From Streptomyces sp. NBC_00510 (GTDB lineage Bacteria > Actinomycetota > Actinomycetes > Streptomycetales > Streptomycetaceae): a stretch of 64,000 bases of DNA. Numbering within the stretch: position 1 is the first letter of the stretch; each line of letters opens with the position of its first letter. The DNA lies in contig CP107851.1 in NCBI GenBank assembly GCA_036013505.1, forward strand, positions 9,224,001 to 9,288,000, read 5' to 3'. The notes beneath the pieces were generated by a model. The model had not been told where the DNA came from. It saw only the letters and a program-made list of their open reading frames with translations, and searched no databases. Below, in pieces: positions 1-64,000 of this stretch. The translations under genes were made by a program, and so were the position numbers.

Positions 1-73
1 GGCGTATTCCTTCGGATAGTCGCGGGTGCCGGGGTCGTGCATCGCCGCGGCGCGGGGCTGCCAGGATGTGCGC

Positions 74-580
74 ATGAACGAGAACGATCACGGGCGGGAC
101 GAACTGCTGGCGGCCGCGGTGGGGCTGCGCGAGCGCGGGGAGGCGGAGGCGGCGAGGGAGCGGCTGGTCGCCCTCGCGGAGCGGTTCCCGGGGGACGCGG
201 AGGTGGCCTACCAGGCGGCGTGGGCGCACGACGTACTGGGCCTGGAGGCGGAGGCGGTGCCCTTCTACGAGCAGGCCCTGCGCGGCACGGGGCTGTCGGA
301 GGACGACCGGCGCGGCGCGCTGCTGGGCCTGGGCAGCACCTACCGGATCCTCGGGCGGTACGACGAGGCCGTCCGCCTGTTGCGCGTGGCCCTCATCGAC
401 TTCCCCCACGACGGCGCGCTGCGGACCTTCCTGGCGATGGCCCTGTACAACACCGGCGGACACCGCGAGGCCATGCGGCTCCTGCTGACGCTGCTGGCGG
501 ACAGCAGCTCCGACCCGGACATCGCACGCTACCGGCAGGCCGTCGCCTACTACGCCGAGGATCTCGACGCCACCTTGTGA
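74..580 (+). CDS. Tetratricopeptide-repeat protein
   Basis: A 168-residue protein made of helical repeats of the TPR kind (for example AEVAYQAAWAHDVLGLEAEA and the following GRYDEAVRLLRVALIDFPHD), with no signal peptide or membrane segment, so probably a cytoplasmic protein-interaction scaffold. The ATG at 74 is preceded by AGGA at a good distance, which favours it over an upstream in-frame ATG at 26. It stands alone; the next gene on the strand begins 300 bases later. Streptomyces genomes carry many single small TPR proteins and no specific partner can be named. Confidence 0.8.
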   Translation: MNENDHGRDELLAAAVGLRERGEAEAARERLVALAERFPGDAEVAYQAAWAHDVLGLEAEAVPFYEQALRGTGLSEDDRRGALLGLGSTYRILGRYDEAVRLLRVALIDFPHDGALRTFLAMALYNTGGHREAMRLLLTLLADSSSDPDIARYRQAVAYYAEDLDATL

Positions 581-885
581 ACCCTGGGCGGGCGGGGCTC
601 CCGCGCGCCACACGCCGGAACGGACGCCCGCCACCGGCACGCCGTTGAAGGCCTCCGTCGACGTGGGGTGGTGACGCCGTGCCGCAGGCCAACTCGGCGC
701 CCGGCGGCGGAATCAGTGCGGTAGGCGGCGATGATGCCGGTCATAGCATCCGCCGATGGGCGCTACGGAATCGCCGGTGTCCTCCCCGTGCTCTTCCAGG
801 CGGTCACGACGTGCCTCGTGCGCGACGTGATCATCCGGAATTCGGCACGGCGCACAGAGCGCTCGGAAGAGAACAGGGTTGGAAC
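581..885. other. Intergenic region without recognised feature
   Basis: About 305 bases between the TPR gene and the downstream SDR gene. I see no convincing reading frame, tRNA or strong hairpin; it presumably contains the SDR promoter. Confidence 0.5.
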
Positions 886-1638
886 ATGACTTCAGCACAC
901 CTGGGCGGCGACGTCGCCCTCGTGACCGGGGCGACCAGCGGGATCGGCGCCGCGACCGCGGTGACGCTCGCCGGGCGGGGCGCGCACGTACTGGTCTCCG
1001 GCCGCGACGGCGGACGGGGTGAGGCAGTGGTCGCCGCGATCAGGGGGCGCGGCGGGAAGGCCGACTTCGTCGCGGGCGACCTGGGGGACGCCCGGTCGGC
1101 CCGGGCGCTCGCCCGCGAGGCGGTGGCGCTCGGCGGGGGCAGGGTCGACATCCTGGTGAACAACGCGGGCGTCTACCCGTTCGGGCCGACGGAGCGGACA
1201 CCGGAGAGCGACGTCGACACCGTCTACGCCCTCAACGTCAAGGCGCCGTTCTACCTGGTCGCCGAGCTCGCGCCCGCGATGGCCGGGCGCGGCCGCGGCG
1301 CGATCGTCAACGTCAGCACCATGGTCGCCGACTACGGCGCCGCGGGCATGGCGCTGTACGGGTCCAGCAAGGCGGCCCTGAACCTGCTCACCAAGTCGTG
1401 GGCGGCCGAGTACGGACCGCGCGGGGTCCGGGTGAACGCGGTGGAGCCGGGGCCGACCCGGACCGAGGGCACCTCCGGGATGGGGGAGGACCTCGCGGCT
1501 CTCGCCTCCCAGGCGCCGGCCGGGCGGCCCGCGGCACCGGAGGAGATCGCCGAGGCCATCGCCTATCTGGCCAGCGACGCGGCGAGCTTCGTGCACGGCG
1601 TGGTGCTCCCCGTGGACGGCGGGCGCACGGCGGTCTGA
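886..1638 (+). CDS. Short-chain dehydrogenase/reductase
   Basis: A 250-residue classical SDR: NAD(P)-binding glycine motif TGATSGIGA near residue 15, the NNAG motif, and the catalytic Ser/Tyr/Lys with YGSSKAALN, ending in the common DGGRTAV tail. It catalyses an NAD(P)H-dependent oxidation or reduction of a carbonyl/alcohol; the substrate cannot be read from the sequence. The start at 886 fits the usual SDR length; a longer in-frame extension from 679 has no domain support. The convergent LysR gene ends 54 bases downstream, separated by a hairpin. Confidence 0.9.
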   Translation: MTSAHLGGDVALVTGATSGIGAATAVTLAGRGAHVLVSGRDGGRGEAVVAAIRGRGGKADFVAGDLGDARSARALAREAVALGGGRVDILVNNAGVYPFGPTERTPESDVDTVYALNVKAPFYLVAELAPAMAGRGRGAIVNVSTMVADYGAAGMALYGSSKAALNLLTKSWAAEYGPRGVRVNAVEPGPTRTEGTSGMGEDLAALASQAPAGRPAAPEEIAEAIAYLASDAASFVHGVVLPVDGGRTAV

Positions 1639-1663
1639 CCTCCGCCGGCGGCGTCGCCGCACC

Positions 1664-1695
1664 CTGAGGGCCGTGCCCCCGCGCGCGGCCCTCAG
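1664..1695. terminator. Bidirectional hairpin terminator
   Basis: Perfect 10-bp arms CTGAGGGCCG (1664-1673) and CGGCCCTCAG (1686-1695) with a 12-nt loop, lying between the convergent SDR and LysR genes and overlapping the LysR stop codon. No U-tract is evident, as is usual in this genus. Confidence 0.6.
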
Positions 1696-2591
1696 GCCCC
1701 CGTGGGCTGCTCGAACGCGGCGATCAGCCGTCCCAGGTCGCGCCGCCGGGAGGTGGCCGGCCACACCGCCCACGTCCGCCGGATCAGCGGGTGGCCCACC
1801 AGGGGCGACCAGGCGACGTTCTCCGGGATCGGCTGCGACCAGTCCGGCGGCGCCAGCGCGAAGGCGTGGCCCGCGCTGACGGCGGCCAGCTTCACCTCGG
1901 CGATCAGCTTCTGCCCCTCGGGGGCGTCCGGGCCCAGGTCGAGACCGTGACTGCGCAGGATTGCCGTCAGCTCGTCGTACCAGGCGGGGCTGCCGGAACG
2001 CGGGAAGCCCACCCACGGCAGGCCCGCGAGGGCCTCCAGCGCGATGCCGTCCGGGCCGGCCAGCTCCGCGGCCTGTTCGGCGGCGAGCAGCACGCCCAGC
2101 CGCTCACGGACGACGAGCTGGGCGTCGAACCCGGGCCCGGCGGGCCGCTCCCGCAGCAGCGCCACGTCCAGCTCCCCGGCCTGCAGCGCGGCGAGCTGCT
2201 CCGCCGTGGACAGGTGCCGGGCCTGCACCAGGGTCTCCGGGAACTCCTCGGCCAGTTCCGCGAGCGGGGCGACGAGCAGTCCCGTCGGCAGTTCGAGCGG
2301 GATGCCGATCCGGAGCACCCCGCCGCCCACGCCCGTGTGCCGCGCCATCGCCCGCACCGCCTGGTCGTGCCGGGCGATCACGGCCCGCGCCTCCCCCAGG
2401 AGGGTCGCCCCCGCGTCCGTCGGCCGCACCCCGGTGCTGCTGCGCACGAGCAGCTTCACCCCGAGGTGCCGTTCCAGTCCGCCGATGGTCTGGGACAGGG
2501 CCGGCTGGCTCAGGTGCAGCCGGCGTGCCGCCGCCGACAGCGCCCCCTCCTCGACCACCGCGACGTACGCGCGCAGCTCCCGCATGTCCAT
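1692..2591 (-). CDS. LysR-family transcriptional regulator
   Basis: A 299-residue LysR regulator. The N-terminal winged helix-turn-helix begins at once after the chosen ATG (MDMRELRAYVAVVEEGALSA, then RRLHLSQPALSQTIGGLERHLG), and the remaining ~200 residues form the effector-binding periplasmic-protein-like domain. The upstream in-frame extension to 2678 would add residues before the HTH and was rejected. It is divergent from the maleylpyruvate-isomerase-like gene at 2771 with 179 bases between them, the normal LysR arrangement, so that gene is its likely target. Confidence 0.88.
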   Translation of the reverse strand: MDMRELRAYVAVVEEGALSAAARRLHLSQPALSQTIGGLERHLGVKLLVRSSTGVRPTDAGATLLGEARAVIARHDQAVRAMARHTGVGGGVLRIGIPLELPTGLLVAPLAELAEEFPETLVQARHLSTAEQLAALQAGELDVALLRERPAGPGFDAQLVVRERLGVLLAAEQAAELAGPDGIALEALAGLPWVGFPRSGSPAWYDELTAILRSHGLDLGPDAPEGQKLIAEVKLAAVSAGHAFALAPPDWSQPIPENVAWSPLVGHPLIRRTWAVWPATSRRRDLGRLIAAFEQPTGA

Positions 2592-2770
2592 GCGCCCATC
2601 GCACCATGCCGTCCGCGCCCCTGCCACGAACCGGCAGAAGCGCTGCTTATGGCGTCCTTCGGGGGCGCGCATGGCCACCCGCTTGGGATCGGGGGACGCG
2701 CGAGGTTGCCTGGGAGAAGGGGGCGCACGACCTCCCGGCCGTACGGAGCGACCTCGTGAGGAGGAAGTCC

Positions 2771-3553
2771 ATGGACACCGCCGACGTCCGACTCGCGGCG
2801 ATGCACACGGTCTCGCGGCGCCTGGGCGCCACGGTCGGCGGCCTCACCGGTGAGGAACTGCTCCGGCCCTCGTTCGCCGAAGGGTGGAGCATCGCGCAGG
2901 TGCTGGTCCACCTGGGCACGGGGGCCGAGTTGTGCACCGCGGCCGTGCGCCGCGGTCTCACCGGGGACCTCACCAGGCCCTCCCGGGAGGACATCACCGA
3001 CGTGTACGAGCGGTGGATCCCCCTGAGGCCGGTCGCGCAGCGCGACGCGTGGCACGAGGCGGAATCCGACTTGCTGCGGCTGCTGGACTCCTTCGACGCC
3101 GGGGTGCGCGCGTCGGTGACGGTGCCGTACTTCACCGGTCCGGTCGGCTTCACGGACTTCACCGGCTACTGGCTGTCGGAGCAGTCCGTGCACACCTGGG
3201 ACGTGGAGGTGGGGCTGGACGAGGCCGCCGCCATCCCGGCACCCGAGGTGGCGCTGCTGTGGGACCGGGTCGACATGGTCGCCTCGCGCAGCCGCGACGG
3301 GGACACCCTCACCCGGCTCGGCCCGCGCCAGATCGCGGTGGAACTCACCGACCCCGAGCGCACCCTGTGCCTGGCCCTCGGTTCCGAGCTGCACATCCTC
3401 CCCTGCGAGGGGGCCGAACCCTCGGGAGCGGTGTCCGGACCGTCCGAGGCGGTGCTCCGCCTCGTCTACGGCCGGAACCACCCCCGGGACGCCGTGACAG
3501 CGCGCGACGGCGTCACCCTGGACGACCTGCGCGCGCTCTTCCCCGGCTACTGA
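2771..3553 (+). CDS. Maleylpyruvate isomerase / DinB-like family protein
   Basis: A 260-residue protein of the mycothiol-dependent maleylpyruvate-isomerase N-domain type (DinB-like four-helix bundle). The N-terminal half has the helix with the metal-site histidine (SIAQVLVHLGTGAEL) and the later LSEQSVHTWDVE segment; the C-terminal half is the small alpha/beta SCP2-like domain often fused to it. Members use mycothiol or a divalent metal; most Streptomyces paralogues are uncharacterised. Start at 2771 follows a strong GGAGG. It is divergent from a LysR gene that probably regulates it. Confidence 0.75.
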   Translation: MDTADVRLAAMHTVSRRLGATVGGLTGEELLRPSFAEGWSIAQVLVHLGTGAELCTAAVRRGLTGDLTRPSREDITDVYERWIPLRPVAQRDAWHEAESDLLRLLDSFDAGVRASVTVPYFTGPVGFTDFTGYWLSEQSVHTWDVEVGLDEAAAIPAPEVALLWDRVDMVASRSRDGDTLTRLGPRQIAVELTDPERTLCLALGSELHILPCEGAEPSGAVSGPSEAVLRLVYGRNHPRDAVTARDGVTLDDLRALFPGY

Positions 3554-3585
3554 CCGCTTGGCGGCGTGCCCGCGGCCGGATCACC

Positions 3586-3981
3586 TCAGAGGGCGACGAG
3601 GCCTGCGGCTGTGGGCCTGAACCCGCAGGCGTCGAGGTAGAACGACCGCAGGTCGTCCTCGAAGTCGACGTGCAGCCATGCGCACGCGGCCGCGCGGGCC
3701 TGCCGAGCCGCCTCGGCCACCAGTCCGGCCCCGATCCCCGAGCGGCGGGAGTGCGCCGCGACCACCGTGTCCAGGATGAACGCGTGGAGGCCGCCGTCCC
3801 AGGCGACGTTCACGAAGCCGACGAGGTCGCCGTCGTGCCGTGCGCAGACCCATCCGAGGCTGTGGCGGTGGACGCGGGACAGCCAGTCGACATCCGGGCT
3901 CCGATCGTCGAAACCCTCCGAATGGAGGGCGTTGAGGGCCGCGTTGTCGAAGTCGCCCCGCCACTCGTAGGAGATCGACAT
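3586..3981 (-). CDS. GNAT-family N-acetyltransferase
   Basis: A 131-residue single-domain GNAT acetyltransferase. The acetyl-CoA pyrophosphate-binding motif is visible as HSRRSGIGAGLVAEAAR, after the typical central beta strands (FVNVAWDGGLHAFILDTVV) and before the C-terminal YLDACGFRPT strand-helix-strand. The acceptor substrate is unknown. It ends close to the convergent isomerase-like gene. Confidence 0.85.
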   Translation of the reverse strand: MSISYEWRGDFDNAALNALHSEGFDDRSPDVDWLSRVHRHSLGWVCARHDGDLVGFVNVAWDGGLHAFILDTVVAAHSRRSGIGAGLVAEAARQARAAACAWLHVDFEDDLRSFYLDACGFRPTAAGLVAL

Positions 3982-4032
3982 GGCGCGAGCCTAGAGCACC
4001 GCCCGGCGGCCGCGCCGCCCTCGGCCAAGACC

Positions 4033-5130
4033 TCAGTCACGGATGTCCTGCAGCAGCCAGGCGGTGGGTATCTCGTGGCCGAGCCCGCGTTCGCGGGCGC
4101 GTTCGTAGACGACGGACGCGACGGCGTGGAACTGCGCGCCCTGGATGTTGCCGCGCTCGGAGAACGTCACCTGCTCGTCGTCGTCCCGGGCGTGGGCGCG
4201 GCCCGTGAGGACGTCGTCGAGGAGCACCACGCGGGCACCCCGCGGCGGCCGGCGCGAGCCCTTCCCGTGGGAGTGGAGCCCCCAGACCGGGGCGCCAGGG
4301 CGGGCCCGGTAGGCCACGTACTCCTCCTCGGTGGCCCAGGCGGGGAGGTCGTCGGGGGTGCCCGCGGTGCCGAGCCGCAGCCAGACGTCGAAGCGTTCGC
4401 GGGCCCGCGCGTCGAGGCGGCCGCCGATGCAGGTCACGTGGGTGCCCGGGCGCAGTTCGCGGCCGTGGACGACCTCCCCGACCGCGTCGGTGCAGCCGGC
4501 GACGATGTCCGCGCCCTCGTACACCGCCCCGGGGCCGTCGACGGCGACGACGTCCAGGCCGTGCCGCTCGCGCATCTCGGCGGCGAAGCGCTCGCGGTGG
4601 GCCCGGGTCGGGCTGTACACCTGGACGCGCTCCAGGGGGCGCACGGTGAGGAAGGCCTCGACGTGGCTGCGCGCCATGCCGCCCGAGCCGAACAGGCCCA
4701 GGACGCAGGCGTCCGCACGGGCGGCGAACCGGGCGCCGACGGCGGAGTCGGCGCCCACCCGGAGGTGCTGCAGGAGGCCGTCGTTGAGCAGGGCGAGCGG
4801 TTCGCCGGTGCGCGCGTCGAGGAGCAGCACCAGACCGCAGAAGCGCCCCGGGCGCACGCAGTACTTCTCCTGGGTGCGGCGGTCGCCGGTGCCGGTCTCC
4901 AGGAGCACGTCGGACTTCATGCGGATGGCGACGTAGCCGGTGCGGGCGGAGCCGCCCTCCATCGTGCCCCACTGGTAGACCCGGTGGTCGTCGACCGGCA
5001 GGCGGAGGTCGATCCGGGGCCGGCACACGCCGTCGCCGGTGGCCAGGTCCCGGTAGGAGTCCTCCAGCGCGCGGACGACGTCGGGCATGGTCAGCACGGC
5101 GGCGGTCACGTGGTTGTCGAGGACGAGCAT
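4033..5130 (-). CDS. Ornithine cyclodeaminase / mu-crystallin family protein
   Basis: A 365-residue NAD(P)-binding protein of the OCD/mu-crystallin family. The Rossmann motif appears as LFGSGGMARSHVEAFL, preceded by the substrate-binding region with EKYCVRPGRFCGLVLLLD and followed by VHGRELRPGTHVTCIGG. Relatives include ornithine cyclodeaminases, imine reductases and alanine dehydrogenases, so the true reaction is uncertain. ATG at 5130 lies 13 bases after the stop of the class II aldolase, so the two form an operon. The promoter of that operon carries the shared FadR-type operator at 5949, so this gene probably acts on a nitrogen-free or imino metabolite of the regulon's pathway; that is inference. 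Confidence 0.82.
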   Translation of the reverse strand: MLVLDNHVTAAVLTMPDVVRALEDSYRDLATGDGVCRPRIDLRLPVDDHRVYQWGTMEGGSARTGYVAIRMKSDVLLETGTGDRRTQEKYCVRPGRFCGLVLLLDARTGEPLALLNDGLLQHLRVGADSAVGARFAARADACVLGLFGSGGMARSHVEAFLTVRPLERVQVYSPTRAHRERFAAEMRERHGLDVVAVDGPGAVYEGADIVAGCTDAVGEVVHGRELRPGTHVTCIGGRLDARARERFDVWLRLGTAGTPDDLPAWATEEEYVAYRARPGAPVWGLHSHGKGSRRPPRGARVVLLDDVLTGRAHARDDDEQVTFSERGNIQGAQFHAVASVVYERARERGLGHEIPTAWLLQDIRD

Positions 5131-5143
5131 GATCCTCCGGTCG

Positions 5144-5911
5144 TCAGGGCCGCAGGGGCACCGGGGGTCCTTCGTGGGCGGCGCGTGCCGCCAGATGGCG
5201 CCACATGGCCGAGACGTTGAACGACGGCCCGAGGTCGGGCAGTTCGGCCAGGTCCTCGTCGGGGATCGCCCGCAGCGGGGCGCCGGTGGCGGCGACGGCC
5301 AGGCTCGTCCTCGCCAGCGCGTCCACGGCCAGGGCCTGCGTGACGGCGGCCGCGACGGCATGGGCGGGATCGCCGGTGCCGACGGAGACCAGTCCGTGCC
5401 CCCGCAGGACCACGACCGGTCGGTCCCCGAGGGCGCCGGTCATCTGCTCGGCGAGGTCACGGCGGCGCACCAGCGCCGAGCGGGGCCAGACGGGGATGCC
5501 GTCGTGGGCGAGCCGTGCGGCGGGGATGTCGTAGGAGCCGACGACCGGGAGCCAGGGGAGCCCGGCGACGGACGCGGCGACGACCGCGGGCGGATGGGCG
5601 TGGACGACGGCGGTGACCTCGCGGCGGGCCCGCATCACCTCGCTGTGGATGGGCAGTTCGCCGGGCGCCGTCCAGCCGTCGGGGACCTTGCCGGTGCCGT
5701 CGAGGCCGACCTCCTGGACGTCCTCGACGACGGTGAACGCGAGTCCGCGCTCCTGCGGGCCGCGGCCGCGCACGAGGAAGGTCTCCGGCCCGGTGCGGGC
5801 GCTCACGTGGCCGAGGATGTGCTCCACCAGGCCGGTCACGGCCAGGACGCGGCACGCCTCGGCCACCCGCTCGCGCAGCGCATCGAGGGAGGACGCCGGC
5901 CGCTCACTCAT
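5144..5911 (-). CDS. Class II aldolase/adducin family protein
   Basis: A 255-residue class II aldolase/adducin-domain protein. Zn ligands are recognisable in VVHAHPPAVVAAS and LRGHGLVSVG, and the N-terminal HILGHVSART segment is typical. Members cleave or decarboxylate (L-fuculose-phosphate aldolase, HCOMODA decarboxylase and so on); in aromatic catabolism several act as decarboxylases of hydroxylated aromatic or ring-cleavage acids. It is first in a two-gene operon with the OCD-family gene and is divergent from the FadR-type regulator, with operator A in between. Function as a lyase on a ring-derived acid is inference. Confidence 0.85.
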   Translation of the reverse strand: MSERPASSLDALRERVAEACRVLAVTGLVEHILGHVSARTGPETFLVRGRGPQERGLAFTVVEDVQEVGLDGTGKVPDGWTAPGELPIHSEVMRARREVTAVVHAHPPAVVAASVAGLPWLPVVGSYDIPAARLAHDGIPVWPRSALVRRRDLAEQMTGALGDRPVVVLRGHGLVSVGTGDPAHAVAAAVTQALAVDALARTSLAVAATGAPLRAIPDEDLAELPDLGPSFNVSAMWRHLAARAAHEGPPVPLRP

Positions 5912-5948
5912 CGTCCGTCCCGGTCATGGGCGTCCCCCTCGGTTCATT

Positions 5949-5968
5949 GGTATTTTGGTATGACGTTA
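5949..5968. promoter_or_regulatory. Shared FadR-type operator, site A
   Basis: GGTATTTTGGTATGACGTTA lies in the 111-bp gap between the divergent class II aldolase operon and the fadR-type regulator gene. The core TGGTATGACGT is a degenerate TGGTnnnACCA. It overlaps a TATTTT hexamer that could be the -10 of the regulator, consistent with autoregulation. It is the weakest of seven sites in the window sharing this pattern. Confidence 0.6.
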
Positions 5969-6022
5969 ATCCGTTAGTCGGGAAGCCGTCAACAAGGCCG
6001 TTCACCGTGGGAGAATGCGCTC

Positions 6023-6808
6023 ATGCCATCGCGACCCAGCCAGTCTCCGGACGCCGTGACCGCCGAGGGGACGTCCGCCAGGCCGATCCCCGTGCCCGAC
6101 GACCTGTTCAAGACCGTCTCCTCCAGCCGTGTCTCCCAGGTGATCGTCGAGCAGATCCGCCTCCTGCTGAAGGAGGAACGGCTCAAGCCCGGCGACCGGC
6201 TGCCCAGCGAACGCGAACTGTGCGTGCACTTCGGTGTCAGCCGCGTGACCGTGCGCGAGGCATTGCGCATCCTGGAGGCGAGCGGGCTCGTCGAGATCCG
6301 CGTCGGCGCCCGCGGCGGCACCTTCGTGACCGCGCCGACCTCGCGCCGGGTGAGCGAGGGCCTCGCCGACCTGCTGAGCCTCTCGCCGCTGACCGCCGCC
6401 CAGGTCACCGAGGCGCGGCTGGTCTTCGAGCTGGGGATCGTCCCGCTGATCGTCGAGCGCGCCACGGACGAGGACATCGCCGAGCTCCGCGCGATGTGCG
6501 ACCAGCACGCCGAGGCCCTCAAGCGGGGCGAGTACTCCATGGAGCTCTCCGCTGCCTTCCACATCCGGGTCGCGGCCGCGACGCACAACCCGGCGATCGT
6601 GATGCTCGTGCAGTCCTTCCACGGGCCGCTGCTGATGAGCCTGCGCGAGGCGCAGTCCGTCGAGCCGGCCATGGGCAGGCGGGGCTCCAAGGAGCACCGC
6701 GAGTTCGTCGAGGCGGTCGCGGCGCGCGACCTGGAGGCGGCGGGCCGGATCATGCGCACCCACCTGGAGCGGACGGCGTCCCGCGTGAAGGAGGACGGCG
6801 ACGGCTGA
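6023..6808 (+). CDS. FadR-subfamily GntR regulator (FCD domain)
   Basis: A 261-residue GntR regulator. The winged helix-turn-helix spans roughly residues 30-100 with GDRLPSERELCVHFGVSRVT and REALRILEASGLVEIR, followed by an all-helical FCD ligand-binding domain (LVFELGIVPLIVERATDED, then an AFHIRVAAATHNPA metal/ligand segment). FCD regulators typically repress catabolic operons and release on binding an organic acid. FadR-subfamily proteins bind TGGTnnnACCA sites, and seven such sites occur in this window next to catabolic and transport genes, one of them at this gene's own promoter. I infer that this is the master regulator. A strong hairpin follows the gene. Confidence 0.9.
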   Translation: MPSRPSQSPDAVTAEGTSARPIPVPDDLFKTVSSSRVSQVIVEQIRLLLKEERLKPGDRLPSERELCVHFGVSRVTVREALRILEASGLVEIRVGARGGTFVTAPTSRRVSEGLADLLSLSPLTAAQVTEARLVFELGIVPLIVERATDEDIAELRAMCDQHAEALKRGEYSMELSAAFHIRVAAATHNPAIVMLVQSFHGPLLMSLREAQSVEPAMGRRGSKEHREFVEAVAARDLEAAGRIMRTHLERTASRVKEDGDG

Positions 6809-6844
6809 CCGCCGCGCGGCCCGGACGGGCGGCACCGGCGGGGG

Positions 6845-6880
6845 AGCGCCCCGGACCTGAGGGAGGGTCCGGGGCGCTTT
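6845..6880 (+). terminator. Intrinsic terminator after the FadR-type regulator
   Basis: Perfect 13-bp stem AGCGCCCCGGACC (6845-6857) and GGTCCGGGGCGCT (6866-6878) with an 8-nt loop and a short T-run, 37 bases after the regulator stop. It separates the regulator from the bicupin gene, which has its own operator. Confidence 0.85.
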
Positions 6881-6938
6881 CGTGTGCCCGGGGGTGCTGG
6901 GCGGGATCCGCCGGGGCACTGGTCTGGCTTGGCTCACA

Positions 6939-6958
6939 GGTATTATGGTTAGGCCATT
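6939..6958. promoter_or_regulatory. Shared FadR-type operator, site B
   Basis: GGTATTATGGTTAGGCCATT, 27 bases upstream of the bicupin start at 6985. Core TGGTTAGGCCA matches TGGTnnnnCCA. TATTAT (6941-6946) inside the site is a plausible -10, so a bound repressor would block RNA polymerase. Confidence 0.75.
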
Positions 6959-6984
6959 GGAGCGCTGTCATCACAGGAGGATCC

Positions 6985-8007
6985 ATGGGCAAGAAGGGAC
7001 GAGTCTTCGTCCGCGGTCTGACCTCGCAGACGTACGGACTCGGCGAGTTCCGCCGGCAACAGCTCGCCGTCAAGCGGGTCCGCGACGACTCCGTCGTCGT
7101 CGACGACGCGAAGGTGGGCCACTCCGGCGACAGCGAACAGTCCCGCACCTGGTGGCGGGTCGGTCCCGGCGACGAGGAGTTCCTGACCCAGACGATCCAG
7201 GTGCACTTCGTCGAACTCCCCCCGCGGTCCAGCAACCACGGGCACGGCCACCAGAACGAGGCCGCCTTCTACATCCTCCAGGGCCGCGGCTACGAGATCC
7301 ACGACGACCAGCGGTACGACTGGAGCGAGGACGACCTGGTCTTCGTCCACACCGACTCCGTCCACCGCCACTTCAACCCCTACGACGAGACCGCCACCGC
7401 CCTCGTCGTGAAGGCCAAGAGCACCTGGATGTTCATGGGCCTGCTGCAGCAGGGCCGCAGCGGTCCGGTCGAGCGCGAGGCCGAGTTCGGCCCCCGCGAG
7501 GACTGGTCCCGGATCTGGACCCCGGGCGTCGCGGACCGCAAGAAGGTGATCGGCCTCGCGGACACCGTCTGGGAGGACACCCCGCTCGGCAGGGTCCGGG
7601 TGATGTCCTCGCCCGAGCGCACCGACGCCCGCATCTTCTCCGTCGACGCCTTCGAGCTCGACATCCCCGAGGGCGGCCGCTCCGGCAGGTACTGGAAGAT
7701 GGCCGACGAGGTCCTCTACGTCCTCGACGGCGGCGGCTACGCCCTCCAGTGGGAGGTCGAGGCCGAGATCGCCGAGAAGTACTACGCCCGCGTCGCCCTC
7801 GAACCCACCCGGCACGAGATCACCAAGGGCGACACCCTGTACGTGCCGCAGAACCACGTCTGCCAGCTCTTCGCCCACGACGGCACGCCGCTGCGGCTGC
7901 TGTCGGCGCAGAACCGGGTGTTCAAGCACCTCGGCTACGACACGGTCCACTTCCTCGAGGACGCCCCCGGGTACACCCCCGGTCACACCGCGGCGCGGCG
8001 GGACTGA
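6985..8007 (+). CDS. Bicupin protein 1 (putative dioxygenase-like)
   Basis: A 340-residue protein with two cupin barrels. The first keeps a complete metal site: HGHGHQNEAAFYILQG for motif 1 and VHRHFN for motif 2. The second barrel (KMADEVLYVLDGGG, then PQNHVCQLF) has lost the HxH pair and is probably structural. Bicupins of this kind include gentisate-type ring-cleavage dioxygenases but also many unassigned proteins. ATG at 6985 follows AGGAGG. The gene is alone between two strong terminators and has its own regulon operator. One of three bicupins in the regulon; a ring-cleavage role is inference. Confidence 0.8.
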   Translation: MGKKGRVFVRGLTSQTYGLGEFRRQQLAVKRVRDDSVVVDDAKVGHSGDSEQSRTWWRVGPGDEEFLTQTIQVHFVELPPRSSNHGHGHQNEAAFYILQGRGYEIHDDQRYDWSEDDLVFVHTDSVHRHFNPYDETATALVVKAKSTWMFMGLLQQGRSGPVEREAEFGPREDWSRIWTPGVADRKKVIGLADTVWEDTPLGRVRVMSSPERTDARIFSVDAFELDIPEGGRSGRYWKMADEVLYVLDGGGYALQWEVEAEIAEKYYARVALEPTRHEITKGDTLYVPQNHVCQLFAHDGTPLRLLSAQNRVFKHLGYDTVHFLEDAPGYTPGHTAARRD

Positions 8008-8029
8008 CGGCCGCCCACCACGCACGACG

Positions 8030-8072
8030 GCCCCGGCCCCGCACCGCGCACGAGGCGGTGCGGGGCCGGGGC
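8030..8072. terminator. Bidirectional terminator
   Basis: Perfect 18-bp stem (8030-8047 pairs with 8055-8072, 7-nt loop) of almost pure GC, between the convergent bicupin 1 and PHP-domain genes. Confidence 0.85.
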
Positions 8073-8098
8073 GGCCACGGGGCCGGAGCGCCCGAACG

Positions 8099-9718
8099 TC
8101 AGTCCTTCAGGCGCAGGATGATGGGGTTGGTCAGCGCGGCCATGGCACCCCACTGCAGGTCGGGGGCCATCGTGTTGCCCTTGCCGGGCGTGCCGTCGGC
8201 CTTGGGGTGACGCACCTCGGCCCGCACGTACGCTGCGAGCGAGGCGGTGGTGCGCCAGACGACCGTGCCCGACCCGCTCGCGTCCAGCGACTCCTGGTGC
8301 ATCTGGCCCTCGTCGGTGATGAACCGTACGGTGCCGTTCGGGACGCCGGAGACCTCCAGGCGCACGTCGACCGGCGCGTCCGCGCGGAGCCGCAGCGTCT
8401 GCGCGATGCCGGCCTGCCGGCCGCCGCCGGTGGCGGTGAAGGCGAGGGTCACCGAGGAGGACTCGGCGACGTACGTCCGGCCCTCGCGGATGCCGGTCAG
8501 CACGGCCCTGCGGTTGAGGTCCTCGGCGTACACCACCGTCTGCGGCAGGCCGATGACCTGCGGGACGCTGTGGGCATCGCTGTTGCCGACGGCCGGCAGC
8601 CAGTCGTTCCCGGTTCGCATCGCGGTGCCGAGCATGGCGTCCCAGGTGTCGACCGCCGACTCGTCGTCGTAGGTCCAGGGGCCGTTCCACACTTCGACCG
8701 CGTCGGCGTCCTCGTAGCCGAACTTCCACTGGCAGCCCACGTACGGGCAGTACGGGTGGGCCGGGACGACGAGTCCGCCCTGGCGGTGGACCTGGCGGGC
8801 GAAGCGGGAGAACGCGTCGTCGCGGGCCCGGTAGCGCCAGTCGATCCACGTGCCCGGCTCCAGGCCCAGCGCCAGCCAGTGGCCGTTGCGCGTGGTGACC
8901 TCCTCGCCGGTGACGATCAGCAGGTCGGGTCCCGCGTACTCGCCCCACACGCCGTGCGCCGAGGAGGTGTTGTGGTCGGTGGAGACGATGAAGTCCAGGC
9001 CCGCCTGCCGTGCCCCGGCCGCCACCTCCGACGGCAGCCGCTTCCCGTCGGAGTGCACGGTGTGCAGGTGCGCGTCGCCCCGGTACCAGGCCCGGCCGCG
9101 GCCCTTGGCACGCTCGGCGGGATAGGACGGCACGAAGGGCGCCCCCGGGGCGCCGTACCGCAGGGTCACGCTCACCGAGTACTCCATGCCCTGCGGGGCG
9201 ACCTGGTAGGGGCCCAGCACGATGTGCCACGTGCCCTGGTTCACCGGCCCCGGCAGGTAACCGGGCGTGGTGCTGTCGCTGTTGACGACGAACGACGTGC
9301 GCGCCCCGCCCGACCAGCCGCGGAAGCCCCGGCCGCCCAGCGCGGTGCCGCGCTCGTCGAAGACGCCGATGTCGCAGGAGTTGCCCGGCGTGCCGGCCGG
9401 CACCGACGGCTTGTCGTAGGTGTACGAGACCGAGATCTGGTGGACGCCGCGCGGGACCTCGACCGGCAGGTACACGAAGTCGGCCACTCCGGTGCCGAGG
9501 TGACCGGTGATCACCTTGGTGACCTCGCCGCCCTCGGGCGCACCGGCCTCGGCCGCCTCGGCGAAGGTGACGGGCGCGAGCGTCAGGGCGCCCGCCGCGC
9601 CGGCGATCCCGCTCGCCATCAGCAGGGCCCGGCGGCCCAGGCCGGACGTCCCGGCGCCCGTCCCGTGCGGGGTCGGGGACGGTTCGTGACGGTGTTCACG
9701 GGATCCAGGCTGGCACAC
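8099..9718 (-). CDS. Secreted CehA/McbA-like PHP-domain metallohydrolase
   Basis: About 539 residues. The N-terminus is a Tat-type signal (LGRRALLMASGIAGAAG followed by an Ala-rich cleavage region), so export in folded form is likely. Then comes a beta-rich domain (residues ~60-180) and a PHP metallohydrolase domain with DAHLHTVHSDG, STDHNTSSAHG, VTGEEVTT, VPAHPY and GNSDAH, which supply the clustered His/Asp metal ligands of the CehA/McbA family. Relatives hydrolyse phosphoesters or carbamates. Start chosen at the GTG at 9718, which has a spaced GGGAGA; a GTG at 9763 lies directly against its GGAGGA and seems too close. No regulon operator is nearby. Confidence 0.82.
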   Translation of the reverse strand: MCQPGSREHRHEPSPTPHGTGAGTSGLGRRALLMASGIAGAAGALTLAPVTFAEAAEAGAPEGGEVTKVITGHLGTGVADFVYLPVEVPRGVHQISVSYTYDKPSVPAGTPGNSCDIGVFDERGTALGGRGFRGWSGGARTSFVVNSDSTTPGYLPGPVNQGTWHIVLGPYQVAPQGMEYSVSVTLRYGAPGAPFVPSYPAERAKGRGRAWYRGDAHLHTVHSDGKRLPSEVAAGARQAGLDFIVSTDHNTSSAHGVWGEYAGPDLLIVTGEEVTTRNGHWLALGLEPGTWIDWRYRARDDAFSRFARQVHRQGGLVVPAHPYCPYVGCQWKFGYEDADAVEVWNGPWTYDDESAVDTWDAMLGTAMRTGNDWLPAVGNSDAHSVPQVIGLPQTVVYAEDLNRRAVLTGIREGRTYVAESSSVTLAFTATGGGRQAGIAQTLRLRADAPVDVRLEVSGVPNGTVRFITDEGQMHQESLDASGSGTVVWRTTASLAAYVRAEVRHPKADGTPGKGNTMAPDLQWGAMAALTNPIILRLKD

Positions 9719-9847
9719 GGCGGCTCTCCCGAACGGGTGGTTTATGCACGGACTCCGGCACACTCCTCCGCCCGGGTGAACGCCGGGCAGAGCGCGGGGA
9801 ACCCCCGGCGACGCCGGCCTGAATCCCGGACCGCCCGGGACCCCGGC

Positions 9848-10756
9848 TCAGGGGCGCCGCGCCGGCCCCGCCTCCGCCCCGGCCGCCGCCTCCTCCGCGG
9901 CGGCGAGCAGGTCCTCGACGCGCAGCGAGGCGGGGTCACGCGCCGTCTCCAGGCGCAGCGCGAGCGCGCCGTGCACGGTCTTGCGGATCCGCCGCCCGTC
10001 CAGGCCCGTCAGCAGCTTGCCCACCCGCGCGTGCACCGCCGGATCCTCGGCCAGCGGCCGCAACTCGGGCCACTGCGCGGCCAGTGCGCGCAGCGAATCG
10101 GCCACGATGAGCGGCACCACCGACGCGTCCGGCAGCGCGGTGCGCACGACCAGGTCGGCCCGCGACAGAAAGGCGTCGTCCACCGCCTCGGCGAAGTTGG
10201 TCGTCACCACCAGCAGCGTCCCGGGACGCCGGGCCCGCAGCGCGTCCAGGCCGCTGAGGACGGCGTCGGTGGCGCGGTGCACGTCCACCGGATTGGTGTC
10301 GAAGGACGCGGCGTGCCGGCGCACCGCGAGGGCCTCGACCTCGTCGACGAGCACCAAGGTGTGCGGCCGGCGGGCCGCCAGCTCGGGCAGGGTGTCGTGG
10401 AAGAGCCGGGACACCGCCCGCTGGCTCTCGCCGAGCAGTTCGCTGGGGAAGGCGTGCGGATCGACCTCCACCAGGGTGGTCGCGCCGTGCGGCGCGAGCG
10501 TCCGGGCCGCGGCCTGGGCGACGCCCTGCGCGAGCGTCGTCTTGCCCGTGCCCGGAGGCCCGGCGAGCACCACGAGCCCGTGCGGGGCCACGGGGGAGCC
10601 CGCGAGCCGCCGCCCGTGCCGGAGCACGAGGACGGCGGTCGCGAGCAGCCGCTCCTTGACCCGTGGGTCGGTGATCACGGAGTCCCACGGCCCGTCGTGG
10701 TGGTCGGCGGGCAGGGCGTGGATCCCGGCCACGCCGTGCGGCAGTGCGGTGGTCAC
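9848..10756 (-). CDS. TRIP13/Pch2-like AAA+ ATPase
   Basis: A 302-residue AAA+ protein. Walker A is GPPGTGKT (residues 66-73) and Walker B is LVLVDEVE (134-141). The stretch after Walker B (RRHAASFDTNPVDVHRATDA, then VLSGLDAL, then TTNFAEAVDDAFLSRADLVV) follows the eukaryotic and bacterial TRIP13/Pch2 pattern closely, including the extended loop before the second conserved helix and the arginine-finger region. TRIP13 enzymes remodel HORMA-domain proteins, in bacteria mainly in CBASS defence. Here no HORMA protein or nucleotidyltransferase is visible. Instead the gene lies 16 bases after a bicupin at the end of the ABC-importer operon, suggesting it remodels a protein of this catabolic operon. 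It lacks an obvious separate N-terminal substrate-adaptor domain. GTG start. Confidence 0.78.
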   Translation of the reverse strand: MTTALPHGVAGIHALPADHHDGPWDSVITDPRVKERLLATAVLVLRHGRRLAGSPVAPHGLVVLAGPPGTGKTTLAQGVAQAAARTLAPHGATTLVEVDPHAFPSELLGESQRAVSRLFHDTLPELAARRPHTLVLVDEVEALAVRRHAASFDTNPVDVHRATDAVLSGLDALRARRPGTLLVVTTNFAEAVDDAFLSRADLVVRTALPDASVVPLIVADSLRALAAQWPELRPLAEDPAVHARVGKLLTGLDGRRIRKTVHGALALRLETARDPASLRVEDLLAAAEEAAAGAEAGPARRP

Positions 10757-10772
10757 CGCGTGCGCTCCCCTC

Positions 10773-11840
10773 TCACGGCCAGGTGGGGCGTTCGAGCGCC
10801 GGCCACTCGACGGTCGAGGGGTCGCCGGCCTGCGCGTCGCGGATGTGGTCCGGCGGCTCCTCGAAGAGGACCAGCGGATCGCACAGCGCCCGCATCGTCT
10901 CCAGCAGGCTGTCGAACATGTGGATCCGTACGACCTTCGCCGTCCGCTCCGGATCGGTGTTGACGTGCTGGTGCCACAGGAAGTGGTCGACGACGATGAT
11001 GTCGCCCTTCTTCCACGGGTGCCGCTCCCCGCCCTCGGGTTCGGTGCCCAGGTAGCTCTCGCCGCTGCCCTCCACGACGTACAGCCACGCCTCGCCCGGG
11101 TGGCGGTGCATCGACTGGGCGCGGCCCGGGCCGATCTCGAACATCGCCATCGTGATGCCGGACGCCTGGTAGCCGATGGCCCGGTCCAGGAGGAAGGTGG
11201 TGCGGGTGCCGCGCGGGGTGTTGCGCAGCTCCAGCTCGTCCCAGGCGGTGTGCAGCCGCCCGGAGCGGCGGGCCTCCTGGTCGCGGGCGAGCCGGCGCAG
11301 GCGGGCGGCGTACGGGTCGGCGCCGTCGTGGCCGGGGGAGTACGGCGGGCGCGGCGGCAGTTCGGCGACGGGGGTGTGCCCCGCGTCCTCGATGACGGCC
11401 ATGCCCATGGTCTCCAGCAGCGGTTCGCTGGAGAAGGTCAGGTAACGCGCCGTCGTGCCGCCGTCGTTGCCGCTGCGGTGCCAGGACCAGGCGGGCAGGT
11501 GGAGGGAGTCGCCGGGGCCCCAGTCGACGCGCTCGCCGTCGATCTCGGTCCAGCCGTGCCCGGCGACGACGAACACCATGGCGTCCCAGGAGTGCCGGTG
11601 CACGGTGGTCGTCGTCCCCGGCTCGAACTCGTGGGCGAGGGCGTCCATGGTGCGGGTGGGTCGGTCGCCGTCGGCGCCGGTGTAGACGCCGACCCGGCTG
11701 CCCCGTGCGGTGGGGTGCATCGTGACGTCATCCAGGGCGACGACGGTGCGGTGGTTGTCCCGCCATCGCTCGATGAACTCGGCCCGGCGGCGTTTCTGGA
11801 CGTGGTAATGGGTGACCCCGGTGGTGGTACGGGTACTCAA
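10773..11840 (-). CDS. Bicupin protein 2 (both metal sites intact)
   Basis: A 355-residue bicupin. Both barrels keep canonical metal ligands: VHRHSWD and WHRSGN in the first, MHRHPGEAWLYVVEG and HQHVN in the second. Of the three bicupins here it is the only one with two complete sites, making it the best candidate for a metal-dependent oxygenase or isomerase on the pathway. The N-terminus (THYHVQKRRRAEFIERWR) resembles a helical extension. The start is a TTG at 11840 with GGGAGG upstream. Coupled by a 16-base gap to the TRIP13-like ATPase and separated by 81 bases from the MFS gene before it. Confidence 0.8.
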   Translation of the reverse strand: MSTRTTTGVTHYHVQKRRRAEFIERWRDNHRTVVALDDVTMHPTARGSRVGVYTGADGDRPTRTMDALAHEFEPGTTTTVHRHSWDAMVFVVAGHGWTEIDGERVDWGPGDSLHLPAWSWHRSGNDGGTTARYLTFSSEPLLETMGMAVIEDAGHTPVAELPPRPPYSPGHDGADPYAARLRRLARDQEARRSGRLHTAWDELELRNTPRGTRTTFLLDRAIGYQASGITMAMFEIGPGRAQSMHRHPGEAWLYVVEGSGESYLGTEPEGGERHPWKKGDIIVVDHFLWHQHVNTDPERTAKVVRIHMFDSLLETMRALCDPLVLFEEPPDHIRDAQAGDPSTVEWPALERPTWP

Positions 11841-11921
11841 CGTGCCTCCCGACTGGAGTGGACGGACGAAGCGCCGACGTGCGCTTGCACGTACGCGCGG
11901 GGAAGGGAACAGGGGAGCGGG

Positions 11922-13142
11922 TCAGCCGGTGGCCCCGGCCACGCTGTACTCGCGGACGGTACGGCTGCGTGCCGCGCTGAGCCCGGAGGCGAGGGCGGGC
12001 ACGAGTCCGCCGACGGTGAGCGCGGCCACCGGCCCGACGGCGCCGGCGAAGGCGCCCATCGCCGTGTCACCGAGCGCGGGTCCGCCCCGGGAGCACATCT
12101 GGTAGATCGCCGAGACCCGGCCGCGCAGCTCGTCCGGGGTCTCCAACTGCACCGCGGCGTGGCGGACCGTGGTCGCCACCGCGTCCGCGGCGCCGAGCGC
12201 GACCGCCGCCAGCAGCGCCACGGGGAACACCCGTGCCTGGGCGAGGCCCACGACGGCCAGCCCGTACGTGGCCGTGCCCCACAGCACGATGCGACCCGAC
12301 CGGGCCGTGCGCACCAGCCGGAACACCCACGCCGACCCGATCAGAGCGCCCGCCGAGGGGGCGGCGGACAGCAGCCCGTACCCGGTGGCGCCGACGTGCA
12401 GGACGTCCGCGGCGAAGGCGGGCAGCAGCACCCGGTACGCGCCGAAGACGGTGGCCGCCAGGTCCAGCCCCATCAACTGCCAGACCACCGGCCGCCCGGA
12501 GACGTGGCCCACGCCCTCCCGCAGGCTCTCCAGCAGGGGCCGCCGCCTGCCGTCGACCGCGAGCGGCGGCACCCGCAGCAGCGCGAGGACGACGACGAGC
12601 ACGGCGTACGTCACGGCGTCGAAGACGTACACCGCCCCCGGTCCGCCCAGCGCGATCAGCACACCGGCGAAGGCGGGCCCGACCAGGATCGCCAGTTCCC
12701 GCGAGGGGTTGAGCAGGGCGAAGGCGTCGACCAGGCGGTCGCGCGGCACCATCGCGGGGATGAGCGCCTGCCGCGCCGGCTGGTCGAAGGTCGCCGCGGC
12801 CGTGGCGAGCAGCGACGACACGACGACGGTCCCCACGGTCGCGGCACCGGTCAGGGTGAGCGCCGCCAGGCCCGCCGAGACCAGCAGCGCCAGCGCCTGC
12901 GTCGCCTGGAGCAGCCTGCGCCGGTCGAGGCGGTCGGCGTAGATCCCGCCGACGGGGGAGAGCAGCAGCAGCGCCACGGCCTGGGCCAGACCCACCAGGC
13001 CCACCTGCGCGGTGGACCCGGTGAGCTCGTACACCTGGTAGAGGTTGGCGGCGACGGCGCCCCTCGTCCCGATCTGGGAGAGGACGACGCCGCCCCAGTA
13101 GAGGTCGAAGTCGCGGTTGCGCAGTACCTCGGGTATCGCCAT
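11922..13142 (-). CDS. MFS transporter (MFS_3 / enterobactin-exporter-like)
   Basis: A 406-residue major facilitator with about 12 hydrophobic helices. The loop motif between helices 2 and 3 is GGIYADRLDRRRLLQATQ, and TFDQPARQALIPAMVPRD is the characteristic cytoplasmic stretch of the MFS_3 group, which are usually proton-driven exporters. The start ATG is three bases after the ABC ATPase stop, so it is co-translated with the importer. Having an exporter-type MFS inside an import operon suggests efflux of a toxic intermediate or of excess substrate; that is inference. Confidence 0.85.
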   Translation of the reverse strand: MAIPEVLRNRDFDLYWGGVVLSQIGTRGAVAANLYQVYELTGSTAQVGLVGLAQAVALLLLSPVGGIYADRLDRRRLLQATQALALLVSAGLAALTLTGAATVGTVVVSSLLATAAATFDQPARQALIPAMVPRDRLVDAFALLNPSRELAILVGPAFAGVLIALGGPGAVYVFDAVTYAVLVVVLALLRVPPLAVDGRRRPLLESLREGVGHVSGRPVVWQLMGLDLAATVFGAYRVLLPAFAADVLHVGATGYGLLSAAPSAGALIGSAWVFRLVRTARSGRIVLWGTATYGLAVVGLAQARVFPVALLAAVALGAADAVATTVRHAAVQLETPDELRGRVSAIYQMCSRGGPALGDTAMGAFAGAVGPVAALTVGGLVPALASGLSAARSRTVREYSVAGATG

Positions 13143-13145
13143 CGG

Positions 13146-14282
13146 TCAGTCGACCGGGACCAGGGTGACCTTGTCCGGGGCGATGGAGAAGTGGACCTCG
13201 GTGCCCGGCGGGATCGACAGGTTGGGGTTGGAGCGGTTGCGGATCTCCAGGTCCCCCACCCCGACGATGTGGTCGACGACGTCCCCCATGAACGCGCGGG
13301 TCAGCACCCGGCCGGACAGCTCGTTGGGGACGTCGCCGCGCCGGTCGGTGGACAGGTCGACGCACTCCGGGCGGATCGAGATCAGCACCGTGTCCCCCAC
13401 CGAGGGGACCCGCTCCACCTTCCGGGCGACCAGCCTGCCCGGCGCGGTGTCGACCACGACCTCGTCGCCGTCCACGCCCACCACCTTCGCCTCGATGAAG
13501 TTGGACGTGCCGATGAACTCGGCGACGAAGCGGGTGGCCGGCTTGGTGTAGATCTCGCGGGGCTTGCCGATCTGCTCGATGCGGCCCTCGTTCATCACCG
13601 CGATCCGGTTCGACATCACCAGCGCCTCGGACTGGTCGTGGGTCACGTAGATCGCGGTGAGGTTCAGCTCGCGCTGCAGCCGCTTCAGCTCGAAGCGCAT
13701 GGACTCGCGGAGCTTGGCGTCCAGGTTGGACAGCGGTTCGTCCAGCAGCATCAGCTCGGGCCGGGTCACCAGGGCGCGGGCCAGCGCCAGGCGCTGCTGC
13801 TGGCCGCCGGAGAGCTTGGTGGCCGGCCGCCCGGCGTACGCGCCCAGCTCGATGACCTCGAGGACCTGCTGCACCCGCTCCTCGATCTCCTGCCGTCCCG
13901 GGCGCTTCGCGCGCGGCATGACCTCCAGCGGGAACGAGACGTTCTTGAAGACCGTCATGTGCGGCCAGATGGCGTACGACTGGAAGACCATGCCGAAGCC
14001 GCGGCGGTTGGCGCGCAGGTTGACGCCCTGCCGCGCGTCGAACAGCACCCGGCCGCCGAGGGTGACCCGGCCCTCGGTCGGCCGCTCCAGGCCCGCGACC
14101 GAGCGCAGCGTCGTCGTCTTGCCGCACCCGGAGGGGCCGAGCAGCGTGAACAGTTCGCCGTCGTGGACCTCGAAGTCGACCCCGCCGACCGCGTAGACCC
14201 GCGTGCCCTCGGCGGCCTTGCGGCGGGAGGCGCGTCCCCCGGTTTCCTCGTAGCTCTTCTTGAGGGATTCGACCGTCAGCAT
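13146..14282 (-). CDS. ABC transporter ATP-binding protein (PotA/FbpC-like)
   Basis: A 378-residue importer ATPase. Walker A GPSGCGKTT, Q-loop with FQSYAIWPHM, signature LSGGQQQRLALARAL, Walker B LMLLDEPLSNLDAKLR and switch THDQSEAL are all present. The C-terminal ~110 residues form the TOBE-type beta domain found in the polyamine/iron/sugar importer class. ATG at 14282 is preceded by a short gap to the permease gene. It powers the permease encoded just upstream and presumably serves both binding lipoproteins of the operon. Confidence 0.93.
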   Translation of the reverse strand: MLTVESLKKSYEETGGRASRRKAAEGTRVYAVGGVDFEVHDGELFTLLGPSGCGKTTTLRSVAGLERPTEGRVTLGGRVLFDARQGVNLRANRRGFGMVFQSYAIWPHMTVFKNVSFPLEVMPRAKRPGRQEIEERVQQVLEVIELGAYAGRPATKLSGGQQQRLALARALVTRPELMLLDEPLSNLDAKLRESMRFELKRLQRELNLTAIYVTHDQSEALVMSNRIAVMNEGRIEQIGKPREIYTKPATRFVAEFIGTSNFIEAKVVGVDGDEVVVDTAPGRLVARKVERVPSVGDTVLISIRPECVDLSTDRRGDVPNELSGRVLTRAFMGDVVDHIVGVGDLEIRNRSNPNLSIPPGTEVHFSIAPDKVTLVPVD

Positions 14283-14299
14283 CCCTGTGATTCCTATCG

Positions 14300-16105
14300 C
14301 TAGTTCGCGGAGTCGCCCTGCAGCCCGAAGCGGGCGCCGAGACGGTAGGCAATGGAGACGAGCAGGACGAGGAGCACGACCATGCAGACGCCGAGCGCGG
14401 CGAGCGTGGTGAACTGGCCGTTCTCGAACTGCTCCCAGATCAGCACCGACAGCACTTCCTTGCCCGGGCTGTACAGCAGGATGGTGCTGGACAACTCCCG
14501 GAAGGAGACCACCAGGATGTAGACCCAGCCGGCGAGGATGCCGCTGCTCATCAGCGGCAGCAGCACCCGCCGGAAGGTCTGGAACCACGAGGCCCCGGAC
14601 ACCGCCGCGGACTCCTCCAGTTCCGGCGACATCTGGGCCATCGCCGACGACGCGTAGCGCATGCCGTAGGGCAGGTAGCGCGTGCAGTACGACACCAGCA
14701 GGATGAGCAGCGTGCCGTAGATCGGCAGCGGCATCCGCAGGTAGACGAAGGACAGCGCGAGGCCCAGGACCAGGCCGGGGATGACGATGGGCGTGAAGGC
14801 CAGCAGGTCCAGCAGCCGCCGGCCCGGCGCCTTGGTGCGCAGCACGACCCAGGAGACGATCGCGGTGAGCACCATGACCACGGTCGCGGCGCCCACCCCG
14901 ACGATGAGCGAGTTCTTCAGCGCCGTGAACGCCAGCGGCATGTCGGCGACCTCGCGGTAGTTGTCCAGCGTCATCGAGCCGAACGTCTTCCGGGAGGGAG
15001 CGGTGTAGTACTTGAGCAGGCTCGCGTAGACCAGGACGGCGACCGGCAGGACGACCGTGAGCAGGAAGTAGCCGATCACGGCGGCGCCCACGAACGGCCG
15101 GGCGCGCCCCAGTTCCACCGGGCGGGGCCGGAACGCCTTGCCGGTGACCGTCTGGAAGTTGCGCGAGGAGCGCTGCAGCCAGCCGGAGACCAGCACCCCC
15201 GCCGCGGCGATGACCAGCAGGCCGATCGCGTAGGCCCCGGCGGCACCGTAGTCGGCGGGGTAGGAGCGCAGCACGAAGTAGATCCGGCTGGTGAAGACGT
15301 AGATGCCGTTCTGCAGTCCGAGCAGGCCGGGCACCTCGAAGCTCTCCAGCGACTGCACGAACATCAGCAGCGCCGCCGAGATCATCGCCGGGCGCAGCAG
15401 CGGGACGGTGACGCGCCGCAGCACGGTGAGCCGGCCGGCCCCCGACATGGCGGCCGACTCCTCCAGCGAGGGGTCCATCGCCCGGAAGGCGGCCACCATC
15501 AGCAGGAACGCGACGGGGGCGAGGTGCAGCCCCTGCACCCAGATCATGCCCCACACGCTGAAGATGTTGATCGGCGTGGTGCCGAACAGGGGCTTGAACA
15601 CCAGGGAGTTGAGCACGCCGCTCGACGGGTCGCCGAGGAAGATCCAGGAGGTGGCGTAGAGGATGCCGGGCACGATGAGCGGTACCAGCGAGGCGGCGAA
15701 GAACAGCCCCTTGAACGGGGTGTCGGTGCGCACCTGGACGTAGGCGAGCACGGTGCCGAGCACGAGGGCGAGCGCGGCCGAGCCGAAGGCGAACCACAGC
15801 GAGTTCAGCATCATCGAGCCGGCCTGCGAGTTGCCCCCGTAGGCACGGGAGAAGGCCGAGACGGACACCCCCGCGCCGTCGGCGCTCAGGAAGGTGTCGT
15901 GGACCAGGTAGCCCAGCGGGACGACGGCGAGGTAGCCGACGATCACGACGGCCGCGCCGACCAGCAGGCCCTGCAGGGACAGCGGACGCCTCAGCAGCCG
16001 GGCGAGGCGGCCCGGTCCGGCGGTGCCGGCCGGCTCGGGGACGGTGTCCGTCCCGGGGGCCCGGTCGTCGTCCCGGGACGCGGCGGGTGCGGGTACGAGG
16101 GTCAT
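14300..16105 (-). CDS. ABC transporter permease, fused double domain
   Basis: A 601-residue membrane protein with two binding-protein-dependent permease domains in one chain, about 12 helices in all. Each half carries an EAA-loop motif for contact with the ATPase: EESAAMSGAGRLTVLRRVTV and EESAAVSGASWFQTFRRVLL. This fused layout is characteristic of the Fe(III)/thiamine/phosphonate-type importer class (FbpB/SfuB-like). It sits between the binding-protein genes and the ATPase gene with gaps of only a few bases. The substrate of this class is not fixed; the genomic context points to an aromatic or organic acid rather than iron. Confidence 0.92.
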   Translation of the reverse strand: MTLVPAPAASRDDDRAPGTDTVPEPAGTAGPGRLARLLRRPLSLQGLLVGAAVVIVGYLAVVPLGYLVHDTFLSADGAGVSVSAFSRAYGGNSQAGSMMLNSLWFAFGSAALALVLGTVLAYVQVRTDTPFKGLFFAASLVPLIVPGILYATSWIFLGDPSSGVLNSLVFKPLFGTTPINIFSVWGMIWVQGLHLAPVAFLLMVAAFRAMDPSLEESAAMSGAGRLTVLRRVTVPLLRPAMISAALLMFVQSLESFEVPGLLGLQNGIYVFTSRIYFVLRSYPADYGAAGAYAIGLLVIAAAGVLVSGWLQRSSRNFQTVTGKAFRPRPVELGRARPFVGAAVIGYFLLTVVLPVAVLVYASLLKYYTAPSRKTFGSMTLDNYREVADMPLAFTALKNSLIVGVGAATVVMVLTAIVSWVVLRTKAPGRRLLDLLAFTPIVIPGLVLGLALSFVYLRMPLPIYGTLLILLVSYCTRYLPYGMRYASSAMAQMSPELEESAAVSGASWFQTFRRVLLPLMSSGILAGWVYILVVSFRELSSTILLYSPGKEVLSVLIWEQFENGQFTTLAALGVCMVVLLVLLVSIAYRLGARFGLQGDSAN

Positions 16106-16111
16106 CGGCGG

Positions 16112-17221
16112 TCAGTTCCCCACCGTGGCGGCGCCGCGCAGCAGCGCGTCGTACTTCTTGTCCCAGCTGCCGTCGTCCTTGCTCAGTCCCTCGACGTCGA
16201 AGGGGACGAGGGTGAGGCCGTCGAGGCTCTTGTCGCCGGGCACCTTGGTGGAGGGGGTCAGGCCCAGCTTGACCAGCTCCTTCTGCCCGTCGGTGAGCAG
16301 CCAGTGGTAGAACAGCCAGGCGGCGGCGGGGTGCTGGGCACCCTTGATCATGCCGACGCCGTTGGGCCGGGCGAACGCGGGGATCTTCGACACGCCGCCC
16401 TGCGGGAGGTAGGTGACGGGGGCGCCCTCCTGGGTGGCCCGGTAGGTGATGTAGGTGTAGTTCATCGCCTCCATCGGGGTCTGGCCGGCGGTGAGGAACT
16501 GCATCATCGTGGTGTGGCCCTTGGCGACCTTGGAGTTGGCCGCGATCTGCTTCCAGAGCGTGTCGACCTCGGCCTGGGTCTTGCCGTGCGCCAGCCAGTA
16601 CTTGGTGACGTTCTCGAACCAGTCGCTGTCGCTGAGCTCCAGGGTGATCTTGCCCTTGTACTTGGGCCGGGCCAGGTCCTCCCAGCTCTGCGGTTCGTCG
16701 GCGGGCTTGATCAGCTCGGTGTTCCAGGCGGGCTGGAAGACGTTGAGCCGGCTGGCCGTCCACTGGTCGAACGTGCCGGCCTTCTCCACCTTGTCGAGGG
16801 CGGAGCCGTTGAACTTGACGAGGTAGCCGTTGTCGGCGAGCGCGGTCATCTCGAGGAAGTTGGTCTCGACGGCGTCGGCGCCCGGCCGGTTGGCCTTCTC
16901 CTCCTGGAGCGTGCGCTGCAGCACCGTCTCGGAGTTGCCGCGGAAGACGCTGACGTGGATGCCGTACTTCTTCTCGAAGGCCTTGCCTATGGGGGTGGCG
17001 ATGTCCGCCGTCATCGAGGTGTAGAGGGAGAGCACTCTCCCTTCCTTCCCCGCGAGTTCCCTGGCCTTGGCGACCTGCTGCTCCTTGGGCAGCCCGGCGA
17101 TCTGGGAGTAGACGGACTCGGCCTGGCTGTTGGAAGCGCCCGGGACGGCGCCGCCGCACCCTGTGGTGACGGCCGCGACCAGCAGTCCGGCCACGGCGAG
17201 AGTCGAGTTGCGGGTCCTCAT
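16112..17221 (-). CDS. Solute-binding lipoprotein 2 of the importer
   Basis: A 369-residue extracellular binding protein. The signal peptide ends in a lipobox (VTTGC), so it is a membrane-anchored lipoprotein. The mature part follows the FbpA/family-1 pattern (GRVLSLYTSMTADIATPIGK, then VFRGNSETVLQRTLQEEKA). It is paralogous to the next gene upstream: both contain NSETVLQR, a PNGVG segment and the KYDALLRG / AYDALLRG ending. The two proteins have clearly diverged, so they probably present different but related ligands to one permease. Confidence 0.9.
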   Translation of the reverse strand: MRTRNSTLAVAGLLVAAVTTGCGGAVPGASNSQAESVYSQIAGLPKEQQVAKARELAGKEGRVLSLYTSMTADIATPIGKAFEKKYGIHVSVFRGNSETVLQRTLQEEKANRPGADAVETNFLEMTALADNGYLVKFNGSALDKVEKAGTFDQWTASRLNVFQPAWNTELIKPADEPQSWEDLARPKYKGKITLELSDSDWFENVTKYWLAHGKTQAEVDTLWKQIAANSKVAKGHTTMMQFLTAGQTPMEAMNYTYITYRATQEGAPVTYLPQGGVSKIPAFARPNGVGMIKGAQHPAAAWLFYHWLLTDGQKELVKLGLTPSTKVPGDKSLDGLTLVPFDVEGLSKDDGSWDKKYDALLRGAATVGN

Positions 17222-17269
17222 GTGGAGCTCTCCTGTATCGAGGGTGCGAGAGGGGGTGTGGGTGTGCGG

Positions 17270-18379
17270 TCAGCCGGTCGCGGGGACGCCGCGCAGCAGC
17301 GCGTCGTAGGCGTCGTTCCACTTCTTGCTGTCGGTCTCGGCGGTCTTGGAGAGGCTGTACGTGGTGGTGCCCGGCGGGATCGGGTCCTTGAAGCCCTCGA
17401 CGGCCTTCGCGGCCGGGATGCGCAGGGACCCGGCGATGACCTTCTGGCCCTCGCTGAGCACCCAGTCGGTCCACAGCAGCGCCGCGGCGGGGTGGCGCGG
17501 GTGGGCCATCAGTCCCACGCCGTTGGGCCGCAGGATCACCGGTTCGACGACCGGCTTGTACGTCACGGGCGCGCCCTTGCGGGCGGCCTTGTCGATCGTG
17601 TGGGAGTAGACGGACAGGGCCACGGAGAACTGGCCCGCGCTGAGCAGTTCGCCCTGCACGGTGTGGCCCTTGGTGACCTTGACGTTGGCGGCGATGCGCC
17701 GGAAGAGGTCGTCGACGGCGGAGGGGCTCATGCCCTTCTCGTCGGTGAGGTAGGTGTGCATCGACGCGTACCAGTCCCAGTCGCCGATCTCGACGGAGAG
17801 CCTGCCCTTCCACCGGGGGTCGGCGAGGTCGGCGAAGTCCTTCGGCTCCTGGCCGGCCGGGACCTGGTCGGTGTTCCAGCCGACGACGAAGGCGTTGAAG
17901 CGCTCGGCGGTCCAGCCGCCGAACTCCTTTGCGGCGTCCCTCAGACCCTGCTCGGCCGGCCCGTCGTAGGGCGTGAGCAGGTGCTGGGAGTCCAGGGCGC
18001 GCAGCTCCAGGTCGTTGGTGTCCACGACGTCGTTCTGCGGCTTGCCCGCCTGGTTCTCCTGGAGCGCCCGCTGCAGGACGGTCTCGGAGTTGGCGCGGAA
18101 CGCCCGGACCTTGATGGCGGGGTAGGCCTTCTCGAAGCCGTCGACGAGGTCCTGGATGTCGGTGTTGGAGGTGTAGAGGTCCAGCACCCCGCCCTCGGAG
18201 CGGGCGTCGGCGAGCAGCTTCTCGGTGCGCCGGCTGCCGGTCAGCGCGGCGTAGTCGGCGTAGGGGTCGGCCCCTTCGGGTGCGGGGCCGCCCGCCCCCG
18301 TCGTGGTGGGCGCGGAGCCGCAGCCGGCGAGGACGAGGCCGGCGGCCAGGAGGCCGGCGGTGAGGGCACCATGACGCAT
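17270..18379 (-). CDS. Solute-binding lipoprotein 1 of the importer
   Basis: A 369-residue binding lipoprotein with lipobox VLAGC and the same fold as its downstream paralogue (GGVLDLYTSNTDIQDLVDGF, then FRANSETVLQRALQENQAGK). It is the first gene of the importer operon; its start is 250 bases downstream of operator C at 18629, leaving a long leader. The operon appears to run SBP1, SBP2, permease, ATPase, MFS, bicupin 2, TRIP13-like ATPase, about 8.5 kb. Confidence 0.9.
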   Translation of the reverse strand: MRHGALTAGLLAAGLVLAGCGSAPTTTGAGGPAPEGADPYADYAALTGSRRTEKLLADARSEGGVLDLYTSNTDIQDLVDGFEKAYPAIKVRAFRANSETVLQRALQENQAGKPQNDVVDTNDLELRALDSQHLLTPYDGPAEQGLRDAAKEFGGWTAERFNAFVVGWNTDQVPAGQEPKDFADLADPRWKGRLSVEIGDWDWYASMHTYLTDEKGMSPSAVDDLFRRIAANVKVTKGHTVQGELLSAGQFSVALSVYSHTIDKAARKGAPVTYKPVVEPVILRPNGVGLMAHPRHPAAALLWTDWVLSEGQKVIAGSLRIPAAKAVEGFKDPIPPGTTTYSLSKTAETDSKKWNDAYDALLRGVPATG

Positions 18380-18628
18380 CGCACACTCCTTGGACGAAAG
18401 CCGGACGGGGTCGTCAAGAGCAGTCGGATGAGCGCAAAGCCGTGGGGGGAGGGGACCGGGGGCGGGCCCGCGGTCAGCGGGACGGGTCCTTCACGACCGG
18501 TGGCGGCCGGTCGGGGACGACGCCCGGTGGCCGCCGGGCCCTTCGGTCCGCCGGCCCGGCCGGCCGCTGTCACACATCGGTGTCACCTTCCGGTAGCCGG
18601 GTCTGTCCCTGCATGAAACAGGAGGTTA

Positions 18629-18648
18629 GGTCTTATGGTCTAACCATC
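18629..18648. promoter_or_regulatory. Shared FadR-type operator, site C
   Basis: GGTCTTATGGTCTAACCATC upstream of the importer operon. ATGGT (18635-18639) and ACCAT (18643-18647) are perfect inverted arms around CTA. It lies in the 315-base gap between the EutA-like gene and the first binding-protein gene; that gap holds no other reading frame I trust. Confidence 0.8.
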
Positions 18649-18657
18649 GGACTTGGA

Positions 18658-18675
18658 TGTTACGTTATTGTTACC
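18658..18675. repeat. Short direct repeat, 11-bp period
   Basis: GTTAC occurs at 18659-18663 and 18670-18674, exactly 11 bases apart, ten bases beyond operator C. One-helical-turn direct repeats are the usual layout for response-regulator boxes such as those of PhoP, but the sequence match to a PHO box is only partial. Confidence 0.35.
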
Positions 18676-18694
18676 GGTCGGGGTTGACGCACCG

Positions 18695-20296
18695 TCAAGC
18701 GTCGGCAAAGCCCCCCTGGTAGGGGTCCTCGCCGAACACCAGGGACTTGATCGTCACCGGCACCGTGCCGGACGGGTGGCGCATCCGCCCGATGTCGATC
18801 CAGTCGAAGTCCCGCAGGTTCAGCCCGTCGACGACCAGCACGTCCACGGCCACGTCGAGTTCGTCGCGCAGCAGCCGGCCGAGCGTCATGGCGACGTCCC
18901 CGTCGAGCATCACGTACACCGGCAGTCCGCGGTCGATGCGTTCCGCCAGGCCGTCGCGGATGCCGCGGGCGAAGGGCAGCAGCCGGTCGTGGCCCGGCGG
19001 CCCGCTCCACGACATCGCGAGGGCGACGTCGGCGTCGTCGCGCCCCGCGTCCAGCGCGACCAGCCGGCGGCGGACCGCGGCGGCGACCGCCTCGGGGTCG
19101 ACGGTCTCCCCGAGCTCGTACACCGGCCTGACCACCTGCAGGTTGCGGCGTGGCAGCAGCGCACCGGGATCGGTGACGCACCCGGTGTTGCCGCTGAGCT
19201 GGACGCTGTACTCCGAGGCCCCGAGCGCCGTGGCGCGGATGCACTCGCCGGGCGGCAGCAGCGGGAAGGGCAGCGCGCCGTCCTCGACCCGGCGGCGCAG
19301 CGCACGGCCGAGCGGGCGGCCGAGGTCGCCGAACCCCCGCCGCTCCCGGTCGTACACGTACTCCGCGACGCCGCCGGAGAACATCACCCCGTCGAAGGGA
19401 CCGGCGTCCGGCAGGGGATCGGTCAGGTACAGCCGGCCGGCGTCCGGGGGAGGCGGATCGCCGGGAGCGGTCAGCAGGGAGACGAGGGCGTCGGCCATCG
19501 TCTCCGCCACCCGCTCGGACTCGGCGTCCTGCACGGTGTCGCCGAGTTCCCAGCCGTACCCCGCGCGGGCCGCGTGCCGGCGGCCCGCCGGATCGAGCCG
19601 TACGAGACGGCCCCGTTCGTCGGTCACCTGCAGCCGCCCGCCGACGTGCACGGCGGCGGTGGCCACCACCTGCCCGCGGTCGACCACGGCGAGCTTGGTC
19701 GTCCCGCCGCCGATGTCGACGTTGAGGATGCGCTGTCCGCGGTCGTAGGAGGCCTGCGCCGCGCCCGATCCGTACGCGGCGAGCATGGCCTCCATGTGGT
19801 GGCCCGCCGTCGCGGTCACCAGTTCGCCGCCGCGCTCGGCCAGCACGCCCGCGACGGCCTCCGCGTTGCGCCGGCGCAGCGCCTCGCCGGTGAGGATCAC
19901 CACCCCGGTGTCGACGTCCGCGGGGTCCACGGCCGCGTCGTGGTAGGCCTTGTCGATGATCGCGCCGAGCGCACCGGCGTCGATGTGCTCGGCGCTCGCG
20001 TACGGGGTCAGTTCGACGGGGGACCGGTACACGGTGTCCCTGCGGACCACCAGGTACCGGCTCGTCAGGTCCTCCCCGATCCGGCGCAGGTGCAGCCGGG
20101 AGAAGACCACCTGGGTGCCCGACGACCCGATGTCCATCCCGACGCTGTGCAGCGTGACGTTGTCCTGCCGCCAGATCGGGTTGTCCTCCAGGGCGCCGGC
20201 CACGTCGTCGTCGTGCACGTGGTCGTGGGCGGGGGTGTGCGCCGAGTGGACCGTGCGCACCCCGTCGTCGTCGCTGTGGTCACCGGAGTGCCGCAC
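18695..20296 (-). CDS. EutA-like reactivating-factor family protein (orphan)
   Basis: A 533-residue protein of the EutA family, the actin-like ATPases that reactivate adenosylcobalamin-dependent ethanolamine ammonia-lyase. The nucleotide fold is visible: GMDIGSSGTQVVFSRLHL (phosphate 1), NVDIGGGTTKLAVVD (phosphate 2), and FSGGVAEYVYDRE (adenosine). The first ~35 residues add a His/Asp-rich stretch (AHDHVHDDD) that may bind metal. No EutB, EutC, cobalamin enzyme or microcompartment gene is in the window. It follows bicupin 3 with a 28-base gap and shares operator D. Its client is therefore unknown; it may act on a bicupin or on a cobalamin enzyme elsewhere. GTG start with AAGGAG. Confidence 0.82.
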   Translation of the reverse strand: MRHSGDHSDDDGVRTVHSAHTPAHDHVHDDDVAGALEDNPIWRQDNVTLHSVGMDIGSSGTQVVFSRLHLRRIGEDLTSRYLVVRRDTVYRSPVELTPYASAEHIDAGALGAIIDKAYHDAAVDPADVDTGVVILTGEALRRRNAEAVAGVLAERGGELVTATAGHHMEAMLAAYGSGAAQASYDRGQRILNVDIGGGTTKLAVVDRGQVVATAAVHVGGRLQVTDERGRLVRLDPAGRRHAARAGYGWELGDTVQDAESERVAETMADALVSLLTAPGDPPPPDAGRLYLTDPLPDAGPFDGVMFSGGVAEYVYDRERRGFGDLGRPLGRALRRRVEDGALPFPLLPPGECIRATALGASEYSVQLSGNTGCVTDPGALLPRRNLQVVRPVYELGETVDPEAVAAAVRRRLVALDAGRDDADVALAMSWSGPPGHDRLLPFARGIRDGLAERIDRGLPVYVMLDGDVAMTLGRLLRDELDVAVDVLVVDGLNLRDFDWIDIGRMRHPSGTVPVTIKSLVFGEDPYQGGFADA

Positions 20297-20324
20297 GGTT
20301 CCCGCTCCTTGGCTGTGTCGGTCG

Positions 20325-21461
20325 TCAGGCGGAGACGGATTCCCCGGTCGGCGCGGGCGGCAGCGTGGCGATCTCCGCCTCGTACACGGCGTCCATCCGT
20401 GGCTCCATGCCGTGCTTGGACAGTGCCTCGCGGAAGGTCTCGCGCACGAAGGGCGACTCGTCGGCGTAGTCGATCTGGTCGCCGCCGATGCGCCGGCTGA
20501 TCCAGGCCTTGGGCACGCCCTGGGCGTTGCGCACCGAGACCACCTCGTGCTTGAAGGCCAGGTAGCGGGCGGGTTCCGGGCCGGTGTTGAAGTGCTGGTG
20601 GAACCACATGTTGGGCGGCACGATCAGCGAGCCGGGACCCCACTCGTAGCGCCGCGGCTCCTCGCCCTCGGGCCACATCAGGCTGTAGCCCTCGCCGGAC
20701 AGGATGATCACGTGGGCGCCTGGGCCGTGCCGGTGGCCCTTCTTGTAGGTGGCGGTCGGGAACTGCGATATGTGGCTGTTCATCGAGCCCTTGGCCATCG
20801 CGAAGCGGATGTGACCGCCGCCCGCACCGCGCTCCTTCGCCTCGACCAGCGGCAGGTTGACCGCGTCCGCGACGAAGTTGGTGTCCAGCAGCAGGCCCTT
20901 CTGCTCGCCCTTGGGGGAGAAGTAGTCCGGCTCGCCGGCGAAGCGGTCGGTGAAGTCCCTGGGGGTGTGGAAGACGAAGTCGGCGTCCCCGTAGAGGTTG
21001 ATCACCGGCGGCAGGTTCGTGGAGGAGACGAAGCGTGCGGTCTTCCGGCCGGAGCCGTTGAAGTGCTGGTGGTGGGCGTTGAGCGGGATCGCGAAGATCG
21101 ACCCGCCCTGCCACTCGAAGGTGACCTCGGCGCCGGCGTCGTTCCAGACCCGTGTCGAGCCCTGTCCGTCGAGGACGAGGATCATCTCCTCGAACAGCTG
21201 CCGCTGGGGCGCCAGCCTCCCGCCCGCCGGGATCTCGCACACGTAGCAGTCGTTCGAGGTCCGGGTGGCCTCGTGGTTGATGAACACGCCGCGCCCGCCG
21301 CGCCGTTCCCACGGCTTCAGCTCGACCGTGCGCAGGTCGGGCACGTAGTGGGCGGCGATGATGTCCAGCCCTTCGGCGGCGACCCAGCGGGTGTAGGGGG
21401 ATTCCTTCTCCGTGGCGAACTTGGCCGCCAGTTTCTCGTTGACGATCGCGTCCTTGGCCAT
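20325..21461 (-). CDS. Bicupin protein 3 (EutA-linked)
   Basis: A 378-residue bicupin. In the first barrel the HxH pair is replaced by Gln (LAPQRQLFEEMILVLDG), though the HHQHFN motif remains. The second barrel keeps HRH and FHQHFN, but the usual Glu position is occupied by His (GHRHGPGAHVIILSG). So the metal site is altered in domain 1 and unusual in domain 2. Similar cupins are sometimes labelled as ethanolamine ammonia-lyase activating proteins, consistent with its EutA-like neighbour. It is the first gene of a two-gene operon under operator D. Confidence 0.8.
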   Translation of the reverse strand: MAKDAIVNEKLAAKFATEKESPYTRWVAAEGLDIIAAHYVPDLRTVELKPWERRGGRGVFINHEATRTSNDCYVCEIPAGGRLAPQRQLFEEMILVLDGQGSTRVWNDAGAEVTFEWQGGSIFAIPLNAHHQHFNGSGRKTARFVSSTNLPPVINLYGDADFVFHTPRDFTDRFAGEPDYFSPKGEQKGLLLDTNFVADAVNLPLVEAKERGAGGGHIRFAMAKGSMNSHISQFPTATYKKGHRHGPGAHVIILSGEGYSLMWPEGEEPRRYEWGPGSLIVPPNMWFHQHFNTGPEPARYLAFKHEVVSVRNAQGVPKAWISRRIGGDQIDYADESPFVRETFREALSKHGMEPRMDAVYEAEIATLPPAPTGESVSA

Positions 21462-21518
21462 GCGTCGGCCCTTCGTGGTTCGGCTCTCACATCACTGAGT
21501 GGGCTGAGTGGGTGGCAG

Positions 21519-21538
21519 ATTGGTAGAACCATAAGTCC
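21519..21538. promoter_or_regulatory. Shared FadR-type operator, site D
   Basis: On the minus strand the site reads GGACTTATGGTTCTACCAAT, 58 bases upstream of bicupin 3. The core TGGTAGAACCA (21521-21531, plus strand) has perfect TGGT/ACCA arms. It falls in the short gap between the phosphoglycerate-mutase-like gene and bicupin 3. Confidence 0.8.
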
Positions 21539-21552
21539 ACCGTGAAAGCCCG

Positions 21553-22314
21553 TCAACGCTGTGTCGCACTGGGTTCGCGCCCCTGCCCGGCCACCTCCGC
21601 GGCGGCCGCGGCGGCGCCCGGACCGAGGTAACGACCCCCGCGCAGGACCGGTCGGAGGTCCTCGTCCAGGCCGTAGACCAGCGGGTTCCCGGTCGGGATG
21701 TTCAGTGCCGTCACCTCCTCGCGGCCGAGTCTGTCCAGGTGGGCGACCAGTGCCCGCAGGGAGTTGCTGTGGGCGACGACCAAGACCGTACGCCCGGCGC
21801 GGAGATCGGGCACGACCGCGTCGCGCCAGTGCGGCAGCAGGCGTTCCGTGACGTCCGCCAGCGACTCGGTGCGCGGCAGCAGGGCGGGTGGCAGGTGCGC
21901 GTAGCGGGGATCGTCGCAGGTGTCCCATGGGTCGCCCGGTGCGATCGGCGGCGGGGTGCCGTCGTACGAGCGGCGCCAGTGCCGGAACCGCTCCTCGCCG
22001 TAGCGGCGCAGCGTCTCGTGCTTGGCGCGGCCCTGGAGCGCGCCGTAGTGACGTTCGTTCAGCCGCCAGTGGTGCGTCGCCGGTACGCCGGGGCGGCCGG
22101 CCGCCGCCGTGGTGAGCGCGCCGGTGCGCACCGCGCGGGTCAGCACCGAGGTGTGCAGCGCGTCCGGGAGCAGTCCCGTCTCGCGGAGCAACCGGCCGCT
22201 ATGCCGGGCCTGTTCCTCGCCGCGCGCCGTCAGGCCGACGTCGACCCAGCCGGTGAACCGGTTCTCCGCGTTCCATTCGCTCTCGCCGTGGCGGAGCAGG
22301 ACCAGTGTTCGCAT
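21553..22314 (-). CDS. gpmA: 2,3-bisphosphoglycerate-dependent phosphoglycerate mutase
   Basis: A 253-residue histidine-phosphatase-superfamily protein with the dPGM pattern: [20 protein letters not shown] at the start (catalytic His), [11 protein letters not shown], and [18 protein letters not shown] (second catalytic His). It would interconvert 2- and 3-phosphoglycerate. It is most likely not the sole glycolytic enzyme: it lies between two regulon operators, with site E 53 bases upstream and site D just downstream, so it may be co-induced with the catabolic genes as an accessory copy. ATG at 22314 fits the family start. Confidence 0.88.
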
Positions 22315-22366
22315 GGCGCCGATTGTGGCCCGCGCGACGGTCCCTTGTTTCGTTCTCACGGCATCT

Positions 22367-22386
22367 GGTCTAATGGACAGACCATG
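22367..22386. promoter_or_regulatory. Shared FadR-type operator, site E
   Basis: GGTCTAATGGACAGACCATG in the divergent gap between the gpmA-like gene and the ferredoxin/Rieske operon. The core TGGACAGACCA deviates by one base from TGGTnnnACCA, but outer arms TGGTCT (22366-22371) and AGACCA (22379-22384) form an additional perfect inverted pair. Confidence 0.75.
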
Positions 22387-22456
22387 AACCGATGGCCATG
22401 GTCTTTCGGCCTGTCCATCGCTTCGGCAATGTCCCACCACGAGAGAAAGAGGGACC

Positions 22457-22780
22457 GTGCCCAAGGTGATCTTCGTCGGCAGTGACGGTCCCGAATACAC
22501 CGTCGACGCGGCGGTCGGTGACTCGGTCATGTCGGCCGCGGTCAGGAACGGTGTCCCCGGGATCGTCGCGGAATGCGGCGGCAACCAGTCCTGCGCGACC
22601 TGCCACGTGTGGGTCCGCGAGGAGTTCGCGGCCCTGGTCGGCCCGCCCGGCGGGATGGAGGACGACCTCCTCGACCTCGCCGTCGAGGAGCGGCGCGACA
22701 CCAGCCGTCTGGCCTGCCAGATCCGCGTCACCCAGGACCTCGGCGGACTGACCGTCGACATCCCCCCGCAGCAGCCCTGA
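22457..22780 (+). CDS. [2Fe-2S] ferredoxin of the Rieske oxygenase
   Basis: A 107-residue vertebrate/putidaredoxin-type ferredoxin with cluster cysteines C40, C46, C49 ([11 protein letters not shown]) and C87 (SRLACQIRV). It shuttles electrons from a reductase to the oxygenase encoded next, 91 bases downstream. The matching FAD reductase is not in this operon but at 50464, under the same operator. The GTG start at 22457 is preceded by AAAGAGGGA. First gene of a five-gene operon (ferredoxin, oxygenase, unknown, PanB-like, hydrolase). Confidence 0.93.
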
Positions 22781-22871
22781 CCGCCCGGCCGGCCCGGCCG
22801 GCGCTGCCGCACCGCACGCTCACCCACCGATCCGCCGCCGCCCGGCGGTCAGTTCCGAAAGGGAAACGGCC

Positions 22872-24158
22872 GTGCTCAGAAAAGACATCAACGAGCTCCT
22901 CACGCAGACCGGCCCCGGCACGCCCATGGGCGAGCTGTTCCGGCAGTACTGGATCCCCGCACTGCTCGCCGAGGAGCTCCCCGAGGACGACTGCCCGCCG
23001 GTGCGCGTGAAGCTGCTGTCGGAACGCATGGTCGCCTTCCGCGACAGCGAGGGACGCTACGGCCTGATCGACGAGTTCTGCGCGCACCGCGGCGCCTCCC
23101 TCTGGTTCGGCCGCAACGAGGGCTCCGGGCTGCGCTGCCCGTACCACGGCTGGAAGTACGACGTCACCGGCCAGTGCGTGGAGGTCCCCTCCGAGGCCGA
23201 CAACAGCAGCTTCTGCCAGAACGTCCAGCTCACCTCGTACCCGCTGGTCAGGATCGGCGACGTGCTGTGGACGTACATGGGCGACAAGGCCACCCAGCCG
23301 CCGCTGCCCGAGTTCGAGTGGTGCCACGTGCCGGCCGAGCAGACCTACACCTCCAAGCGCTGGCAGCAGTGCAACTGGCTGCAGGCCTTCGAGGGCGGCA
23401 TCGACTCCAGCCACGTGACGTTCCTGCACTCCGGCGGGCTGAAGACCGACCCGCTGTTCAAGGGCGCCAAGGGCAACGAGTACAACATGAAGGACACCAA
23501 GCCCTTCTTCGAGGTCGCCGACAGCGAAGGGGGACTCTTCGTCGGTGCCCGTCGCAACGCCGAGGAGGGCACCTACTACTGGCGCATCACGCCCTGGGTG
23601 ATGCCGGCCTTCACGATGGTGCCGCCCCGCGGCGACCACCCCGTGCACGGCCACTTCTGGGTGCCGATCGACGACGAGAACTGCTGGACCTACTCCTTCG
23701 ACTACCACCCCGTCCGCGCCCTCACCGACACCGAGCGGCAGGCGATGGCCGACGGCCACGGCGTCCACAGCAAGAACATCCCCGGCACCTACCGGCCCGT
23801 CGCCAACATGGACAACGACTACCTGATCGACCGTGAGGCCCAGCGCCGCGGCGACACCTACTCCGGCGTGGCCGGCATCGCCATGCAGGACGCCTCGCTC
23901 CAGGAGAGCATGGGCCCGGTCGTGGACCGCACCCGCGAGCGGCTCGTCCCCGCCGACAGCGGGATCATCAAGGCCCGCCAGAAGCTCCGCAAGGCCGCGC
24001 TCGCCCTGCGGGACCAGGGGGTGACACCGCCCGGCGTGGACCCCGAGCACCAGCGGGTCCGCTCGGCGGCGGTGGTCCTGCCGCAGGCGGAGTCCTTCCT
24101 CGACTCCTGCCGCGACGCGGTCAAGGTCACCCCCGGCGTCCCCCAGGCCTCGGTCTGA
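22872..24158 (+). CDS. Rieske non-haem iron oxygenase, phthalate 4,5-dioxygenase-like
   Basis: A 428-residue oxygenase large subunit. Rieske ligands are C70/H72 (CAHRG) and C89/H92 (CPYHGW). The mononuclear iron site is in EGGIDSSHVTFLH (D178, H181, H186). The layout and length match the phthalate 4,5-dioxygenase / aromatic O-demethylase branch, which works as an alpha-only enzyme. It would hydroxylate or O-demethylate an aromatic acid using electrons from the ferredoxin before it. No small beta subunit is present, as expected for this branch. The exact substrate is not determinable here; phthalate-type dicarboxylates and methoxybenzoates are both reasonable. Confidence 0.9.
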   Translation: MLRKDINELLTQTGPGTPMGELFRQYWIPALLAEELPEDDCPPVRVKLLSERMVAFRDSEGRYGLIDEFCAHRGASLWFGRNEGSGLRCPYHGWKYDVTGQCVEVPSEADNSSFCQNVQLTSYPLVRIGDVLWTYMGDKATQPPLPEFEWCHVPAEQTYTSKRWQQCNWLQAFEGGIDSSHVTFLHSGGLKTDPLFKGAKGNEYNMKDTKPFFEVADSEGGLFVGARRNAEEGTYYWRITPWVMPAFTMVPPRGDHPVHGHFWVPIDDENCWTYSFDYHPVRALTDTERQAMADGHGVHSKNIPGTYRPVANMDNDYLIDREAQRRGDTYSGVAGIAMQDASLQESMGPVVDRTRERLVPADSGIIKARQKLRKAALALRDQGVTPPGVDPEHQRVRSAAVVLPQAESFLDSCRDAVKVTPGVPQASV

Positions 24159-24159
24159 C

Positions 24160-24660
24160 ATGGCGGCGCCCACCGTGTACCCGAGCGAGAGCGCGCGGGC
24201 GGCCTCCGCCGGCGAGGCCCGGTTCAGGATCCGCGTGCCCATCGCGCCGGCCCGCGCCGCCCGCGTCATCGGGCTGGACGGCCGGGCGACCGCCGTCGCC
24301 CGCCGGCTGGCCGAACACCCCTGGGCCCACGCCCGGTTCTACACCGGCGGCGGCCCCCGCCCGGCCGGGACCGACGACCCCCTGCTGCACGCCCTCGACG
24401 GCACGCCCGCGTCGCTGCCCGCGGTCCTGGACGGCAGCGACGTCGTCGTCGTCCTCGCCACCGAGGACGGCGGCCGGGCCACGGCCGCGACCATCGGCCG
24501 CTTCTGCTGGCAGCACGGCATCACCACCGCGGGCGTCGTCCTCGGCGACGGCTTCGAGGCCGACGACGCCGTCGCGGCGCTGCGCCCCTACGCGCGGGTG
24601 CTGCTGCTCTCCGCCGACGAGGGCGACGTCTTCGAACTGCTCACCGCACTCAGGGTCTAG
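24160..24660 (+). CDS. Unknown protein of the Rieske operon
   Basis: A 166-residue protein I do not recognise. It begins one base after the oxygenase stop and ends 11 bases before the PanB-like gene, so it belongs to the operon. The sequence suggests an alpha/beta fold: AARVIGLDGRATAVARRLAE looks like a first strand-turn-helix, followed by hydrophobic strands VVVVLATED, TTAGVVLGDG and RVLLLSADEG. It lacks clear metal or cofactor motifs and has no signal peptide. A small Rossmann-like accessory or regulatory protein for the oxygenase or PanB-like enzyme is possible, but this is only a guess. Confidence 0.6.
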   Translation: MAAPTVYPSESARAASAGEARFRIRVPIAPARAARVIGLDGRATAVARRLAEHPWAHARFYTGGGPRPAGTDDPLLHALDGTPASLPAVLDGSDVVVVLATEDGGRATAATIGRFCWQHGITTAGVVLGDGFEADDAVAALRPYARVLLLSADEGDVFELLTALRV

Positions 24661-24671
24661 GAGGACGTGGC

Positions 24672-25517
24672 ATGCCCGGCAAGACCAGCCTGCGCGATCT
24701 GCGGCGCATGAAGGAGGAGGGCCGCAAGATCGTCTGCGTCGTCGCCTGGGACCACCAGATGGCGCGCATCGTGGACCGGGCCGGGGTCGACCTGGTCTCC
24801 GTCGGCGACACGGTCGGGGTCAACCTGTGGGGGCACGCCAACCCCCTGGAGATCACGATGGACGAGATGCTCGTCGTCGCCAAGGCCGTCCGGCGCGGCG
24901 TCAGCAGGGCCCTGCTCAGCGCCGACTTCCCCTTCGGCCCGCTCCAGGAGGGCACCGGCAGCGCCGTACGGGCGGCGATCCGCTTCGTGAAGGAGGCGGG
25001 CGTCGACATGGTCAAACTCGACGGCGCCCCGGACTTCCTGGAGGCGGTGGAGGCCGTCACCCGCGCCGGCATCCCGGTGTTCGCCCAGTTCGGCATCACG
25101 CCCCAGACCGCACTGCGCTACGGGGTCGCGTACCGGGCGGTCCCCTCGGCCGCCGACCAAGTGCCGGAGGAGATGACCGACGCCCTCGTCGCCGAGGCCA
25201 GACGGCTGGAGGACGCCGGCGCCGCGCTGCTCAACTTCACCAACTCCGGACCCGTCGTCGGCGCCGCCGTCGCCGCCGCCGTCTCGGTCCCGGTCGTCGG
25301 CGGATTCGGCGGCGGCCCCTGGCTCGACGGCCGGATGCGGATGGCCCACGCGGCCATCGGCTACTCCGCGGACGCCATCGACGACCCGCCCGAGACGTAC
25401 GCCAACGTCGCCGCCGTCACGCTCGACGCGATCACCGCGTACGCGGCGGACGTCCGCGCGGCCCGGCAGATCCCCGGCGGCGTGCCCGTGCCGCCCGCCG
25501 TCCCGCCCGCCGGCTGA
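24672..25517 (+). CDS. PanB-like (ketopantoate hydroxymethyltransferase family) enzyme
   Basis: A 281-residue TIM-barrel protein of the PEP-mutase/isocitrate-lyase/PanB superfamily. It keeps the PanB metal aspartates in VSVGDTVGV and LLSADFPFGP and the lysine of MVKLDG, but has Asp where PanB has the conserved catalytic Glu (MVKIEG in known enzymes). Its place inside a Rieske-oxygenase operon argues against a pantothenate role. A carbon-carbon lyase or hydroxymethyl/formaldehyde transferase acting on a pathway product is more likely, for instance handling a one-carbon unit from demethylation. That is inference. AGGAGG precedes the ATG. Confidence 0.78.
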   Translation: MPGKTSLRDLRRMKEEGRKIVCVVAWDHQMARIVDRAGVDLVSVGDTVGVNLWGHANPLEITMDEMLVVAKAVRRGVSRALLSADFPFGPLQEGTGSAVRAAIRFVKEAGVDMVKLDGAPDFLEAVEAVTRAGIPVFAQFGITPQTALRYGVAYRAVPSAADQVPEEMTDALVAEARRLEDAGAALLNFTNSGPVVGAAVAAAVSVPVVGGFGGGPWLDGRMRMAHAAIGYSADAIDDPPETYANVAAVTLDAITAYAADVRAARQIPGGVPVPPAVPPAG

Positions 25518-25544
25518 CCCGCACCACCGAGAGGACCGCCGCGC

Positions 25545-26402
25545 ATGCCCACCGCCGTCATCGACGGGATCCCCACGCGCTACGAGACGGCCGGCTCAGG
25601 GCCGCCGCTGCTGATGTTCTCGCCCGGCGGCTTCGACTCCAGCCTGGAGGGCTGGCGGACGGTCGGGGTGTACCGGAGGCTGCGGCTGCTCGACCGGCTC
25701 ACGGAGCGGTACACCTGCATCACCTTCGACCGGCGCGAGTCCGGGCGCTCCGGCGGCCGGGTCGAGCGCCTGTCCTGGGCGGCCTACGCCGCCCAGGGCC
25801 GCGGCCTCCTCGACCACCTCGGCATCGCGCGGGCCCACCTGATGGGCGGCTGCGTCGGCTGCTCGACCGCGGCCGCGCTCGCGGTGGCCCACCCGGAACG
25901 GGTGCTGGGCATGGTGCTGTACTCCCCGGCGGGCGGGGTGAGCTACCGGATGAAGCAGCACGCCCGCTTCGAGCGCCACCTCGCGTACGCCGCCGAGCAC
26001 GGGCTCGGCGGGGTCGTCGACCTCGCCAGGACCACCGGTGCCGGTTTCACCGCGGACCCACGCGTCGGACCGTGGGCCCATGTCATCCGCGGCGACGCGG
26101 AGTTCGCCGACGCCTACGCCCGCACCGACCCCGAGCGGTACCGGGTGACCGTCGCCGGGTCGGCCCGGCTGCTCTTCGACCGCGACACGGTCCCCGGCCC
26201 CGAGCCCGAGGACCTGCTCCTGCTCGACGTCCCGGCCCTGGTCGTCCCCGGCCAGGACGACTCCCACGCGCCCTCGGCGGCCCGCTACCTCCAGGAGTGC
26301 CTGACGCGCTCGGAGTTCTGGGACGTCCCGGTCGCGGAGCAGACGGCGGTGACCGCGGCGGACCGGGTGCTGGGGTTCCTGGGCGGCGCGGACGGCGGGT
26401 GA
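25545..26402 (+). CDS. Alpha/beta-fold hydrolase with cysteine at the nucleophile elbow
   Basis: A 285-residue alpha/beta hydrolase. The oxyanion region GPPLLMFSPGG and TFDRRESGRSG are typical, but the nucleophile elbow reads LMGGCVGCS, placing Cys103 where serine is usual, as in dienelactone hydrolase. The acid and histidine are probably in VVPGQDDSHAPSA. Such enzymes open lactones or cleave C-C bonds in meta-cleavage and lactone products. It is the last gene of the Rieske operon; a strong bidirectional terminator follows. Confidence 0.82.
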   Translation: MPTAVIDGIPTRYETAGSGPPLLMFSPGGFDSSLEGWRTVGVYRRLRLLDRLTERYTCITFDRRESGRSGGRVERLSWAAYAAQGRGLLDHLGIARAHLMGGCVGCSTAAALAVAHPERVLGMVLYSPAGGVSYRMKQHARFERHLAYAAEHGLGGVVDLARTTGAGFTADPRVGPWAHVIRGDAEFADAYARTDPERYRVTVAGSARLLFDRDTVPGPEPEDLLLLDVPALVVPGQDDSHAPSAARYLQECLTRSEFWDVPVAEQTAVTAADRVLGFLGGADGG

Positions 26403-26439
26403 CGGCCGTCGCGGCGTCATCGGCGTGGTGCCGGGCACC

Positions 26440-26481
26440 GGCCGGGCGGGCCCCCGTATCTCCGTGGGGGCCCGCCCGGCC
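26440..26481. terminator. Bidirectional terminator
   Basis: Perfect 16-bp stem (26440-26455 with 26466-26481, 10-nt loop), all G/C, between the convergent hydrolase and MFS genes. Confidence 0.85.
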
Positions 26482-26493
26482 CCTCGGCTGTGC

Positions 26494-27765
26494 TCAGCGG
26501 CGCAGGAGGCGGCGGCTGACGATCGCGCAGATCGCGATCAGCACGGCGGCGAAACCGAGGAGCGCCAGCCGCTGCGAGACGTACAGCGTGCCCACGCCGA
26601 GCCCGAGGACGGGCACCGCCAAGCCGATGTACGCGGCCAGGAACAGGCCCGCGAGGGCCTCGCCGCGGCGGCGCGGCTCCGCCAGGGAGACGACCGTGGA
26701 CACGGTGCCCTTGAAGAGCACGCCGGCACCGGCACCGGCGGTCATGCCGCCGGCCAGGAACAGGCCGAAGCTCGGCAGCCACACGGCGGCGGTCACCGCG
26801 GCCAGTCCGGTGACCATCGAGGTGAGGCCGGTCGCCAGCTGACGCCGGGCGCCGACCCGCAGCAGCAGCGCCTGCGCGCCGGCCGCGCAACCGAAGTCCA
26901 GGAACGGCACCAGACCGGCCAGCGCGCGCGACGGGTGGTGCAGCGTACCGGCGACGAACGAGGGCCCCACCGAGGTGAACAGGCCCAGCACCGCGAAGGC
27001 CGCCAGGGTCGCCCCGCAGGCGGCGAAGAACGCCGGGCGCGCCGCCGGGGGGACCGTGACGCGCTGCGGACGGTAGGCGGGTCGCTCCTCGGCCCGTTCC
27101 ACGGTCTCCGGTACGAGCGCCACACCCGCGGCGGCGAGCAGCAGCAGTCCGAGGAAGACCAGGTACGGGGTGCGCAGCGGCGCGCCCGCGTACTGGGCGA
27201 GCAGTCCGGACAGCAGCGGGCCCACCGCGAAGCCGCCCATGTTGGCGGTGGTGGAGATCAGGTCGGAGCGGCCCCGTCCCGCATGCGGCCGCGCGGTGGT
27301 GTGTAGCTCCGACAGGTGCGCGGTGGCCGTGGCGGTGATCATCCCGACGCCCAGCCCGGAGACGACGCGGGCGGCGATCACGACCCCGAGCGACGTGGAC
27401 GTCAGGAACATCACCGCCGAGAGGCCCTCGACGATCACGGCGGTCAGCAGGACGCGGCGCCGGCCGAGCCAGTCGGAGACGTGCCCGGCGAGGAAGAGGC
27501 TCACGACGACCCCGACCGCGTAGGCGGCGAAGGCGACCGTGACCATGAAGGTGGAGAAGCCCTCACGGGCCTGGTAGAGCGCCCACAGCGGGGCCGGGAC
27601 GGCGGTGAAGGCCATGGCCACGAGGAAGGCGAAGGCGATGACCCAGAAGCCGGAGCCGTGCCCGAGGGGGCGCCGGCGGTCGGAGCGGACGGGAGGGCGG
27701 GCGGTGACGCCGGCGCGGGGGGCGGGCCTGCCGGCGTGCCGAGCGGTGGCCGTCTGGGGGGACAC
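26494..27765 (-). CDS. MFS transporter
   Basis: A 423-residue major facilitator with about 12 hydrophobic helices; the helix 2-3 loop reads AGHVSDWLGRRRVLLTA, the usual MFS signature. The GTG at 27765 is preferred because AGGAG stands six bases upstream and the hydrophobic region begins soon after; a longer frame to 27834 has no such signal. It is divergent from a LysR regulator, with 113 bases between, and none of the regulon operators is there. Most likely a drug or metabolite exporter under LysR control. Confidence 0.87.
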   Translation of the reverse strand: MSPQTATARHAGRPAPRAGVTARPPVRSDRRRPLGHGSGFWVIAFAFLVAMAFTAVPAPLWALYQAREGFSTFMVTVAFAAYAVGVVVSLFLAGHVSDWLGRRRVLLTAVIVEGLSAVMFLTSTSLGVVIAARVVSGLGVGMITATATAHLSELHTTARPHAGRGRSDLISTTANMGGFAVGPLLSGLLAQYAGAPLRTPYLVFLGLLLLAAAGVALVPETVERAEERPAYRPQRVTVPPAARPAFFAACGATLAAFAVLGLFTSVGPSFVAGTLHHPSRALAGLVPFLDFGCAAGAQALLLRVGARRQLATGLTSMVTGLAAVTAAVWLPSFGLFLAGGMTAGAGAGVLFKGTVSTVVSLAEPRRRGEALAGLFLAAYIGLAVPVLGLGVGTLYVSQRLALLGFAAVLIAICAIVSRRLLRR

Positions 27766-27878
27766 AATCTTCTCCTGAGCAGACGAAATGATTGAACGCT
27801 CAAAGAGTGCGTCGGGCGGTACCATCGCGTCCAACGATGATTCGTGCTTGCATCGATCAATCTGATGGATGGTCAGTC

Positions 27879-28784
27879 ATGGAGCTCCGCCACCTCGAGT
27901 ACTTCCTCGCCGTCGCCGAGGAGCTGAACTTCACGCGCGCCGCCCGCCGGCTGCACGTGGTGCAGTCCGGGGTGTCAGCGGCCGTGCGGGCCCTGGAGCA
28001 CGAGCTGGGGGCGCCGCTGTTCGAGCGCACGTCCAAGCAGGTCGCCCTCACCGCCGCCGGGGAGGCCTTGCTCCCCGAGGCCCGGGCGACACTGGCCGCC
28101 GCGCAGGCGGCCCGGGACGCCGTCGGCCAGGTCGCCGGGGGGCTGCGCGGCACCGTACGGGTCGGCACGATGACCTCCATCGCCCTCATCGACCTGCCGG
28201 GGCTCTTCGGCCGCTTCCACGCCGACCATCCCCGGGTCGGCATCCGCCTCAGCGCGTCGATCGGCGGTACCGCGGGCCTCGTCCAGGGCCTCGTCGACGG
28301 TGAGCTGGACGTCGCGTTCGTCTCGCTGCCCGGCAGGCCGCCGGCCGGGCTGACCGTCCGGTCGCTGGCCACGGTGCCGCTCACGGCGGTCCTGCCCGCC
28401 GGCCATCCGGCTGGAGCCGGATCCTCGGTGGACCTCGCCGACCTGGTGGGGGAGCGCTTCATCGACTCGCCCGTGGGCTTCGGGAACCGCCTGGTCGTCG
28501 ATCGGGCGTTCGCCGCCGCAGGCCTGGAGCGCTTCGTGGTCATCGAGGTCACCGACATCACCATGACCGCCGACTACGTCCGGCAGGGCCTCGGCGTGGC
28601 CATCATGCCGTCCTTCGCGGTCGCCGCGGACGACCCGGGCGTGTGCGTGCGCCCCGTCGCGGACGGGCCCCTCGAGTGGTCGCTGGGGGTCGCCTACTCC
28701 TCGGTGCGCCGGCCCGGCGCCGCGCTCATGGCGCTGCTGGCGCTCATCGGCCGGTTCGTACGCGTCCCGCCCGGAGCCCCGTGA
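27879..28784 (+). CDS. LysR-family transcriptional regulator
   Basis: A 301-residue LysR protein starting directly with the HTH (MELRHLEYFLAVAEELNFTR, then RRLHVVQSGVSAAVRALEHE) and continuing into a standard effector domain. The intergenic region with the divergent MFS gene contains the inverted repeat TTGAACGCTCAA (27792-27803), a fair LysR-type site. Its 3' end overlaps the convergent membrane-protein gene by 41 bases. Confidence 0.9.
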   Translation: MELRHLEYFLAVAEELNFTRAARRLHVVQSGVSAAVRALEHELGAPLFERTSKQVALTAAGEALLPEARATLAAAQAARDAVGQVAGGLRGTVRVGTMTSIALIDLPGLFGRFHADHPRVGIRLSASIGGTAGLVQGLVDGELDVAFVSLPGRPPAGLTVRSLATVPLTAVLPAGHPAGAGSSVDLADLVGERFIDSPVGFGNRLVVDRAFAAAGLERFVVIEVTDITMTADYVRQGLGVAIMPSFAVAADDPGVCVRPVADGPLEWSLGVAYSSVRRPGAALMALLALIGRFVRVPPGAP

Positions 28785-29250
28785 GGACGGCCGTGGTGAC
28801 CAGGGCGTACGCCACGTGCGGCACGAGGTCGGAGATCCAGTCCGACCGCGACCAGGTGCGCGGATCGGTCACGCGCAGCACGGTCATGGGGCCGTTGGTG
28901 CCGATCAGCGCTCCCACGGTCGCCGTCGCCGTCAGCACGGCCGTGGCCGGGCGCCAGCCGCAGCCCACGGCCAGCCCGAGCGTCGCGCCCATGCCCGCCC
29001 CGGCCGCGATGCCCGTGAGGGCGCCCAGCGAGGAGATGCGGTTGCGGCGGGCGCCGTCGTCGCCGGGGATCGGTACGTGCGTGGACTCGGAGAGCCGCTC
29101 GACGGTGGTCGCCGGGGCGGAGCTGGCGGCGCGGCCGCGCAGCAGCATGTCCAGGTAGCCCACGGTGTTGAGCGCCGTCGTGCCCGCCGCGCCCGCGGCC
29201 GCCCCGCACAGCACCCCGTGCACGGGTCCGAAACCGTTGCGGGCCGTCAC
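28744..29250 (-). CDS. Small membrane protein of unknown function
   Basis: A 168-residue protein with hydrophobic segments near residues 10-30 (VLCGAAAGAAGTTALNTVGY), 70-90 (ALTGIAAGAGMGATLGLAVG), 95-110 and 145-165, so three to four membrane spans are likely. Between them lies a soluble loop with THVPIPGDDGARRNRISSL. I do not recognise a family. A GTG at 29250 was chosen because the hydrophobic region starts there; the sequence further upstream is basic, low-complexity and unlike a coding N-terminus. Convergent and overlapping with the LysR gene at its 3' end. Confidence 0.65.
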   Translation of the reverse strand: MTARNGFGPVHGVLCGAAAGAAGTTALNTVGYLDMLLRGRAASSAPATTVERLSESTHVPIPGDDGARRNRISSLGALTGIAAGAGMGATLGLAVGCGWRPATAVLTATATVGALIGTNGPMTVLRVTDPRTWSRSDWISDLVPHVAYALVTTAVLTGLRAGRVRTGR

Positions 29251-29592
29251 GGGATCACCGCGCCACGGTCGGGCGCGCCGTCGCGCCGGGTGGAGGGAGT
29301 GCCGGTCGTCGCGTGCATACCTTCCAGTAACGCGCCGGACCCCGCACCGCGCCACCGGAGCGGGGGGTGCGGACGGTGCGGCAGCGGGTGAACGGCGGGA
29401 TGCACTCATCGGCCCTCCGCCGAACACTGCCCGCGAGGGTTGTAGCCACCATTCTTCCCGCGCGGGCAATCAGTGGATACCGCCGAATGACATCCCGATG
29501 AGGGCTATGATGCCTGGACCTGACCATGTTCTGGCATTCGCCAACGGATACCGGTGTACGGGCCCTTGAATTCACGTCAGTTCCTGGTCAGC
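29251..29592. promoter_or_regulatory. Intergenic region and probable promoter of the trypco2 operon
   Basis: About 340 bases, more AT-rich towards the right. TATGAT at 29506-29511 is a good -10 candidate in front of the trypco2 gene; I see no convincing -35. No regulon operator occurs here. Confidence 0.4.
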
Positions 29593-29934
29593 ATGGACGG
29601 GGCGCAACAGCATGGGGGATCGGTGGACGACGCGGTTGAGTTGGCGGATGTGATCTGGAAGCTGCGGTCGGAGCTCACTCGGGCAGCTTGGGGCGGAGAG
29701 CACAAGGACCTCAGGTTCAAGGCCGAGAAGGTGGAACTCGAACTGACGGTCGGGGTGGAGAAGGTTCGCGACCCCAATGTGAAGGTCAAGTTCTGGGTAT
29801 TCGACGCCGGAGTCGGCTCGCAGCGGAAGAACGTGTCCACACAGACCATGCGGTTGACCCTGCTACCCGTCTTCGCGGCGACACCGGACGATCCGGCCCT
29901 CATCGGCGGTGCGGCGGTCGACGACGAGAAATAG
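29593..29934 (+). CDS. Trypco2-domain protein (trypsin co-occurring)
   Basis: A protein of about 113 residues matching the trypsin-co-occurring domain 2 pattern: a first helix VELADVIWKLRSELTRAAW, then beta strands LRFKAEKVELELTVGVEK, VKVKFWVFDAG, and the closing STQTMRLTLLPVF. The family is known from comparative genomics as a small partner of trypsin-like peptidases in putative bacterial conflict systems; its biochemical role is not established. It lies 21 bases upstream of a trypsin-like peptidase gene, the diagnostic context. Start uncertain: ATG 29593 has a weak ribosome site, while GTG 29620, just before the domain, has GGGGGA; GTG 29554 is also possible. Confidence 0.8.
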   Translation: MDGAQQHGGSVDDAVELADVIWKLRSELTRAAWGGEHKDLRFKAEKVELELTVGVEKVRDPNVKVKFWVFDAGVGSQRKNVSTQTMRLTLLPVFAATPDDPALIGGAAVDDEK

Positions 29935-29955
29935 TCCGTGGCTCGGCGGTGACCG

Positions 29956-32073
29956 GTGAGTACGTTTCACGTCGGCCAGGTCGCGGAGATCATCGTCCTG
30001 CTTTCCGACGGGGAAAGACGCGGGTCGGGTTACCAGATCTCACGCTCACGTGTGTTGACGGCGGCGCATGTCGTCGCGGACGCGGAAATGGTCGCGGTTC
30101 GCTTTGACGCAGATCAGCCCGAACAGTGGAAGTCGCTCAGCACCGTCGAGTGGTTGGACAACACGCGCGATCTCGCCTTGCTGACTCTCGACCATGAACG
30201 TCCAACCGTCGCCGTCCCGGCGGGTTTCGCTCGTCTGGGGGCCGGTCACGAGGAGATCGAGGTGCACACCGCGGGCTTCCCGAAGTGGAAGCTGCGCAAG
30301 GACGGGGACAACAAGAGATTCCGTGACCTGCACCAGGCGTTCGGCCGTGTCGCGCCGTTGTCGAACCGACGCAGCGGGACGCTCGAGATCACGCTGAGCG
30401 GGGCTCCGGCTCGGTCCTCGGACGGTTCGCCCTGGGAGGCGATGTCCGGAGCCGCGGTGTGGGCTGCGGACCGCATCATCGGGATCGTCACCGAGCACGA
30501 CTTCAAAGAGGGTCTGGCCCGGTTGACCGGAGCACGCCTCGACCTTGCCCTGAAAGACGCGCAGGACGCCGATGGCCGACGTCTGAGCGACATGCTGGGC
30601 ATCGATCCCGCAGCCCTGCCCGACGCGACCGTCCCACGGGCGCAGCCGCGGCCGGCACCCTCTCCCGCCCTGCCCGGGCTGCGTGCCTACCGGCTGCCGG
30701 TGGACTGGATCCCCGGTGGCGGTCCGTGCCCGGTGAACGATGCCCACCTCGCCGACCTCGGCGCGCTGTTGTGTCTGGAACGAGGTCCGGCCACCAATGT
30801 GGTGGCGGCTCGGCCGGGTACCGCGCTCGCGGCGGCGCTGTCGGCGGTCGAGGAAGGGCCGGTCCGGCGTGGCAGCGGTCCCGCCAGGGACTTTCCGGAA
30901 CGCTCGTGGCGCGTGGTGGACGCCGAGACCGCGCTGCGCGACCTGCCCGCCACTTCGGCGGTGACCGGCTTCGTGGTGCCATGGCCCGTCGGCGTCCACC
31001 TACGAGGGCCGACGGGTGCCAGGTCGGTCCGGGAGGTCCGGGCCCAGATACGTGCGGCTGCCCCTGACGCGTCCGTCGTCGTGCTGGTGGAGGCGGAGCA
31101 GGCCGTCGATGCGATCGCTACCGCCACGCACATCGGCCGTGACCTCCGCGCCGGGCGGACCGGCGAGCGGGTGGAGGTTCTGACCTTGATACGTCCTGGT
31201 GAGCCCCCTGACGAGTCGTCCGGCACGGCTGCGCACGGAACAGCGGAGCCCGACGGGCACCGGTTGATGGCGACCGTCGCCGCGGAGATGCAGATGCGTA
31301 CCTTGGCCGCACCTCCCTGCCCGTACGACGGTGAACCGTTGCCACCGCAGACGGATCCGATGGCGGTGGCCAGTGCGGTCGTGGAGATGCTGAACCGCAG
31401 CGCGGCCTGGGGGCCGCCGGAGCGTGAGGCCCATGCGCTGGGTCTCGTCCGCGACTTCGCTCCGCGCTACTTTCCCGCTCTCCTCCGCCGGCACGCGGCG
31501 CACCGATCCGGTCGCACACGGTGGGCCTCGCTCTCCGCGGTGGCCGGGATCGACGACCACGTCACGATCTGGCTGGAAGCCGTGCCCGAGGTGGACCCGC
31601 CGTCGCGGGTGCCGCGCCTGTTCCGGGACCGCCGGATCGTCGAGTCCGTTCTGCTCGGACTGCTGCGCACGGGAGCCGGCGATGTCGGCGCATGGCGAGA
31701 GGCGGCTGCCAACGGACGCTGCCAGTCAGTCCAGGAACTGGCCGACTACCTGGCGTCGGACCGCCCGGCGGCCGAGTTCCTTTCCCACGCCTCGGCCGGG
31801 ACCGTCGTCGCGGCCCTCAGGGCGGAGCAGTACCACCTGCTCAACGGGGGAACCGCTGTGCCCCAGGCGTCACAGGCCTGGTGGGCGGTGCTGGGACGCA
31901 GGCCCCTGACGGAGTCCGCCGTGAGGACTCTTGCCGCCCTGAGCGTGGAGTCGCGCCGTGTGGCCGGGTTCACCGTCGACCGGAGCGAGACGGACCCGGA
32001 CCTCGCCGAATTGACGCACCAGATGCGGATGGCGATGTGGCCTCCGCTGCCAGGAAAGGAAGCGATGGGATGA
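29956..32073 (+). CDS. Trypsin-like serine peptidase with large C-terminal region
   Basis: A 705-residue protein. Residues ~1-200 are a trypsin/HtrA-type peptidase with the full triad: H38 (VLTAAHVV), D72 (NTRDLALL) and S164 (WEAMSGAAVW). There is no signal peptide, so it acts in the cytoplasm. Residues ~230-450 are alpha/beta-like (VTGFVVPWPVGVHL, then VVVLVEAEQAVDAI), and the last ~240 residues are helical and rich in Arg/Trp. Neither of these C-terminal parts is recognised. The stop codon overlaps the start of the giant gene (ATGA), so the two are translationally coupled. In known trypco/VMAP-type systems such peptidases are thought to be activated on sensing an invader and to cleave a partner; here the partner is presumably the giant protein. 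Confidence 0.82.
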   Translation: MSTFHVGQVAEIIVLLSDGERRGSGYQISRSRVLTAAHVVADAEMVAVRFDADQPEQWKSLSTVEWLDNTRDLALLTLDHERPTVAVPAGFARLGAGHEEIEVHTAGFPKWKLRKDGDNKRFRDLHQAFGRVAPLSNRRSGTLEITLSGAPARSSDGSPWEAMSGAAVWAADRIIGIVTEHDFKEGLARLTGARLDLALKDAQDADGRRLSDMLGIDPAALPDATVPRAQPRPAPSPALPGLRAYRLPVDWIPGGGPCPVNDAHLADLGALLCLERGPATNVVAARPGTALAAALSAVEEGPVRRGSGPARDFPERSWRVVDAETALRDLPATSAVTGFVVPWPVGVHLRGPTGARSVREVRAQIRAAAPDASVVVLVEAEQAVDAIATATHIGRDLRAGRTGERVEVLTLIRPGEPPDESSGTAAHGTAEPDGHRLMATVAAEMQMRTLAAPPCPYDGEPLPPQTDPMAVASAVVEMLNRSAAWGPPEREAHALGLVRDFAPRYFPALLRRHAAHRSGRTRWASLSAVAGIDDHVTIWLEAVPEVDPPSRVPRLFRDRRIVESVLLGLLRTGAGDVGAWREAAANGRCQSVQELADYLASDRPAAEFLSHASAGTVVAALRAEQYHLLNGGTAVPQASQAWWAVLGRRPLTESAVRTLAALSVESRRVAGFTVDRSETDPDLAELTHQMRMAMWPPLPGKEAMG

Positions 32074-35000
32074 GCCTGCTCGCGGACTGGTACTTCTGTA
32101 CGGCGATGCGTCTGTCGCCGGCCGACACCCACGCATTCCTCGACACGCTGGGTGTCCTTCGCCGCACCGACGCGGAGCGGGCCGACCTCTTGGACGCGGC
32201 GGAGGCGCTCAAGTCGTCACCCTCCTGGCTGCAGCTCTACGCGTTGCGTCCGCTGCTGACCGCTCACGGGCGGTTGGCCGACCGCACGGCGGCAACCGCC
32301 GACGGAGCTCCGGGCCCCGAGGGGGCCGAGGTCGCTGCGGAGCGGAGGGAACGGGCCGCCGAACGCGTCGAGGAGGGCAGGACCCAGTCGGGGTACGGCG
32401 ACGCCGAGCTGGGACGGCGCATCGGCGAGCTGTGCGAGGCAGTGCTCGCCACGACGGATCATCCGTTGGCCGCCCACCTGGGCACGGTTCTAGGGGCGGT
32501 GATCCAGGATGCCGACGGAGCGCGCCGCGTACTGCTGAAGGACATCACGAAGCCCCTCGCCGAGGAGCCAAGGGGGGCACTGGGTCCCGATCCCAGCCCG
32601 CCTTACCACGATCTGAACGACCACATCGTGCCCACCGTCACGGTGATCGCGCTCGCCGAACTGACCCGCCGTCGCCCCACGTCGGCGGCACAGGACTGGC
32701 TCGGGGAGAACGCGGACCCGGTCGCCGCGGCCGCGCTGCGGGGTGAGTACGGCCGTTTGGCGCTGCTGACAGCGGTCGAGGCCTCGGGCCGAGCCGACCC
32801 TCAGGCACGCGACGAGGTCTGGCGCAACCTGTGGCTCGACGGCAGGGGCGCTCCGCACCTGCAGCCGGACCTGCTGGACGCGCTCTCCCGCCTCTGGTTC
32901 GGTCATCCCGACACAGAGGACCCGCCGTCGGTGGCCGAACTGGAAACGGAGGCGGTCACCGGAGACGATCTGGCACTGTGGGCCCGCGCCAGGCGTCATG
33001 ACACGTCGGCGTGCGCCGAGTTCTACGCCCTGCTGACCGGGCACACCAATGGAGCCTGGGACGCGATGGGAGCGGTGCTGTGGCAGTCGGTGCTGTGGTC
33101 GCTCGCCGCCGAGGTGGACCCGGCGGGGGCCGCGGCACGTCTGGCACGCTGGTGGCGGACGCCGCGACGGACACCGGGAGAGACGGTGACGGTGCACGTC
33201 GGCAGGATGACGACCCGTGCGACGGAACACCTCTCACTGCTCCACCAACTGAGCCGGGCGCCGGGCAGCCGTGTCGTGGTCGACGAGGCGCCGGTCGATG
33301 AGACCGGCGAACGGGCCGGCTCGACCGTCTGCTCGCCGTGGGTCGACCGGTGGCACGACGGCTGGGACCACATGCGCAGGAACGGACCTGCGTTCCGCTT
33401 CGGGTCTTCGGGGCCCTCGGAACCCCTCGTGCGCCTGCTCGCGGCCGCATCCCTGTCGGTGTCCCTGCTTGCCGCACTGCCCGAGGCCAGGGAGGAGCAG
33501 GAGCACGATCACCTGACCGCCCTGGTGCTCCACACCGTCGACGTTCTCCGTGACCAGGCGACGCTGCTCACCGACCTGGAGCTCGGCGAGTACACCGGCG
33601 ACCACCCGCTCGGTCCGGCGCTCGCCTCCCTTGTCTGGCATGTGTACCGGGTTCTCCAGGAGACCGGGGCCGGCCACGATCCCCGGGTCGATCCCCGACG
33701 ATTCGCCGCCTTCGCGGCCCGTGTGCTGGAGGACGACGCGTCGGCCGACCTCGAGGACAACGAACAGTCCGCACGACTGGCGCGCCAAGCAGTCGGCGCC
33801 ATCTGCACGATGTGGATCCGCCGCGCCTGGGTGGAGTCCAGCGCCATCCGCCCGGAAGAGGGGCCCGGGCGCTGGTTCCTGGGCGACCCGCCCCTGGCGC
33901 TGCGCGTGCTGATGGCGGGGCTGGACCGGCTCAGTCTGCTTTTGACGCAGTTTCGTGCCCTCAAGCAGCAGGAGTCGCGGCGTCGCGGGAAGCTCGAGAA
34001 GGAGCGAGCACGGCAACAGCCGGGCACTGCCGCGGAGCCGGTGCGGACCCGTTCGGTGTCGCTGACCCGAGGGTTGTGGACGCCGGACCTGATGCCGACG
34101 GCGCAATTGCTGAAGGAGATATACCCGGCCGACTGGCCGGACCCGGTGGGCAGTCGGTGGCCGCAGCTGGACCTGGACTGGTACGGCCAGCGGGATGGAC
34201 TGCGGAAGTTGTACGAGCCGCGCCTGCGACGGGCCGGAGACGATCCCGAGGCGGTCACCGTCAACACTGTGCGTGCCGAGCGGTTGCTGCTGTCGCCCCG
34301 GTATCCCCTTCAGGTGTGGCGTGAGTCCACCCCCGACCTCGAGGGCTGGGCACGCGTCGACAGCGCGCCGATCACGATGCGCGCGCTGCGGTTGGTGGCA
34401 CTCCTGCAGGATCACCAGGCCGTGGCCTCGGACGGGTACCGCGAATGGATCGAGGACTGGCTCGACCGCATCCACGCCGTGCAGCGCCGTGAGGAACTGT
34501 CGCTCGACGTACGGGCCATCATGATCCGATTGCTCGCACCTGCCGTACCGGGCGGCGGTGTGGACTACGAGAGACTCCTGTCCTCGGTGCACGGGGCGAC
34601 GGTCGATGCAATCATGGAATTCGGCTCGTCCACGCCCCGTCACATCGAGATGCTGCTGGAGCAGCTCGCCGGCTCCGTCGGCCTGGCGCGGGAGGCCACC
34701 GACCGCCTGCGTCTGCGTGCCCTGGAAACGATCTACCGCCAGAGACAGTACCGGGGGCAGCAGCTGACGTTGTGGGGCGTCTCGGAAGTCCGCCGGGAGA
34801 GAGATGCGGCCGTCAACCGGGAGCTGGCCATACGCCGGTATCTGGACGGCATCGCGGCATCGGCGCATCAGGAGTCGGAGCGCGTGCCCGTGCTGGAGCG
34901 CGCGCACGCGTTGTGGGCCCGCACACAGCTGCGACCGCTTCTGAGCGGAACACGCGTGCCGCTGACGGACCGGCGCCACCGACGGGGCGAGGGTGTACCG

Positions 35001-38000
35001 GAACTGATCGTGGCCGCAACGGCCACGGACCGCTTCCGAGCGGAGGAGATCTCCTATCTGCTCGACGTGGTGAGTCCGGCGACGGTGCGGAGCCCGAGGC
35101 GCACCGGCCGGGTTCACGACCTGTTCCCCAGCGAGCGGTACCGGCAGCAGATGCTGCAGGAGATCACGAAGTCGGTGCGCACGGTCTTCGCCGTCGTAAC
35201 GGAGGTCGAGGACGCCCGTGTCTGGCTGAACGCCGGGCTCGGCACCCCGTTGCCGTACGACGGGGCTCCTGAAGGTCTCGGAGTGCGGACCGGTGACGTC
35301 GTGGCCGCGGAGATCCGCGGGGGGCCGGCCGCCGTGGTCTCCGTCCGGCGCTTGCCGTGGCCCGAGCCCGAGCCCGGTGAAGTGCGCACGGCCACGGTAC
35401 GGATGACACGTCCGTGGCTACGGGTCGAGGTGGACGGTGTCAGCGGTGCGGTGTATCCGAACGGTGACGGTGCGGTGGCCGACTCGGTTCGCCGACGCTG
35501 GGATCCCGATCTGTCACGGGCGTTCAGCGGGCAGGGTGGGGGGCCGGTGACCGTTCCCGTCCGGTGGGACGGTGAACTCCGGCACTGGGTGCCGGTCGAG
35601 CGCTCGCTCAGCGAACTGATCGTCAAGGAACTCGACTCTCCCGAAGGAGCACGGCTGGTCCACGCGGGTGGCGATCTGTTCGTCACCCGGCCGGGCTTCC
35701 TCTACCGCCTCACCGACGCCGACTGGGAGGACCCCGAGGCCGTCGCCGCACTGCTCGACGGGCAGCCGGGAGGGGTCATCCTGCAAGTGGACCGGGCTGC
35801 CACCGGGGGGCCGCGTCTGCGGGTCACCGCCGACGACAGCCGGAACGTACGGTGGCTACGCCTGTTCAGCGGCAACGAGCACGAATTCACCATCGCCACC
35901 AAGAGCGACCGCGGATACAGAATCGAGGTCGATCCTCCCGAAGGCTTTCCCCCCGCGGTCGTGGCACGCGGAGCGGAGGGCGGCCCGCAGCGCGCCTACG
36001 TGATCACCGCCCCGTGGAGCGAGCGGCAGGCTCGCTTGGCCGAGGTCACGGTCACGCTGGTACCCGTCAGCGGGGTGAAGGACCGGCACTTCCCGACGGT
36101 GGAGCGGTTCGAGGAGGTGTGCGGTGTGGCCGTCGGCGCCCGGGTGACGCTCCGGCGGATCTTCTCGCACAGTCTCGAGAACGCGCTGGTGTGGGCGACC
36201 ACGTCGACCGGGGTCGCCGTGCGGCTGGAGACCGACTCGCTGACCTTGCTGAATCCAGAAGAGGTGGGGAGGTCGGCCGGCGGCATGGTCAGCGGCCGGG
36301 CCGCCGACGTGGTCCGGGTGTACAAGTTGCCGGTGCCGCGGCCACCGGGCTCGGCCATGACGGTCGAGGAGCTCGCCACGCGCGTCCACACGGACGGCGC
36401 GGACACGGCGGAGGTCCGCCGGCAGGTCTCGTCGGCCGACGTGGCGGAAGGTGTGGTCGTCGCGCGCGCCTCCGCGCCGGGACAGGGCGGGGACACGATC
36501 TACGGCACGTGGTGCCGCTTCGGCGACCAGGTCCATTACGTCGAGCTCCCCCAGGAGCACCTGGGCGCGACGATCGCCCAGTTGGTGGGCCAGACGTTCG
36601 TCGGCACGCGTGACGGTGCGCAGTGGACTTTCCGGTTCTCTCCGAGGGAGATCACCGTACGCGCCCTGTTCGAGGTGCGGACCGGAGCGGATGTCGACGG
36701 ACCCGAGGTCTTCGTCGGTTCCGACGGTACCGCCGATCTTTACCAGCACCCGACACGACCCGTGCTGGTGCGCCGCCCCGCGGCCGGCGGAGACGCCATC
36801 CGCCGGCTGGACCTGGCCACCGCTGACGTCACACTGCTCGACCGCCGGCCCATCACGATGCGCACCGTGGCGGTGCGCACCCGCAAGGACTCGGTGGTGC
36901 TGTTCGGCGGCTCGTCGTTCCGTGAGGACGTCGGCGACGCCCAGGTCGTGGGCGTCCGGCTGGATCTCACCCCGTCGCGCTCCGGCCGGGGGGACCGCGT
37001 CCGCGCGCGCCGCACCTTCTCCCTCCGTGCACGCTCGGCTTCGGCCCCCCGCCGCGTACAGCAGGTCGACCACGCCGGGCGATGGCAGCGATTCCTCGCG
37101 GCGGGGCACGATCACGTGACGGGGAGTCTTGCCAAGACGCACGTCGACATCACGGGCGGCCTCAGGCCCCCGGGGCCCGACGGCAAGCTCTCCGCCCGGC
37201 TTCCCCTGCTGCCGGGTGAGGAGCCCGCGGTCGCCGGGGTGCCCTACCGCACCCTGGGCGTCCGGGTGAGGCTCGTGCCGCACGGGGACGGATACGCCGC
37301 GTCGTATGCCACGGCCACCCCGAAGACTCTGCCCGAGTTCATGCGCCTGATGCATCAGGAGGTCACCGCAGGCGACGTGAGCCGGCCCTTTGCCGATGCC
37401 CTCTACTACGTGTCCCCTCCTACGGCCCAGTTGGACGCCCACGTCTTCGAGTGGGGATACGGGTGGACCGTCGCTGTGCCGGCGGGCAGACTGAGCGTCG
37501 CGGGCACCCCGGACCGGCGCGGACTGCCGCCGCTGTTCCACGGTGACCGCATCGAGGCCGCGAGCTTCGTGGCGGCCGACGACGGCGGTGACCCCGTCAT
37601 GGTCATCGCCTGGCGTGACATCCGCCCCAGGTACGTCACGCAGATCGTCGACGAGCGGCGCCAGCAGTATCTGCACCTGCTCGACGTCGAGGTCGGCGTG
37701 GCCACGGGGACCTTGCGGGTGATGAGGGCGCAGGCGGGGCGGCGTCGCGGCGACGACCCGTTCCGCAGCGCGGAATGGGTCCCGTTCCCCGCGACCCTCG
37801 ACGACGACAGTCGGAAACTGGTGCTCGAGCAGTTGCGGCAGAGCGGCGAGACGGGTCTGGTGCGGCGCCGGATCCTGGCCAGGTTCGACAACGAGACGGC
37901 GATCTCCACCGGTGGCCGGGAACGGATGTTCCAGGCCGTCCGAGCGGACGGAGCCGGACTCAGGGACAAGGACCGCGTCTTTCTGACGGCCCGACAGATC

Positions 38001-41000
38001 GAGCAGACCAGCAACGAGCTCACCGTGATCTTCGGCATTCCTGACGCCCTCAACACCGAAGACCTCTCCGTCCGCGTGAACCGGCGGGAGTTCTCCTTCC
38101 GCGAGAGCACCCTCGCCAGACTGCTCGCCCGGGGGCTGGACGTGGAGAAGGCGGAGGTCGTGATGCTCGTCCGGCTCACCGCCCCCAACCGGAAGGGCGT
38201 GCGTCACGGCTCGATCAAGGACGGCCCGGCGCGGCGGCCCGAGACCCTCGTCAGCTATCTCGCGAGTCGTGGTGGCTCCTGCTACGCGGTGTTCGGCAGG
38301 GTCGCCACCCGTGGTGCGGGACGTCTGGAGATCGCGCCGGGTGTCCTCTACGGTACGGCCGGTGTGGTCGGCGCGGAGGAAGCCCGACACGGCTCGGTGG
38401 TCCGCCTCGTACTCGACGACGCACGACGGGTGGTCCTGACGACCGCGCTGCCCGCCGACCAGTCCTACGTCGGAGCGAAGGGCCGCGCCGCGGTTGTCTT
38501 CCCCAAGTCGGACCTGTTGCGGCGGAACTCACCGGAGCGCCGTCGCGACATGGGGTCCGGGTTCGTGGTGTCCGGCCTGCCCGATGTGCAGGCGTCGCCG
38601 GTGAACGGTGCCGGAGCCGAGGTCCTTGCCGCTCCCCATCCCAAGATCTGCTGGTTGAGGGAATCGCGCGACGGCTCGGTTGAGCTCCGACTGGCTTCCC
38701 CGAACGAGGCGCGTGTCGCCCGCCTGGTGCGGCGCGACGCCGACCGGCCCGCGGAGGTGCGGCCTCGCGTGTTGCCCGGGGAGCCGCGGGGGGAGCGCGA
38801 CACCCTCCCCATGCCGTGGGCCCGGATGTCATTCACCTACACCACGGCCGGCAGCATCGCCAGAGCGTGCGCCGCGCTCCGGTGGCAGCACCATGACCGG
38901 TACACAGGGCACGCCCGCGGGGATCGGATCGTCGGACCGTATGAAGTCAGCCCCGGCAGCCTCCTGTTCGACGGCGTCGCCTTCGATGACGACGCCGGCT
39001 GGACGCTGCGGTACGGGCCGGACCGACTCGCCGCCTTCGGCTTTCCCGCCGGCGAACTGCTGGACGGACCCGCACGCGAGCGCCCCCTGACCGTGGCCGG
39101 CGTGTCCGCCGACGGCGGGGGCGTCTGGGTGGAACTCGGGCCGGGGCGCTTGGTGGAGATCCGCGGTGCGCTCGTCACAGCGGAAGGCCGTACCGCCCTC
39201 ACCGGGCTGGACTGGCCGGCCTTCGCCCCCGGGGACCAGATCGGTCTGTCCCAGGACGACTCTTCACAGGACGCCCACGGCTGGGAGGCGAGTCAGGAGT
39301 CCTTGGTGCTCACGTCCTGGCGGACCACGGTGACCGGAGCGCTGCCCCGTGACGACCGTGACGCCCGGGTCCTGCTGCCGGTGCGAGGTACCGACCGTGG
39401 AGGCGGGGCGCTCCACCTTGCGGACGGGCAGGGGAGACTGGTCTACCCGCTCGACAGGACCGCACTGACCGCGCTGCAGGGTGTCGAGGCAGTATGGCTC
39501 GACGCCCGCAACGACGTGGAGCCGTACACGGCCGGATCGGTCCGGCCAGGTGACACCGTGCTGCTCATGGCGGACGAGCACGGCCGGCTGACCGTGGCCG
39601 GACTGCCCGATGTGGAGGTGCGGGTCGCGCCCCGGGGGGACCGCAACTGGCCGGGGTACGACTGGCTGCACCGGCGACTCGCGCATGATTCCGGCCGACG
39701 GAACCTGCTCGAGGCCTTCGACGGGCAACTCCCCGTCACCGTGCACAGTGTCGGCATCGACCGGCCCGTGGTGACCGTCTCGCGGGAACGGCAGCCGTCG
39801 GGCTTCTGGCCGCGTGCCCGGCAGGTGCGAACGGAACTGCTCGCCGCGTCGGGTCGGCAACTGCTGCTCCGGTCCGGCGCGGCGGTGTACTCGGTCTCCC
39901 TCGACGAGGCGGTCCTCGGCGTTCCCACGACGCTCGCCGGGCAGGTGGCCGCGGCCTTGGACGGAGCGACGCGCAGCCGCCCCCTCGTGCTCTGGTGGCG
40001 GGTGGACGAGCAAGGTGTGCGGCAGTCGGGACTGGCCGAGTCGGCCGGCGACGCGGGACCCCAGGACGTGGTCGTCGTGCTGGAGGCCGAGGTGGCGATC
40101 GACGGGGCAGCCGTCGGCGTGGTGTGCCGGGACGTGGCCACCTCCAGGCTCCACTGGCTGGGGGCCGACCAGGCCTCGTGGGTACGGGACGTCGCGGCCG
40201 GGGACCTGCTGGCCAACCTGGCACGCGCCAACCGGTTGACGGCGCGGCTCCGCCCCGACGGCAGCCTGTCCGTCAACACCCGCCCGGCCGTCTCCCACCA
40301 GCTCAGGCGCTTGCAGCTGGGCCAGTCCCTCCGGCTCGTGCTGGGCGAGGGACGTCCACGGCCTGCCGGGGACGGCACGTGGCGGTACATCGCCAGACTC
40401 GAGATGCCTCCGATCCTGATGTCCTATGTGTCCACCGACCCGGAATTGACGCCGGGGACCTCCCGTCTGACCGAAGTCGACACCGTCGACCGAGGGGGCC
40501 AGCCGTCGGTGACGACGGTGGACGCGAACAGCCGGCGAGTCACCCTCGATCTCCCTCGTTGGCTGACGGTGGCGCACCAGGCGATCGTCGAGGACGGCAG
40601 CCCCGGTGCCGCCCTCGGCCGGTTCGACGAGTACCGCCGCTGGTACCGGGAGGGTAGGGGCGGAGTCACCGGCGACGCGCCGACCGAGGCGGTGGTACGC
40701 CTTGCCGGGGACCTGGTCGACGGAGCCGAGGTGGACGTGCGGCAGCTCCGCGAGGTGACCACTCGTTGGATGGCCGCCCACGGCCGGGCCGTCTTCAACC
40801 TGATCGGTGACGAGGAGATGGATGCCGCCCCCCTGCTCGCCGGGGCGCTCGTGATGGACGCGCTCGCCGGCCGGGACCGGGACTGGGATCCGGTGGTCGT
40901 GCTGTATCTGCACCAGATCGGCCGACGTGCGGCGGCCAGCCTGCACACCGAGCAGCTTGCCACAGCGTGGGTGGGGGAGCCCGAGGTGCATCATCTCGGC

Positions 41001-41447
41001 GGTGCGTGGGTCCGGCTGCGCGCGCTCTCCCTGGCTCGTGAGCTTGAGCCCCGGCAGGTACGGCAGTTGCGTGAATTCTGCAGGGCGATGCTCACCAAAC
41101 CGGTGCTGCGCAACGTCGAGAACGCTCTGGCACCCGTCGCCCGTTCGTTGCTCGCCGCCGTCGGCGAACTCGAATCGGCTGAGGAGCTCCTGCGGGACGC
41201 GACTGTTCTGGCCGGGCCGGCGACGTGGGCCAGGACCTTGCTGCCTCCGTCCGGTCACGCGACCGCTCAGCCGACGCTGCTCGGGCGGCAGCGCGAACAG
41301 CTTCGGGCGCTGGCCGATCACGTGGTCAATGACGCCGTTCCGCTCACCCTGCTTCCGGTGGTGGCACCACCGTTCGGGTCCGAGGGCGACCTGGCACGGC
41401 GGGTGCTGCGCAACCTTCACAGCACCTCGGGTCCGTCCCCCGACTGA
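32070..41447 (+). CDS. Giant (3,125-residue) protein of the trypco2-peptidase operon
   Basis: A 3,125-residue protein I cannot assign. Residues ~1-1010 are almost all helical, with Trp/Arg-rich helices and a charged stretch near 640 (RRRGKLEKERARQQ). Residues ~1030-2860 are beta-rich and repetitive: short barrels recur with a G-D-x-V/I-x-L turn (VRTGDVVAAEI, FHGDRIEAASF, FAPGDQIGLSQ, VRPGDTVLLMAD, AAGDLLANL), reminiscent of tandem SH3- or OB-like folds. Residues ~2865-3125 are helical again. No signal peptide, membrane segment, Walker motif or nuclease motif was found by eye. ATG at 32070 overlaps the peptidase stop. Two regulon operons flank it at a distance but none of their operators controls it. 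Scaffold, sensor or peptidase substrate are all possible. Confidence 0.85.
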   Translation: MSLLADWYFCTAMRLSPADTHAFLDTLGVLRRTDAERADLLDAAEALKSSPSWLQLYALRPLLTAHGRLADRTAATADGAPGPEGAEVAAERRERAAERVEEGRTQSGYGDAELGRRIGELCEAVLATTDHPLAAHLGTVLGAVIQDADGARRVLLKDITKPLAEEPRGALGPDPSPPYHDLNDHIVPTVTVIALAELTRRRPTSAAQDWLGENADPVAAAALRGEYGRLALLTAVEASGRADPQARDEVWRNLWLDGRGAPHLQPDLLDALSRLWFGHPDTEDPPSVAELETEAVTGDDLALWARARRHDTSACAEFYALLTGHTNGAWDAMGAVLWQSVLWSLAAEVDPAGAAARLARWWRTPRRTPGETVTVHVGRMTTRATEHLSLLHQLSRAPGSRVVVDEAPVDETGERAGSTVCSPWVDRWHDGWDHMRRNGPAFRFGSSGPSEPLVRLLAAASLSVSLLAALPEAREEQEHDHLTALVLHTVDVLRDQATLLTDLELGEYTGDHPLGPALASLVWHVYRVLQETGAGHDPRVDPRRFAAFAARVLEDDASADLEDNEQSARLARQAVGAICTMWIRRAWVESSAIRPEEGPGRWFLGDPPLALRVLMAGLDRLSLLLTQFRALKQQESRRRGKLEKERARQQPGTAAEPVRTRSVSLTRGLWTPDLMPTAQLLKEIYPADWPDPVGSRWPQLDLDWYGQRDGLRKLYEPRLRRAGDDPEAVTVNTVRAERLLLSPRYPLQVWRESTPDLEGWARVDSAPITMRALRLVALLQDHQAVASDGYREWIEDWLDRIHAVQRREELSLDVRAIMIRLLAPAVPGGGVDYERLLSSVHGATVDAIMEFGSSTPRHIEMLLEQLAGSVGLAREATDRLRLRALETIYRQRQYRGQQLTLWGVSEVRRERDAAVNRELAIRRYLDGIAASAHQESERVPVLERAHALWARTQLRPLLSGTRVPLTDRRHRRGEGVPELIVAATATDRFRAEEISYLLDVVSPATVRSPRRTGRVHDLFPSERYRQQMLQEITKSVRTVFAVVTEVEDARVWLNAGLGTPLPYDGAPEGLGVRTGDVVAAEIRGGPAAVVSVRRLPWPEPEPGEVRTATVRMTRPWLRVEVDGVSGAVYPNGDGAVADSVRRRWDPDLSRAFSGQGGGPVTVPVRWDGELRHWVPVERSLSELIVKELDSPEGARLVHAGGDLFVTRPGFLYRLTDADWEDPEAVAALLDGQPGGVILQVDRAATGGPRLRVTADDSRNVRWLRLFSGNEHEFTIATKSDRGYRIEVDPPEGFPPAVVARGAEGGPQRAYVITAPWSERQARLAEVTVTLVPVSGVKDRHFPTVERFEEVCGVAVGARVTLRRIFSHSLENALVWATTSTGVAVRLETDSLTLLNPEEVGRSAGGMVSGRAADVVRVYKLPVPRPPGSAMTVEELATRVHTDGADTAEVRRQVSSADVAEGVVVARASAPGQGGDTIYGTWCRFGDQVHYVELPQEHLGATIAQLVGQTFVGTRDGAQWTFRFSPREITVRALFEVRTGADVDGPEVFVGSDGTADLYQHPTRPVLVRRPAAGGDAIRRLDLATADVTLLDRRPITMRTVAVRTRKDSVVLFGGSSFREDVGDAQVVGVRLDLTPSRSGRGDRVRARRTFSLRARSASAPRRVQQVDHAGRWQRFLAAGHDHVTGSLAKTHVDITGGLRPPGPDGKLSARLPLLPGEEPAVAGVPYRTLGVRVRLVPHGDGYAASYATATPKTLPEFMRLMHQEVTAGDVSRPFADALYYVSPPTAQLDAHVFEWGYGWTVAVPAGRLSVAGTPDRRGLPPLFHGDRIEAASFVAADDGGDPVMVIAWRDIRPRYVTQIVDERRQQYLHLLDVEVGVATGTLRVMRAQAGRRRGDDPFRSAEWVPFPATLDDDSRKLVLEQLRQSGETGLVRRRILARFDNETAISTGGRERMFQAVRADGAGLRDKDRVFLTARQIEQTSNELTVIFGIPDALNTEDLSVRVNRREFSFRESTLARLLARGLDVEKAEVVMLVRLTAPNRKGVRHGSIKDGPARRPETLVSYLASRGGSCYAVFGRVATRGAGRLEIAPGVLYGTAGVVGAEEARHGSVVRLVLDDARRVVLTTALPADQSYVGAKGRAAVVFPKSDLLRRNSPERRRDMGSGFVVSGLPDVQASPVNGAGAEVLAAPHPKICWLRESRDGSVELRLASPNEARVARLVRRDADRPAEVRPRVLPGEPRGERDTLPMPWARMSFTYTTAGSIARACAALRWQHHDRYTGHARGDRIVGPYEVSPGSLLFDGVAFDDDAGWTLRYGPDRLAAFGFPAGELLDGPARERPLTVAGVSADGGGVWVELGPGRLVEIRGALVTAEGRTALTGLDWPAFAPGDQIGLSQDDSSQDAHGWEASQESLVLTSWRTTVTGALPRDDRDARVLLPVRGTDRGGGALHLADGQGRLVYPLDRTALTALQGVEAVWLDARNDVEPYTAGSVRPGDTVLLMADEHGRLTVAGLPDVEVRVAPRGDRNWPGYDWLHRRLAHDSGRRNLLEAFDGQLPVTVHSVGIDRPVVTVSRERQPSGFWPRARQVRTELLAASGRQLLLRSGAAVYSVSLDEAVLGVPTTLAGQVAAALDGATRSRPLVLWWRVDEQGVRQSGLAESAGDAGPQDVVVVLEAEVAIDGAAVGVVCRDVATSRLHWLGADQASWVRDVAAGDLLANLARANRLTARLRPDGSLSVNTRPAVSHQLRRLQLGQSLRLVLGEGRPRPAGDGTWRYIARLEMPPILMSYVSTDPELTPGTSRLTEVDTVDRGGQPSVTTVDANSRRVTLDLPRWLTVAHQAIVEDGSPGAALGRFDEYRRWYREGRGGVTGDAPTEAVVRLAGDLVDGAEVDVRQLREVTTRWMAAHGRAVFNLIGDEEMDAAPLLAGALVMDALAGRDRDWDPVVVLYLHQIGRRAAASLHTEQLATAWVGEPEVHHLGGAWVRLRALSLARELEPRQVRQLREFCRAMLTKPVLRNVENALAPVARSLLAAVGELESAEELLRDATVLAGPATWARTLLPPSGHATAQPTLLGRQREQLRALADHVVNDAVPLTLLPVVAPPFGSEGDLARRVLRNLHSTSGPSPD

Positions 41448-41487
41448 CCGTGTGCGGCGCCGCAGCTGTCCGGGGGTCTGCGAACGG

Positions 41488-41961
41488 TCAGGCCCCCGGG
41501 GATCCCGGCACCGTGGGGGAGGGGCGCCGCTCCAGGGCGGCGATCTGCTCGACGCGGCGCTGGTGCACCCCGCCCTTGAACGGGGTCTCCAGCCAGGCCG
41601 CCACGATCTCCTCGGCCAGGTCGGCGGTGAGCACCATCGCCGCCAGCACGAGCACGTTGGAGTCGTTGTTCCCCCGCGAGATGCGGGTGCTCCACACGTC
41701 GTGGCACAGGCCCGCCCGGATGCCGGGGACCTTGTTGCAGGCGACGGTCTCGCCCAGGCCGCTGCCGCCCAGGACGATGCCGCGGTCGGCGGCGCCGGCG
41801 ACGACCCGGTCGCAGACGTCCGCGCACAGCGGCGGGTAGTCGACGGTCTCGGCGCTGTGGCTGCCGCGGTCGTCGACGGTGTGGCCGCGGGCGGTGAGCC
41901 AGGCGGTCAGCCGGGCCTTGAGGGCGACCCCGTTGTGGTCCCCGGCGATGGCGATGCGCAC
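41488..41961 (-). CDS. RpiB/LacAB-family isomerase
   Basis: A 157-residue protein of the ribose-5-phosphate isomerase B / LacAB family: IAIAGDHNGVALK at the N-terminus and LGGSGLGETVACNKVPG at the active site, where the base is Glu as in actinobacterial RpiB rather than the E. coli Cys. It interconverts aldose and ketose forms through an enediol. It follows a 4,5-dihydroxyphthalate-decarboxylase-like gene with a 23-base gap and shares operator F, so it may isomerise a pathway intermediate rather than ribose phosphate; inference only. Confidence 0.85.
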   Translation of the reverse strand: MRIAIAGDHNGVALKARLTAWLTARGHTVDDRGSHSAETVDYPPLCADVCDRVVAGAADRGIVLGGSGLGETVACNKVPGIRAGLCHDVWSTRISRGNNDSNVLVLAAMVLTADLAEEIVAAWLETPFKGGVHQRRVEQIAALERRPSPTVPGSPGA

Positions 41962-41984
41962 CGTGTCTCCTCCTTCGGGGGACG

Positions 41985-42935
41985 TCAGGCGGTCAGGTCG
42001 CGGGTGGTCTCGGCGAACAGGCCGTCGAGCGGCACCGCGCGGTCCAGGATGCGCTGGTCCACCGCGTGCCGCAGCAGTTCCTCCAGCACCGCCCTGTTGG
42101 GCTCGATGCCGTACGGCAGCGGGTCGGCGCCGGTGGTCTCCATGACCCGGCGGTACATGCGGTCCGTCGCCGTGCCGGAGCCGGGGGTGCCGTCCCGCAG
42201 CCCCTCGACGTAGCGCGACTTGGCGCGCGCGAAGGCGTCGAAGACCGCGGCACCCAGTTCGGGCCGTGCGGCGAGGAGTTCGTCCTTGACGACGACGAGG
42301 TGGTTGACCGGGTAGAGTCCGCGTTCGCGCAGGGCCGTGAAGCCCGCCTCCTGCGGGTCGGGGATCAGCGGCGCCAGGGCGGGCGACTTCGGGGGCGGCC
42401 CGATGACGGCGGCGAGTTCGCCGGCGAGCAGCATCTCCTCCAGGGAGCGTCCCGGTTCCATCGGGACGACGTTGGCCGGCGGCCGGTAGTCGGCGACGTG
42501 CTCGTCACCGGAGAGCACCCAGGTCACCCGGCTGAGGTCGACCCCGTACTCGTCCCGCAGGACGGCCCGCGCCCACACGCCCGTGGTGACCGTGTAGCCG
42601 CGGCTCACGCCGACCCGGCGGCCCTCCAGGTCCTTGGGCCCGCGGACGTCCGAAGCGGGGTCGTGGTGGATCGCGCCGTGGTGGAAACCGCGGACGAGGA
42701 AGGCGGGGACGGCCGTGAACCGTGCGCCGTGCGCCTTCGCCACGAGGTAGGTGGTGAGCGCCATCTCGCTGACGTCGAACTCCAGCCCGCGGACCATGCG
42801 CCGGAAGGCGTCGACGAGGACGGGCACCTCCTCGAAGTCGAAGCGGAAGCCGTGCGGGGTGACGGCGCCGGTCTTGAGCGCCTCGTTGTTGCCCTGCGTG
42901 CGCGTGACCGTCCTGAGCCGCGGTGTCCCGTCCAT
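41985..42935 (-). CDS. 4,5-dihydroxyphthalate-decarboxylase-like protein A
   Basis: A 316-residue protein of the Pht5/4,5-dihydroxyphthalate decarboxylase group, which has a periplasmic-binding-protein fold without a signal peptide. Recognisable segments are FEEVPVLVDAFRRMVRGLEF, DVSEMALTTYLVAKAHG, DLEGRRVGVSRGYT and YPVNHLVVVKDELL. Family members decarboxylate hydroxylated phthalates to protocatechuate-type catechols. A second, divergent paralogue is encoded at 45878. This one is divergent from the MDR-dehydrogenase operon across operator F and leads a two-gene unit with the RpiB-like gene. Confidence 0.82.
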   Translation of the reverse strand: MDGTPRLRTVTRTQGNNEALKTGAVTPHGFRFDFEEVPVLVDAFRRMVRGLEFDVSEMALTTYLVAKAHGARFTAVPAFLVRGFHHGAIHHDPASDVRGPKDLEGRRVGVSRGYTVTTGVWARAVLRDEYGVDLSRVTWVLSGDEHVADYRPPANVVPMEPGRSLEEMLLAGELAAVIGPPPKSPALAPLIPDPQEAGFTALRERGLYPVNHLVVVKDELLAARPELGAAVFDAFARAKSRYVEGLRDGTPGSGTATDRMYRRVMETTGADPLPYGIEPNRAVLEELLRHAVDQRILDRAVPLDGLFAETTRDLTA

Positions 42936-42977
42936 ACCGTCCGCCCTTCTGATGCTTCCTGACGCAGAGAAAGGTAC

Positions 42978-42997
42978 CATGGTCAGACCATAAGGCC
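42978..42997. promoter_or_regulatory. Shared FadR-type operator, site F
   Basis: On the minus strand: GGCCTTATGGTCTGACCATG. ATGGTCAGACCAT (42979-42991, plus strand) is a perfect palindrome with 6-bp arms around one base, the best match of the seven. It sits between two divergent units and could control both. Confidence 0.85.
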
Positions 42998-43043
42998 ATA
43001 GGCTAAGGTGCCTCGCGAACAGCCCCCTACACGAGGAGAGGCC

Positions 43044-44159
43044 ATGGCCGAAAAGGTGCTGGCGGCGGTCAGGACGGGCCCGGGCACGACCGAGGTGCGC
43101 GAGTTCGCGATGCCCGACGTCCCTGACGACGGAGCCCTGTTGAAGGTCGAGGTCGCGGGCATCTGCGGCACCGACGTGAAGATGTACCGCAAGCCGCCCT
43201 TCGCCGATCCCGTGATCATGGGCCACGAGAACGTCGGCGTCATCGCGAGGGCCGGCCGCACCTTCACCGAGCGCAAGGGCCTGCGCGAGGGCGACCGCGT
43301 CTTCGCCGAGCACTACGTCGGCTGCTTCCGCTGCGAATGGTGCCACCGCGGCGAGTACCGGCACTGCGAGGCCACCGACTGGCGCACCAACCCCGACGCC
43401 CGCCGCTACGGCTACACCTCGGCCGACCACCCCTACCACCTGTGGGGCGGCTTCGCCCAGTACCTCTACCTGCCCTGGAACGCCGTGACGCACCGCGTCC
43501 CCGACGGGGTCTCCGCCGAACTCGCCGGACTGGTCACGCCGTTGTCCAACGGCATCGAATGGGCCCTGGTCACCGCGGGCGTCGGCTACGCCTCCACCGT
43601 CCTCATCCAGGGGCCCGGGCAACAGGGCCTGTCCCAGGTCGTCGCCTGCAAGCAGGCCGGCGCCGCCACCGTCGTCGTCACCGGCACCACCCGCGACGCC
43701 GCGCGGCTCTCCCTCGCCCGTGAACTCGGCGCCGACCACGTCGTCGACGTCCAGCGGGAGGACGCCCTCACCCGCGTGCTGGAGATCACCGGCGGCCGCG
43801 GCGTCGACGTCGTCCTGGACTGCACCGCGGGCGCCGGCACCGCACCCGTCCTCCTCGGCATCGACGCGCTCAAGCGCCGCGAGGGCGTCATGGTCGTCCA
43901 GGGTGAACTCGCCGCCTTCCCCGACTTCCCCATGAAGAAGCTCACCGAGAAGTCCATCAGCCTCAAGAGCGCCCGCGGCCACAGCTACCGCTCCTGCGAA
44001 CTCGCCCTCGAACAGCTCGCGTCCGGACGCTTCCCCCTGGAGAAGCTGAGCACCCACAGCTTCCCGCTCGCCGAGGCCGACCGCGCCATCAGGACCGTCG
44101 GCGGGGAGACGGGCGAGGACGCCGTGCACGTCTCCCTGCTGCCGTGGGCGGCGGCATGA
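43044..44159 (+). CDS. Zinc-dependent MDR alcohol dehydrogenase
   Basis: A 371-residue medium-chain dehydrogenase. The catalytic zinc region reads [11 protein letters not shown] and MGHENVG. The structural zinc cysteines are in [15 protein letters not shown]. The nucleotide-binding segment is [21 protein letters not shown], where GPGQQG stands for the usual GxGxxG. It oxidises an alcohol or semialdehyde with NAD(P). In the protocatechuate 4,5-cleavage pathway a dehydrogenase (LigC) acts before lactone opening, but LigC is of another family, so this enzyme may fill that step or a different one. Start at ATG 43044 after GAGGAG; its stop overlaps the next ATG. Confidence 0.88.
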
Positions 44160-44857
44160 GCGTCGTCGTCCGCAACCCCCGCCGCGCCGACCGCGCCACC
44201 GCCGACGCCCTCGCCGCGTACGGCGTCGCCACCGTCCACGAGGCCCAGGGGCGCACCGGGCTGCTCTCCCCGGCGCTGCGCCCCGTCTGGCCGGGCGCGC
44301 ACATCGCCGGCACCGCCGTCACCGTCGCCGTGCCGCCGGGCGACAACTGGATGATCCACGTCGCGGTCGAGCAGTGCCGCGACGGCGACGTCCTCGTCGT
44401 CGCCCCCACCTCCCCCTCGGAAGCGGGGTACTTCGGGGACCTGCTCGCCACCTCCGTCGCCGCCCGCGGGGTGCGCGGCGTCGTCATCGACGCCGGCTGC
44501 CGCGACGTCGCCGACCTGCAGCGGATGGGCTTCCCCGTCTGGGCACGGCACATCAGCGCCTTCGGCACCGTCAAGGAGACCCTCGGCGACGTCAACCTCC
44601 CCGTGGTGTGCGCCGGGCAGCACGTCGCCCCGGGAGACGTGATCGTCGCCGACGACGACGGCGTGGTCGTTGTCCCCCGGCTGCGCGCCGCCGACGTGCT
44701 GGCGGCCTCCCGCGCCCGCGAGGAGAAGGAGGCGGGCACCCGCGAACGCTACGCGAACGGCGAACTCGGGCTCGACGTCAACGCCATGCGCGACCGCCTC
44801 GCCCGCAAGGGCCTGACCTACGCCGACGCCGACCAGGAGGCCACCGGTGATCATTGA
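44156..44857 (+). CDS. ligK: 4-carboxy-4-hydroxy-2-oxoadipate aldolase (LigK/RraA family)
   Basis: A 233-residue RraA-like class II pyruvate aldolase. The conserved metal and substrate motif GCRDVADLQ follows VRGVVIDA, and the flanking [20 protein letters not shown] and [15 protein letters not shown] are family hallmarks. It splits 4-carboxy-4-hydroxy-2-oxoadipate into pyruvate and oxaloacetate, the last step of the protocatechuate 4,5- and gallate pathways. The ATG overlaps the dehydrogenase stop by four bases, and its end overlaps ligJ by 11, so these three are tightly coupled. Distinct RraA relatives with other substrates exist, but adjacency to ligJ makes this assignment good. Confidence 0.85.
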
Positions 44858-45869
44858 CGTCCACGGCCACTACACCACCGCCCCGCCGCAGCACCAGGCC
44901 TACCGCGACGCCCAGCTCGCCCGGCTCCGCGATCCCGCACTCCCCGTCCCGGCGCCCACCGCCATCAGCGACGACGCCGTCCGGGTGAGCATCGAGAACC
45001 ACCAGCTGAAGCTGCTCCGCGAACGCGGCGCCGACCTCATGCTCCTGTCCCCGAAGGCCTCGGGGATGGAGCACCACGTCCCCGACCCCGCCACCGCCCG
45101 CGACTGGGCCCGCGCGAACAACGACCTCGTCCACCGCGTCACCACCCTCTTCCCCCGGCACTTCGCCGGAGTGTGCCAGCTGCCCCAGACCCCCGGCGGC
45201 CCGCTCGACGACGCCGTCGCCGAGCTGCGCCGCTGCGTCACCGGCCTCGGGTTCGTCGGCTGCAACCTCAACCCCGATCCCTCGGGCGGACACTGGACCT
45301 CACCGCCGCTCACCGACCCGTACTGGTACCCCCTCTACGAGGCCATGACCGAACTGGACGTCCCCGCGATGATCCACGTGTCGGCCTCCTGCAACCCCGC
45401 CTTCCACGCCCTCGGCGCGCACTACCTCAACGCCGACACCTCCGCCTTCATGCAGTTCGTGGAGGGAGACCTCTTCGCCCGCTTCCCCGCGCTGCGCTTC
45501 GTCGTGCCGCACGGCGGCGGCGCCGTCCCATACCACTGGGGCCGCTACCGGGGCCTGGCCGTCCGCCTCGGCCGCCCCGACCCCGCCGAACACGTCATGA
45601 AGAACGTCTGGTTCGACACCTGCGTCTACCACCAGCCCGGCATCGACCTGCTCCACCGGGTCGTGGACACCGGCAACATCCTGTTCGCCTCGGAGATGCT
45701 CGGCGCCGTCCGCGGCGTCGACCCCGCCACCGGCATCGCCTGGGACGACACCAAGCAGTACGTCGACCGGGCCGGCCTCAACGACGAGCAACTGCGCAAG
45801 GTCTACGAGGGCAACGCCCGGCGCGTCTACCCGCGGCTGGACGCCCGGCTCACAGCGGAAGGCAGGTAG
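44847..45869 (+). CDS. ligJ: 4-oxalomesaconate hydratase-like amidohydrolase (LigJ)
   Basis: A 340-residue amidohydrolase-2 family metallo-protein. It starts with the HxH pair in [11 protein letters not shown], has [15 protein letters not shown] and ends with [15 protein letters not shown] and [11 protein letters not shown], all like LigJ, which hydrates 4-oxalomesaconate to 4-carboxy-4-hydroxy-2-oxoadipate. That product is the substrate of the adjacent LigK-like aldolase. GTG start overlapping ligK's stop. The pair defines the lower end of the pathway; the enzymes that make 4-oxalomesaconate are not recognisable by the usual families. Confidence 0.83.
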
Positions 45870-45877
45870 CCCGCACC

Positions 45878-46876
45878 ATGACCCGACTGCACCTCACCTT
45901 CGCCTGCGGCGACTACGACCGCACCCGCGCCCTGGAGGAGGGCACGATCCGCCCCGACGGCATCGACCTGACCTACCTGCGGCTGCCCGTGGAGGAGACC
46001 TTCTTCCGGATGATGCGGCACCGCGAGTTCGAGGTCGCCGAGATGTCGCTCTCCTCGTACGTCCTGTCCCTCGGCGACGGCACCGAGCCCTCGCCCTTCG
46101 TGGCCCTGCCGGTCTTCACCTCCCGCATGTTCCGGCACGGTGCGCTGTACTGCCACGCCGACTCCGGCATCACCGGCCCCGAGGACCTGCGCGGCAAGCG
46201 CGTCGGCACCCCCGAGTTCCAGCTCACCGCCTGCGTGTGGATGCGCGGCATCCTCGCCGACCGGCACGGCGTGCCCTTCGACTCCGTCACCTACGTCACG
46301 GGCGGCCAGGAGACCCCCGGCCGCGTCGAGAAGGCCGCGGTCGACCTCCCCGGCACGGTGCGGGTCGAGCGCGTCGCGCAGGGCCGTACCCTCTCCGAAC
46401 TCCTCGCCGCCGGGGAGATCGACGCCCTGTGCACGCCCCGCGTCCCCGGTCCCTTCAGCGCCGGAGACCCCCGGGTGCGCCGTGTCTTCCCCGACGTCGT
46501 CACCGCCGAGAAGGAGTACCACGCGGCCACGGGGATCTTCCCGATCATGCACGTGGTCGTCGTCCGCCGCGACGTGTACGACCGCCACCCCTGGGTCGCC
46601 CAGTCCCTCCACAAGGCGCTGCTCGCCGCCAAGGACGCCGCGTACGCCACCCTCTACGACACCTCGGCGCTGCGCTTCATGCTGCCCTGGCTCACCCCGC
46701 AACTGGAGGAGGCCAGAGCCCTGTTGGGCCGCGACTACTGGTCGTACGGGCTCGGCGCCAACCGCGACACCCTGGCCACCTTCCTGCGCTACCACCACGA
46801 GCAGGGCCTCTCCCGCCGCCGCTGGACCCCGGAGGAGCTCTTCGCCCCGGAGTCGCTGGAGGCGGCGGTCATCTGA
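45878..46876 (+). CDS. 4,5-dihydroxyphthalate-decarboxylase-like protein B
   Basis: A 332-residue paralogue of protein A with the same fold and no signal peptide: TFFRMMRHREFEVAEMSLSS, EDLRGKRVGTPEFQLTACVW, GRTLSELLAAGEIDALCTPR and FPIMHVVVVRRDVYDRHPWV. It lies nine bases after ligJ at the end of the dehydrogenase-ligK-ligJ operon, so it is part of the same pathway. Having two such proteins suggests two different carboxylated substrates, or that one has a different activity. Confidence 0.84.
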   Translation: MTRLHLTFACGDYDRTRALEEGTIRPDGIDLTYLRLPVEETFFRMMRHREFEVAEMSLSSYVLSLGDGTEPSPFVALPVFTSRMFRHGALYCHADSGITGPEDLRGKRVGTPEFQLTACVWMRGILADRHGVPFDSVTYVTGGQETPGRVEKAAVDLPGTVRVERVAQGRTLSELLAAGEIDALCTPRVPGPFSAGDPRVRRVFPDVVTAEKEYHAATGIFPIMHVVVVRRDVYDRHPWVAQSLHKALLAAKDAAYATLYDTSALRFMLPWLTPQLEEARALLGRDYWSYGLGANRDTLATFLRYHHEQGLSRRRWTPEELFAPESLEAAVI

Positions 46877-47103
46877 GGGTGGGGTCCAGGTCCGTGAGCA
46901 GGCGCGCCACGTCCAGTCCCGCGGTGAGGTACTCCACGAAGGTCCCGTTGTTCGTCCGGTTCCCCCGACCTCCCTCGTCCGGGCGGAGGTTCCCTTTTCC
47001 GGAACCGGCTGCATGAACCCGCCTCACCCGGGAACCCGAGCAGTACGGCCGCGCCGCGACCACACCCCCCCTGGTCGCCGGCGCGGCCTTCACGCGTGGC
47101 GGA

Positions 47104-48990
47104 TCAGCCCGCCGCCTGGAAGGCGCGGCCCGCGGGGGTCGTGTGGGTGCCGTCGGTGAACAGGCCGCTGCTGGGTTTGGCCGGGTCGGCGCCGAGGCCG
47201 AACCAGGCGTAGCGCTGTACGTAGGGGAGCGCCTCCAGGGCCTTGGTGGAGGCGGTGACGAAGGCGGCCTGCTGGTCCGGGGTGGGGAAACGGGTGCCGT
47301 GGGAGAAGTCGATCAGGGCGTACTCGGTCAGCCAGATCGGCTTGTGGTAGCGCTGGTGGACCGCCTCCAGATACGACGTCAGCTGCGACACGGCCTCCGC
47401 GGAGCGGAAGTCGCCGCCGTACCAGTGCAGGGTGACGAAGTCGACGCGGTAGCCCTTGGCAGCGGCGCCCGACATGAAGCGGTCGAGCCAGCCGCCGGGG
47501 GTGGCGCCGTTGGTTGCGACGGCCGGGCTGCCCAGGATCCGGCCGGCGTCCATCAGCCGCGGCCACACGGTCAGGGCCTGCTCCACCGACATGTTCGACT
47601 GCTGGGCCATGTCGGGCTCGTTGAAGCCGAGCAGGTACGGGCCCTGCGCCTTCGCCTGGGCCAGGGAGTCCGCGGTGACGGAGGCGGGCCCCCAGATCAT
47701 GGGAACGAAGCGGCCCGACGGGGGCGAGGCGACGTCCTGGTGGCCCGTTGACCAGGTGTAGTACCAGCTCGCACCGGACGAGGCGAGGGCCTTGCCCACG
47801 CCCGGGAAGGTCCACACGCCGACGCCCTTCTTGCCGGACGAGGCGACCCGCACCGCGGGTGCCTGCCGGGTCGGCTTCGGTGACGGGGCCTTCTTCGTGG
47901 GCTTCTTGGAGGGGCTCGGCGAGGGCGACGGGCTGGGGGAGCGGGGCGAGGCCGTGGCCGTCGCCGGGGCGGAGGCCGCCGGGAGCGCGTCCGCCTGCGG
48001 CGCCGGCGACGGACCGGTCAGGAGCCGGGTGGCGACCAGCGCCGCGGCCACCACCGCCGCGACGGCCGCCCCGCCGAGGACGGGGGTCCGCAGCCCGCGC
48101 GACGCGGCCCGGCCGGTGGCCCGGTGGGCGCCGCGCGCGGCCGGACGGGGCACCGGTGCCGGCCCGGTCCCGGCCTGCCCGGTCACCGCGGCGACCATCC
48201 GCCCCGGGTCCAGCGCCGGCGGCACCGCGAGCAGTGGCAGCCCACTGAGCAGCCGGTCCATGGGGAGCAGCCCCTCCTCCATCCCGCCGCAGACACCGCA
48301 CCCGCGGATGTGCCGGGCGAACCGCTTGCGCCACAGCGGGCTCGGCACGCCGTCCCAGGTCGCGGCCGTCGCCCGCAACTCGCCGCAGCCGGGCGCCGCG
48401 GCCAGCGCCCGGACGACCACGCGGGAGGCCTCCATCTGCTTCTTCATGCGCTGCACCCGTACCGCCGCGTGCCGGTCCGACAGGCCGAGCGCGGCGGCGA
48501 GGTCGGCCCGGTCCAGTTCCCCGGTCTCCTCCAGCCACCACAGCGACAGCAGCTCCCGGTCGTCCTCGTCCAGCCACCGGGTGGCCTCGGCGACCTCACG
48601 GCGCTGCTCGGTGAGCCCGAGGCGCAGGATCGTCAGCCCCGCGAAGTCCAGGGCCGGGTCCGGTATGCGCTCGGCGTCCTCCAGGCCGGCGCTGCGGTGC
48701 CGGGCCACGGCACGGTCCCGCTCACGGTCGCGGACCTGCCGGATCGTGATCGCCACCATCCAGGACCGGAACGCCGCCGGGTCCCGCAGCTCCGACAGCC
48801 CCCGCACCATGCGCAACAGCGTCTCCTGTACGACGTCGTCGACGTCGGCATGGCCGTCCAGCGCCCGTCCGACGATGTTGTAGACCAGCGGCAGGCACTC
48901 CGCCACCAGCCGGTCGAGGGCCTGCCGATCGCCCGAGCGTGCCCCCACCACCACCCCGGCGCCGGGTCCGCTCCGGTGCGTCTTGCGCAT
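47104..48990 (-). CDS. ECF sigma factor fused to zinc finger, membrane segment and surface glycoside hydrolase
   Basis: A 628-residue single chain. Sigma region 2 spans ~20-95 (RLVAECLPLVYNIVGRALDG, DDVVQETLLRMV) and region 4 ~130-185 (RADLAAALGLSDRHAAVRVQ). A C202, H227-x3-C231-x2-C234 pattern looks like the zinc-binding anti-sigma motif. A membrane helix lies at ~303-323, then a Ser-Pro linker (350-375). Residues ~389-628 form a GH128/Asl1-like glycoside hydrolase with probable catalytic Glu458 (GFNEPD) and Glu556 (WLTEY), outside the membrane. So a cell-surface carbohydrate signal may be relayed within one molecule; release by proteolysis is inference. The thaumatin gene is divergent and a likely target. 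Confidence 0.85.
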   Translation of the reverse strand: MRKTHRSGPGAGVVVGARSGDRQALDRLVAECLPLVYNIVGRALDGHADVDDVVQETLLRMVRGLSELRDPAAFRSWMVAITIRQVRDRERDRAVARHRSAGLEDAERIPDPALDFAGLTILRLGLTEQRREVAEATRWLDEDDRELLSLWWLEETGELDRADLAAALGLSDRHAAVRVQRMKKQMEASRVVVRALAAAPGCGELRATAATWDGVPSPLWRKRFARHIRGCGVCGGMEEGLLPMDRLLSGLPLLAVPPALDPGRMVAAVTGQAGTGPAPVPRPAARGAHRATGRAASRGLRTPVLGGAAVAAVVAAALVATRLLTGPSPAPQADALPAASAPATATASPRSPSPSPSPSPSKKPTKKAPSPKPTRQAPAVRVASSGKKGVGVWTFPGVGKALASSGASWYYTWSTGHQDVASPPSGRFVPMIWGPASVTADSLAQAKAQGPYLLGFNEPDMAQQSNMSVEQALTVWPRLMDAGRILGSPAVATNGATPGGWLDRFMSGAAAKGYRVDFVTLHWYGGDFRSAEAVSQLTSYLEAVHQRYHKPIWLTEYALIDFSHGTRFPTPDQQAAFVTASTKALEALPYVQRYAWFGLGADPAKPSSGLFTDGTHTTPAGRAFQAAG

Positions 48991-49089
48991 GTTGGCCCCA
49001 CTCTTCCCTACTTGGTCTCGCTGTCCACTACCGCGCGGCCGCCCGGCGGCCGCGATGCCTCCACGTAGAGGAGACGGGCCGCGCGCGCC

Positions 49090-49137
49090 CGGACAACACA
49101 AATCCCGCAGGGTCCGTCAGCGGATTTGTGTTGTCCG
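49090..49137. repeat. Perfect 16-bp inverted repeat between sigma factor and thaumatin genes
   Basis: CGGACAACACAAATCC (49090-49105) and GGATTTGTGTTGTCCG (49122-49137), separated by 16 bases. Much more AT-rich than its surroundings. It lies 65 bases before the thaumatin start and 100 bases from the sigma-gene start, with no gene ending nearby, so a regulatory palindrome or structured leader is more likely than a terminator. Confidence 0.75.
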
Positions 49138-49201
49138 CCGGTGGCTCCGGCGGTCCCCGATACGTGCGTACGCACCAGGCGAGGACGAGGAAGGCACAAG
49201 A

Positions 49202-50218
49202 ATGGCACGACACAGCCGGCACGGAACCGGATCCAGGACCGGGCGCGGACGGTGGGCGGCCGTCGCGGTGCTCGCGGCGGCCGGGATCGTCGTCACGGCG
49301 CTGATCGCCGGGGGCACGCTGTCACCGTTCCGGCCCGGCGGGGCGACGGCCGAAGGTGGGCGCGGAGCCACCACGGCCCATGGCACGTCCGCCGCCCCGT
49401 CACGCGGGACGCGTCCGTCCGCGTCGCCCTCGCCCTCGGCCACGCTCCCCTCACGGAGCGCCCGTCCTTCGGGAACGCCCGGCCCTACGGCCGGTACCGC
49501 CACGAAGGCCCCCGGGACGCGACGGACGCCCGCCGCCACCGCCCCGCCCGGCACACGGCTGATCACCCTGGTCAACCGCACGCAGGAAACGGTCTGGGCG
49601 GTCGTCACCGACTCGCCGGCCTACCCACGGGGACGCCGGCTCGCCCCCCGGCAGGGCACCTCGCTCACGGTGCCGGACGGCTGGGGCGGCCGCATCTGGG
49701 GCCGGACGGGATGCGACTCCACGGCAGCGGGGCCCTGCCGTACCGGGGACTGCACATCCGTGTGCACCGGGCCCAACCCGCCCACCACGCTGGGGGAGTT
49801 CAGCTTCGACGCCTACGCGGGGATGGACTTCTACGACGTCAGCATGGTCGACGGCGCCAACCTGCCGATGTACATCAACATCTCCCACACCACCACCCGC
49901 GACCCGGTCAGCCCCGACGGCTGCTACCGCGGGGCGTGCACCGAGCCGGTCGACTGCCCGGCCGCCATGCAGGCGAAGGCCGGCGGGCAGGTGATCGGCT
50001 GCAAGCCGCCCTGCGCGGCCTTCGGCGGCGACGTCTACTGCTGCCGCGGTGCCTGGGCGGGCCGCGAGCACTGCGTGCCGTCGAAGTGGCCCGTCGACTA
50101 CACCCGGGTCTTCAAGGACGCCGCGCCGTACGCGTACTCGTACGCCTACGACGACGCGGCGACCATGGCGTGCAAGGGCAGGTGCGACTACCGGGTGACC
50201 TTCGGCACCACGGGGTAG
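49202..50218 (+). CDS. Thaumatin-family secreted protein
   Basis: A 338-residue protein with an N-terminal membrane/signal helix (VAVLAAAGIVVTALIAGG), a ~70-residue Thr/Pro/Ser/Gly-rich linker, and a C-terminal thaumatin-like domain from ~residue 120 with many conserved cysteines (WGRTGCD, CRTGDCTSVC, CYRGACTEPVDCP, CKPPC, YCCRG, ACKGRCDY) and the TLGEFSFDAYAGMDFYDVSM acidic cleft region. Plant and fungal relatives bind or cut beta-1,3-glucans. It is divergent from the sigma factor with the glycoside-hydrolase sensor, so both may respond to fungal or plant glucan; that is inference. Confidence 0.88.
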   Translation: MARHSRHGTGSRTGRGRWAAVAVLAAAGIVVTALIAGGTLSPFRPGGATAEGGRGATTAHGTSAAPSRGTRPSASPSPSATLPSRSARPSGTPGPTAGTATKAPGTRRTPAATAPPGTRLITLVNRTQETVWAVVTDSPAYPRGRRLAPRQGTSLTVPDGWGGRIWGRTGCDSTAAGPCRTGDCTSVCTGPNPPTTLGEFSFDAYAGMDFYDVSMVDGANLPMYINISHTTTRDPVSPDGCYRGACTEPVDCPAAMQAKAGGQVIGCKPPCAAFGGDVYCCRGAWAGREHCVPSKWPVDYTRVFKDAAPYAYSYAYDDAATMACKGRCDYRVTFGTTG

Positions 50219-50229
50219 CCCGCGCCGCG

Positions 50230-50463
50230 CTATGCGGCGTCGAGGGCACGGCGCAGCTCGGTGAGGCCGTCCGGGCTGCCCGGGTCCTCCCGGAGCCGGG
50301 CGTGCGGCACCTGGGGTACGGCCTTGAGCGGGACGGTGACCACGACCCGGTCGCCCGCCCCGGCCGCCGCCTCGGCACGGGCGCGCGTGCCTTCCGGCCA
50401 GGAACCCTGTCGACCGGTGCCGGGCCCTTCAGAGGTACGGCCGTACGTGACGCGGACGGCGCG
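50230..50463 (-). pseudogene. Possible 3' gene remnant
   Basis: On the minus strand there is a reading frame continuing without a start right after the reductase stop, ending in TAG at 50230. Its last part reads like coding sequence (GDRVVVTVPLKAVPQVPHAR, then GSPDGLTELRRALDAA). No start codon or family is recognisable; it may be the tail of a decayed gene. Confidence 0.35.
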
Positions 50464-51732
50464 TCAGGCGGACTTCAGCACCTCGGGAGGCGCGGTGATC
50501 AGCGACTTGAGCGGTGTCCCGGTGTCCTCGGCCCGGGACGGGGGGATGGTCGCGTCCTGCGAGAGCGCCTTGCGCACCGCCATGTAGTCGGCCGGGCTGT
50601 TGACCGCGTCGGCCGCCAGCAGCCGGCCGCGCCGGTAGTAGAGGACCGAGAAGCGTTCGCTACCGGGCTCGCCCCGCAGCACGTGCGTGTCGTATCCGGT
50701 GGAGAGCCCGGCGATCTGCAGTTTGAGGTCGCCTTGGTGGGACCAGAACCACGGCACGCTCCTGGTCTCCCGCGGCCTGCCGAGCAGCGTGGAGGCGGCC
50801 ACGGTCGCCTGCGCGACCGCGTTCTGCACGGACTCCAGGCGGACCCTGCCCTCGCCGGTCGTCGGGTGGGGCTGGACGGTGCAGTCCCCGGCGGCGGCCA
50901 CCAGCGGTTCGCTGGTGCGGGCGTGGGCGTCGACCAGGATGCCGTTGTCGCACTCCAGGCCCAACTGCTCGGCGAGTTCGGTACGGGGGACGACGCCGAC
51001 GCCGACGAGGACGAGGTCGGCCGGCACGCGGGTGCCGTCGGCCAGGAGCACCGCGCCGACCTTGCCGTCGGCCCCCTCGAACGCGGACACCGCGCGGGAG
51101 AGCAGGACGTCCGTGCCGCGGCGCAGATGGGCCTGCCGGTAGAACTCCGAGACGACCGGCGCCACGGCGCGGGGGATGAGCCGTGGTGCCGCCTCGACGA
51201 CGGTCACGTCCCTGCCGAGCGCCCGGGCCACCGCCGCGGCCTCCAGGCCGATGAAGCCCCCGCCGACGATGACGACCCGCGACGCCGTGCCGAGCCGTGA
51301 CCGCAGGGCCGACGCGTCGTCACGGTCGCGCAGGTAGCAGATCCCGCCGAGCCCGGAGCCCGGCACCGTCAGCCGGCGCGGGCTCGACCCCACGGTGAGG
51401 GCCAGCCGGCCGAAGCGCAGCGTGCGCCCGTTCGCGGTGACCGCGGTGCCCGATCCCGGACGGTCCCCGGCGGCCAGCGACACCTCAGTGACGCGCTCGC
51501 CGCTCACGAGGTCGATGCCCGCGTCGGCGTAGAAGGAGGGCGCACGGAAGGCGAGCGATTCCGGCCCCACCTCCCCGGCGAGGAACTCCTTCGACAGCGG
51601 GGGCCGCTGGTAGGGGGCGTGCTCCTCCTCGCCCACCAGGGTGATGGCTGAGGTGTCGCCCAACTGCCGTAGCGAGACAGCCAATTGGAGACCGGCCTGA
51701 CTCGCGCCCACGATCAGCGTTCCGCTGCCCAC
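50464..51732 (-). CDS. FAD-dependent ferredoxin reductase of the Rieske system
   Basis: About 422 residues. FAD-binding GASQAGLQLAVSLRQLG near the start, NAD-binding VVIVGGGFIGLEAAAVARAL in the middle and the second FAD motif with LVAAAGDCTVQ make it a class like putidaredoxin or rhodocoxin reductase. It should reduce the ferredoxin encoded at 22457, about 28 kb away, and carries the same operator (site G), which ties the two together. GTG at 51732 follows GAGGGG; an ATG at 51762 lies within a few bases of the expected transcript start and could be used as a leaderless start. Confidence 0.9.
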   Translation of the reverse strand: MGSGTLIVGASQAGLQLAVSLRQLGDTSAITLVGEEEHAPYQRPPLSKEFLAGEVGPESLAFRAPSFYADAGIDLVSGERVTEVSLAAGDRPGSGTAVTANGRTLRFGRLALTVGSSPRRLTVPGSGLGGICYLRDRDDASALRSRLGTASRVVIVGGGFIGLEAAAVARALGRDVTVVEAAPRLIPRAVAPVVSEFYRQAHLRRGTDVLLSRAVSAFEGADGKVGAVLLADGTRVPADLVLVGVGVVPRTELAEQLGLECDNGILVDAHARTSEPLVAAAGDCTVQPHPTTGEGRVRLESVQNAVAQATVAASTLLGRPRETRSVPWFWSHQGDLKLQIAGLSTGYDTHVLRGEPGSERFSVLYYRRGRLLAADAVNSPADYMAVRKALSQDATIPPSRAEDTGTPLKSLITAPPEVLKSA

Positions 51733-51762
51733 TGTGGCCCCTCCCGGTTCCCGGTACCGCAT

Positions 51763-51782
51763 TAATGTCAGACCATTATACC
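51763..51782. promoter_or_regulatory. Shared FadR-type operator, site G, over a promoter
   Basis: Minus-strand sequence GGTATAATGGTCTGACATTA just before the reductase. It contains a perfect -10 hexamer TATAAT (51775-51780). The core TGGTCTGACAT matches one arm fully and the other partly. Position over the -10 fits a repressor. Confidence 0.75.
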
Positions 51783-51839
51783 AATAGACGGTCCGCCGTG
51801 GGGTTGTTCGAAGGCGGAGGGGTGGCGGCGTCCCGAGTA

Positions 51840-51858
51840 GCTGCTAAGGTCGAAGCCA
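51840..51858 (+). promoter_or_regulatory. HxlR-linked site upstream of the SDR operon
   Basis: GCTGCTAAGGTCGAAGCCA, 35 bases before the SDR start. It matches 15 of 19 positions with the sequence at 53102-53120 before the HxlR gene. TAAGGT could be a -10. CTGCTA (51841) and TAGCAG (51871-51876) also form an inverted pair. Confidence 0.55.
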
Positions 51859-51892
51859 TAACTTCTGTTCTAGCAGTCACCCGGAGTGCAGT

Positions 51893-52678
51893 GTGAGCGT
51901 CGCCCCGAACGAATCCCTCGCCGGCCGCCGTGCCCTGGTCACCGGAGGCACCAAAGGCGTCGGCGCGGCCATCGCCCGCCGGCTGGCCCAGGCCGGTGCG
52001 ACCGTCCTGGTGACGGCCCGCCGCGAGCCGGCGGACGCCGACCCGAAGACCTTCGTCGCGGCGGACCTGACCACCCCCGAGGGGGCCGCCGCCGTCGTTC
52101 GCGAAGTCATCGACCGCGTGGGCGGGGTGGACGTCCTCGTCAACAACCTCGGCCACTCCGAGGCGCCTGCCGGGGGCTTCGCGGCGCTGGACGAGGACGA
52201 CTGGGCGAAGGAGCTGAACACCAACCTCCTCGCCGCCGTCCGCCTCGACCGCGGACTTCTCCCCGGCATGATCGAGTCCGGTGGGGGCGCCGTCGTCCAC
52301 GTCACCTCGATCCAGCGCCGCATGCCGTTGTGGAACGGCACCCTCGCCTACGCCGCGGCCAAGGCCGCCCTGGCGACCTACAGCAAGGGCCTGGCGAACG
52401 AGGTCGCGCCGCACGGGGTCCGCGTCAACACCGTCTCGCCGGGCTTCGTCCGGACGGCGGCCGCGGACGCCCTCGTCGACCGCATCGCCCGCGAGGCGGG
52501 CATCTCGACCGAGGCCGCCCTCGGTCGCCTGATGGACTCCCTCGGCGGCATCCCCCTCGGACGGCCCAACGAACCCGCGGAGGTCGCCGAGCTGGTGGCC
52601 TTCCTCGTCTCCGACCGCGCGTCGGCCATCGTCGGCGCCGAACACGTCATCGACGGCGGCACCGTCCCCACCCTCTGA
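51893..52678 (+). CDS. Short-chain dehydrogenase/reductase
   Basis: A 261-residue [15 protein letters not shown] for the cofactor, VNNLGHSE (an NNxG variant), and [15 protein letters not shown] for the catalytic Tyr/Lys, closing with [15 protein letters not shown] start with GGAG upstream. It heads a small operon with an NTF2-like gene and is divergent from the ferredoxin reductase, but its control site matches that of the HxlR gene downstream rather than the FadR-type operator. Confidence 0.88.
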
Positions 52679-52705
52679 CCGACCCCCTCCCCTGGAAGGA
52701 CCACG

Positions 52706-53065
52706 ATGAACACCACCGGCCCGCAGTCCATCCCCACCACCGGCCTCCCCGAGGTGATCACCCGTTACCTGGCCGCCCACCGCGTCCGCGACACCGCCAC
52801 CGCCCTCTCGGCCTTCACCGGCGACGCGGTCGTGACGGACGAGGGCGCGACACGGCACGGCACGGCGGCGATCCGGGAATGGCTGGAGACCGCGGCGAGC
52901 GAGTACACCTACACCACGGAACTGACCGGCGCCGAGCGCGCCGACGCCCACCACTACGTCGCCCTCCAGCACCTCGAGGGGAACTTCCCCGGCGGCACCG
53001 TCGACCTGCGCTACAGGTTCGCCCTGCGCGACGGCCTCATCGAACGCCTGGTGATCGGGGCCTGA
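52706..53065 (+). CDS. SnoaL/NTF2-like protein
   Basis: A 119-residue small alpha+beta protein of the NTF2/SnoaL type: an N-terminal helical part (EVITRYLAAHRVRDTATALS) with AFTGDAVVTDEG, and a curved sheet ending YRFALRDGLIERLVIGA. Members bind or isomerise small hydrophobic molecules or act as dehydratases. It follows the SDR by 27 bases, so both probably act on one compound. Confidence 0.8.
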   Translation: MNTTGPQSIPTTGLPEVITRYLAAHRVRDTATALSAFTGDAVVTDEGATRHGTAAIREWLETAASEYTYTTELTGAERADAHHYVALQHLEGNFPGGTVDLRYRFALRDGLIERLVIGA

Positions 53066-53101
53066 CCCCCGGGGCCGTGCCCGACGGGTGGTGCCAAGGT
53101 T

Positions 53102-53120
53102 GCTGCTAACATGAAAGCCA
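53102..53120 (+). promoter_or_regulatory. HxlR-linked site upstream of its own gene
   Basis: GCTGCTAACATGAAAGCCA, sharing 15 of 19 bases with the site before the SDR operon; TAACAT is a -10-like hexamer. Because it covers the ATG at 53111, the protein must start further down. Confidence 0.55.
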
Positions 53121-53164
53121 CAGCGTACGCCGACCCTGGCACCAACCGCGCGGAGGTGGTCGAC

Positions 53165-53659
53165 ATGGTGAGCCGCATCCGGCTGGAGGACCGTGAGTGC
53201 CCGCTGTCGACGACCGTCGGGCACGTCGGCGAGTGGTGGACGCTGCTCATCCTGCACGACGCCTTCGACGGGTACACCCGCTTCGACCAGTTCCAGGAGA
53301 ACCTCGGCATCTCGTCGAGCATGCTCACCACCCGCCTGAAGACCCTCGTCGAGGACGGGCTGCTGGAACGGCGGCCGTACCAGACCCACCCGACCCGCTA
53401 CGAGTACCTCCTCACCGACCTCGGCCGCTCGCTGCGCCCGGTCGTCGTGGCCCTCGCCGCATGGGGCAACTCCCGCCTGGCGCCGAAGCAGCGCAGCATG
53501 ATCCTGGTCGACGCGGAGACCGGCGAGGAGGTCGAGCCGGTCGTGGTCGACGCCGCCACGGGCCGGCGGCTCGACGACAGCGAGGCCTTCGTCTACGCCG
53601 CGGGGCCTGCCGCGAGCGAGATCATGCGCGCCCGCTACGCGGGCCGCGACCGTACCTGA
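53165..53659 (+). CDS. HxlR-family transcriptional regulator
   Basis: A 164-residue winged-helix protein of the HxlR/DUF24 group: ECPLSTTVGHVGEWWTLLIL at the start, GYTRFDQFQENLGISSSMLT for recognition, and LVEDGLLERRPYQTHPTRYE for the wing. HxlR members respond to aldehydes, thiols or other stress. ATG at 53165 follows GGAGGTGG; the earlier ATG at 53111 lies inside the promoter-like site. It is just downstream of the SDR-NTF2 operon and shares its putative operator, so it is the likely local regulator. Confidence 0.88.
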   Translation: MVSRIRLEDRECPLSTTVGHVGEWWTLLILHDAFDGYTRFDQFQENLGISSSMLTTRLKTLVEDGLLERRPYQTHPTRYEYLLTDLGRSLRPVVVALAAWGNSRLAPKQRSMILVDAETGEEVEPVVVDAATGRRLDDSEAFVYAAGPAASEIMRARYAGRDRT

Positions 53660-53680
53660 CCCACCGGAGGAAGAGGTCCC

Positions 53681-54784
53681 GTGCCCACCGCGGACGAACT
53701 GCTCGGCCCCGCCGCCGTCGCCGGACTCGCCGACTGCCTGGCGGCGGCCGGCCCGGCACCGATGGCCGCCGCGGTGCGCGACACCCTTCCGGCGCTCGAC
53801 GGCCTGGCACTGCGTGAACGCAGCGACCTCGTCCGGGACGCGATGCTCGCCTCCGGCCCGACGGATCCCGCAGCCCTGGAGGCCGTCGTACGGGCCGCGC
53901 TGCCCGACCCGTGCTTCACCGGCTGGATGATCTGGCCGGTCACCGAGGCGGTCGCCGCCCTCGCCTCCGGCACCCTTGAGGGCACGGCCTTCGAGGACGG
54001 ACTCCACCTGCTGGCGGACCTGACCCCGCGCCTGACCGCCGAGTTCGCCATCCGCCGCCTGCTCAACGCCGACCTCGACCGGGCGCTCGCCGTCGTCACC
54101 CGGTGGACCGAACACCCCGACGAGCACGTACGCCGCCTGGCCAGCGAGGGAACCCGCCCCCGCCTGCCGTGGGCGGTGCGCGTACCGGCGATCCTCGCCC
54201 GGCCCGAGGCGACCCTGCCGATCCTCGGCGCCCTCTACAAGGACCCCTCGGAGTACGTCCGCAGGTCCGTCGCCAACCACGTCAACGACATCAGCCACGC
54301 CCGGGTGGACCTGGCCGTGGAGACGGCCCGGCGGTGGTCGGTGGCCCCCGACCCGCACACGCCCCGGCTCGTCCGCCACGCGCTGCGCACCGCCGTCAAG
54401 CGCGGCGACCAGGGAGCCCTGGCACTGCTGGGGTTCGAGCCCGCCACGGGCCTGACCGTCGAAGGGCCCTCCGTGGCCCGGCCCGTCGTCGCCGTGGGCG
54501 GGGAACTGCGCTTCGCCTTCACCCTGGAGAACCAGGGTGACACGCCGCTCCGCCTCGTCGTCGACTACGTCGTGCACTACCGCAAGGCCAACGGCACCAC
54601 GGCGCCCAAGGTCTACAAGCTGACGACCCGCACCCTCCAGCCGGGGGAGCGGAGCGAGCACACCGGCACCCGCTCCTTCAAGCCGATCAGCACCCGGGTC
54701 TTCCACCCCGGGGAGCACTCCCTCGAACTGCAGGTCAACGGCGAGCCGCGCGGCAAGGTGCGCTTCGACGTCGCCACCGTCTGA
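53681..54784 (+). CDS. AlkC/AlkD-like DNA alkylation repair protein
   Basis: A 367-residue protein. Residues ~1-250 are HEAT-like helices of the AlkC/AlkD DNA-glycosylase type: FTGWMIWPVTEAVAALA, FAIRRLLNADLDRALAVVTR, HPDEHVRRLASEGTRPRLPW, DPSEYVRRSVANHVNDIS. The last ~100 residues form an Ig-like beta domain (LRLVVDYVVHYRKANGTTAP, then HSLELQVNGEPRGKVRFDV), as found in AlkC. Members remove alkylated purines from DNA. GTG start after GGAGGAAGAGG, 21 bases past the HxlR stop, so it may be co-transcribed. Confidence 0.82.
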   Translation: MPTADELLGPAAVAGLADCLAAAGPAPMAAAVRDTLPALDGLALRERSDLVRDAMLASGPTDPAALEAVVRAALPDPCFTGWMIWPVTEAVAALASGTLEGTAFEDGLHLLADLTPRLTAEFAIRRLLNADLDRALAVVTRWTEHPDEHVRRLASEGTRPRLPWAVRVPAILARPEATLPILGALYKDPSEYVRRSVANHVNDISHARVDLAVETARRWSVAPDPHTPRLVRHALRTAVKRGDQGALALLGFEPATGLTVEGPSVARPVVAVGGELRFAFTLENQGDTPLRLVVDYVVHYRKANGTTAPKVYKLTTRTLQPGERSEHTGTRSFKPISTRVFHPGEHSLELQVNGEPRGKVRFDVATV

Positions 54785-54809
54785 CACACCGCTCGATACG
54801 CTGTCGCGC

Positions 54810-55469
54810 GTGAAGAGGAAGCAGGCGGCCGTCGAGCAGCCGACCCTGGACGCCGTCGCGGAGACGGCGCTCGCCGTCATCGACGACGACGGTCCCGCCG
54901 GGCTCAGTTTCCGCGCCGTGGCCACGCGCCTCGGCGTCTCGCACGCCACGGTCTTCCGGCGCTGCGGCGACTTTGACGGGCTGCTGAGCGCCTGCGCCGA
55001 CCACGTCGCCGCGTCGCTCGCCCTGGTGCCGCTGGAGGGCGACTGGGCCGCCGCGACGGAGACCCGCTTCACCGGCCTGTACCGCCTGCTCGCCCGGCAC
55101 CCGGGACTGGTGGCGCTGCGCGCCGGCCGGTCCTGGCTGGGCCCGCAGATGCTGGGCCGGCTCGTCGAACCGCAGATGGCCCACAGCGTCGCCGCCGGCA
55201 TGGACGCCGCGACGGCCATCCGTGTCTACCGCAGGCTCTACCTGCTCACCCTCGGCGCCGTCGCCTTCGGCGACCACCGCGACGAGAAGAAGGTCGTCGC
55301 CTCCGCCCGCACGGCCCTGGCCGCGCTCGACCCCGAGGACTTCCCCACGCTGACCGGTGCGATGAACGTCGTCCTCCCCGCCCTGGTCGACCACGAGGTC
55401 TACTACGAGGCCTTGCGCGCCCTCATCCACGCCGCCCGCACCGAGCACCTCCCGGCCGGGCACCGCTGA
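54810..55469 (+). CDS. TetR-family regulator
   Basis: A 219-residue regulator: N-terminal TetR helix-turn-helix (LDAVAETALAVIDDDGPAGL, then SFRAVATRLGVSHATVFRR) followed by a helical ligand domain (AATAIRVYRRLYLLTLGAVA). It begins 26 bases after the AlkC-like gene. Its targets are not apparent. GTG start. Confidence 0.87.
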   Translation: MKRKQAAVEQPTLDAVAETALAVIDDDGPAGLSFRAVATRLGVSHATVFRRCGDFDGLLSACADHVAASLALVPLEGDWAAATETRFTGLYRLLARHPGLVALRAGRSWLGPQMLGRLVEPQMAHSVAAGMDAATAIRVYRRLYLLTLGAVAFGDHRDEKKVVASARTALAALDPEDFPTLTGAMNVVLPALVDHEVYYEALRALIHAARTEHLPAGHR

Positions 55470-55518
55470 CGGCCCGCGGGCGCGGCGCGGGCGTACGCGG
55501 TCACCTTTCGCGCAGTCG

Positions 55519-55719
55519 TCACGGCCGGCCCACGCGGCCGCGCCGCGCCACCGCACGCCGCCACCCGCGCATGTGCCGCAGCAGCAGGCACGCCGCCGGT
55601 TCGTGGCGGTATATCCGCGCCGCGTCCATGGGCGTGTGCCCGGAGGGATCCGCGAGGTTCGGATCGGCGCCGTCGGCCGGCCGTCGTACGTCACTACGGC
55701 AGGCTGCGGCCCCGGGTCC
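55519..55719 (-). pseudogene. Ankyrin-repeat gene remnant
   Basis: On the minus strand, in frame after the dehydratase stop and without a start codon, about 65 codons read as the last part of an ankyrin-repeat protein: GADPNLADPSGHTPMDAARI followed by EPAACLLLRHMRGWRR and a stop. The GADPN...G.TP..AA pattern is diagnostic. Most of the gene has been lost. Confidence 0.6.
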
Positions 55720-56673
55720 TCAGGAGGCGCGCGTCAGGTCGGACGGATCGGTGTTGGCCCCGCAGAGGATGACGGCGACGCGCTCCCCGGGGGCGGGCCG
55801 GTGGGCGCCGCAGGCGAGGGCGGCGAGGGCGGTCGCGGCGCCGTGCTCGACGGCGAGGCGGCGGTGGTCCCACAGCGTGCGGCGGGCCGCGACGATCGCC
55901 TCGTCGGGGACGAGGACGGAGCGCACGTCGTCCTTCAGTGCCCACTCCAGGGCCATGCGGGAGGCCCGGCGCGCGCCCAGGGAGTCCGCCGCGACGGACC
56001 GTACGGGTACGTCCACCACCTCGCCGGCGGCGACGGCCGCGTGCAGCGCGCACGAACCCTCGGGCTCGGCCGCCACCACACGTACCCCGTGCTCCAGCGC
56101 GGACGCGGCGACCCCGGTGAGGAGCCCGCCGCCGCCGACCGCCACGACCACGCTGTCCAGGCCGGGGAGCGCCGCGACGATCTCCTCCATCAGGGTCCCC
56201 GCCCCGGCCGCGATCAGCGGATGGTCGTAGGCGTGGGACTCCAGGGCGCCGCTCTCGGCGGCGTACTTCTGCGAGGCCTCCAGGGCCTCGGCGTACTCGC
56301 TGCCCGCCCGGCGGACGTCCGCGCCGAGTTCGCGCAGCTTCCCGATCTTGACCGCCGGTGCCGTCTCGGGGACGAACACCGTGGCGGGCACGCCGTGCCG
56401 GGCCGCTGCCCAGGCGCAGGCCAGTCCCGCGTTGCCGCCGGAGGCGATGACCACGCCGGCCTCGGGCATGGCGTCCCGCTCGACGTGGCTCCGGACGAAG
56501 TTGAACGCTCCGCGCGCCTTGTACGACCCCGTGTGCTGCATGAACTCCAGGGCCAGCACGCCCTGTACGGCGGCGCCGAACGCCCCCTGGTCCACCGGGG
56601 CGAGCGTGACGGGGCGGATGTGCCCGGAGATGCGGGCGGCCGCGGCCCGTACGTCGGCGTGGGTGATGGTCAC
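55720..56673 (-). CDS. Threonine/serine dehydratase-like PLP enzyme
   Basis: A 317-residue fold-type II PLP enzyme. The cofactor lysine is in TGSYKARGAFNF, the phosphate-binding loop is ASGGNAGLACAWAA, and the glycine-rich segment is VVAVGGGGLLTGVA. No regulatory ACT domain is present, so it resembles the catabolic or single-domain serine/threonine dehydratases, which deaminate hydroxyamino acids to 2-oxo acids. GTG at 56673 follows GAGAGAA; the longer frame would add an unrelated N-terminus. A palindrome stands 40 bases upstream. Confidence 0.86.
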   Translation of the reverse strand: MTITHADVRAAAARISGHIRPVTLAPVDQGAFGAAVQGVLALEFMQHTGSYKARGAFNFVRSHVERDAMPEAGVVIASGGNAGLACAWAAARHGVPATVFVPETAPAVKIGKLRELGADVRRAGSEYAEALEASQKYAAESGALESHAYDHPLIAAGAGTLMEEIVAALPGLDSVVVAVGGGGLLTGVAASALEHGVRVVAAEPEGSCALHAAVAAGEVVDVPVRSVAADSLGARRASRMALEWALKDDVRSVLVPDEAIVAARRTLWDHRRLAVEHGAATALAALACGAHRPAPGERVAVILCGANTDPSDLTRAS

Positions 56674-56712
56674 GGTTCTCTCCGGGCGGGTGATGGAGTC
56701 GTCGTCCGGAGA

Positions 56713-56733
56713 AACAGTGTAACAACCACTGTT
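56713..56733. promoter_or_regulatory. Inverted repeat upstream of the dehydratase gene
   Basis: AACAGTG (56713-56719) and CACTGTT (56727-56733) with a 7-base spacer, AT-rich, 40 bases before the dehydratase start. It is of the right shape for a dimeric repressor; no candidate regulator is adjacent except the TetR gene 1.2 kb away. Confidence 0.5.
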
Positions 56734-56761
56734 CCGGCAGATCGGGCCGCGGGCGGGACGA

Positions 56762-57790
56762 TCAGCGGACGACGAGCCGGTGCTCACCGGCCGGTACCAG
56801 CTCCCCGATGACGGGGGCACCGGGCACCTCCCCGGCCACCAGCAGGCCGCCGGAGGTCTGGGCGTCCGCCAGCAACAACCGGGTCACCTCGTCGGCGCCG
56901 CCGAAGTCGGTGTGCGGGGCGACCCAGTCCAGGTTGCGGCGCGTGCCGCCGCTGACGTAGCCGTCCGTCGCGGCCTCCCGGGCGCCGTCGAGGTACGGGA
57001 CCGCCGAGGCGTGGACGACGGCGCTCACCCCGGAGGCGCGGGCGAGCTTGTACAGGTGGCCCAGGAGCCCGAAGCCGGTCACGTCGGTCGCGCACACCGC
57101 GCCCGCCGCCAGTGCCCGCTCGGCGGCGTCCCGGTTGAGCGTGGTCATGGTCTGCACGGCCTGCGCGAAGACCTCGCCGGTCGTCTTGTGGCGGTTGTTG
57201 AGGACGCCCAGTCCCAGGGGCTTGGTCAGCGACAGCGGCACACCGGGCCGGCCGGTGTCGTTGCGCAGCAGGCGGTCCGGGTCGGCGGTGCCGGTGACGG
57301 CCATGCCGTACTTCGGTTCCGGGTCGTCGACGCTGTGCCCGCCGCCCACGGCGCAGCCCGCCTCGGCCGCGACGTCCAGCCCCCCGCGCAGCACCTCCCG
57401 GGCCAGTTCCAGCGGCAGGACGTCCCGCGGCCAGCACAGGAGGTTGACCGCCACCAGCGGGGTGCCGCCCATGGCGTAGACGTCGGAAAGGGCGTTGGCG
57501 GCGGCGATCCGGCCCCAGTCGTACGGATCGTCGACCACCGGGGTGAAGAAGTCGGCGGTGGTCACCACCGCCCGCGCGCCGGATCCGCCGGGCAGCCGGA
57601 CCACGGCGGCGTCGTCGCCGGTGTCCAGGCCGACGAGCAGGTCGGCCCCGAGGGCGCCCGCCATGCCCTCGGGGGACAGCCCCGCCACCATCTGCTCCAG
57701 TTCACCCGGGGGGATCTTGCAGGCGCAGCCACCGCCGTGGGCGTACTGCGTCAGCCGCACGCTGTCCTGCCGGACGCCGGTTCCCGTCAT
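56762..57790 (-). CDS. selD: Selenophosphate synthetase
   Basis: A 342-residue SelD. The Gly/Cys-rich start reads YAHGGGCACKIPP, giving catalytic Cys22 (or Cys24) and Lys25; so it is a Cys form, not itself a selenoprotein. VGLDTGDDAAVVRL, NALSDVYAMGG, AVGGGHSVDDPEPKYG and ATDVTGFGLLGHL are conserved metal and ATP sites. It makes selenophosphate from selenide and ATP for SelA. It is divergent from the adjacent tRNA-Sec gene and completes the selenocysteine locus with selA and selB. Confidence 0.95.
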   Translation of the reverse strand: MTGTGVRQDSVRLTQYAHGGGCACKIPPGELEQMVAGLSPEGMAGALGADLLVGLDTGDDAAVVRLPGGSGARAVVTTADFFTPVVDDPYDWGRIAAANALSDVYAMGGTPLVAVNLLCWPRDVLPLELAREVLRGGLDVAAEAGCAVGGGHSVDDPEPKYGMAVTGTADPDRLLRNDTGRPGVPLSLTKPLGLGVLNNRHKTTGEVFAQAVQTMTTLNRDAAERALAAGAVCATDVTGFGLLGHLYKLARASGVSAVVHASAVPYLDGAREAATDGYVSGGTRRNLDWVAPHTDFGGADEVTRLLLADAQTSGGLLVAGEVPGAPVIGELVPAGEHRLVVR

Positions 57791-57909
57791 GGCTGCTGTT
57801 GTCCTTCCGCTGTGGGGTCGGGCGTGGTCGCGCGGGCCCGGGTGACATCGCCGTGTGGCGGGTTGACTTGGGTGGTGGGCGGCTGTTCCATGGGCCTCCG
57901 GTCCGGCGG

Positions 57910-58002
57910 GGAGACGTAAGGGTGCCTGGTGGCCCTCCCGGTCTTCAAAACCGAGGTGTCCGAGCAACTCGGGCAGGCGGGTTCGATTCCCGTCCGTCTC
58001 CG
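57910..58002 (+). tRNA. selC: tRNA-Sec (UCA anticodon)
   Basis: A long tRNA of about 93 nt. The acceptor GGAGACG (57910-57916) pairs with CGTCTCC near the 3' end, followed by discriminator G. The anticodon loop CTTCAAA (57943-57949) contains TCA, the UGA-reading anticodon. A long variable arm (GTGTCCGAGCAACTCGGGCA) and T-loop GGTTCGATTCC follow. CCA is not encoded. It lies between selD and selB. Confidence 0.95.
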
Positions 58003-58024
58003 CGGGCCGGCCCGCCCCGGTGTC

Positions 58025-59827
58025 TCACCCCTCATCGGGCTCGCCCGGCGCTTTCGCGGCGTCCGCCCCGCGGCAGCGGCGGACGGCACCGTCCAGCCGG
58101 ACGGTGCGGCCCTGCCGGTCCAGGTGCTCCAGCAGGGGGATGACGACGCGCCGGGTGGTGTCCAGGGCCCTGCGCGCCTCGCTCGCGGTGAACGGCTGCT
58201 CCAGCCCGGCCAGTACGGCCGCCGCCCGTGCGTCCGCGCCCGGCAGCAGCACGATGCCCTCGCCGATCCTCAGCAGCGCACCCGCCGATTCGGCCGCCGC
58301 GAGGAGCTTCGGGGTCAGCCCGAGCCGCTCCAGCCGTTCGGCCTCCGGCGCGCGGAACGGCGTACGTGCCAGATCGGCGCGCACCGCCTCGACGGCGGCT
58401 TGGGCGGCGGGCGGCAGCGTCGGGCGCGCGTGGCTCCCGTACAGCCTGCCGTCGCCGTGCCGCAGGCCCGGTACGGCCGAGGCGAGTGCCTCCACCAGCG
58501 AGCGGTCCGGCAGGCCGAGCGCCTTGCGGGCCGCCTCCAAGGGCATGCCCGGCTCCAGGGGATGCCGTACGGCGTGCTCCTCGACCGCCTCCCGCAGCCG
58601 CTCGCGCAGCGCCGCCCAGCGTTCCGGGTCCGCCAGCCAGTCGCCCGCCACCGGGTCGCCCGGTGCCGGGACCCCCATGGCGAGCAGTTCCGCGCGCCGG
58701 ACCAGGCCACGGCGGCGCAGTTCCGCCGCCCCGTCCGCTACCCCGGCGGCGGACCGGAGTTCGGCGGCCCGCGCCGCCGCCGCGCCACGGCGGGTCAGCC
58801 GGGGCGGACGGACGTCGAGGACGGTGAGCCCCGCGGGGATGCGGTGCCGCCCCGGGTCGCGCAACAGGGCCGTGTCGGCGACCCGCAGGGGCAGCGCCGT
58901 CGCCAGCCGCAGGCGCGCACTGTCGTCGCCGAGCGGACGGACCGTCACCGGCACGGCGGCCGAGCCGGCGTGCAGCATGAGTTCGCGGGGCAGGTCGCCG
59001 GAGGGGTCGCCGCGCAGCCGCACGTCGACGAGGTCGGTGGTCAGCCAGCGGTCCGGGGTGAGGAGCGCGTCCCCGCGCCGCAGGTCGCCCGCTGCGGGCC
59101 CGGTGACGTTGACCGCCACCCGGGCGACCGCGCCCACGTCCTGCCTCGGCTCCTTCAGGGACTCCAGGCCCCGTACGCGCAACGGCCGTCCGTCACGGGC
59201 GAGATGGAGGTGGTCGCCGACCCGGACGGTGCCCGCCGCGAGCGTGCCGGTGACGACCGTGCCCCGGCCCCGCACGGTGAACGCGCGGTCGACCCACAGC
59301 CGTACGTCCGCCGCCGGATCGGGGGCGGGCAGCCCGCCCGCCAGCCGGACCAGGGCCGCCCGCAGTTCGTCGAGCCCGGCGCCGGTGACGGGGCTGACGG
59401 CCACGCACTCCACGTCGCCGAGCGAGGACTCCGCGATGCGGGCCCCGGCCTCCTTGCGCGCCGCGTCGGGGTCGGCCAGGTCGCAGCGGGAGACGGCCAG
59501 GACGCCGTGTCGCACGCCGAGGGCGTCCAGGACGGCGAGGTGCTCCTCGGACTGCGGCTGCCAGCCCTGGTCGGCGGCGACCACGAAGAGCACCGCGGGA
59601 ACCGGGCCGACACCGGCCAGCATGTTGCCCACCAGGCGCTCGTGGCCGGGTACGTCCACGAAGGCCAGGTCCCCCGCGCCGGGGAGCCGCGTCCACACGA
59701 ACCCGAGGTCCAGTGTCATGCCGCGCCGCCGCTCCTCCGCCCAGCGGTCGGGCTCCATCCCGGTCAGGGCCCGCAGCAGCGCGGACTTGCCGTGGTCGAC
59801 GTGGCCCGCGGTGGCGACGACGTGCAC
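58025..59827 (-). CDS. selB: Selenocysteine-specific elongation factor
   Basis: A 600-residue SelB. The GTPase begins at once with ATAGHVDHGKSALLRALTG (G1), DVPGHERLVGNMLAGVG (G3) and a divergent SRCDL as G4. Two beta-barrel domains follow, then ~250 C-terminal residues of winged-helix repeats (RHPLEPGMPLEAARKALGL and similar) that read the SECIS hairpin. It delivers Sec-tRNA to UGA codons. The GTG lies one base after the selA stop, so the pair is translationally coupled. Confidence 0.95.
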   Translation of the reverse strand: MHVVATAGHVDHGKSALLRALTGMEPDRWAEERRRGMTLDLGFVWTRLPGAGDLAFVDVPGHERLVGNMLAGVGPVPAVLFVVAADQGWQPQSEEHLAVLDALGVRHGVLAVSRCDLADPDAARKEAGARIAESSLGDVECVAVSPVTGAGLDELRAALVRLAGGLPAPDPAADVRLWVDRAFTVRGRGTVVTGTLAAGTVRVGDHLHLARDGRPLRVRGLESLKEPRQDVGAVARVAVNVTGPAAGDLRRGDALLTPDRWLTTDLVDVRLRGDPSGDLPRELMLHAGSAAVPVTVRPLGDDSARLRLATALPLRVADTALLRDPGRHRIPAGLTVLDVRPPRLTRRGAAAARAAELRSAAGVADGAAELRRRGLVRRAELLAMGVPAPGDPVAGDWLADPERWAALRERLREAVEEHAVRHPLEPGMPLEAARKALGLPDRSLVEALASAVPGLRHGDGRLYGSHARPTLPPAAQAAVEAVRADLARTPFRAPEAERLERLGLTPKLLAAAESAGALLRIGEGIVLLPGADARAAAVLAGLEQPFTASEARRALDTTRRVVIPLLEHLDRQGRTVRLDGAVRRCRGADAAKAPGEPDEG

Positions 59828-59828
59828 G

Positions 59829-61175
59829 TCAGCCCCCCGTCCCCGGCAGGATGCCGGCCCGGCGCACGGCCACCGCCAGTTCCTCGTCCGCCTCCTCCGG
59901 CACCGCCCGCAGATCGAGCAGGCACCGGCCCTCCTCCACACGGGCCATCACGGCGGGATCGGCCCGTCGCAGCAGGACCGCGTACGCGGCGGGCAGCGAC
60001 ACGGCGGCGCTCGGCAGGGTGACGCCGGGGGCACCGCCACCGCCGACGACCGCCAGCGTGTCGCACGCGTGGCTGTCGAACCCGTCGGCGCGCAGCCTGG
60101 CGGCGAGACGTCCGGCGCGGTCCCGCAGCCGTGCGGGGTCGGCGTGCAGCGCCGTCCGGGTCGGGGTGGCGGGGCCGCGGACGGTCGCCTCCAGGGCCGC
60201 CAGGGTCAGCTTGTCCACACGCAGCGCACGGGCCAGCGGGTGGCGGGCCAGCCTGCGCACCAGGTCGGCGCGGCCCAGCACGAGGCCGCACTGCGGTCCG
60301 CCCAGCAGCTTGTCGCCGCTGGCGGTGACCAGGGACGCCCCCGCGCGCAGCCGGCTCGTCGCGTCGGGTTCGTCCGGCAGCACCGGGTCGGGGACCAGCA
60401 GGCCGGAACCGATGTCGGCCACCACGGGCACGCCGAGCCGCGCCAGGTCCGCGACGGGCACGTCCCGGGTGAAGCCGGTGATGCGGAAGTTGGAGGGGTG
60501 CACCTTCAGGATGAACCCGGTGTCCGGCCCCACGGCCGCGGCGTAGTCCTCCGGCGCGGACCGATTGGTCGTCCCCACCTCGCGCAGCCGGGCGCCGGTG
60601 GAGACCAGCAGGTCGGGCAGCCGGAAGCCGTCCCCGATCTCCACCAGCTCACCGCGGCTGACGACGATCTCCCGGCCCTGCGCGAGGGCCGTGGCCGCCA
60701 GCACCAGCGCCGCGGCGCCGTTGTTGACCACATGGGCCGCCTCGGCGGCGGGCACCTGCCGCAGCAGCGCCTCCAGTGCCGAACGCCCCCTGCGGGAGCG
60801 CGCGCCGGTGGCGAGGTCCAGCTCCACGTCCGTCGTCCCGGAGGCGGCCAGCACCGCGTCGCGGGCCGCCCCCGACAGCGGGGCACGACCGAGGTTCGTG
60901 TGCAGCAGCACGCCGGTGGCGTTGAGCACCGGACGCAGCCCGGCGGCGGTCGCCGGGAGCGCCGCGACGGCCCGCTCGGCGAGTTCGTCGACGGGGACCT
61001 CCCCGGACCGCACCCGCTCCTGGACCCCGGCCACCACCTCCTTGACCACGGTCCGCCCGAGCCGCTCCGCGGCCGCGGCGAGCCGGGGATCGGCGAGCAG
61101 CGTGTCCGTGCGCGGCACCCGGCGGCGCGCGTCGGCGGGCGGGGAGGGAGCGGTGGAGGTCTGGTCGCGGTCCAT
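59829..61175 (-). CDS. selA: L-seryl-tRNA(Sec) selenium transferase
   Basis: A 448-residue PLP enzyme. The PLP lysine is in TASGDKLLGGPQCGLVLG, with RPVLNATGVLLHTNLGRAPL and VVNNGAAALVLAATAL as fold hallmarks. It converts seryl-tRNA(Sec) to selenocysteyl-tRNA. ATG at 61175 has AAGGTG upstream and gives a normal N-terminal domain; the frame extending to 61247 is not supported. First of the selA-selB operon. Confidence 0.95.
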   Translation of the reverse strand: MDRDQTSTAPSPPADARRRVPRTDTLLADPRLAAAAERLGRTVVKEVVAGVQERVRSGEVPVDELAERAVAALPATAAGLRPVLNATGVLLHTNLGRAPLSGAARDAVLAASGTTDVELDLATGARSRRGRSALEALLRQVPAAEAAHVVNNGAAALVLAATALAQGREIVVSRGELVEIGDGFRLPDLLVSTGARLREVGTTNRSAPEDYAAAVGPDTGFILKVHPSNFRITGFTRDVPVADLARLGVPVVADIGSGLLVPDPVLPDEPDATSRLRAGASLVTASGDKLLGGPQCGLVLGRADLVRRLARHPLARALRVDKLTLAALEATVRGPATPTRTALHADPARLRDRAGRLAARLRADGFDSHACDTLAVVGGGGAPGVTLPSAAVSLPAAYAVLLRRADPAVMARVEEGRCLLDLRAVPEEADEELAVAVRRAGILPGTGG

Positions 61176-61266
61176 CAGCAGCACCTTCGCTCTGGCCTGG
61201 CTGCGGCCAAGGGTACGGCGGCCGCGGCCGCGGGGCGCTCCCGCCACACCGGCGCGGTTCCCGGGG

Positions 61267-61574
61267 CCCGGTTGTCGTGTGCGGGTGCGTTGTGGTTGGC
61301 GTGGGGGTTGCCCACCCTCCCGCCCGATTGCCCGGCGCGGTTGGTGCGGGCCTGCGCGCGGTTCGTGGTGGGCCGGGGTCGGGGCCTGCGGGGCTGGGCA
61401 TTCTGGACCGCATATTTATGTGCATGGCGGGCGGTCCGGGTCGGGCCCCGGATGCCGCACAACAAATACACGTCAGCGTCCAGAACGCCCACCCTCCCCC
61501 AGCCTTCGGCCGGGGGTGCCCCCAACTCCCCCGCCCCCTCCGTATCGCGGGCGACCAACGGCCGGTGGGGGGTG
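61267..61574 (+). repeat. Long intergenic inverted repeat, copy 1
   Basis: About 300 bases that recur, inverted and with substitutions, at 61870-62148. Shared landmarks are CCCGCCCGATTGCCCGGC, GTGGTGGGCCGGGG, TTTATGTGCATGGCGGGCGG and CCCCCTCCGTATCGC. Inside is a long hairpin framed by TTCTGGAC (61401-61408) and GTCCAGAA (61478-61485). No reading frame is convincing. Confidence 0.75.
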
Positions 61575-61869
61575 ATGGGGGGGCGCCCCTCCCCGCACCG
61601 CCGGGAGCTGAGCCCACCAGGGGGGTCCCCCGGCCGCAGGCCGAGCAAGGGTGCACGCATCGGTGGCCGGGGGCACCTCCCGCAGGGTTGCCTGCGTCAC
61701 GGCGAGCGCCGGGGGGCGCACCCCTGACCTCCAGCGAACGGCCGACCTGGCGCCCGGTCACCCTTCCGCCTGCATCGGCCCGAGCGCCCCGAAAGCCCCT
61801 CTGGCCCACGGTGCCGGACGGCCGTGGGCGTTCAGTAAGGCAGGTGCGGCAACCCCGGACCGCTCCTCA
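61575..61869. other. Spacer between the two inverted repeats
   Basis: About 295 bases of GC-rich sequence containing short inverted blocks such as GGGGGTCCCCC; no convincing gene, tRNA or regulator site. Confidence 0.5.
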
Positions 61870-62148
61870 CCACCCTCCGGCCGTCAGTCGCCCAGCGATA
61901 CGGAGGGGGCGGGGTTGGAGGGGTGGATGTTCTGGACGCTGCGGGATATTTGTGTGCGGCAGAGACGGCACAACAAGTACCGCCCGTCATGCACGTAAAT
62001 AACCCAGTCCAGGACGTGCAGCCCCGGAGGCCCCGCCCCCGGCCCACCACGCACGCCGCGAGGCGGTCACTGACCGTGCCGGGCAATCGGGCGGGAGGGC
62101 GGGTGGACGCCCGCCGCAGGGGCAAACAACCCGCACACAACAACCGGG
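61870..62148 (-). repeat. Long intergenic inverted repeat, copy 2
   Basis: Reverse-oriented counterpart of 61267-61574, with the same order of landmarks when read on the minus strand. Its own inner hairpin is framed by TTCTGGAC (61930-61937) and GTCCAGGA (62007-62014). It ends 13 bases before the NrfD-type gene stop. Confidence 0.75.
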
Positions 62149-62160
62149 GCACCCCCGGGC

Positions 62161-63180
62161 TCACCCCCCGCCGGAGGCGTTCTCGTCCTCGGCGCGTGCC
62201 TGGAGGCGTTCGCGCTGGGGCTTCACCACGTAGGCGGGGTCCTTCGTGGAGGTGACGCCCGCCTCGAAGGTGCCGAAGCGCTGCAGCACGCTGCCCGCCA
62301 TCAGGGCCAGTCCGCCCACGGCGGCGCAGACGCGGCTGCGCCGGGCGAGGGTCAGCGCGGTGAGCGCACCGCCCAGGGTGAGGTACTCGGACGCCTTGCG
62401 CAGGCGGTGCGGCCGGCCGGTGGTGTACGCCTCCGTCACCAGGCCCGGGCGCCGGTCGATCAGCCGGGAGGCGACGACCTCGGCCGCCGCACCGACCACG
62501 CCGAGCCGCCGCGCGGGGCCCGCCTCGGCCACGGGGGCCAGGAGCATGCCCAGGCCCGCGCCGCTCGCGGCCGCCGAGCCGGTGAAGACGAACGGCAGCT
62601 CGCGACGGGCGTCGTGCCACGCCGGTACGGCCGTCTGCGACAGGAGCACGGCCGTGTACGAGGCGACGCCCGGCGCGAGGAGGGCCGCCGACAGTCCGGC
62701 CGGGCGCGCGGCCGCGCGGAGCAGCTTCCCGGGCAGCGTGGCGCGCACACCCGCCGGCAGCACCTCGGCCGCGGCTGCCAGGGCGCTCCCCGGCCCGTAC
62801 GCGACGAGGATCCAGGTGCCCACCGACATCGGCGAACTCGGCTTGGCGACCCGCAGCATGTGGTGGAAGCGCTCCGGCCGCCCGAGGTCCGCGACGAGCA
62901 GGTACATGCTCGCGAGCAGGGCGCCGAAGCCGCCGACCCGGCCCGCCCGGGCCAGCTCGGGACGCCGCGTCAGGTCCGCGCCCGCCGCGAGCAGCGCGGC
63001 GCCGGCCGACAGCCCGCCGGTGAACAGGTAGGCGGGGATCTTCCACTCCCACACCGGCGGCTTGAGCACCGGACGCCCGTAGTACGAGCGGAACGTGGCC
63101 CGCGGCACCATGGGGCGCTCGCGGCTCCCGTCGTCGTCGCGGCCGCCCCGGCCGTGCCGTGCGGCCCGGTCGCCGCTCAC
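62161..63180 (-). CDS. NrfD-type membrane subunit of formate dehydrogenase/oxidoreductase
   Basis: A 339-residue polytopic protein of the NrfD/PsrC family, about eight to nine membrane helices (for example IPAYLFTGGLSAGAALLAAG and RPAGLSAALLAPGVASYTAV). It anchors the catalytic and Fe-S subunits and passes electrons to quinone. The GTG at 63180 overlaps the stop of the Fe-S gene (GTGA). It is the last gene of the operon entering from the right edge. Confidence 0.87.
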   Translation of the reverse strand: MSGDRAARHGRGGRDDDGSRERPMVPRATFRSYYGRPVLKPPVWEWKIPAYLFTGGLSAGAALLAAGADLTRRPELARAGRVGGFGALLASMYLLVADLGRPERFHHMLRVAKPSSPMSVGTWILVAYGPGSALAAAAEVLPAGVRATLPGKLLRAAARPAGLSAALLAPGVASYTAVLLSQTAVPAWHDARRELPFVFTGSAAASGAGLGMLLAPVAEAGPARRLGVVGAAAEVVASRLIDRRPGLVTEAYTTGRPHRLRKASEYLTLGGALTALTLARRSRVCAAVGGLALMAGSVLQRFGTFEAGVTSTKDPAYVVKPQRERLQARAEDENASGGG

Positions 63181-64000
63181 CGCCGCCGCCCGCCGAGGAA
63201 CACCGCGGCCGAGGCCGCGAGCAGCGCCGACGCCGCAACGCCCGCGTGCTTCCACATCGAGGCCAGGTCGCGGGTCGGCACGACCGGGTCCGGCGGGAAC
63301 CCGTACACCTCCGGGTCGTCGAGCAGCAGGAAGAACGCGCCGTCCCCGCCGACCCCGTCGCCGGGGTCGCGTCCGTACAGCTGGGCCTCGGGCACCCCCG
63401 CTTCGTGCAGCGTCTCCAGGCGCCGGTCGGCGCGTTCGCGCAGCTCGTCAAGGGGGCCGTACTGGATGGAGTCGGTGGGGCAGGCCTTGGCGCACGCCGG
63501 TTCCATGCCGTCGCGGAGCCGGTCGTAGCACATGGTGCACTTCCAGGCCCGGCCGTCGTCGGGCCGCCGGTCGATGACGCCGTACGGGCAGCCGGACACA
63601 CAGTAGCCGCAGCCGTTGCAGATGTCGGGCTGGACGACGACCGTGCCGAACTCGGTGCGGAACAGCGCGCCGGTGGGGCACACGTCCAGGCAGCCGGCGT
63701 GCGTGCAGTGCTTGCACACGTCCGAGGACATCAGCCAGCGGAACTCGGTACGGGCCTCCGCGCCCGTCCCGGCGCCCGGCAGGTCGAAGGAGGGGAAGCC
63801 CAGGTCCACCGGGGCCGTGCCCAGGTCGCCGCCACCGCGCTTCGCGACTTCCAGGGCGTCGGCCACCACCTCCTCCGTCGCCTCCGTCGCGGACGGGCCC
63901 ACGGGCAGCCCCGCCAGCCCCGCGTCCTGGCGGCCGAGCGGGCGCTGCTGCTCGATGAAGGCGACGTGCCGCCACGAACTCGCGCCGAGCATGCCGGTGT
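63177..64000 (-). CDS. Formate dehydrogenase Fe-S (beta) subunit, 5' end beyond window
   Basis: At least 274 residues of an FdhB/HybA-like four-cluster ferredoxin protein: VCKHCTHAGCLDVCPTGALF, PDICNGCGYCVSGCPYGVID and WKCTMCYDRLRDGMEPACAK supply three cysteine sets; the first set is expected upstream. The reading frame stays open to the window edge, and LGASSWRHVAFIEQ near the left end matches an internal segment of FdhB, so the gene continues beyond 64000. A C-terminal hydrophobic helix (AGVAASALLAASAAVFLGG) anchors it. The adjacent sel genes suggest that the missing alpha subunit is a selenoprotein. Confidence 0.88.
   Translation of the reverse strand, partial: TGMLGASSWRHVAFIEQQRPLGRQDAGLAGLPVGPSATEATEEVVADALEVAKRGGGDLGTAPVDLGFPSFDLPGAGTGAEARTEFRWLMSSDVCKHCTHAGCLDVCPTGALFRTEFGTVVVQPDICNGCGYCVSGCPYGVIDRRPDDGRAWKCTMCYDRLRDGMEPACAKACPTDSIQYGPLDELRERADRRLETLHEAGVPEAQLYGRDPGDGVGGDGAFFLLLDDPEVYGFPPDPVVPTRDLASMWKHAGVAASALLAASAAVFLGGRRR

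Follow-up and report, generated by a model that had tools for sequence, protein, structure and literature searches.

A TRIP13/Pch2-family ATPase paired with a bicupin in actinobacteria: a HORMA-free branch and its proposed role in cupin remodelling

The 64,000-nucleotide stretch of the Streptomyces sp. NBC_00510 genome analysed here (the window) is part of a complete 10.1-Mb chromosome, and carries on its reverse strand two adjacent genes that form the subject of this study. The first, cupB (10773..11840), encodes a 355-residue bicupin resembling gentisate and aminosalicylate dioxygenases, and the second (9848..10756) encodes a 302-residue AAA+ ATPase of the TRIP13/Pch2 family that is devoid of the N-terminal HORMA-adaptor domain. 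As read from the sequence, cupB starts with a TTG codon preceded by GGGAGG, while the ATPase starts with GTG preceded by GAGGGGAG, the Shine-Dalgarno-like element held in the 16-bp gap between the two genes (10757..10772, reverse strand). Comparison of this gap across loci revealed a 4-nt overlap between the two genes in many relatives. Further along the same strand lie an MFS exporter (11922..13142), the ATPase of an ABC importer (13146..14282), and an ABC permease with two solute-binding proteins (14300..18379), and a second bicupin, cupA, is found on the forward strand (6985..8007). A CehA/McbA-family PHP metallohydrolase (8099-9763, reverse strand) lies directly downstream of the ATPase in the window and is beside the pair in 0 of the 36 relative loci described below.

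TRIP13/Pch2 is the remodeller of HORMA proteins in cell-division checkpoints and in bacterial anti-virus defence, and the family has been defined in the literature through its HORMA clients. It is near certain that the ATPase belongs to this family. Among solved structures, the best matches by sequence are human and worm Pch2-TRIP13 (98 bits, E 5e-27), followed by the next AAA protein, Cdc48, at 74 bits, and a profile search of structures gave 180-187 bits for TRIP13 against 146 bits for Cdc48. The PADLOC TRIP13 model PDLC00915 scores the ATPase at 310 bits and genuine CBASS Cap6 proteins at 353-473 bits. The AlphaFold model (pLDDT 86) retrieved TRIP13/PCH-2 structures at ranks 1-6 (Z 20.9-22.5), with E. 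coli and human TRIP13 at the top and other AAA proteins close behind at 20.4. In a phylogenetic tree, the cupin-linked, CBASS and eukaryotic TRIP13 proteins grouped at 100/99 against other AAA proteins, an early tree with long-branch outgroups having been set aside. The first-pass annotation, made from the letters alone, had called the protein TRIP13-like rather than generic AAA and had proposed phylogeny as the check; sequence ranking, PADLOC, the tree and the predicted structure all bear out that call, and a generic AAA ATPase is ruled out by the first three. The gene is single-copy in the complete genome, the next-best matches being ordinary AAA proteins at about 30%.

Alignment showed all motifs to be intact: GPPGTGKT and LVDEVE (Walker A and B), TTN (sensor 1), AFLSRAD (arginine finger) and GRRIRK (sensor 2). 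With eukaryotic TRIP13/PCH2, its best PDB match by sequence and by Foldseek, the ATPase shares the core, the sensor and arginine-finger signature (AFLSRAD/AFVDRAD) and the conserved pore loop 2 proline at about 27% identity, but it lacks the p31comet/HORMA-docking domain, a HORMA client and the pore-loop aromatics. The core begins after only about 20 residues, and the match begins at residue 126 of human TRIP13. CBASS Cap6 proteins, of about 300 residues with the same AAA+ motifs, likewise lack the eukaryotic N-terminal domain, and the annotated ones are 43-46% identical to the ATPase over about 90% of the length (typically about 45%, covering 92% of the ATPase). The two groups are split by pore loop 1 (10412..10465, reverse strand; residues 98-115, VDPHAFPSELLGESQRAV), which reads A[FL]P-x-[ED]-x-LGE[ST] in cupin-paired members versus SxxxG[KQ][TS]Q in CBASS members (FPSELLGES here versus LTSSAMGKT in Cap6). 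Within the tree, 21 close cupin-linked ATPases form one clade (99/98), the support for which falls to 75/64 once the more distant genomes G183 and G584 are added, and a topology in which one CBASS sequence joins the cupin-linked clade is not rejected (AU p 0.255). One recruitment and two are therefore both possible, and a single proven clade of all cupin-linked ATPases was rejected as a claim.

The known bacterial setting of such ATPases is type III CBASS, in which the Cap6/TRIP13 gene is accompanied by genes for HORMA proteins, a CD-NTase and an effector, as on plasmids of Sulfitobacter, Methylobacterium, Rhizobium, Bradyrhizobium and Rhodococcus. A tblastn search of plasmids with the ATPase returned 13 records, each covering at least 86% of the query, 12 of them at 43-46% identity and the archaeal one at 31%. 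Seven of the eight plasmid or archaeal records examined adjoin an annotated CBASS cyclase, several have an annotated HORMA protein, and the archaeal homologue adjoins a HORMA gene. The ATPase of the window has none of these companions and has a bicupin instead. The Pfam bacterial HORMA families 1 and 2 (PF18138 and PF18173) gave no hit at E<=1 across the complete genome, while family 2 does detect the CBASS HORMAs gathered for comparison. A HORMA profile of our own, built from seven CBASS HORMAs, detected no HORMA in the window, the 36 loci or ten ATPase-holding genomes, whereas archaeal and rhizobial control records matched; a weak second-HORMA match in the window (E 0.87) was read as noise. 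Thus the absence of a HORMA partner, as the first-pass annotation had it, held up against Pfam profiles, our own profile and positive controls, and the linked HORMA gene in relatives that would have spoken against its reading was found by profile in none of the 36 loci. Overall, profiles that could miss a very diverged HORMA detected no HORMA client in nine further ATPase genomes or in the complete one.

These observations bear directly on the idea that the gene is a stray or remnant anti-phage part, a Cap6 gene left over from CBASS. The PADLOC call of TRIP13 speaks for such an origin, but the complete genome holds no HORMA, the pore loop is unlike that of CBASS members, and the gene persists in catabolic surroundings in many families. 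Further, no operon of CD-NTase, HORMA and effector genes was seen, the identified neighbours being cupins, transporters and catabolic enzymes, and a search of phage records found none that carries the ATPase. We regard a CBASS remnant as scarcely credible, and it was set aside on the conserved context and the lack of a HORMA.

What the ATPase does keep is cupB. A genome scan identified 36 actinobacterial loci with a close relative of the ATPase (54-91% identity), and in all 36 cupB lies immediately upstream on the same strand. These loci span at least nine families, namely Streptomycetaceae, Micrococcaceae, Micromonosporaceae, Geodermatophilaceae, Pseudonocardiaceae, Nocardioidaceae, Mycobacteriaceae, Streptosporangiaceae and Thermomonosporaceae. 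Among 249 genomes of the window's own family, cupB and the ATPase occur in the same five, a co-occurrence with a chance probability of 1.3e-10 on the assumption, not true here, of independent genomes. In a class sample of 394 genomes, all five with a cupB of at least 77% identity hold an adjacent ATPase. In G183, a distant actinobacterium (60% and 53%), the pair is again adjacent but in convergent orientation, so that closeness is kept there without a shared transcript. Moreover, the two genes have decayed together in Streptomyces carpinensis (L034, 7608-8757): a joint deletion affects the two pseudogenes, cupB contains a stop and the Walker A motif is degraded, while the neighbours of the decayed pair match at 78-92% over almost their full length. 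The proposed coupling of the ATPase to a bicupin is thus confirmed by the 36 loci and the co-occurrence search, and it is near certain that this coupling is obligate.

The first-pass annotation had gone further, placing the ATPase in a metabolic operon with the bicupin, an MFS transporter and an ABC importer. Here the bicupin pairing stands, but across the 36 loci the MFS and ABC genes proved movable. The MFS exporter, the ABC importer genes, cupA, a GntR gene and an aldolase are often nearby, in variable order and strand, or missing, with cupA present in many but not all loci. A conserved five-gene operon including the MFS and ABC importer genes was accordingly ruled out, and since these neighbours and the second cupin shift or drop out, the conserved unit is the ATPase-cupB pair alone. 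In the window and in relatives, the genes near cupB include a 3,4-dihydroxyphthalate-decarboxylase-like aldolase, a LigXa-like Rieske oxygenase, a 4-carboxy-4-hydroxy-2-oxoadipate aldolase, an amidohydrolase, TPP enzymes and an aldehyde dehydrogenase. Between the LigXa-like Rieske oxygenase and a PanB-like enzyme, the window also holds a 166-residue protein without a Pfam or NCBIfam match (24160-24660, forward strand), which recurs in other loci (cluster c23).

CupB itself has two Cupin_2 stretches, and the HxH...H pattern is retained in both domains, the putative metal-site histidines being H81, H83 and H121 in one and H245, H247, H286 and H290 in the other, H81 nearly invariant and the rest invariant. 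Its nearest named relatives are gentisate 1,2-dioxygenase and 5-aminosalicylate 1,2-dioxygenase, with which it shares the HRH...WH metal-site pattern, although the similarity is weak and of partial length (72 bits versus a cut-off of 650). CupB likely functions in ring cleavage during aromatic-acid breakdown. Unlike those dioxygenases, it possesses an extra N-terminal tail and helix as well as an ATPase partner.

This tail, a threonine-rich stretch of ten residues (MSTRTTTGVT; 11811..11840, reverse strand), is the proposed handle for the pore of the ATPase. Paired cupBs open with M-x-T-R-T-T-T-x-V-T-H-Y-H-V-Q-K, with T5 and T7 invariant (n=22), and in the AlphaFold model residues 1-10 have a pLDDT of about 40 (predicted disordered) and are followed by a helix at 11-28. 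The HORMA partners of CBASS ATPases start in a like style, for example MSTSTSTTTYTRTHTATHMSD and MSATFTSTYSRTHTAKYVSDK, with a threonine-rich tail and then a helix. The motif [TS][RHKY]T.[TS] within the first 30 residues occurs in 21 of 23 paired cupBs, in 7/7 CBASS HORMAs and in 2 of 423 background proteins, counts that refer to a motif defined after the sequences had been inspected and that are not independent, because the HORMAs and the cupBs are each a homologous set. It is absent from the unpaired cupBs in the alignment (0/3) and from the second small proteins of CBASS HORMA operons (0/6), and five unpaired cupB relatives from three genomes (45-58%) are all without TRTTT. In G584, a TRIP13-like ATPase (51%) lies right behind two single-cupin genes (L094, 8841-10875), the first of which has ...GVATRTKVHPYEA (ATRTK) near its start, while the ATPase-free cupBs of the same genome are without such a tail. 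The G584 locus, with an ABC importer, represents a split-cupin version of the pair. In the cupB tree, the tail/ATPase state switches only about once among bicupins, and gain and loss of the two are indistinguishable since cupA is too distant to root the tree.

TRIP13 is known to thread REV7 into its pore by the N-terminus (PMC7923543) and requires the N-terminus of Mad2, although which end of Mad2 is pulled has been disputed (PMC5717197). Because TRIP13 threads HORMA N-termini, cupB is proposed to bear a handle of the same kind, and on comparison of the tails it probably does. Taken together with the pairing, this suggests that the ATPase probably remodels cupB, for reactivation or for metal loading. 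The first-pass annotation had suggested that the ATPase perhaps matures or recycles a cupin metalloenzyme, a proposal strengthened by the tail common to paired cupins and HORMA substrates and by the bicupin-EutA pair described below.

The client could of course be a different protein, encoded inside or outside the cluster, such as a TPP-dependent enzyme or a diverged HORMA, with cupB merely a neighbour. Neighbouring ATPases can indeed work on different members of a shared pathway, and a HORMA might escape a profile search; against this, cupB alone occurs in every locus, the co-occurrence is perfect in the family sample, the change in the tail follows the ATPase, and cupB and the ATPase decay jointly. 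Another client therefore appears very improbable.

We consider it moderately probable that the ATPase serves cupB as a dedicated remodeller, which would pull on the N-terminal tail so that the metal site is restored or completed. The ATPase hexamer would dock on cupB, and the threonine-rich tail (M-x-T-R-T-T-T-x-V-T) would enter the central pore, as HORMA N-termini do with TRIP13. ATP would then drive the unwinding of the helix next to the tail, and the dioxygenase, locally opened, would be restored by expulsion of a dead-end ligand or an oxidised metal, or else loaded with metal. A point against such threading is that the pore aromatics of human TRIP13, W221 and F222, are replaced by Leu/Leu in the ATPase, though CBASS members are also without them. 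The proposed arrangement resembles that of the Rubisco activases CbbX and Rca, in which an AAA+ ring encoded beside the enzyme gene restores the enzyme by tugging (PMC5385338); the activases are, however, of a different AAA+ family (the CbbX model gives 15.5 bits on the ATPase) and act on a different enzyme.

A parallel to this arrangement exists in the window itself. A third bicupin (20325-21461, reverse strand) is directly followed by a homologue of EutA (18695-20296, reverse strand; PF06277, 357 bits), and the cupin-EutA order is kept in all eight places with both genes in view (the window and seven loci). EutA is named for reactivating ethanolamine ammonia-lyase, and is likewise an ATPase-type reactivase encoded next to its enzyme, but its fold is actin/Hsp70-like rather than AAA+, with no homology to TRIP13. 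Since no gene for ethanolamine ammonia-lyase turned up in the neighbourhoods examined around the bicupin-EutA pair, the homologue may serve the cupin. Two bicupins of one region, each with its own ATPase of unrelated fold, favour a requirement common to both, for instance repair or metal loading.

Metal loading is the core of an alternative in which the ATPase acts as a maturase, opening each new cupB once to admit the correct metal (Fe, Ni or Co) instead of repairing it. Most cupins are generally believed to acquire their metal unaided by an ATPase, and the cupB-ATPase pair itself has no consistently associated metal-handling gene, which leaves a maturase unlikely, though by no means far-fetched. 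In its favour are the strict one-to-one pairing and the translational overlap, together with the related bicupin-EutA pair of Phyllobacterium (L098), which lies beside a Rieske oxygenase, an aldolase, a Ni/Co transporter and NikR. A Streptomyces quercetinase, also a cupin, can accept nickel and other metals (PMC4416304).

Alternatively, the ATPase might dismantle assemblies that cupB forms with further copies of itself, with cupA or with a regulator, thereby setting flux or specificity. This is improbable given that many pair loci are without cupA in the DNA examined (for example, L010, L012, L014 and L017) and that no regulator gene is constant, even though cupA is often near. The model for it is TRIP13, which takes apart the mitotic checkpoint complex and Shieldin and for which action on multi-protein assemblies is documented (PMC7923543).

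Under the favoured reading of a dedicated cupB remodeller, the ATPase represents a HORMA-free variant of a known family for which, from sequence comparison, a new type of client is proposed; the pairing without a HORMA suggests that TRIP13 motors can also service metabolic enzymes. No description of a TRIP13-cupin pair was found in the literature searched, which omits most subscription papers; the one paper that mentions both is, judged by its title, unrelated. It is tempting to generalise, if only tentatively, that TRIP13 motors are not HORMA-specific, that the actinobacterial branch is a dedicated cupin-dioxygenase activase acting through a HORMA-like, threonine-rich handle at the N-terminus of the enzyme, and that this pair, together with cupin-EutA, points to a class of cupin dioxygenases whose need for ATP-driven service has been met independently by AAA+ and actin-fold ATPases. 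A strictly conserved branch of this kind would show that client choice is set by pore loop 1 together with a short tail at the client's N-terminus, would bear on the origin of checkpoint and immune remodellers, and would offer a simple two-protein system for threading studies. It would also suggest that the ring-cleaving dioxygenases of catabolic clusters receive an ATP-dependent upkeep that has gone unrecognised. On the practical side, defence-gene scanners label a metabolic ATPase as TRIP13, and the PADLOC score of 310 bits for the gene at 9848-10756 of the window is one such source of false defence annotation.

Follow-up and report, generated by a model that had tools for sequence, protein, structure and literature searches.

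What kind of system is encoded by the three adjacent plus-strand genes at 29593-41447 of the 64,000-nucleotide stretch of DNA analysed here (hereafter the window), which belongs to the single-contig, 10.15-Mb genome of Streptomyces sp. NBC_00510? The genes encode a Trypco2 protein, a 705-aa trypsin-like peptidase and a protein of 3,125 aa (hereafter the giant), and an earlier note had described them as an uncharacterised three-gene system that interrupts a catabolic cluster as an acquired island would. On re-reading, the open reading frames match the coordinates and strand proposed there, and the peptidase and giant genes are indeed coupled by an ATGA overlap, the former ending at 32073 and the ATG of the latter lying at 32070. 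Our results suggest that the locus is a rare acquired island in which the giant controls an interchangeable protease, an undescribed and probably self-defence system. The features discussed below are these:

26403..41487, no strand: 15-kb segment that is inserted here as compared with six genomes of the same genus; besides the three-gene system it holds genes for an MFS transporter and a LysR regulator
29593..29934, plus strand: Trypco2 adaptor, 113 aa from the ATG at 29593 (PF19631, E 4e-23)
29956..30627, plus strand: trypsin-like protease module of the peptidase, aa 1-224 (PF13365, E 3e-9), with catalytic H38, D72 and S164
30661..32073, plus strand: partner C-terminal module, aa 236-705, homologous to every giant-linked partner, whatever its protease
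32070..41447, plus strand: giant (3,125 aa), of no recognised family and with homologues at eight more loci
32070..35069, plus strand: helical N-terminal region of the giant, about aa 1-1000, by a composition rich in helix formers
35070..40694, plus strand: beta-rich region of the giant, about aa 1001-2875, putative S1/OB-like array, by composition and by Foldseek on aa 1690-2880
39357..40469, plus strand: part of the beta-rich region that is modelled best, aa 2430-2800 of the giant (block means of pLDDT mostly 60-87)
40695..41447, plus strand: helical C-terminal tail of the giant, about aa 2876-3125, by composition, with conserved blocks such as SLHTE and LLAAVG

The first two proteins belong to the families that had been proposed for them: Trypco2 scores 81.8 bits against PF19631 (gathering cut-off 24.2), and the peptidase 38 bits against Trypsin_2, PF13365 (cut-off 27.6). 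The H38/D72/S164 triad of the trypsin is intact and is invariant among five Trypco2-linked trypsins. A trypsin-NACHT (STAND) system on plasmid pADI95-16a of Streptomyces sp. ADI95-16 (WP_008740872 and WP_123083038) resembles the window in that its Trypco2 gene immediately precedes the gene of an intracellular trypsin, whose triad is also the same. The shared modules are 58% identical for Trypco2 (to WP_008740872, a trypco2 family protein, aligned from residue 11) and 48% identical for the trypsin (aa 8-249 of the peptidase, to the plasmid's trypsin-NACHT-TPR protein). In trypsin-NACHT systems a NACHT/AAA NTPase, often with TPRs, follows the trypsin within one fused protein, whereas the trypsin of the window leads into the giant-linked module, with the giant itself following. 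Similar trypsins with very different sensor regions behind them also occur in two-gene Trypco2 plus trypsin-NACHT(-TPR) systems on Streptomyces and Rhodococcus plasmids (L015-L018). Membership of the peptidase in Avs1 was rejected: the NCBIfam model for Avs1b (AVAST type 1 protease) gives 21.5 bits against a cut-off of 1500, and over the trypsin region only. As for the start of Trypco2, homologues begin about 10 aa later than the ATG at 29593, and the GTG at 29623 has the better ribosome-binding site (GGGGGA); judging from the sequence, the GTG is the more likely start and would give a protein of 103 aa.

The giant is a single open frame. Since eight other loci have homologues of about 3.1 kaa, seven of them intact and one split, it is not a chance reading frame, and a sequencing or frame artefact was likewise rejected, the seven intact homologues having the same length. 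Including the window, we found nine distinct giant loci, in Kitasatospora/Streptomyces, on linear plasmids and in a Mycolicibacterium MAG; those outside the window are:

L005/L012: G016, Streptomyces sp. SPB162
L008/L011: G135, S. aureus NRRL B-2808
L009: Mycolicibacterium MAG
L010: S. flavochromogenes
L013/L014: linear plasmids of Streptomyces sp. Alt3 and NBC_01201
L024, L025 and L070: G281, G292 and G986, respectively

All giants are about 3.1 kaa long and align end to end with 26-94% identity; the Mycolicibacterium giant is closest to that of the window, at 44%. The earlier note recognised no family for the protein, and neither did our searches: Pfam, NCBIfam and PADLOC give no match, seven family members scanned by profile match no family (the Pfam S1 family, PF00575, included), and searches of PDB sequences with the giant and with profiles returned nothing of note. 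The family is also absent from the libraries searched and from the part of the literature that was accessible.

Peptidase and giant had been taken to work together, and no giant was found without a protease: in all nine distinct loci the gene that immediately precedes the giant, on the same strand, encodes a protease-bearing partner. The protease is not the same one throughout. The N-terminus of the partner is a CHAT domain (caspase-like; PF12770 significant, or by homology in L070) in eight of the nine loci, with His/Cys dyads present in the CHAT domains, and trypsin plus Trypco2 occur in the window only. Trypco2 is absent from all other giant loci, and a three-gene core was rejected on that ground. 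The conserved core is two genes, partner and giant, and Trypco2 and trypsin form a swappable module; "uncharacterised" therefore stands in the earlier description and "three-gene" does not.

Since aa 8-249 of the window peptidase are trypsin-NACHT-like and aa 242-702 are CHAT-partner-like (36.5% identity with the CHAT-bearing Mycolicibacterium partner), we read the protein as a chimera with its break near residue 245. The closest giant, from Mycolicibacterium, has a CHAT partner; therefore the protease changed and the core stayed, in a swap that rests on one trypsin example and so counts as a single event. CHAT is the likelier ancestral protease state, because L025, the most divergent locus, also has CHAT. 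A constant core that carries unrelated proteases across strains amounts to a natural domain-swap experiment, which marks the protease as the output module and the core as the part that senses and switches, and which defines an exchange boundary near residue 245.

Directly upstream of the L025 partner, on the minus strand (L025:13478-14266), is a DUF6338 gene (PF19865) with apparent hydrophobic segments. A second CHAT gene, divergent from the CHAT partner, is present in five lineages (L005, L008, L010, L013/14-L024 and L070), at L008:17064-19193, L005:15480-17660, L024:14034-16466, L013:3758-5908 and L070:3153-5429; the L010 copy is cut by the end of the locus and was detected by tblastn. Within the flanks read, none was found in the window, L009 or L025. 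The protein is about 710-760 aa long with an unrecognised N-terminal portion of ~500 aa, and it is possibly the downstream protease of a cascade.

What stays constant in the partner is its C-terminal ~460 aa, homologous in all giant-linked partners (alignments A6/A8). The pairwise identities of the giants and of the partner C-termini rise and fall together (r = 0.99, Spearman 0.86, over 28 pairs, which are not independent), and a profile of the partner C-terminus was positive in six of 395 genomes, in all six of which the giant adjoins the partner. An AlphaFold model of the module (A8; mean pLDDT 72.9) shows an alpha/beta domain and, behind it, an all-helical one. Foldseek against PDB gave nothing significant for this model, the top entries being mostly AAA+ ATPases (E at best 0.018, TM about 0.2), and hhalign against NACHT regions gave a probability of 0.2%, hence no sequence support. 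A degenerate NTPase-like domain is a possible reading of the model. On that reading the partner would resemble the iSTAND ternary systems of Kaur et al. (2020), where an N-terminal protease likewise precedes a possibly degenerate NTPase-like module; it differs from them in having no Pfam match in this module and no MoxR or vWA, and the hhalign value lends no support to homology. Profile searches of the window proteins and of family members gave no NTPase family match, and neither partners nor giants have a Walker A motif, for which reasons a STAND/NLR protease system was rejected.

The giant had been described as a helical region, a beta-rich region of repeating small barrels and a helical tail. 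This order agrees with the amino acid composition; repetition was not recovered at the sequence level, profile self-comparison of the beta region giving a best hhalign probability of 30%. The AlphaFold model of aa 1690-2880 (A9) is of low confidence as a whole (mean pLDDT 51.8, pTM 0.38), and the stretch at aa ~2430-2800 is modelled as beta-rich, with several successive small beta units and block means mostly of 60-87. For this low-confidence model, and with low TM-scores, the top PDB entry listed by Foldseek was a bacterial ribosomal protein S1 (E 4e-8, prob 1.00), with mostly further S1 entries at ranks 2-5; in BFVD, S1 proteins were the first two (E 3e-6 and 2e-5), again with low TM-scores. 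A six-repeat E. coli S1 profile scored on average 11.2 in the beta region, 8.8 in column-shuffled copies and 7.6 in the helical region, and the best hhalign match to an S1 profile lies near aa 1033-1084 (probability 9.5%). We consider it moderately likely that the beta region is an S1/OB-like array. The likeness to ribosomal protein S1 would be one of fold; the giant is far larger, has helical regions fused to the array and lacks PF00575.

The genomic context identifies the locus as an arrival. In six congeners the orthologues of a hydrolase (25545-26402 in the window) and of RpiB (41488-41961) are direct neighbours in a collinear catabolic cluster, and in the window the same two genes are 15 kb apart; this empty site bears out the proposal of an acquired island interrupting the cluster. 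The genes around the system encode the MFS transporter, the LysR regulator, RpiB, a dehydrogenase, an RraA-like protein and an amidohydrolase. The MFS and LysR genes (26494-28784) lie inside the insertion, and since their GC3 (0.93 and 0.91) is host-like, against 0.81-0.86 for the system, they may have been inserted in a separate event. The ends of the 15-kb island carry no direct or inverted repeats.

Carriage is rare. The genus of the window, which counts 35 species and includes the genome deposited as Streptomyces sp. SPB162, is probably Kitasatospora-like. Giants were found in two of 35 genomes of the window's genus and in five of 298 in a sample of the family Streptomycetaceae (about 1.7%), and the window's own genome was the sole carrier in the class and phylum samples (297 and 396 genomes), these being samples and not a census; a scan of contigs with two narrow peptide patterns yielded at least four loci. 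Such frequencies do not agree with a conserved core-genome unit with a housekeeping role, which the earlier note had named as the competing possibility. Viral contigs and phages yielded no relatives of the giant. L013 and L014 are on separate linear plasmids of Streptomyces, 279 and 428 kb in size; their giants differ by one residue and adjoin transposases, and their downstream regions differ, which suggests recent exchange. Chromosomes or large contigs carry most of the copies, and there is no mobility gene within the unit.

Starting from the architecture, co-divergence, protease swap, intact catalytic residues, empty site and plasmid carriage observed here, we lean somewhat towards a mobile, protease-armed conflict system, in which a giant scaffold or sensor with S1-like OB domains would gate an interchangeable protease and whose role would probably be immunity or regulated cell death. 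We infer a complex, a ligand, a direction of signalling and an immune function as follows. The constant core would be the partner, with its ~460-aa C-terminal module, and the ~3,100-aa giant as scaffold and sensor, the helical N-terminus of the giant docking on the partner module. The ligand of the S1-like OB array would come from the invader, with RNA or single-stranded DNA as the most plausible candidates; once bound, it would change the shape of the giant-partner complex or cause it to cluster, thereby switching on the protease fused to the partner. The activated protease would cleave cell proteins or an effector and so stop infection at the cell's expense, by growth arrest or death. Trypco2 would serve as the cognate adaptor or regulator of the window trypsin, and the second, divergent CHAT enzyme, where present, would act downstream. 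Two points count against a conflict role: no locus lies within a demonstrated defence island, and most systems of this kind carry an NTPase switch, whereas the giant system has no recognisable one.

Several described systems share parts of this design. In VMAP conflict proteins, trypsin and caspase are alternative N-terminal enzymes and Trypco1/2 accompanies trypsin, and the VMAP ternary systems (vWA-MoxR-VMAP; Kaur et al. 2020) are enriched in multicellular actinobacteria (PMC7159879). The giant loci resemble these in being multi-gene units with a constant C-terminal module behind a trypsin or caspase-superfamily N-terminus, and differ in having the giant as third component and in lacking VMAP-C, vWA and MoxR: VMAP-C (PF20028) has no match in seven partner C-termini at E up to 5, and no vWA or MoxR genes are among the neighbours scanned in the window or at the other loci. 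VMAP membership was rejected for these absences. LypABC, a CARD-NLR trypsin immune system, likewise places a trypsin-like peptidase in a multi-protein immune unit and requires peptidase activity for lysis and killing (PMC13236601); it differs in being NTPase-driven and CARD-assembled and in having no giant, and its peptidase-dependent killing is a precedent for the output of the window system and not evidence for it. The systems listed in PADLOC were rejected for want of a match, and the accessible part of the literature holds nothing further, beyond these two papers, on the giant or on CHAT/trypsin defence systems.

It is conceivable, though unlikely, that the giant system is an NTPase-free innate immune complex in which a giant tandem S1/OB protein recognises foreign RNA or ssDNA and allosterically activates whichever trypsin or caspase-like protease is plugged in, that is, a Craspase-like arrangement without CRISPR. 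Craspase consists of Cas7-11/gRAMP with TPR-CHAT. Both would pair a very large nucleic-acid-binding protein with a CHAT protease, nucleic-acid binding by the giant being our proposal; here, however, no CRISPR array or Cas7-like sequence was found, CHAT sits on a different module, and no profile search detected homology between the giant and Craspase proteins. If the core does gate proteases without an NTPase, its activation logic would be simpler than the one used by NLR-like and VMAP systems and would tie S1-like nucleic-acid-binding arrays to protease signalling.

The giant might also be the restraint or the substrate of the protease and not a sensor, so that cutting or losing it would free the protease, in an addiction or guard arrangement. 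The ATGA overlap and the co-divergence speak for tight stoichiometric coupling, and plasmid carriage would fit an addiction or guard module. However, conservation extends along the entire beta array, which suggests many constrained contacts, and a restraint of 3,100 aa would be far larger than any antitoxin known to us. At L005 an intact CHAT partner stands beside a giant homologue (3162-12620, minus strand) that is broken into three reading frames, a combination predicted to be harmful under addiction unless the breaks are assembly errors; the split, as read, could be either mutation and decay or such an error. We regard a restraint as distinctly unlikely.

A regulated-proteolysis machine for a host stress or development function, unrelated to invaders, seems to us just as improbable as a restraint. 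The proteins of the system have no clear membrane segments and read as cytosolic, nothing phage-related lies nearby, and translation and RNA metabolism commonly employ S1-like domains, all of which would suit such a function. What speaks against it is that only two of the 35 congeners, and some 1-2% of the family, carry the system, together with the empty site, the plasmids and the protease exchange, since rarity, empty site, plasmids and module exchange are traits of conflict systems and not of housekeeping. More doubtful still is a weapon or exclusion module that belongs to the plasmid or island and is directed at rival elements or at host functions, instead of protecting the host against phage. 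The near-identical giants beside transposases on two linear plasmids might suggest such a module, but most copies are chromosomal or on large contigs and the unit holds no mobility gene.

Elsewhere in the window, on the minus strand at 47104-49101, one open reading frame encodes a sigma factor-hydrolase fusion, with sigma-70 region 2 (PF04542) and the catalytic core of a glycosyl hydrolase (PF11790).
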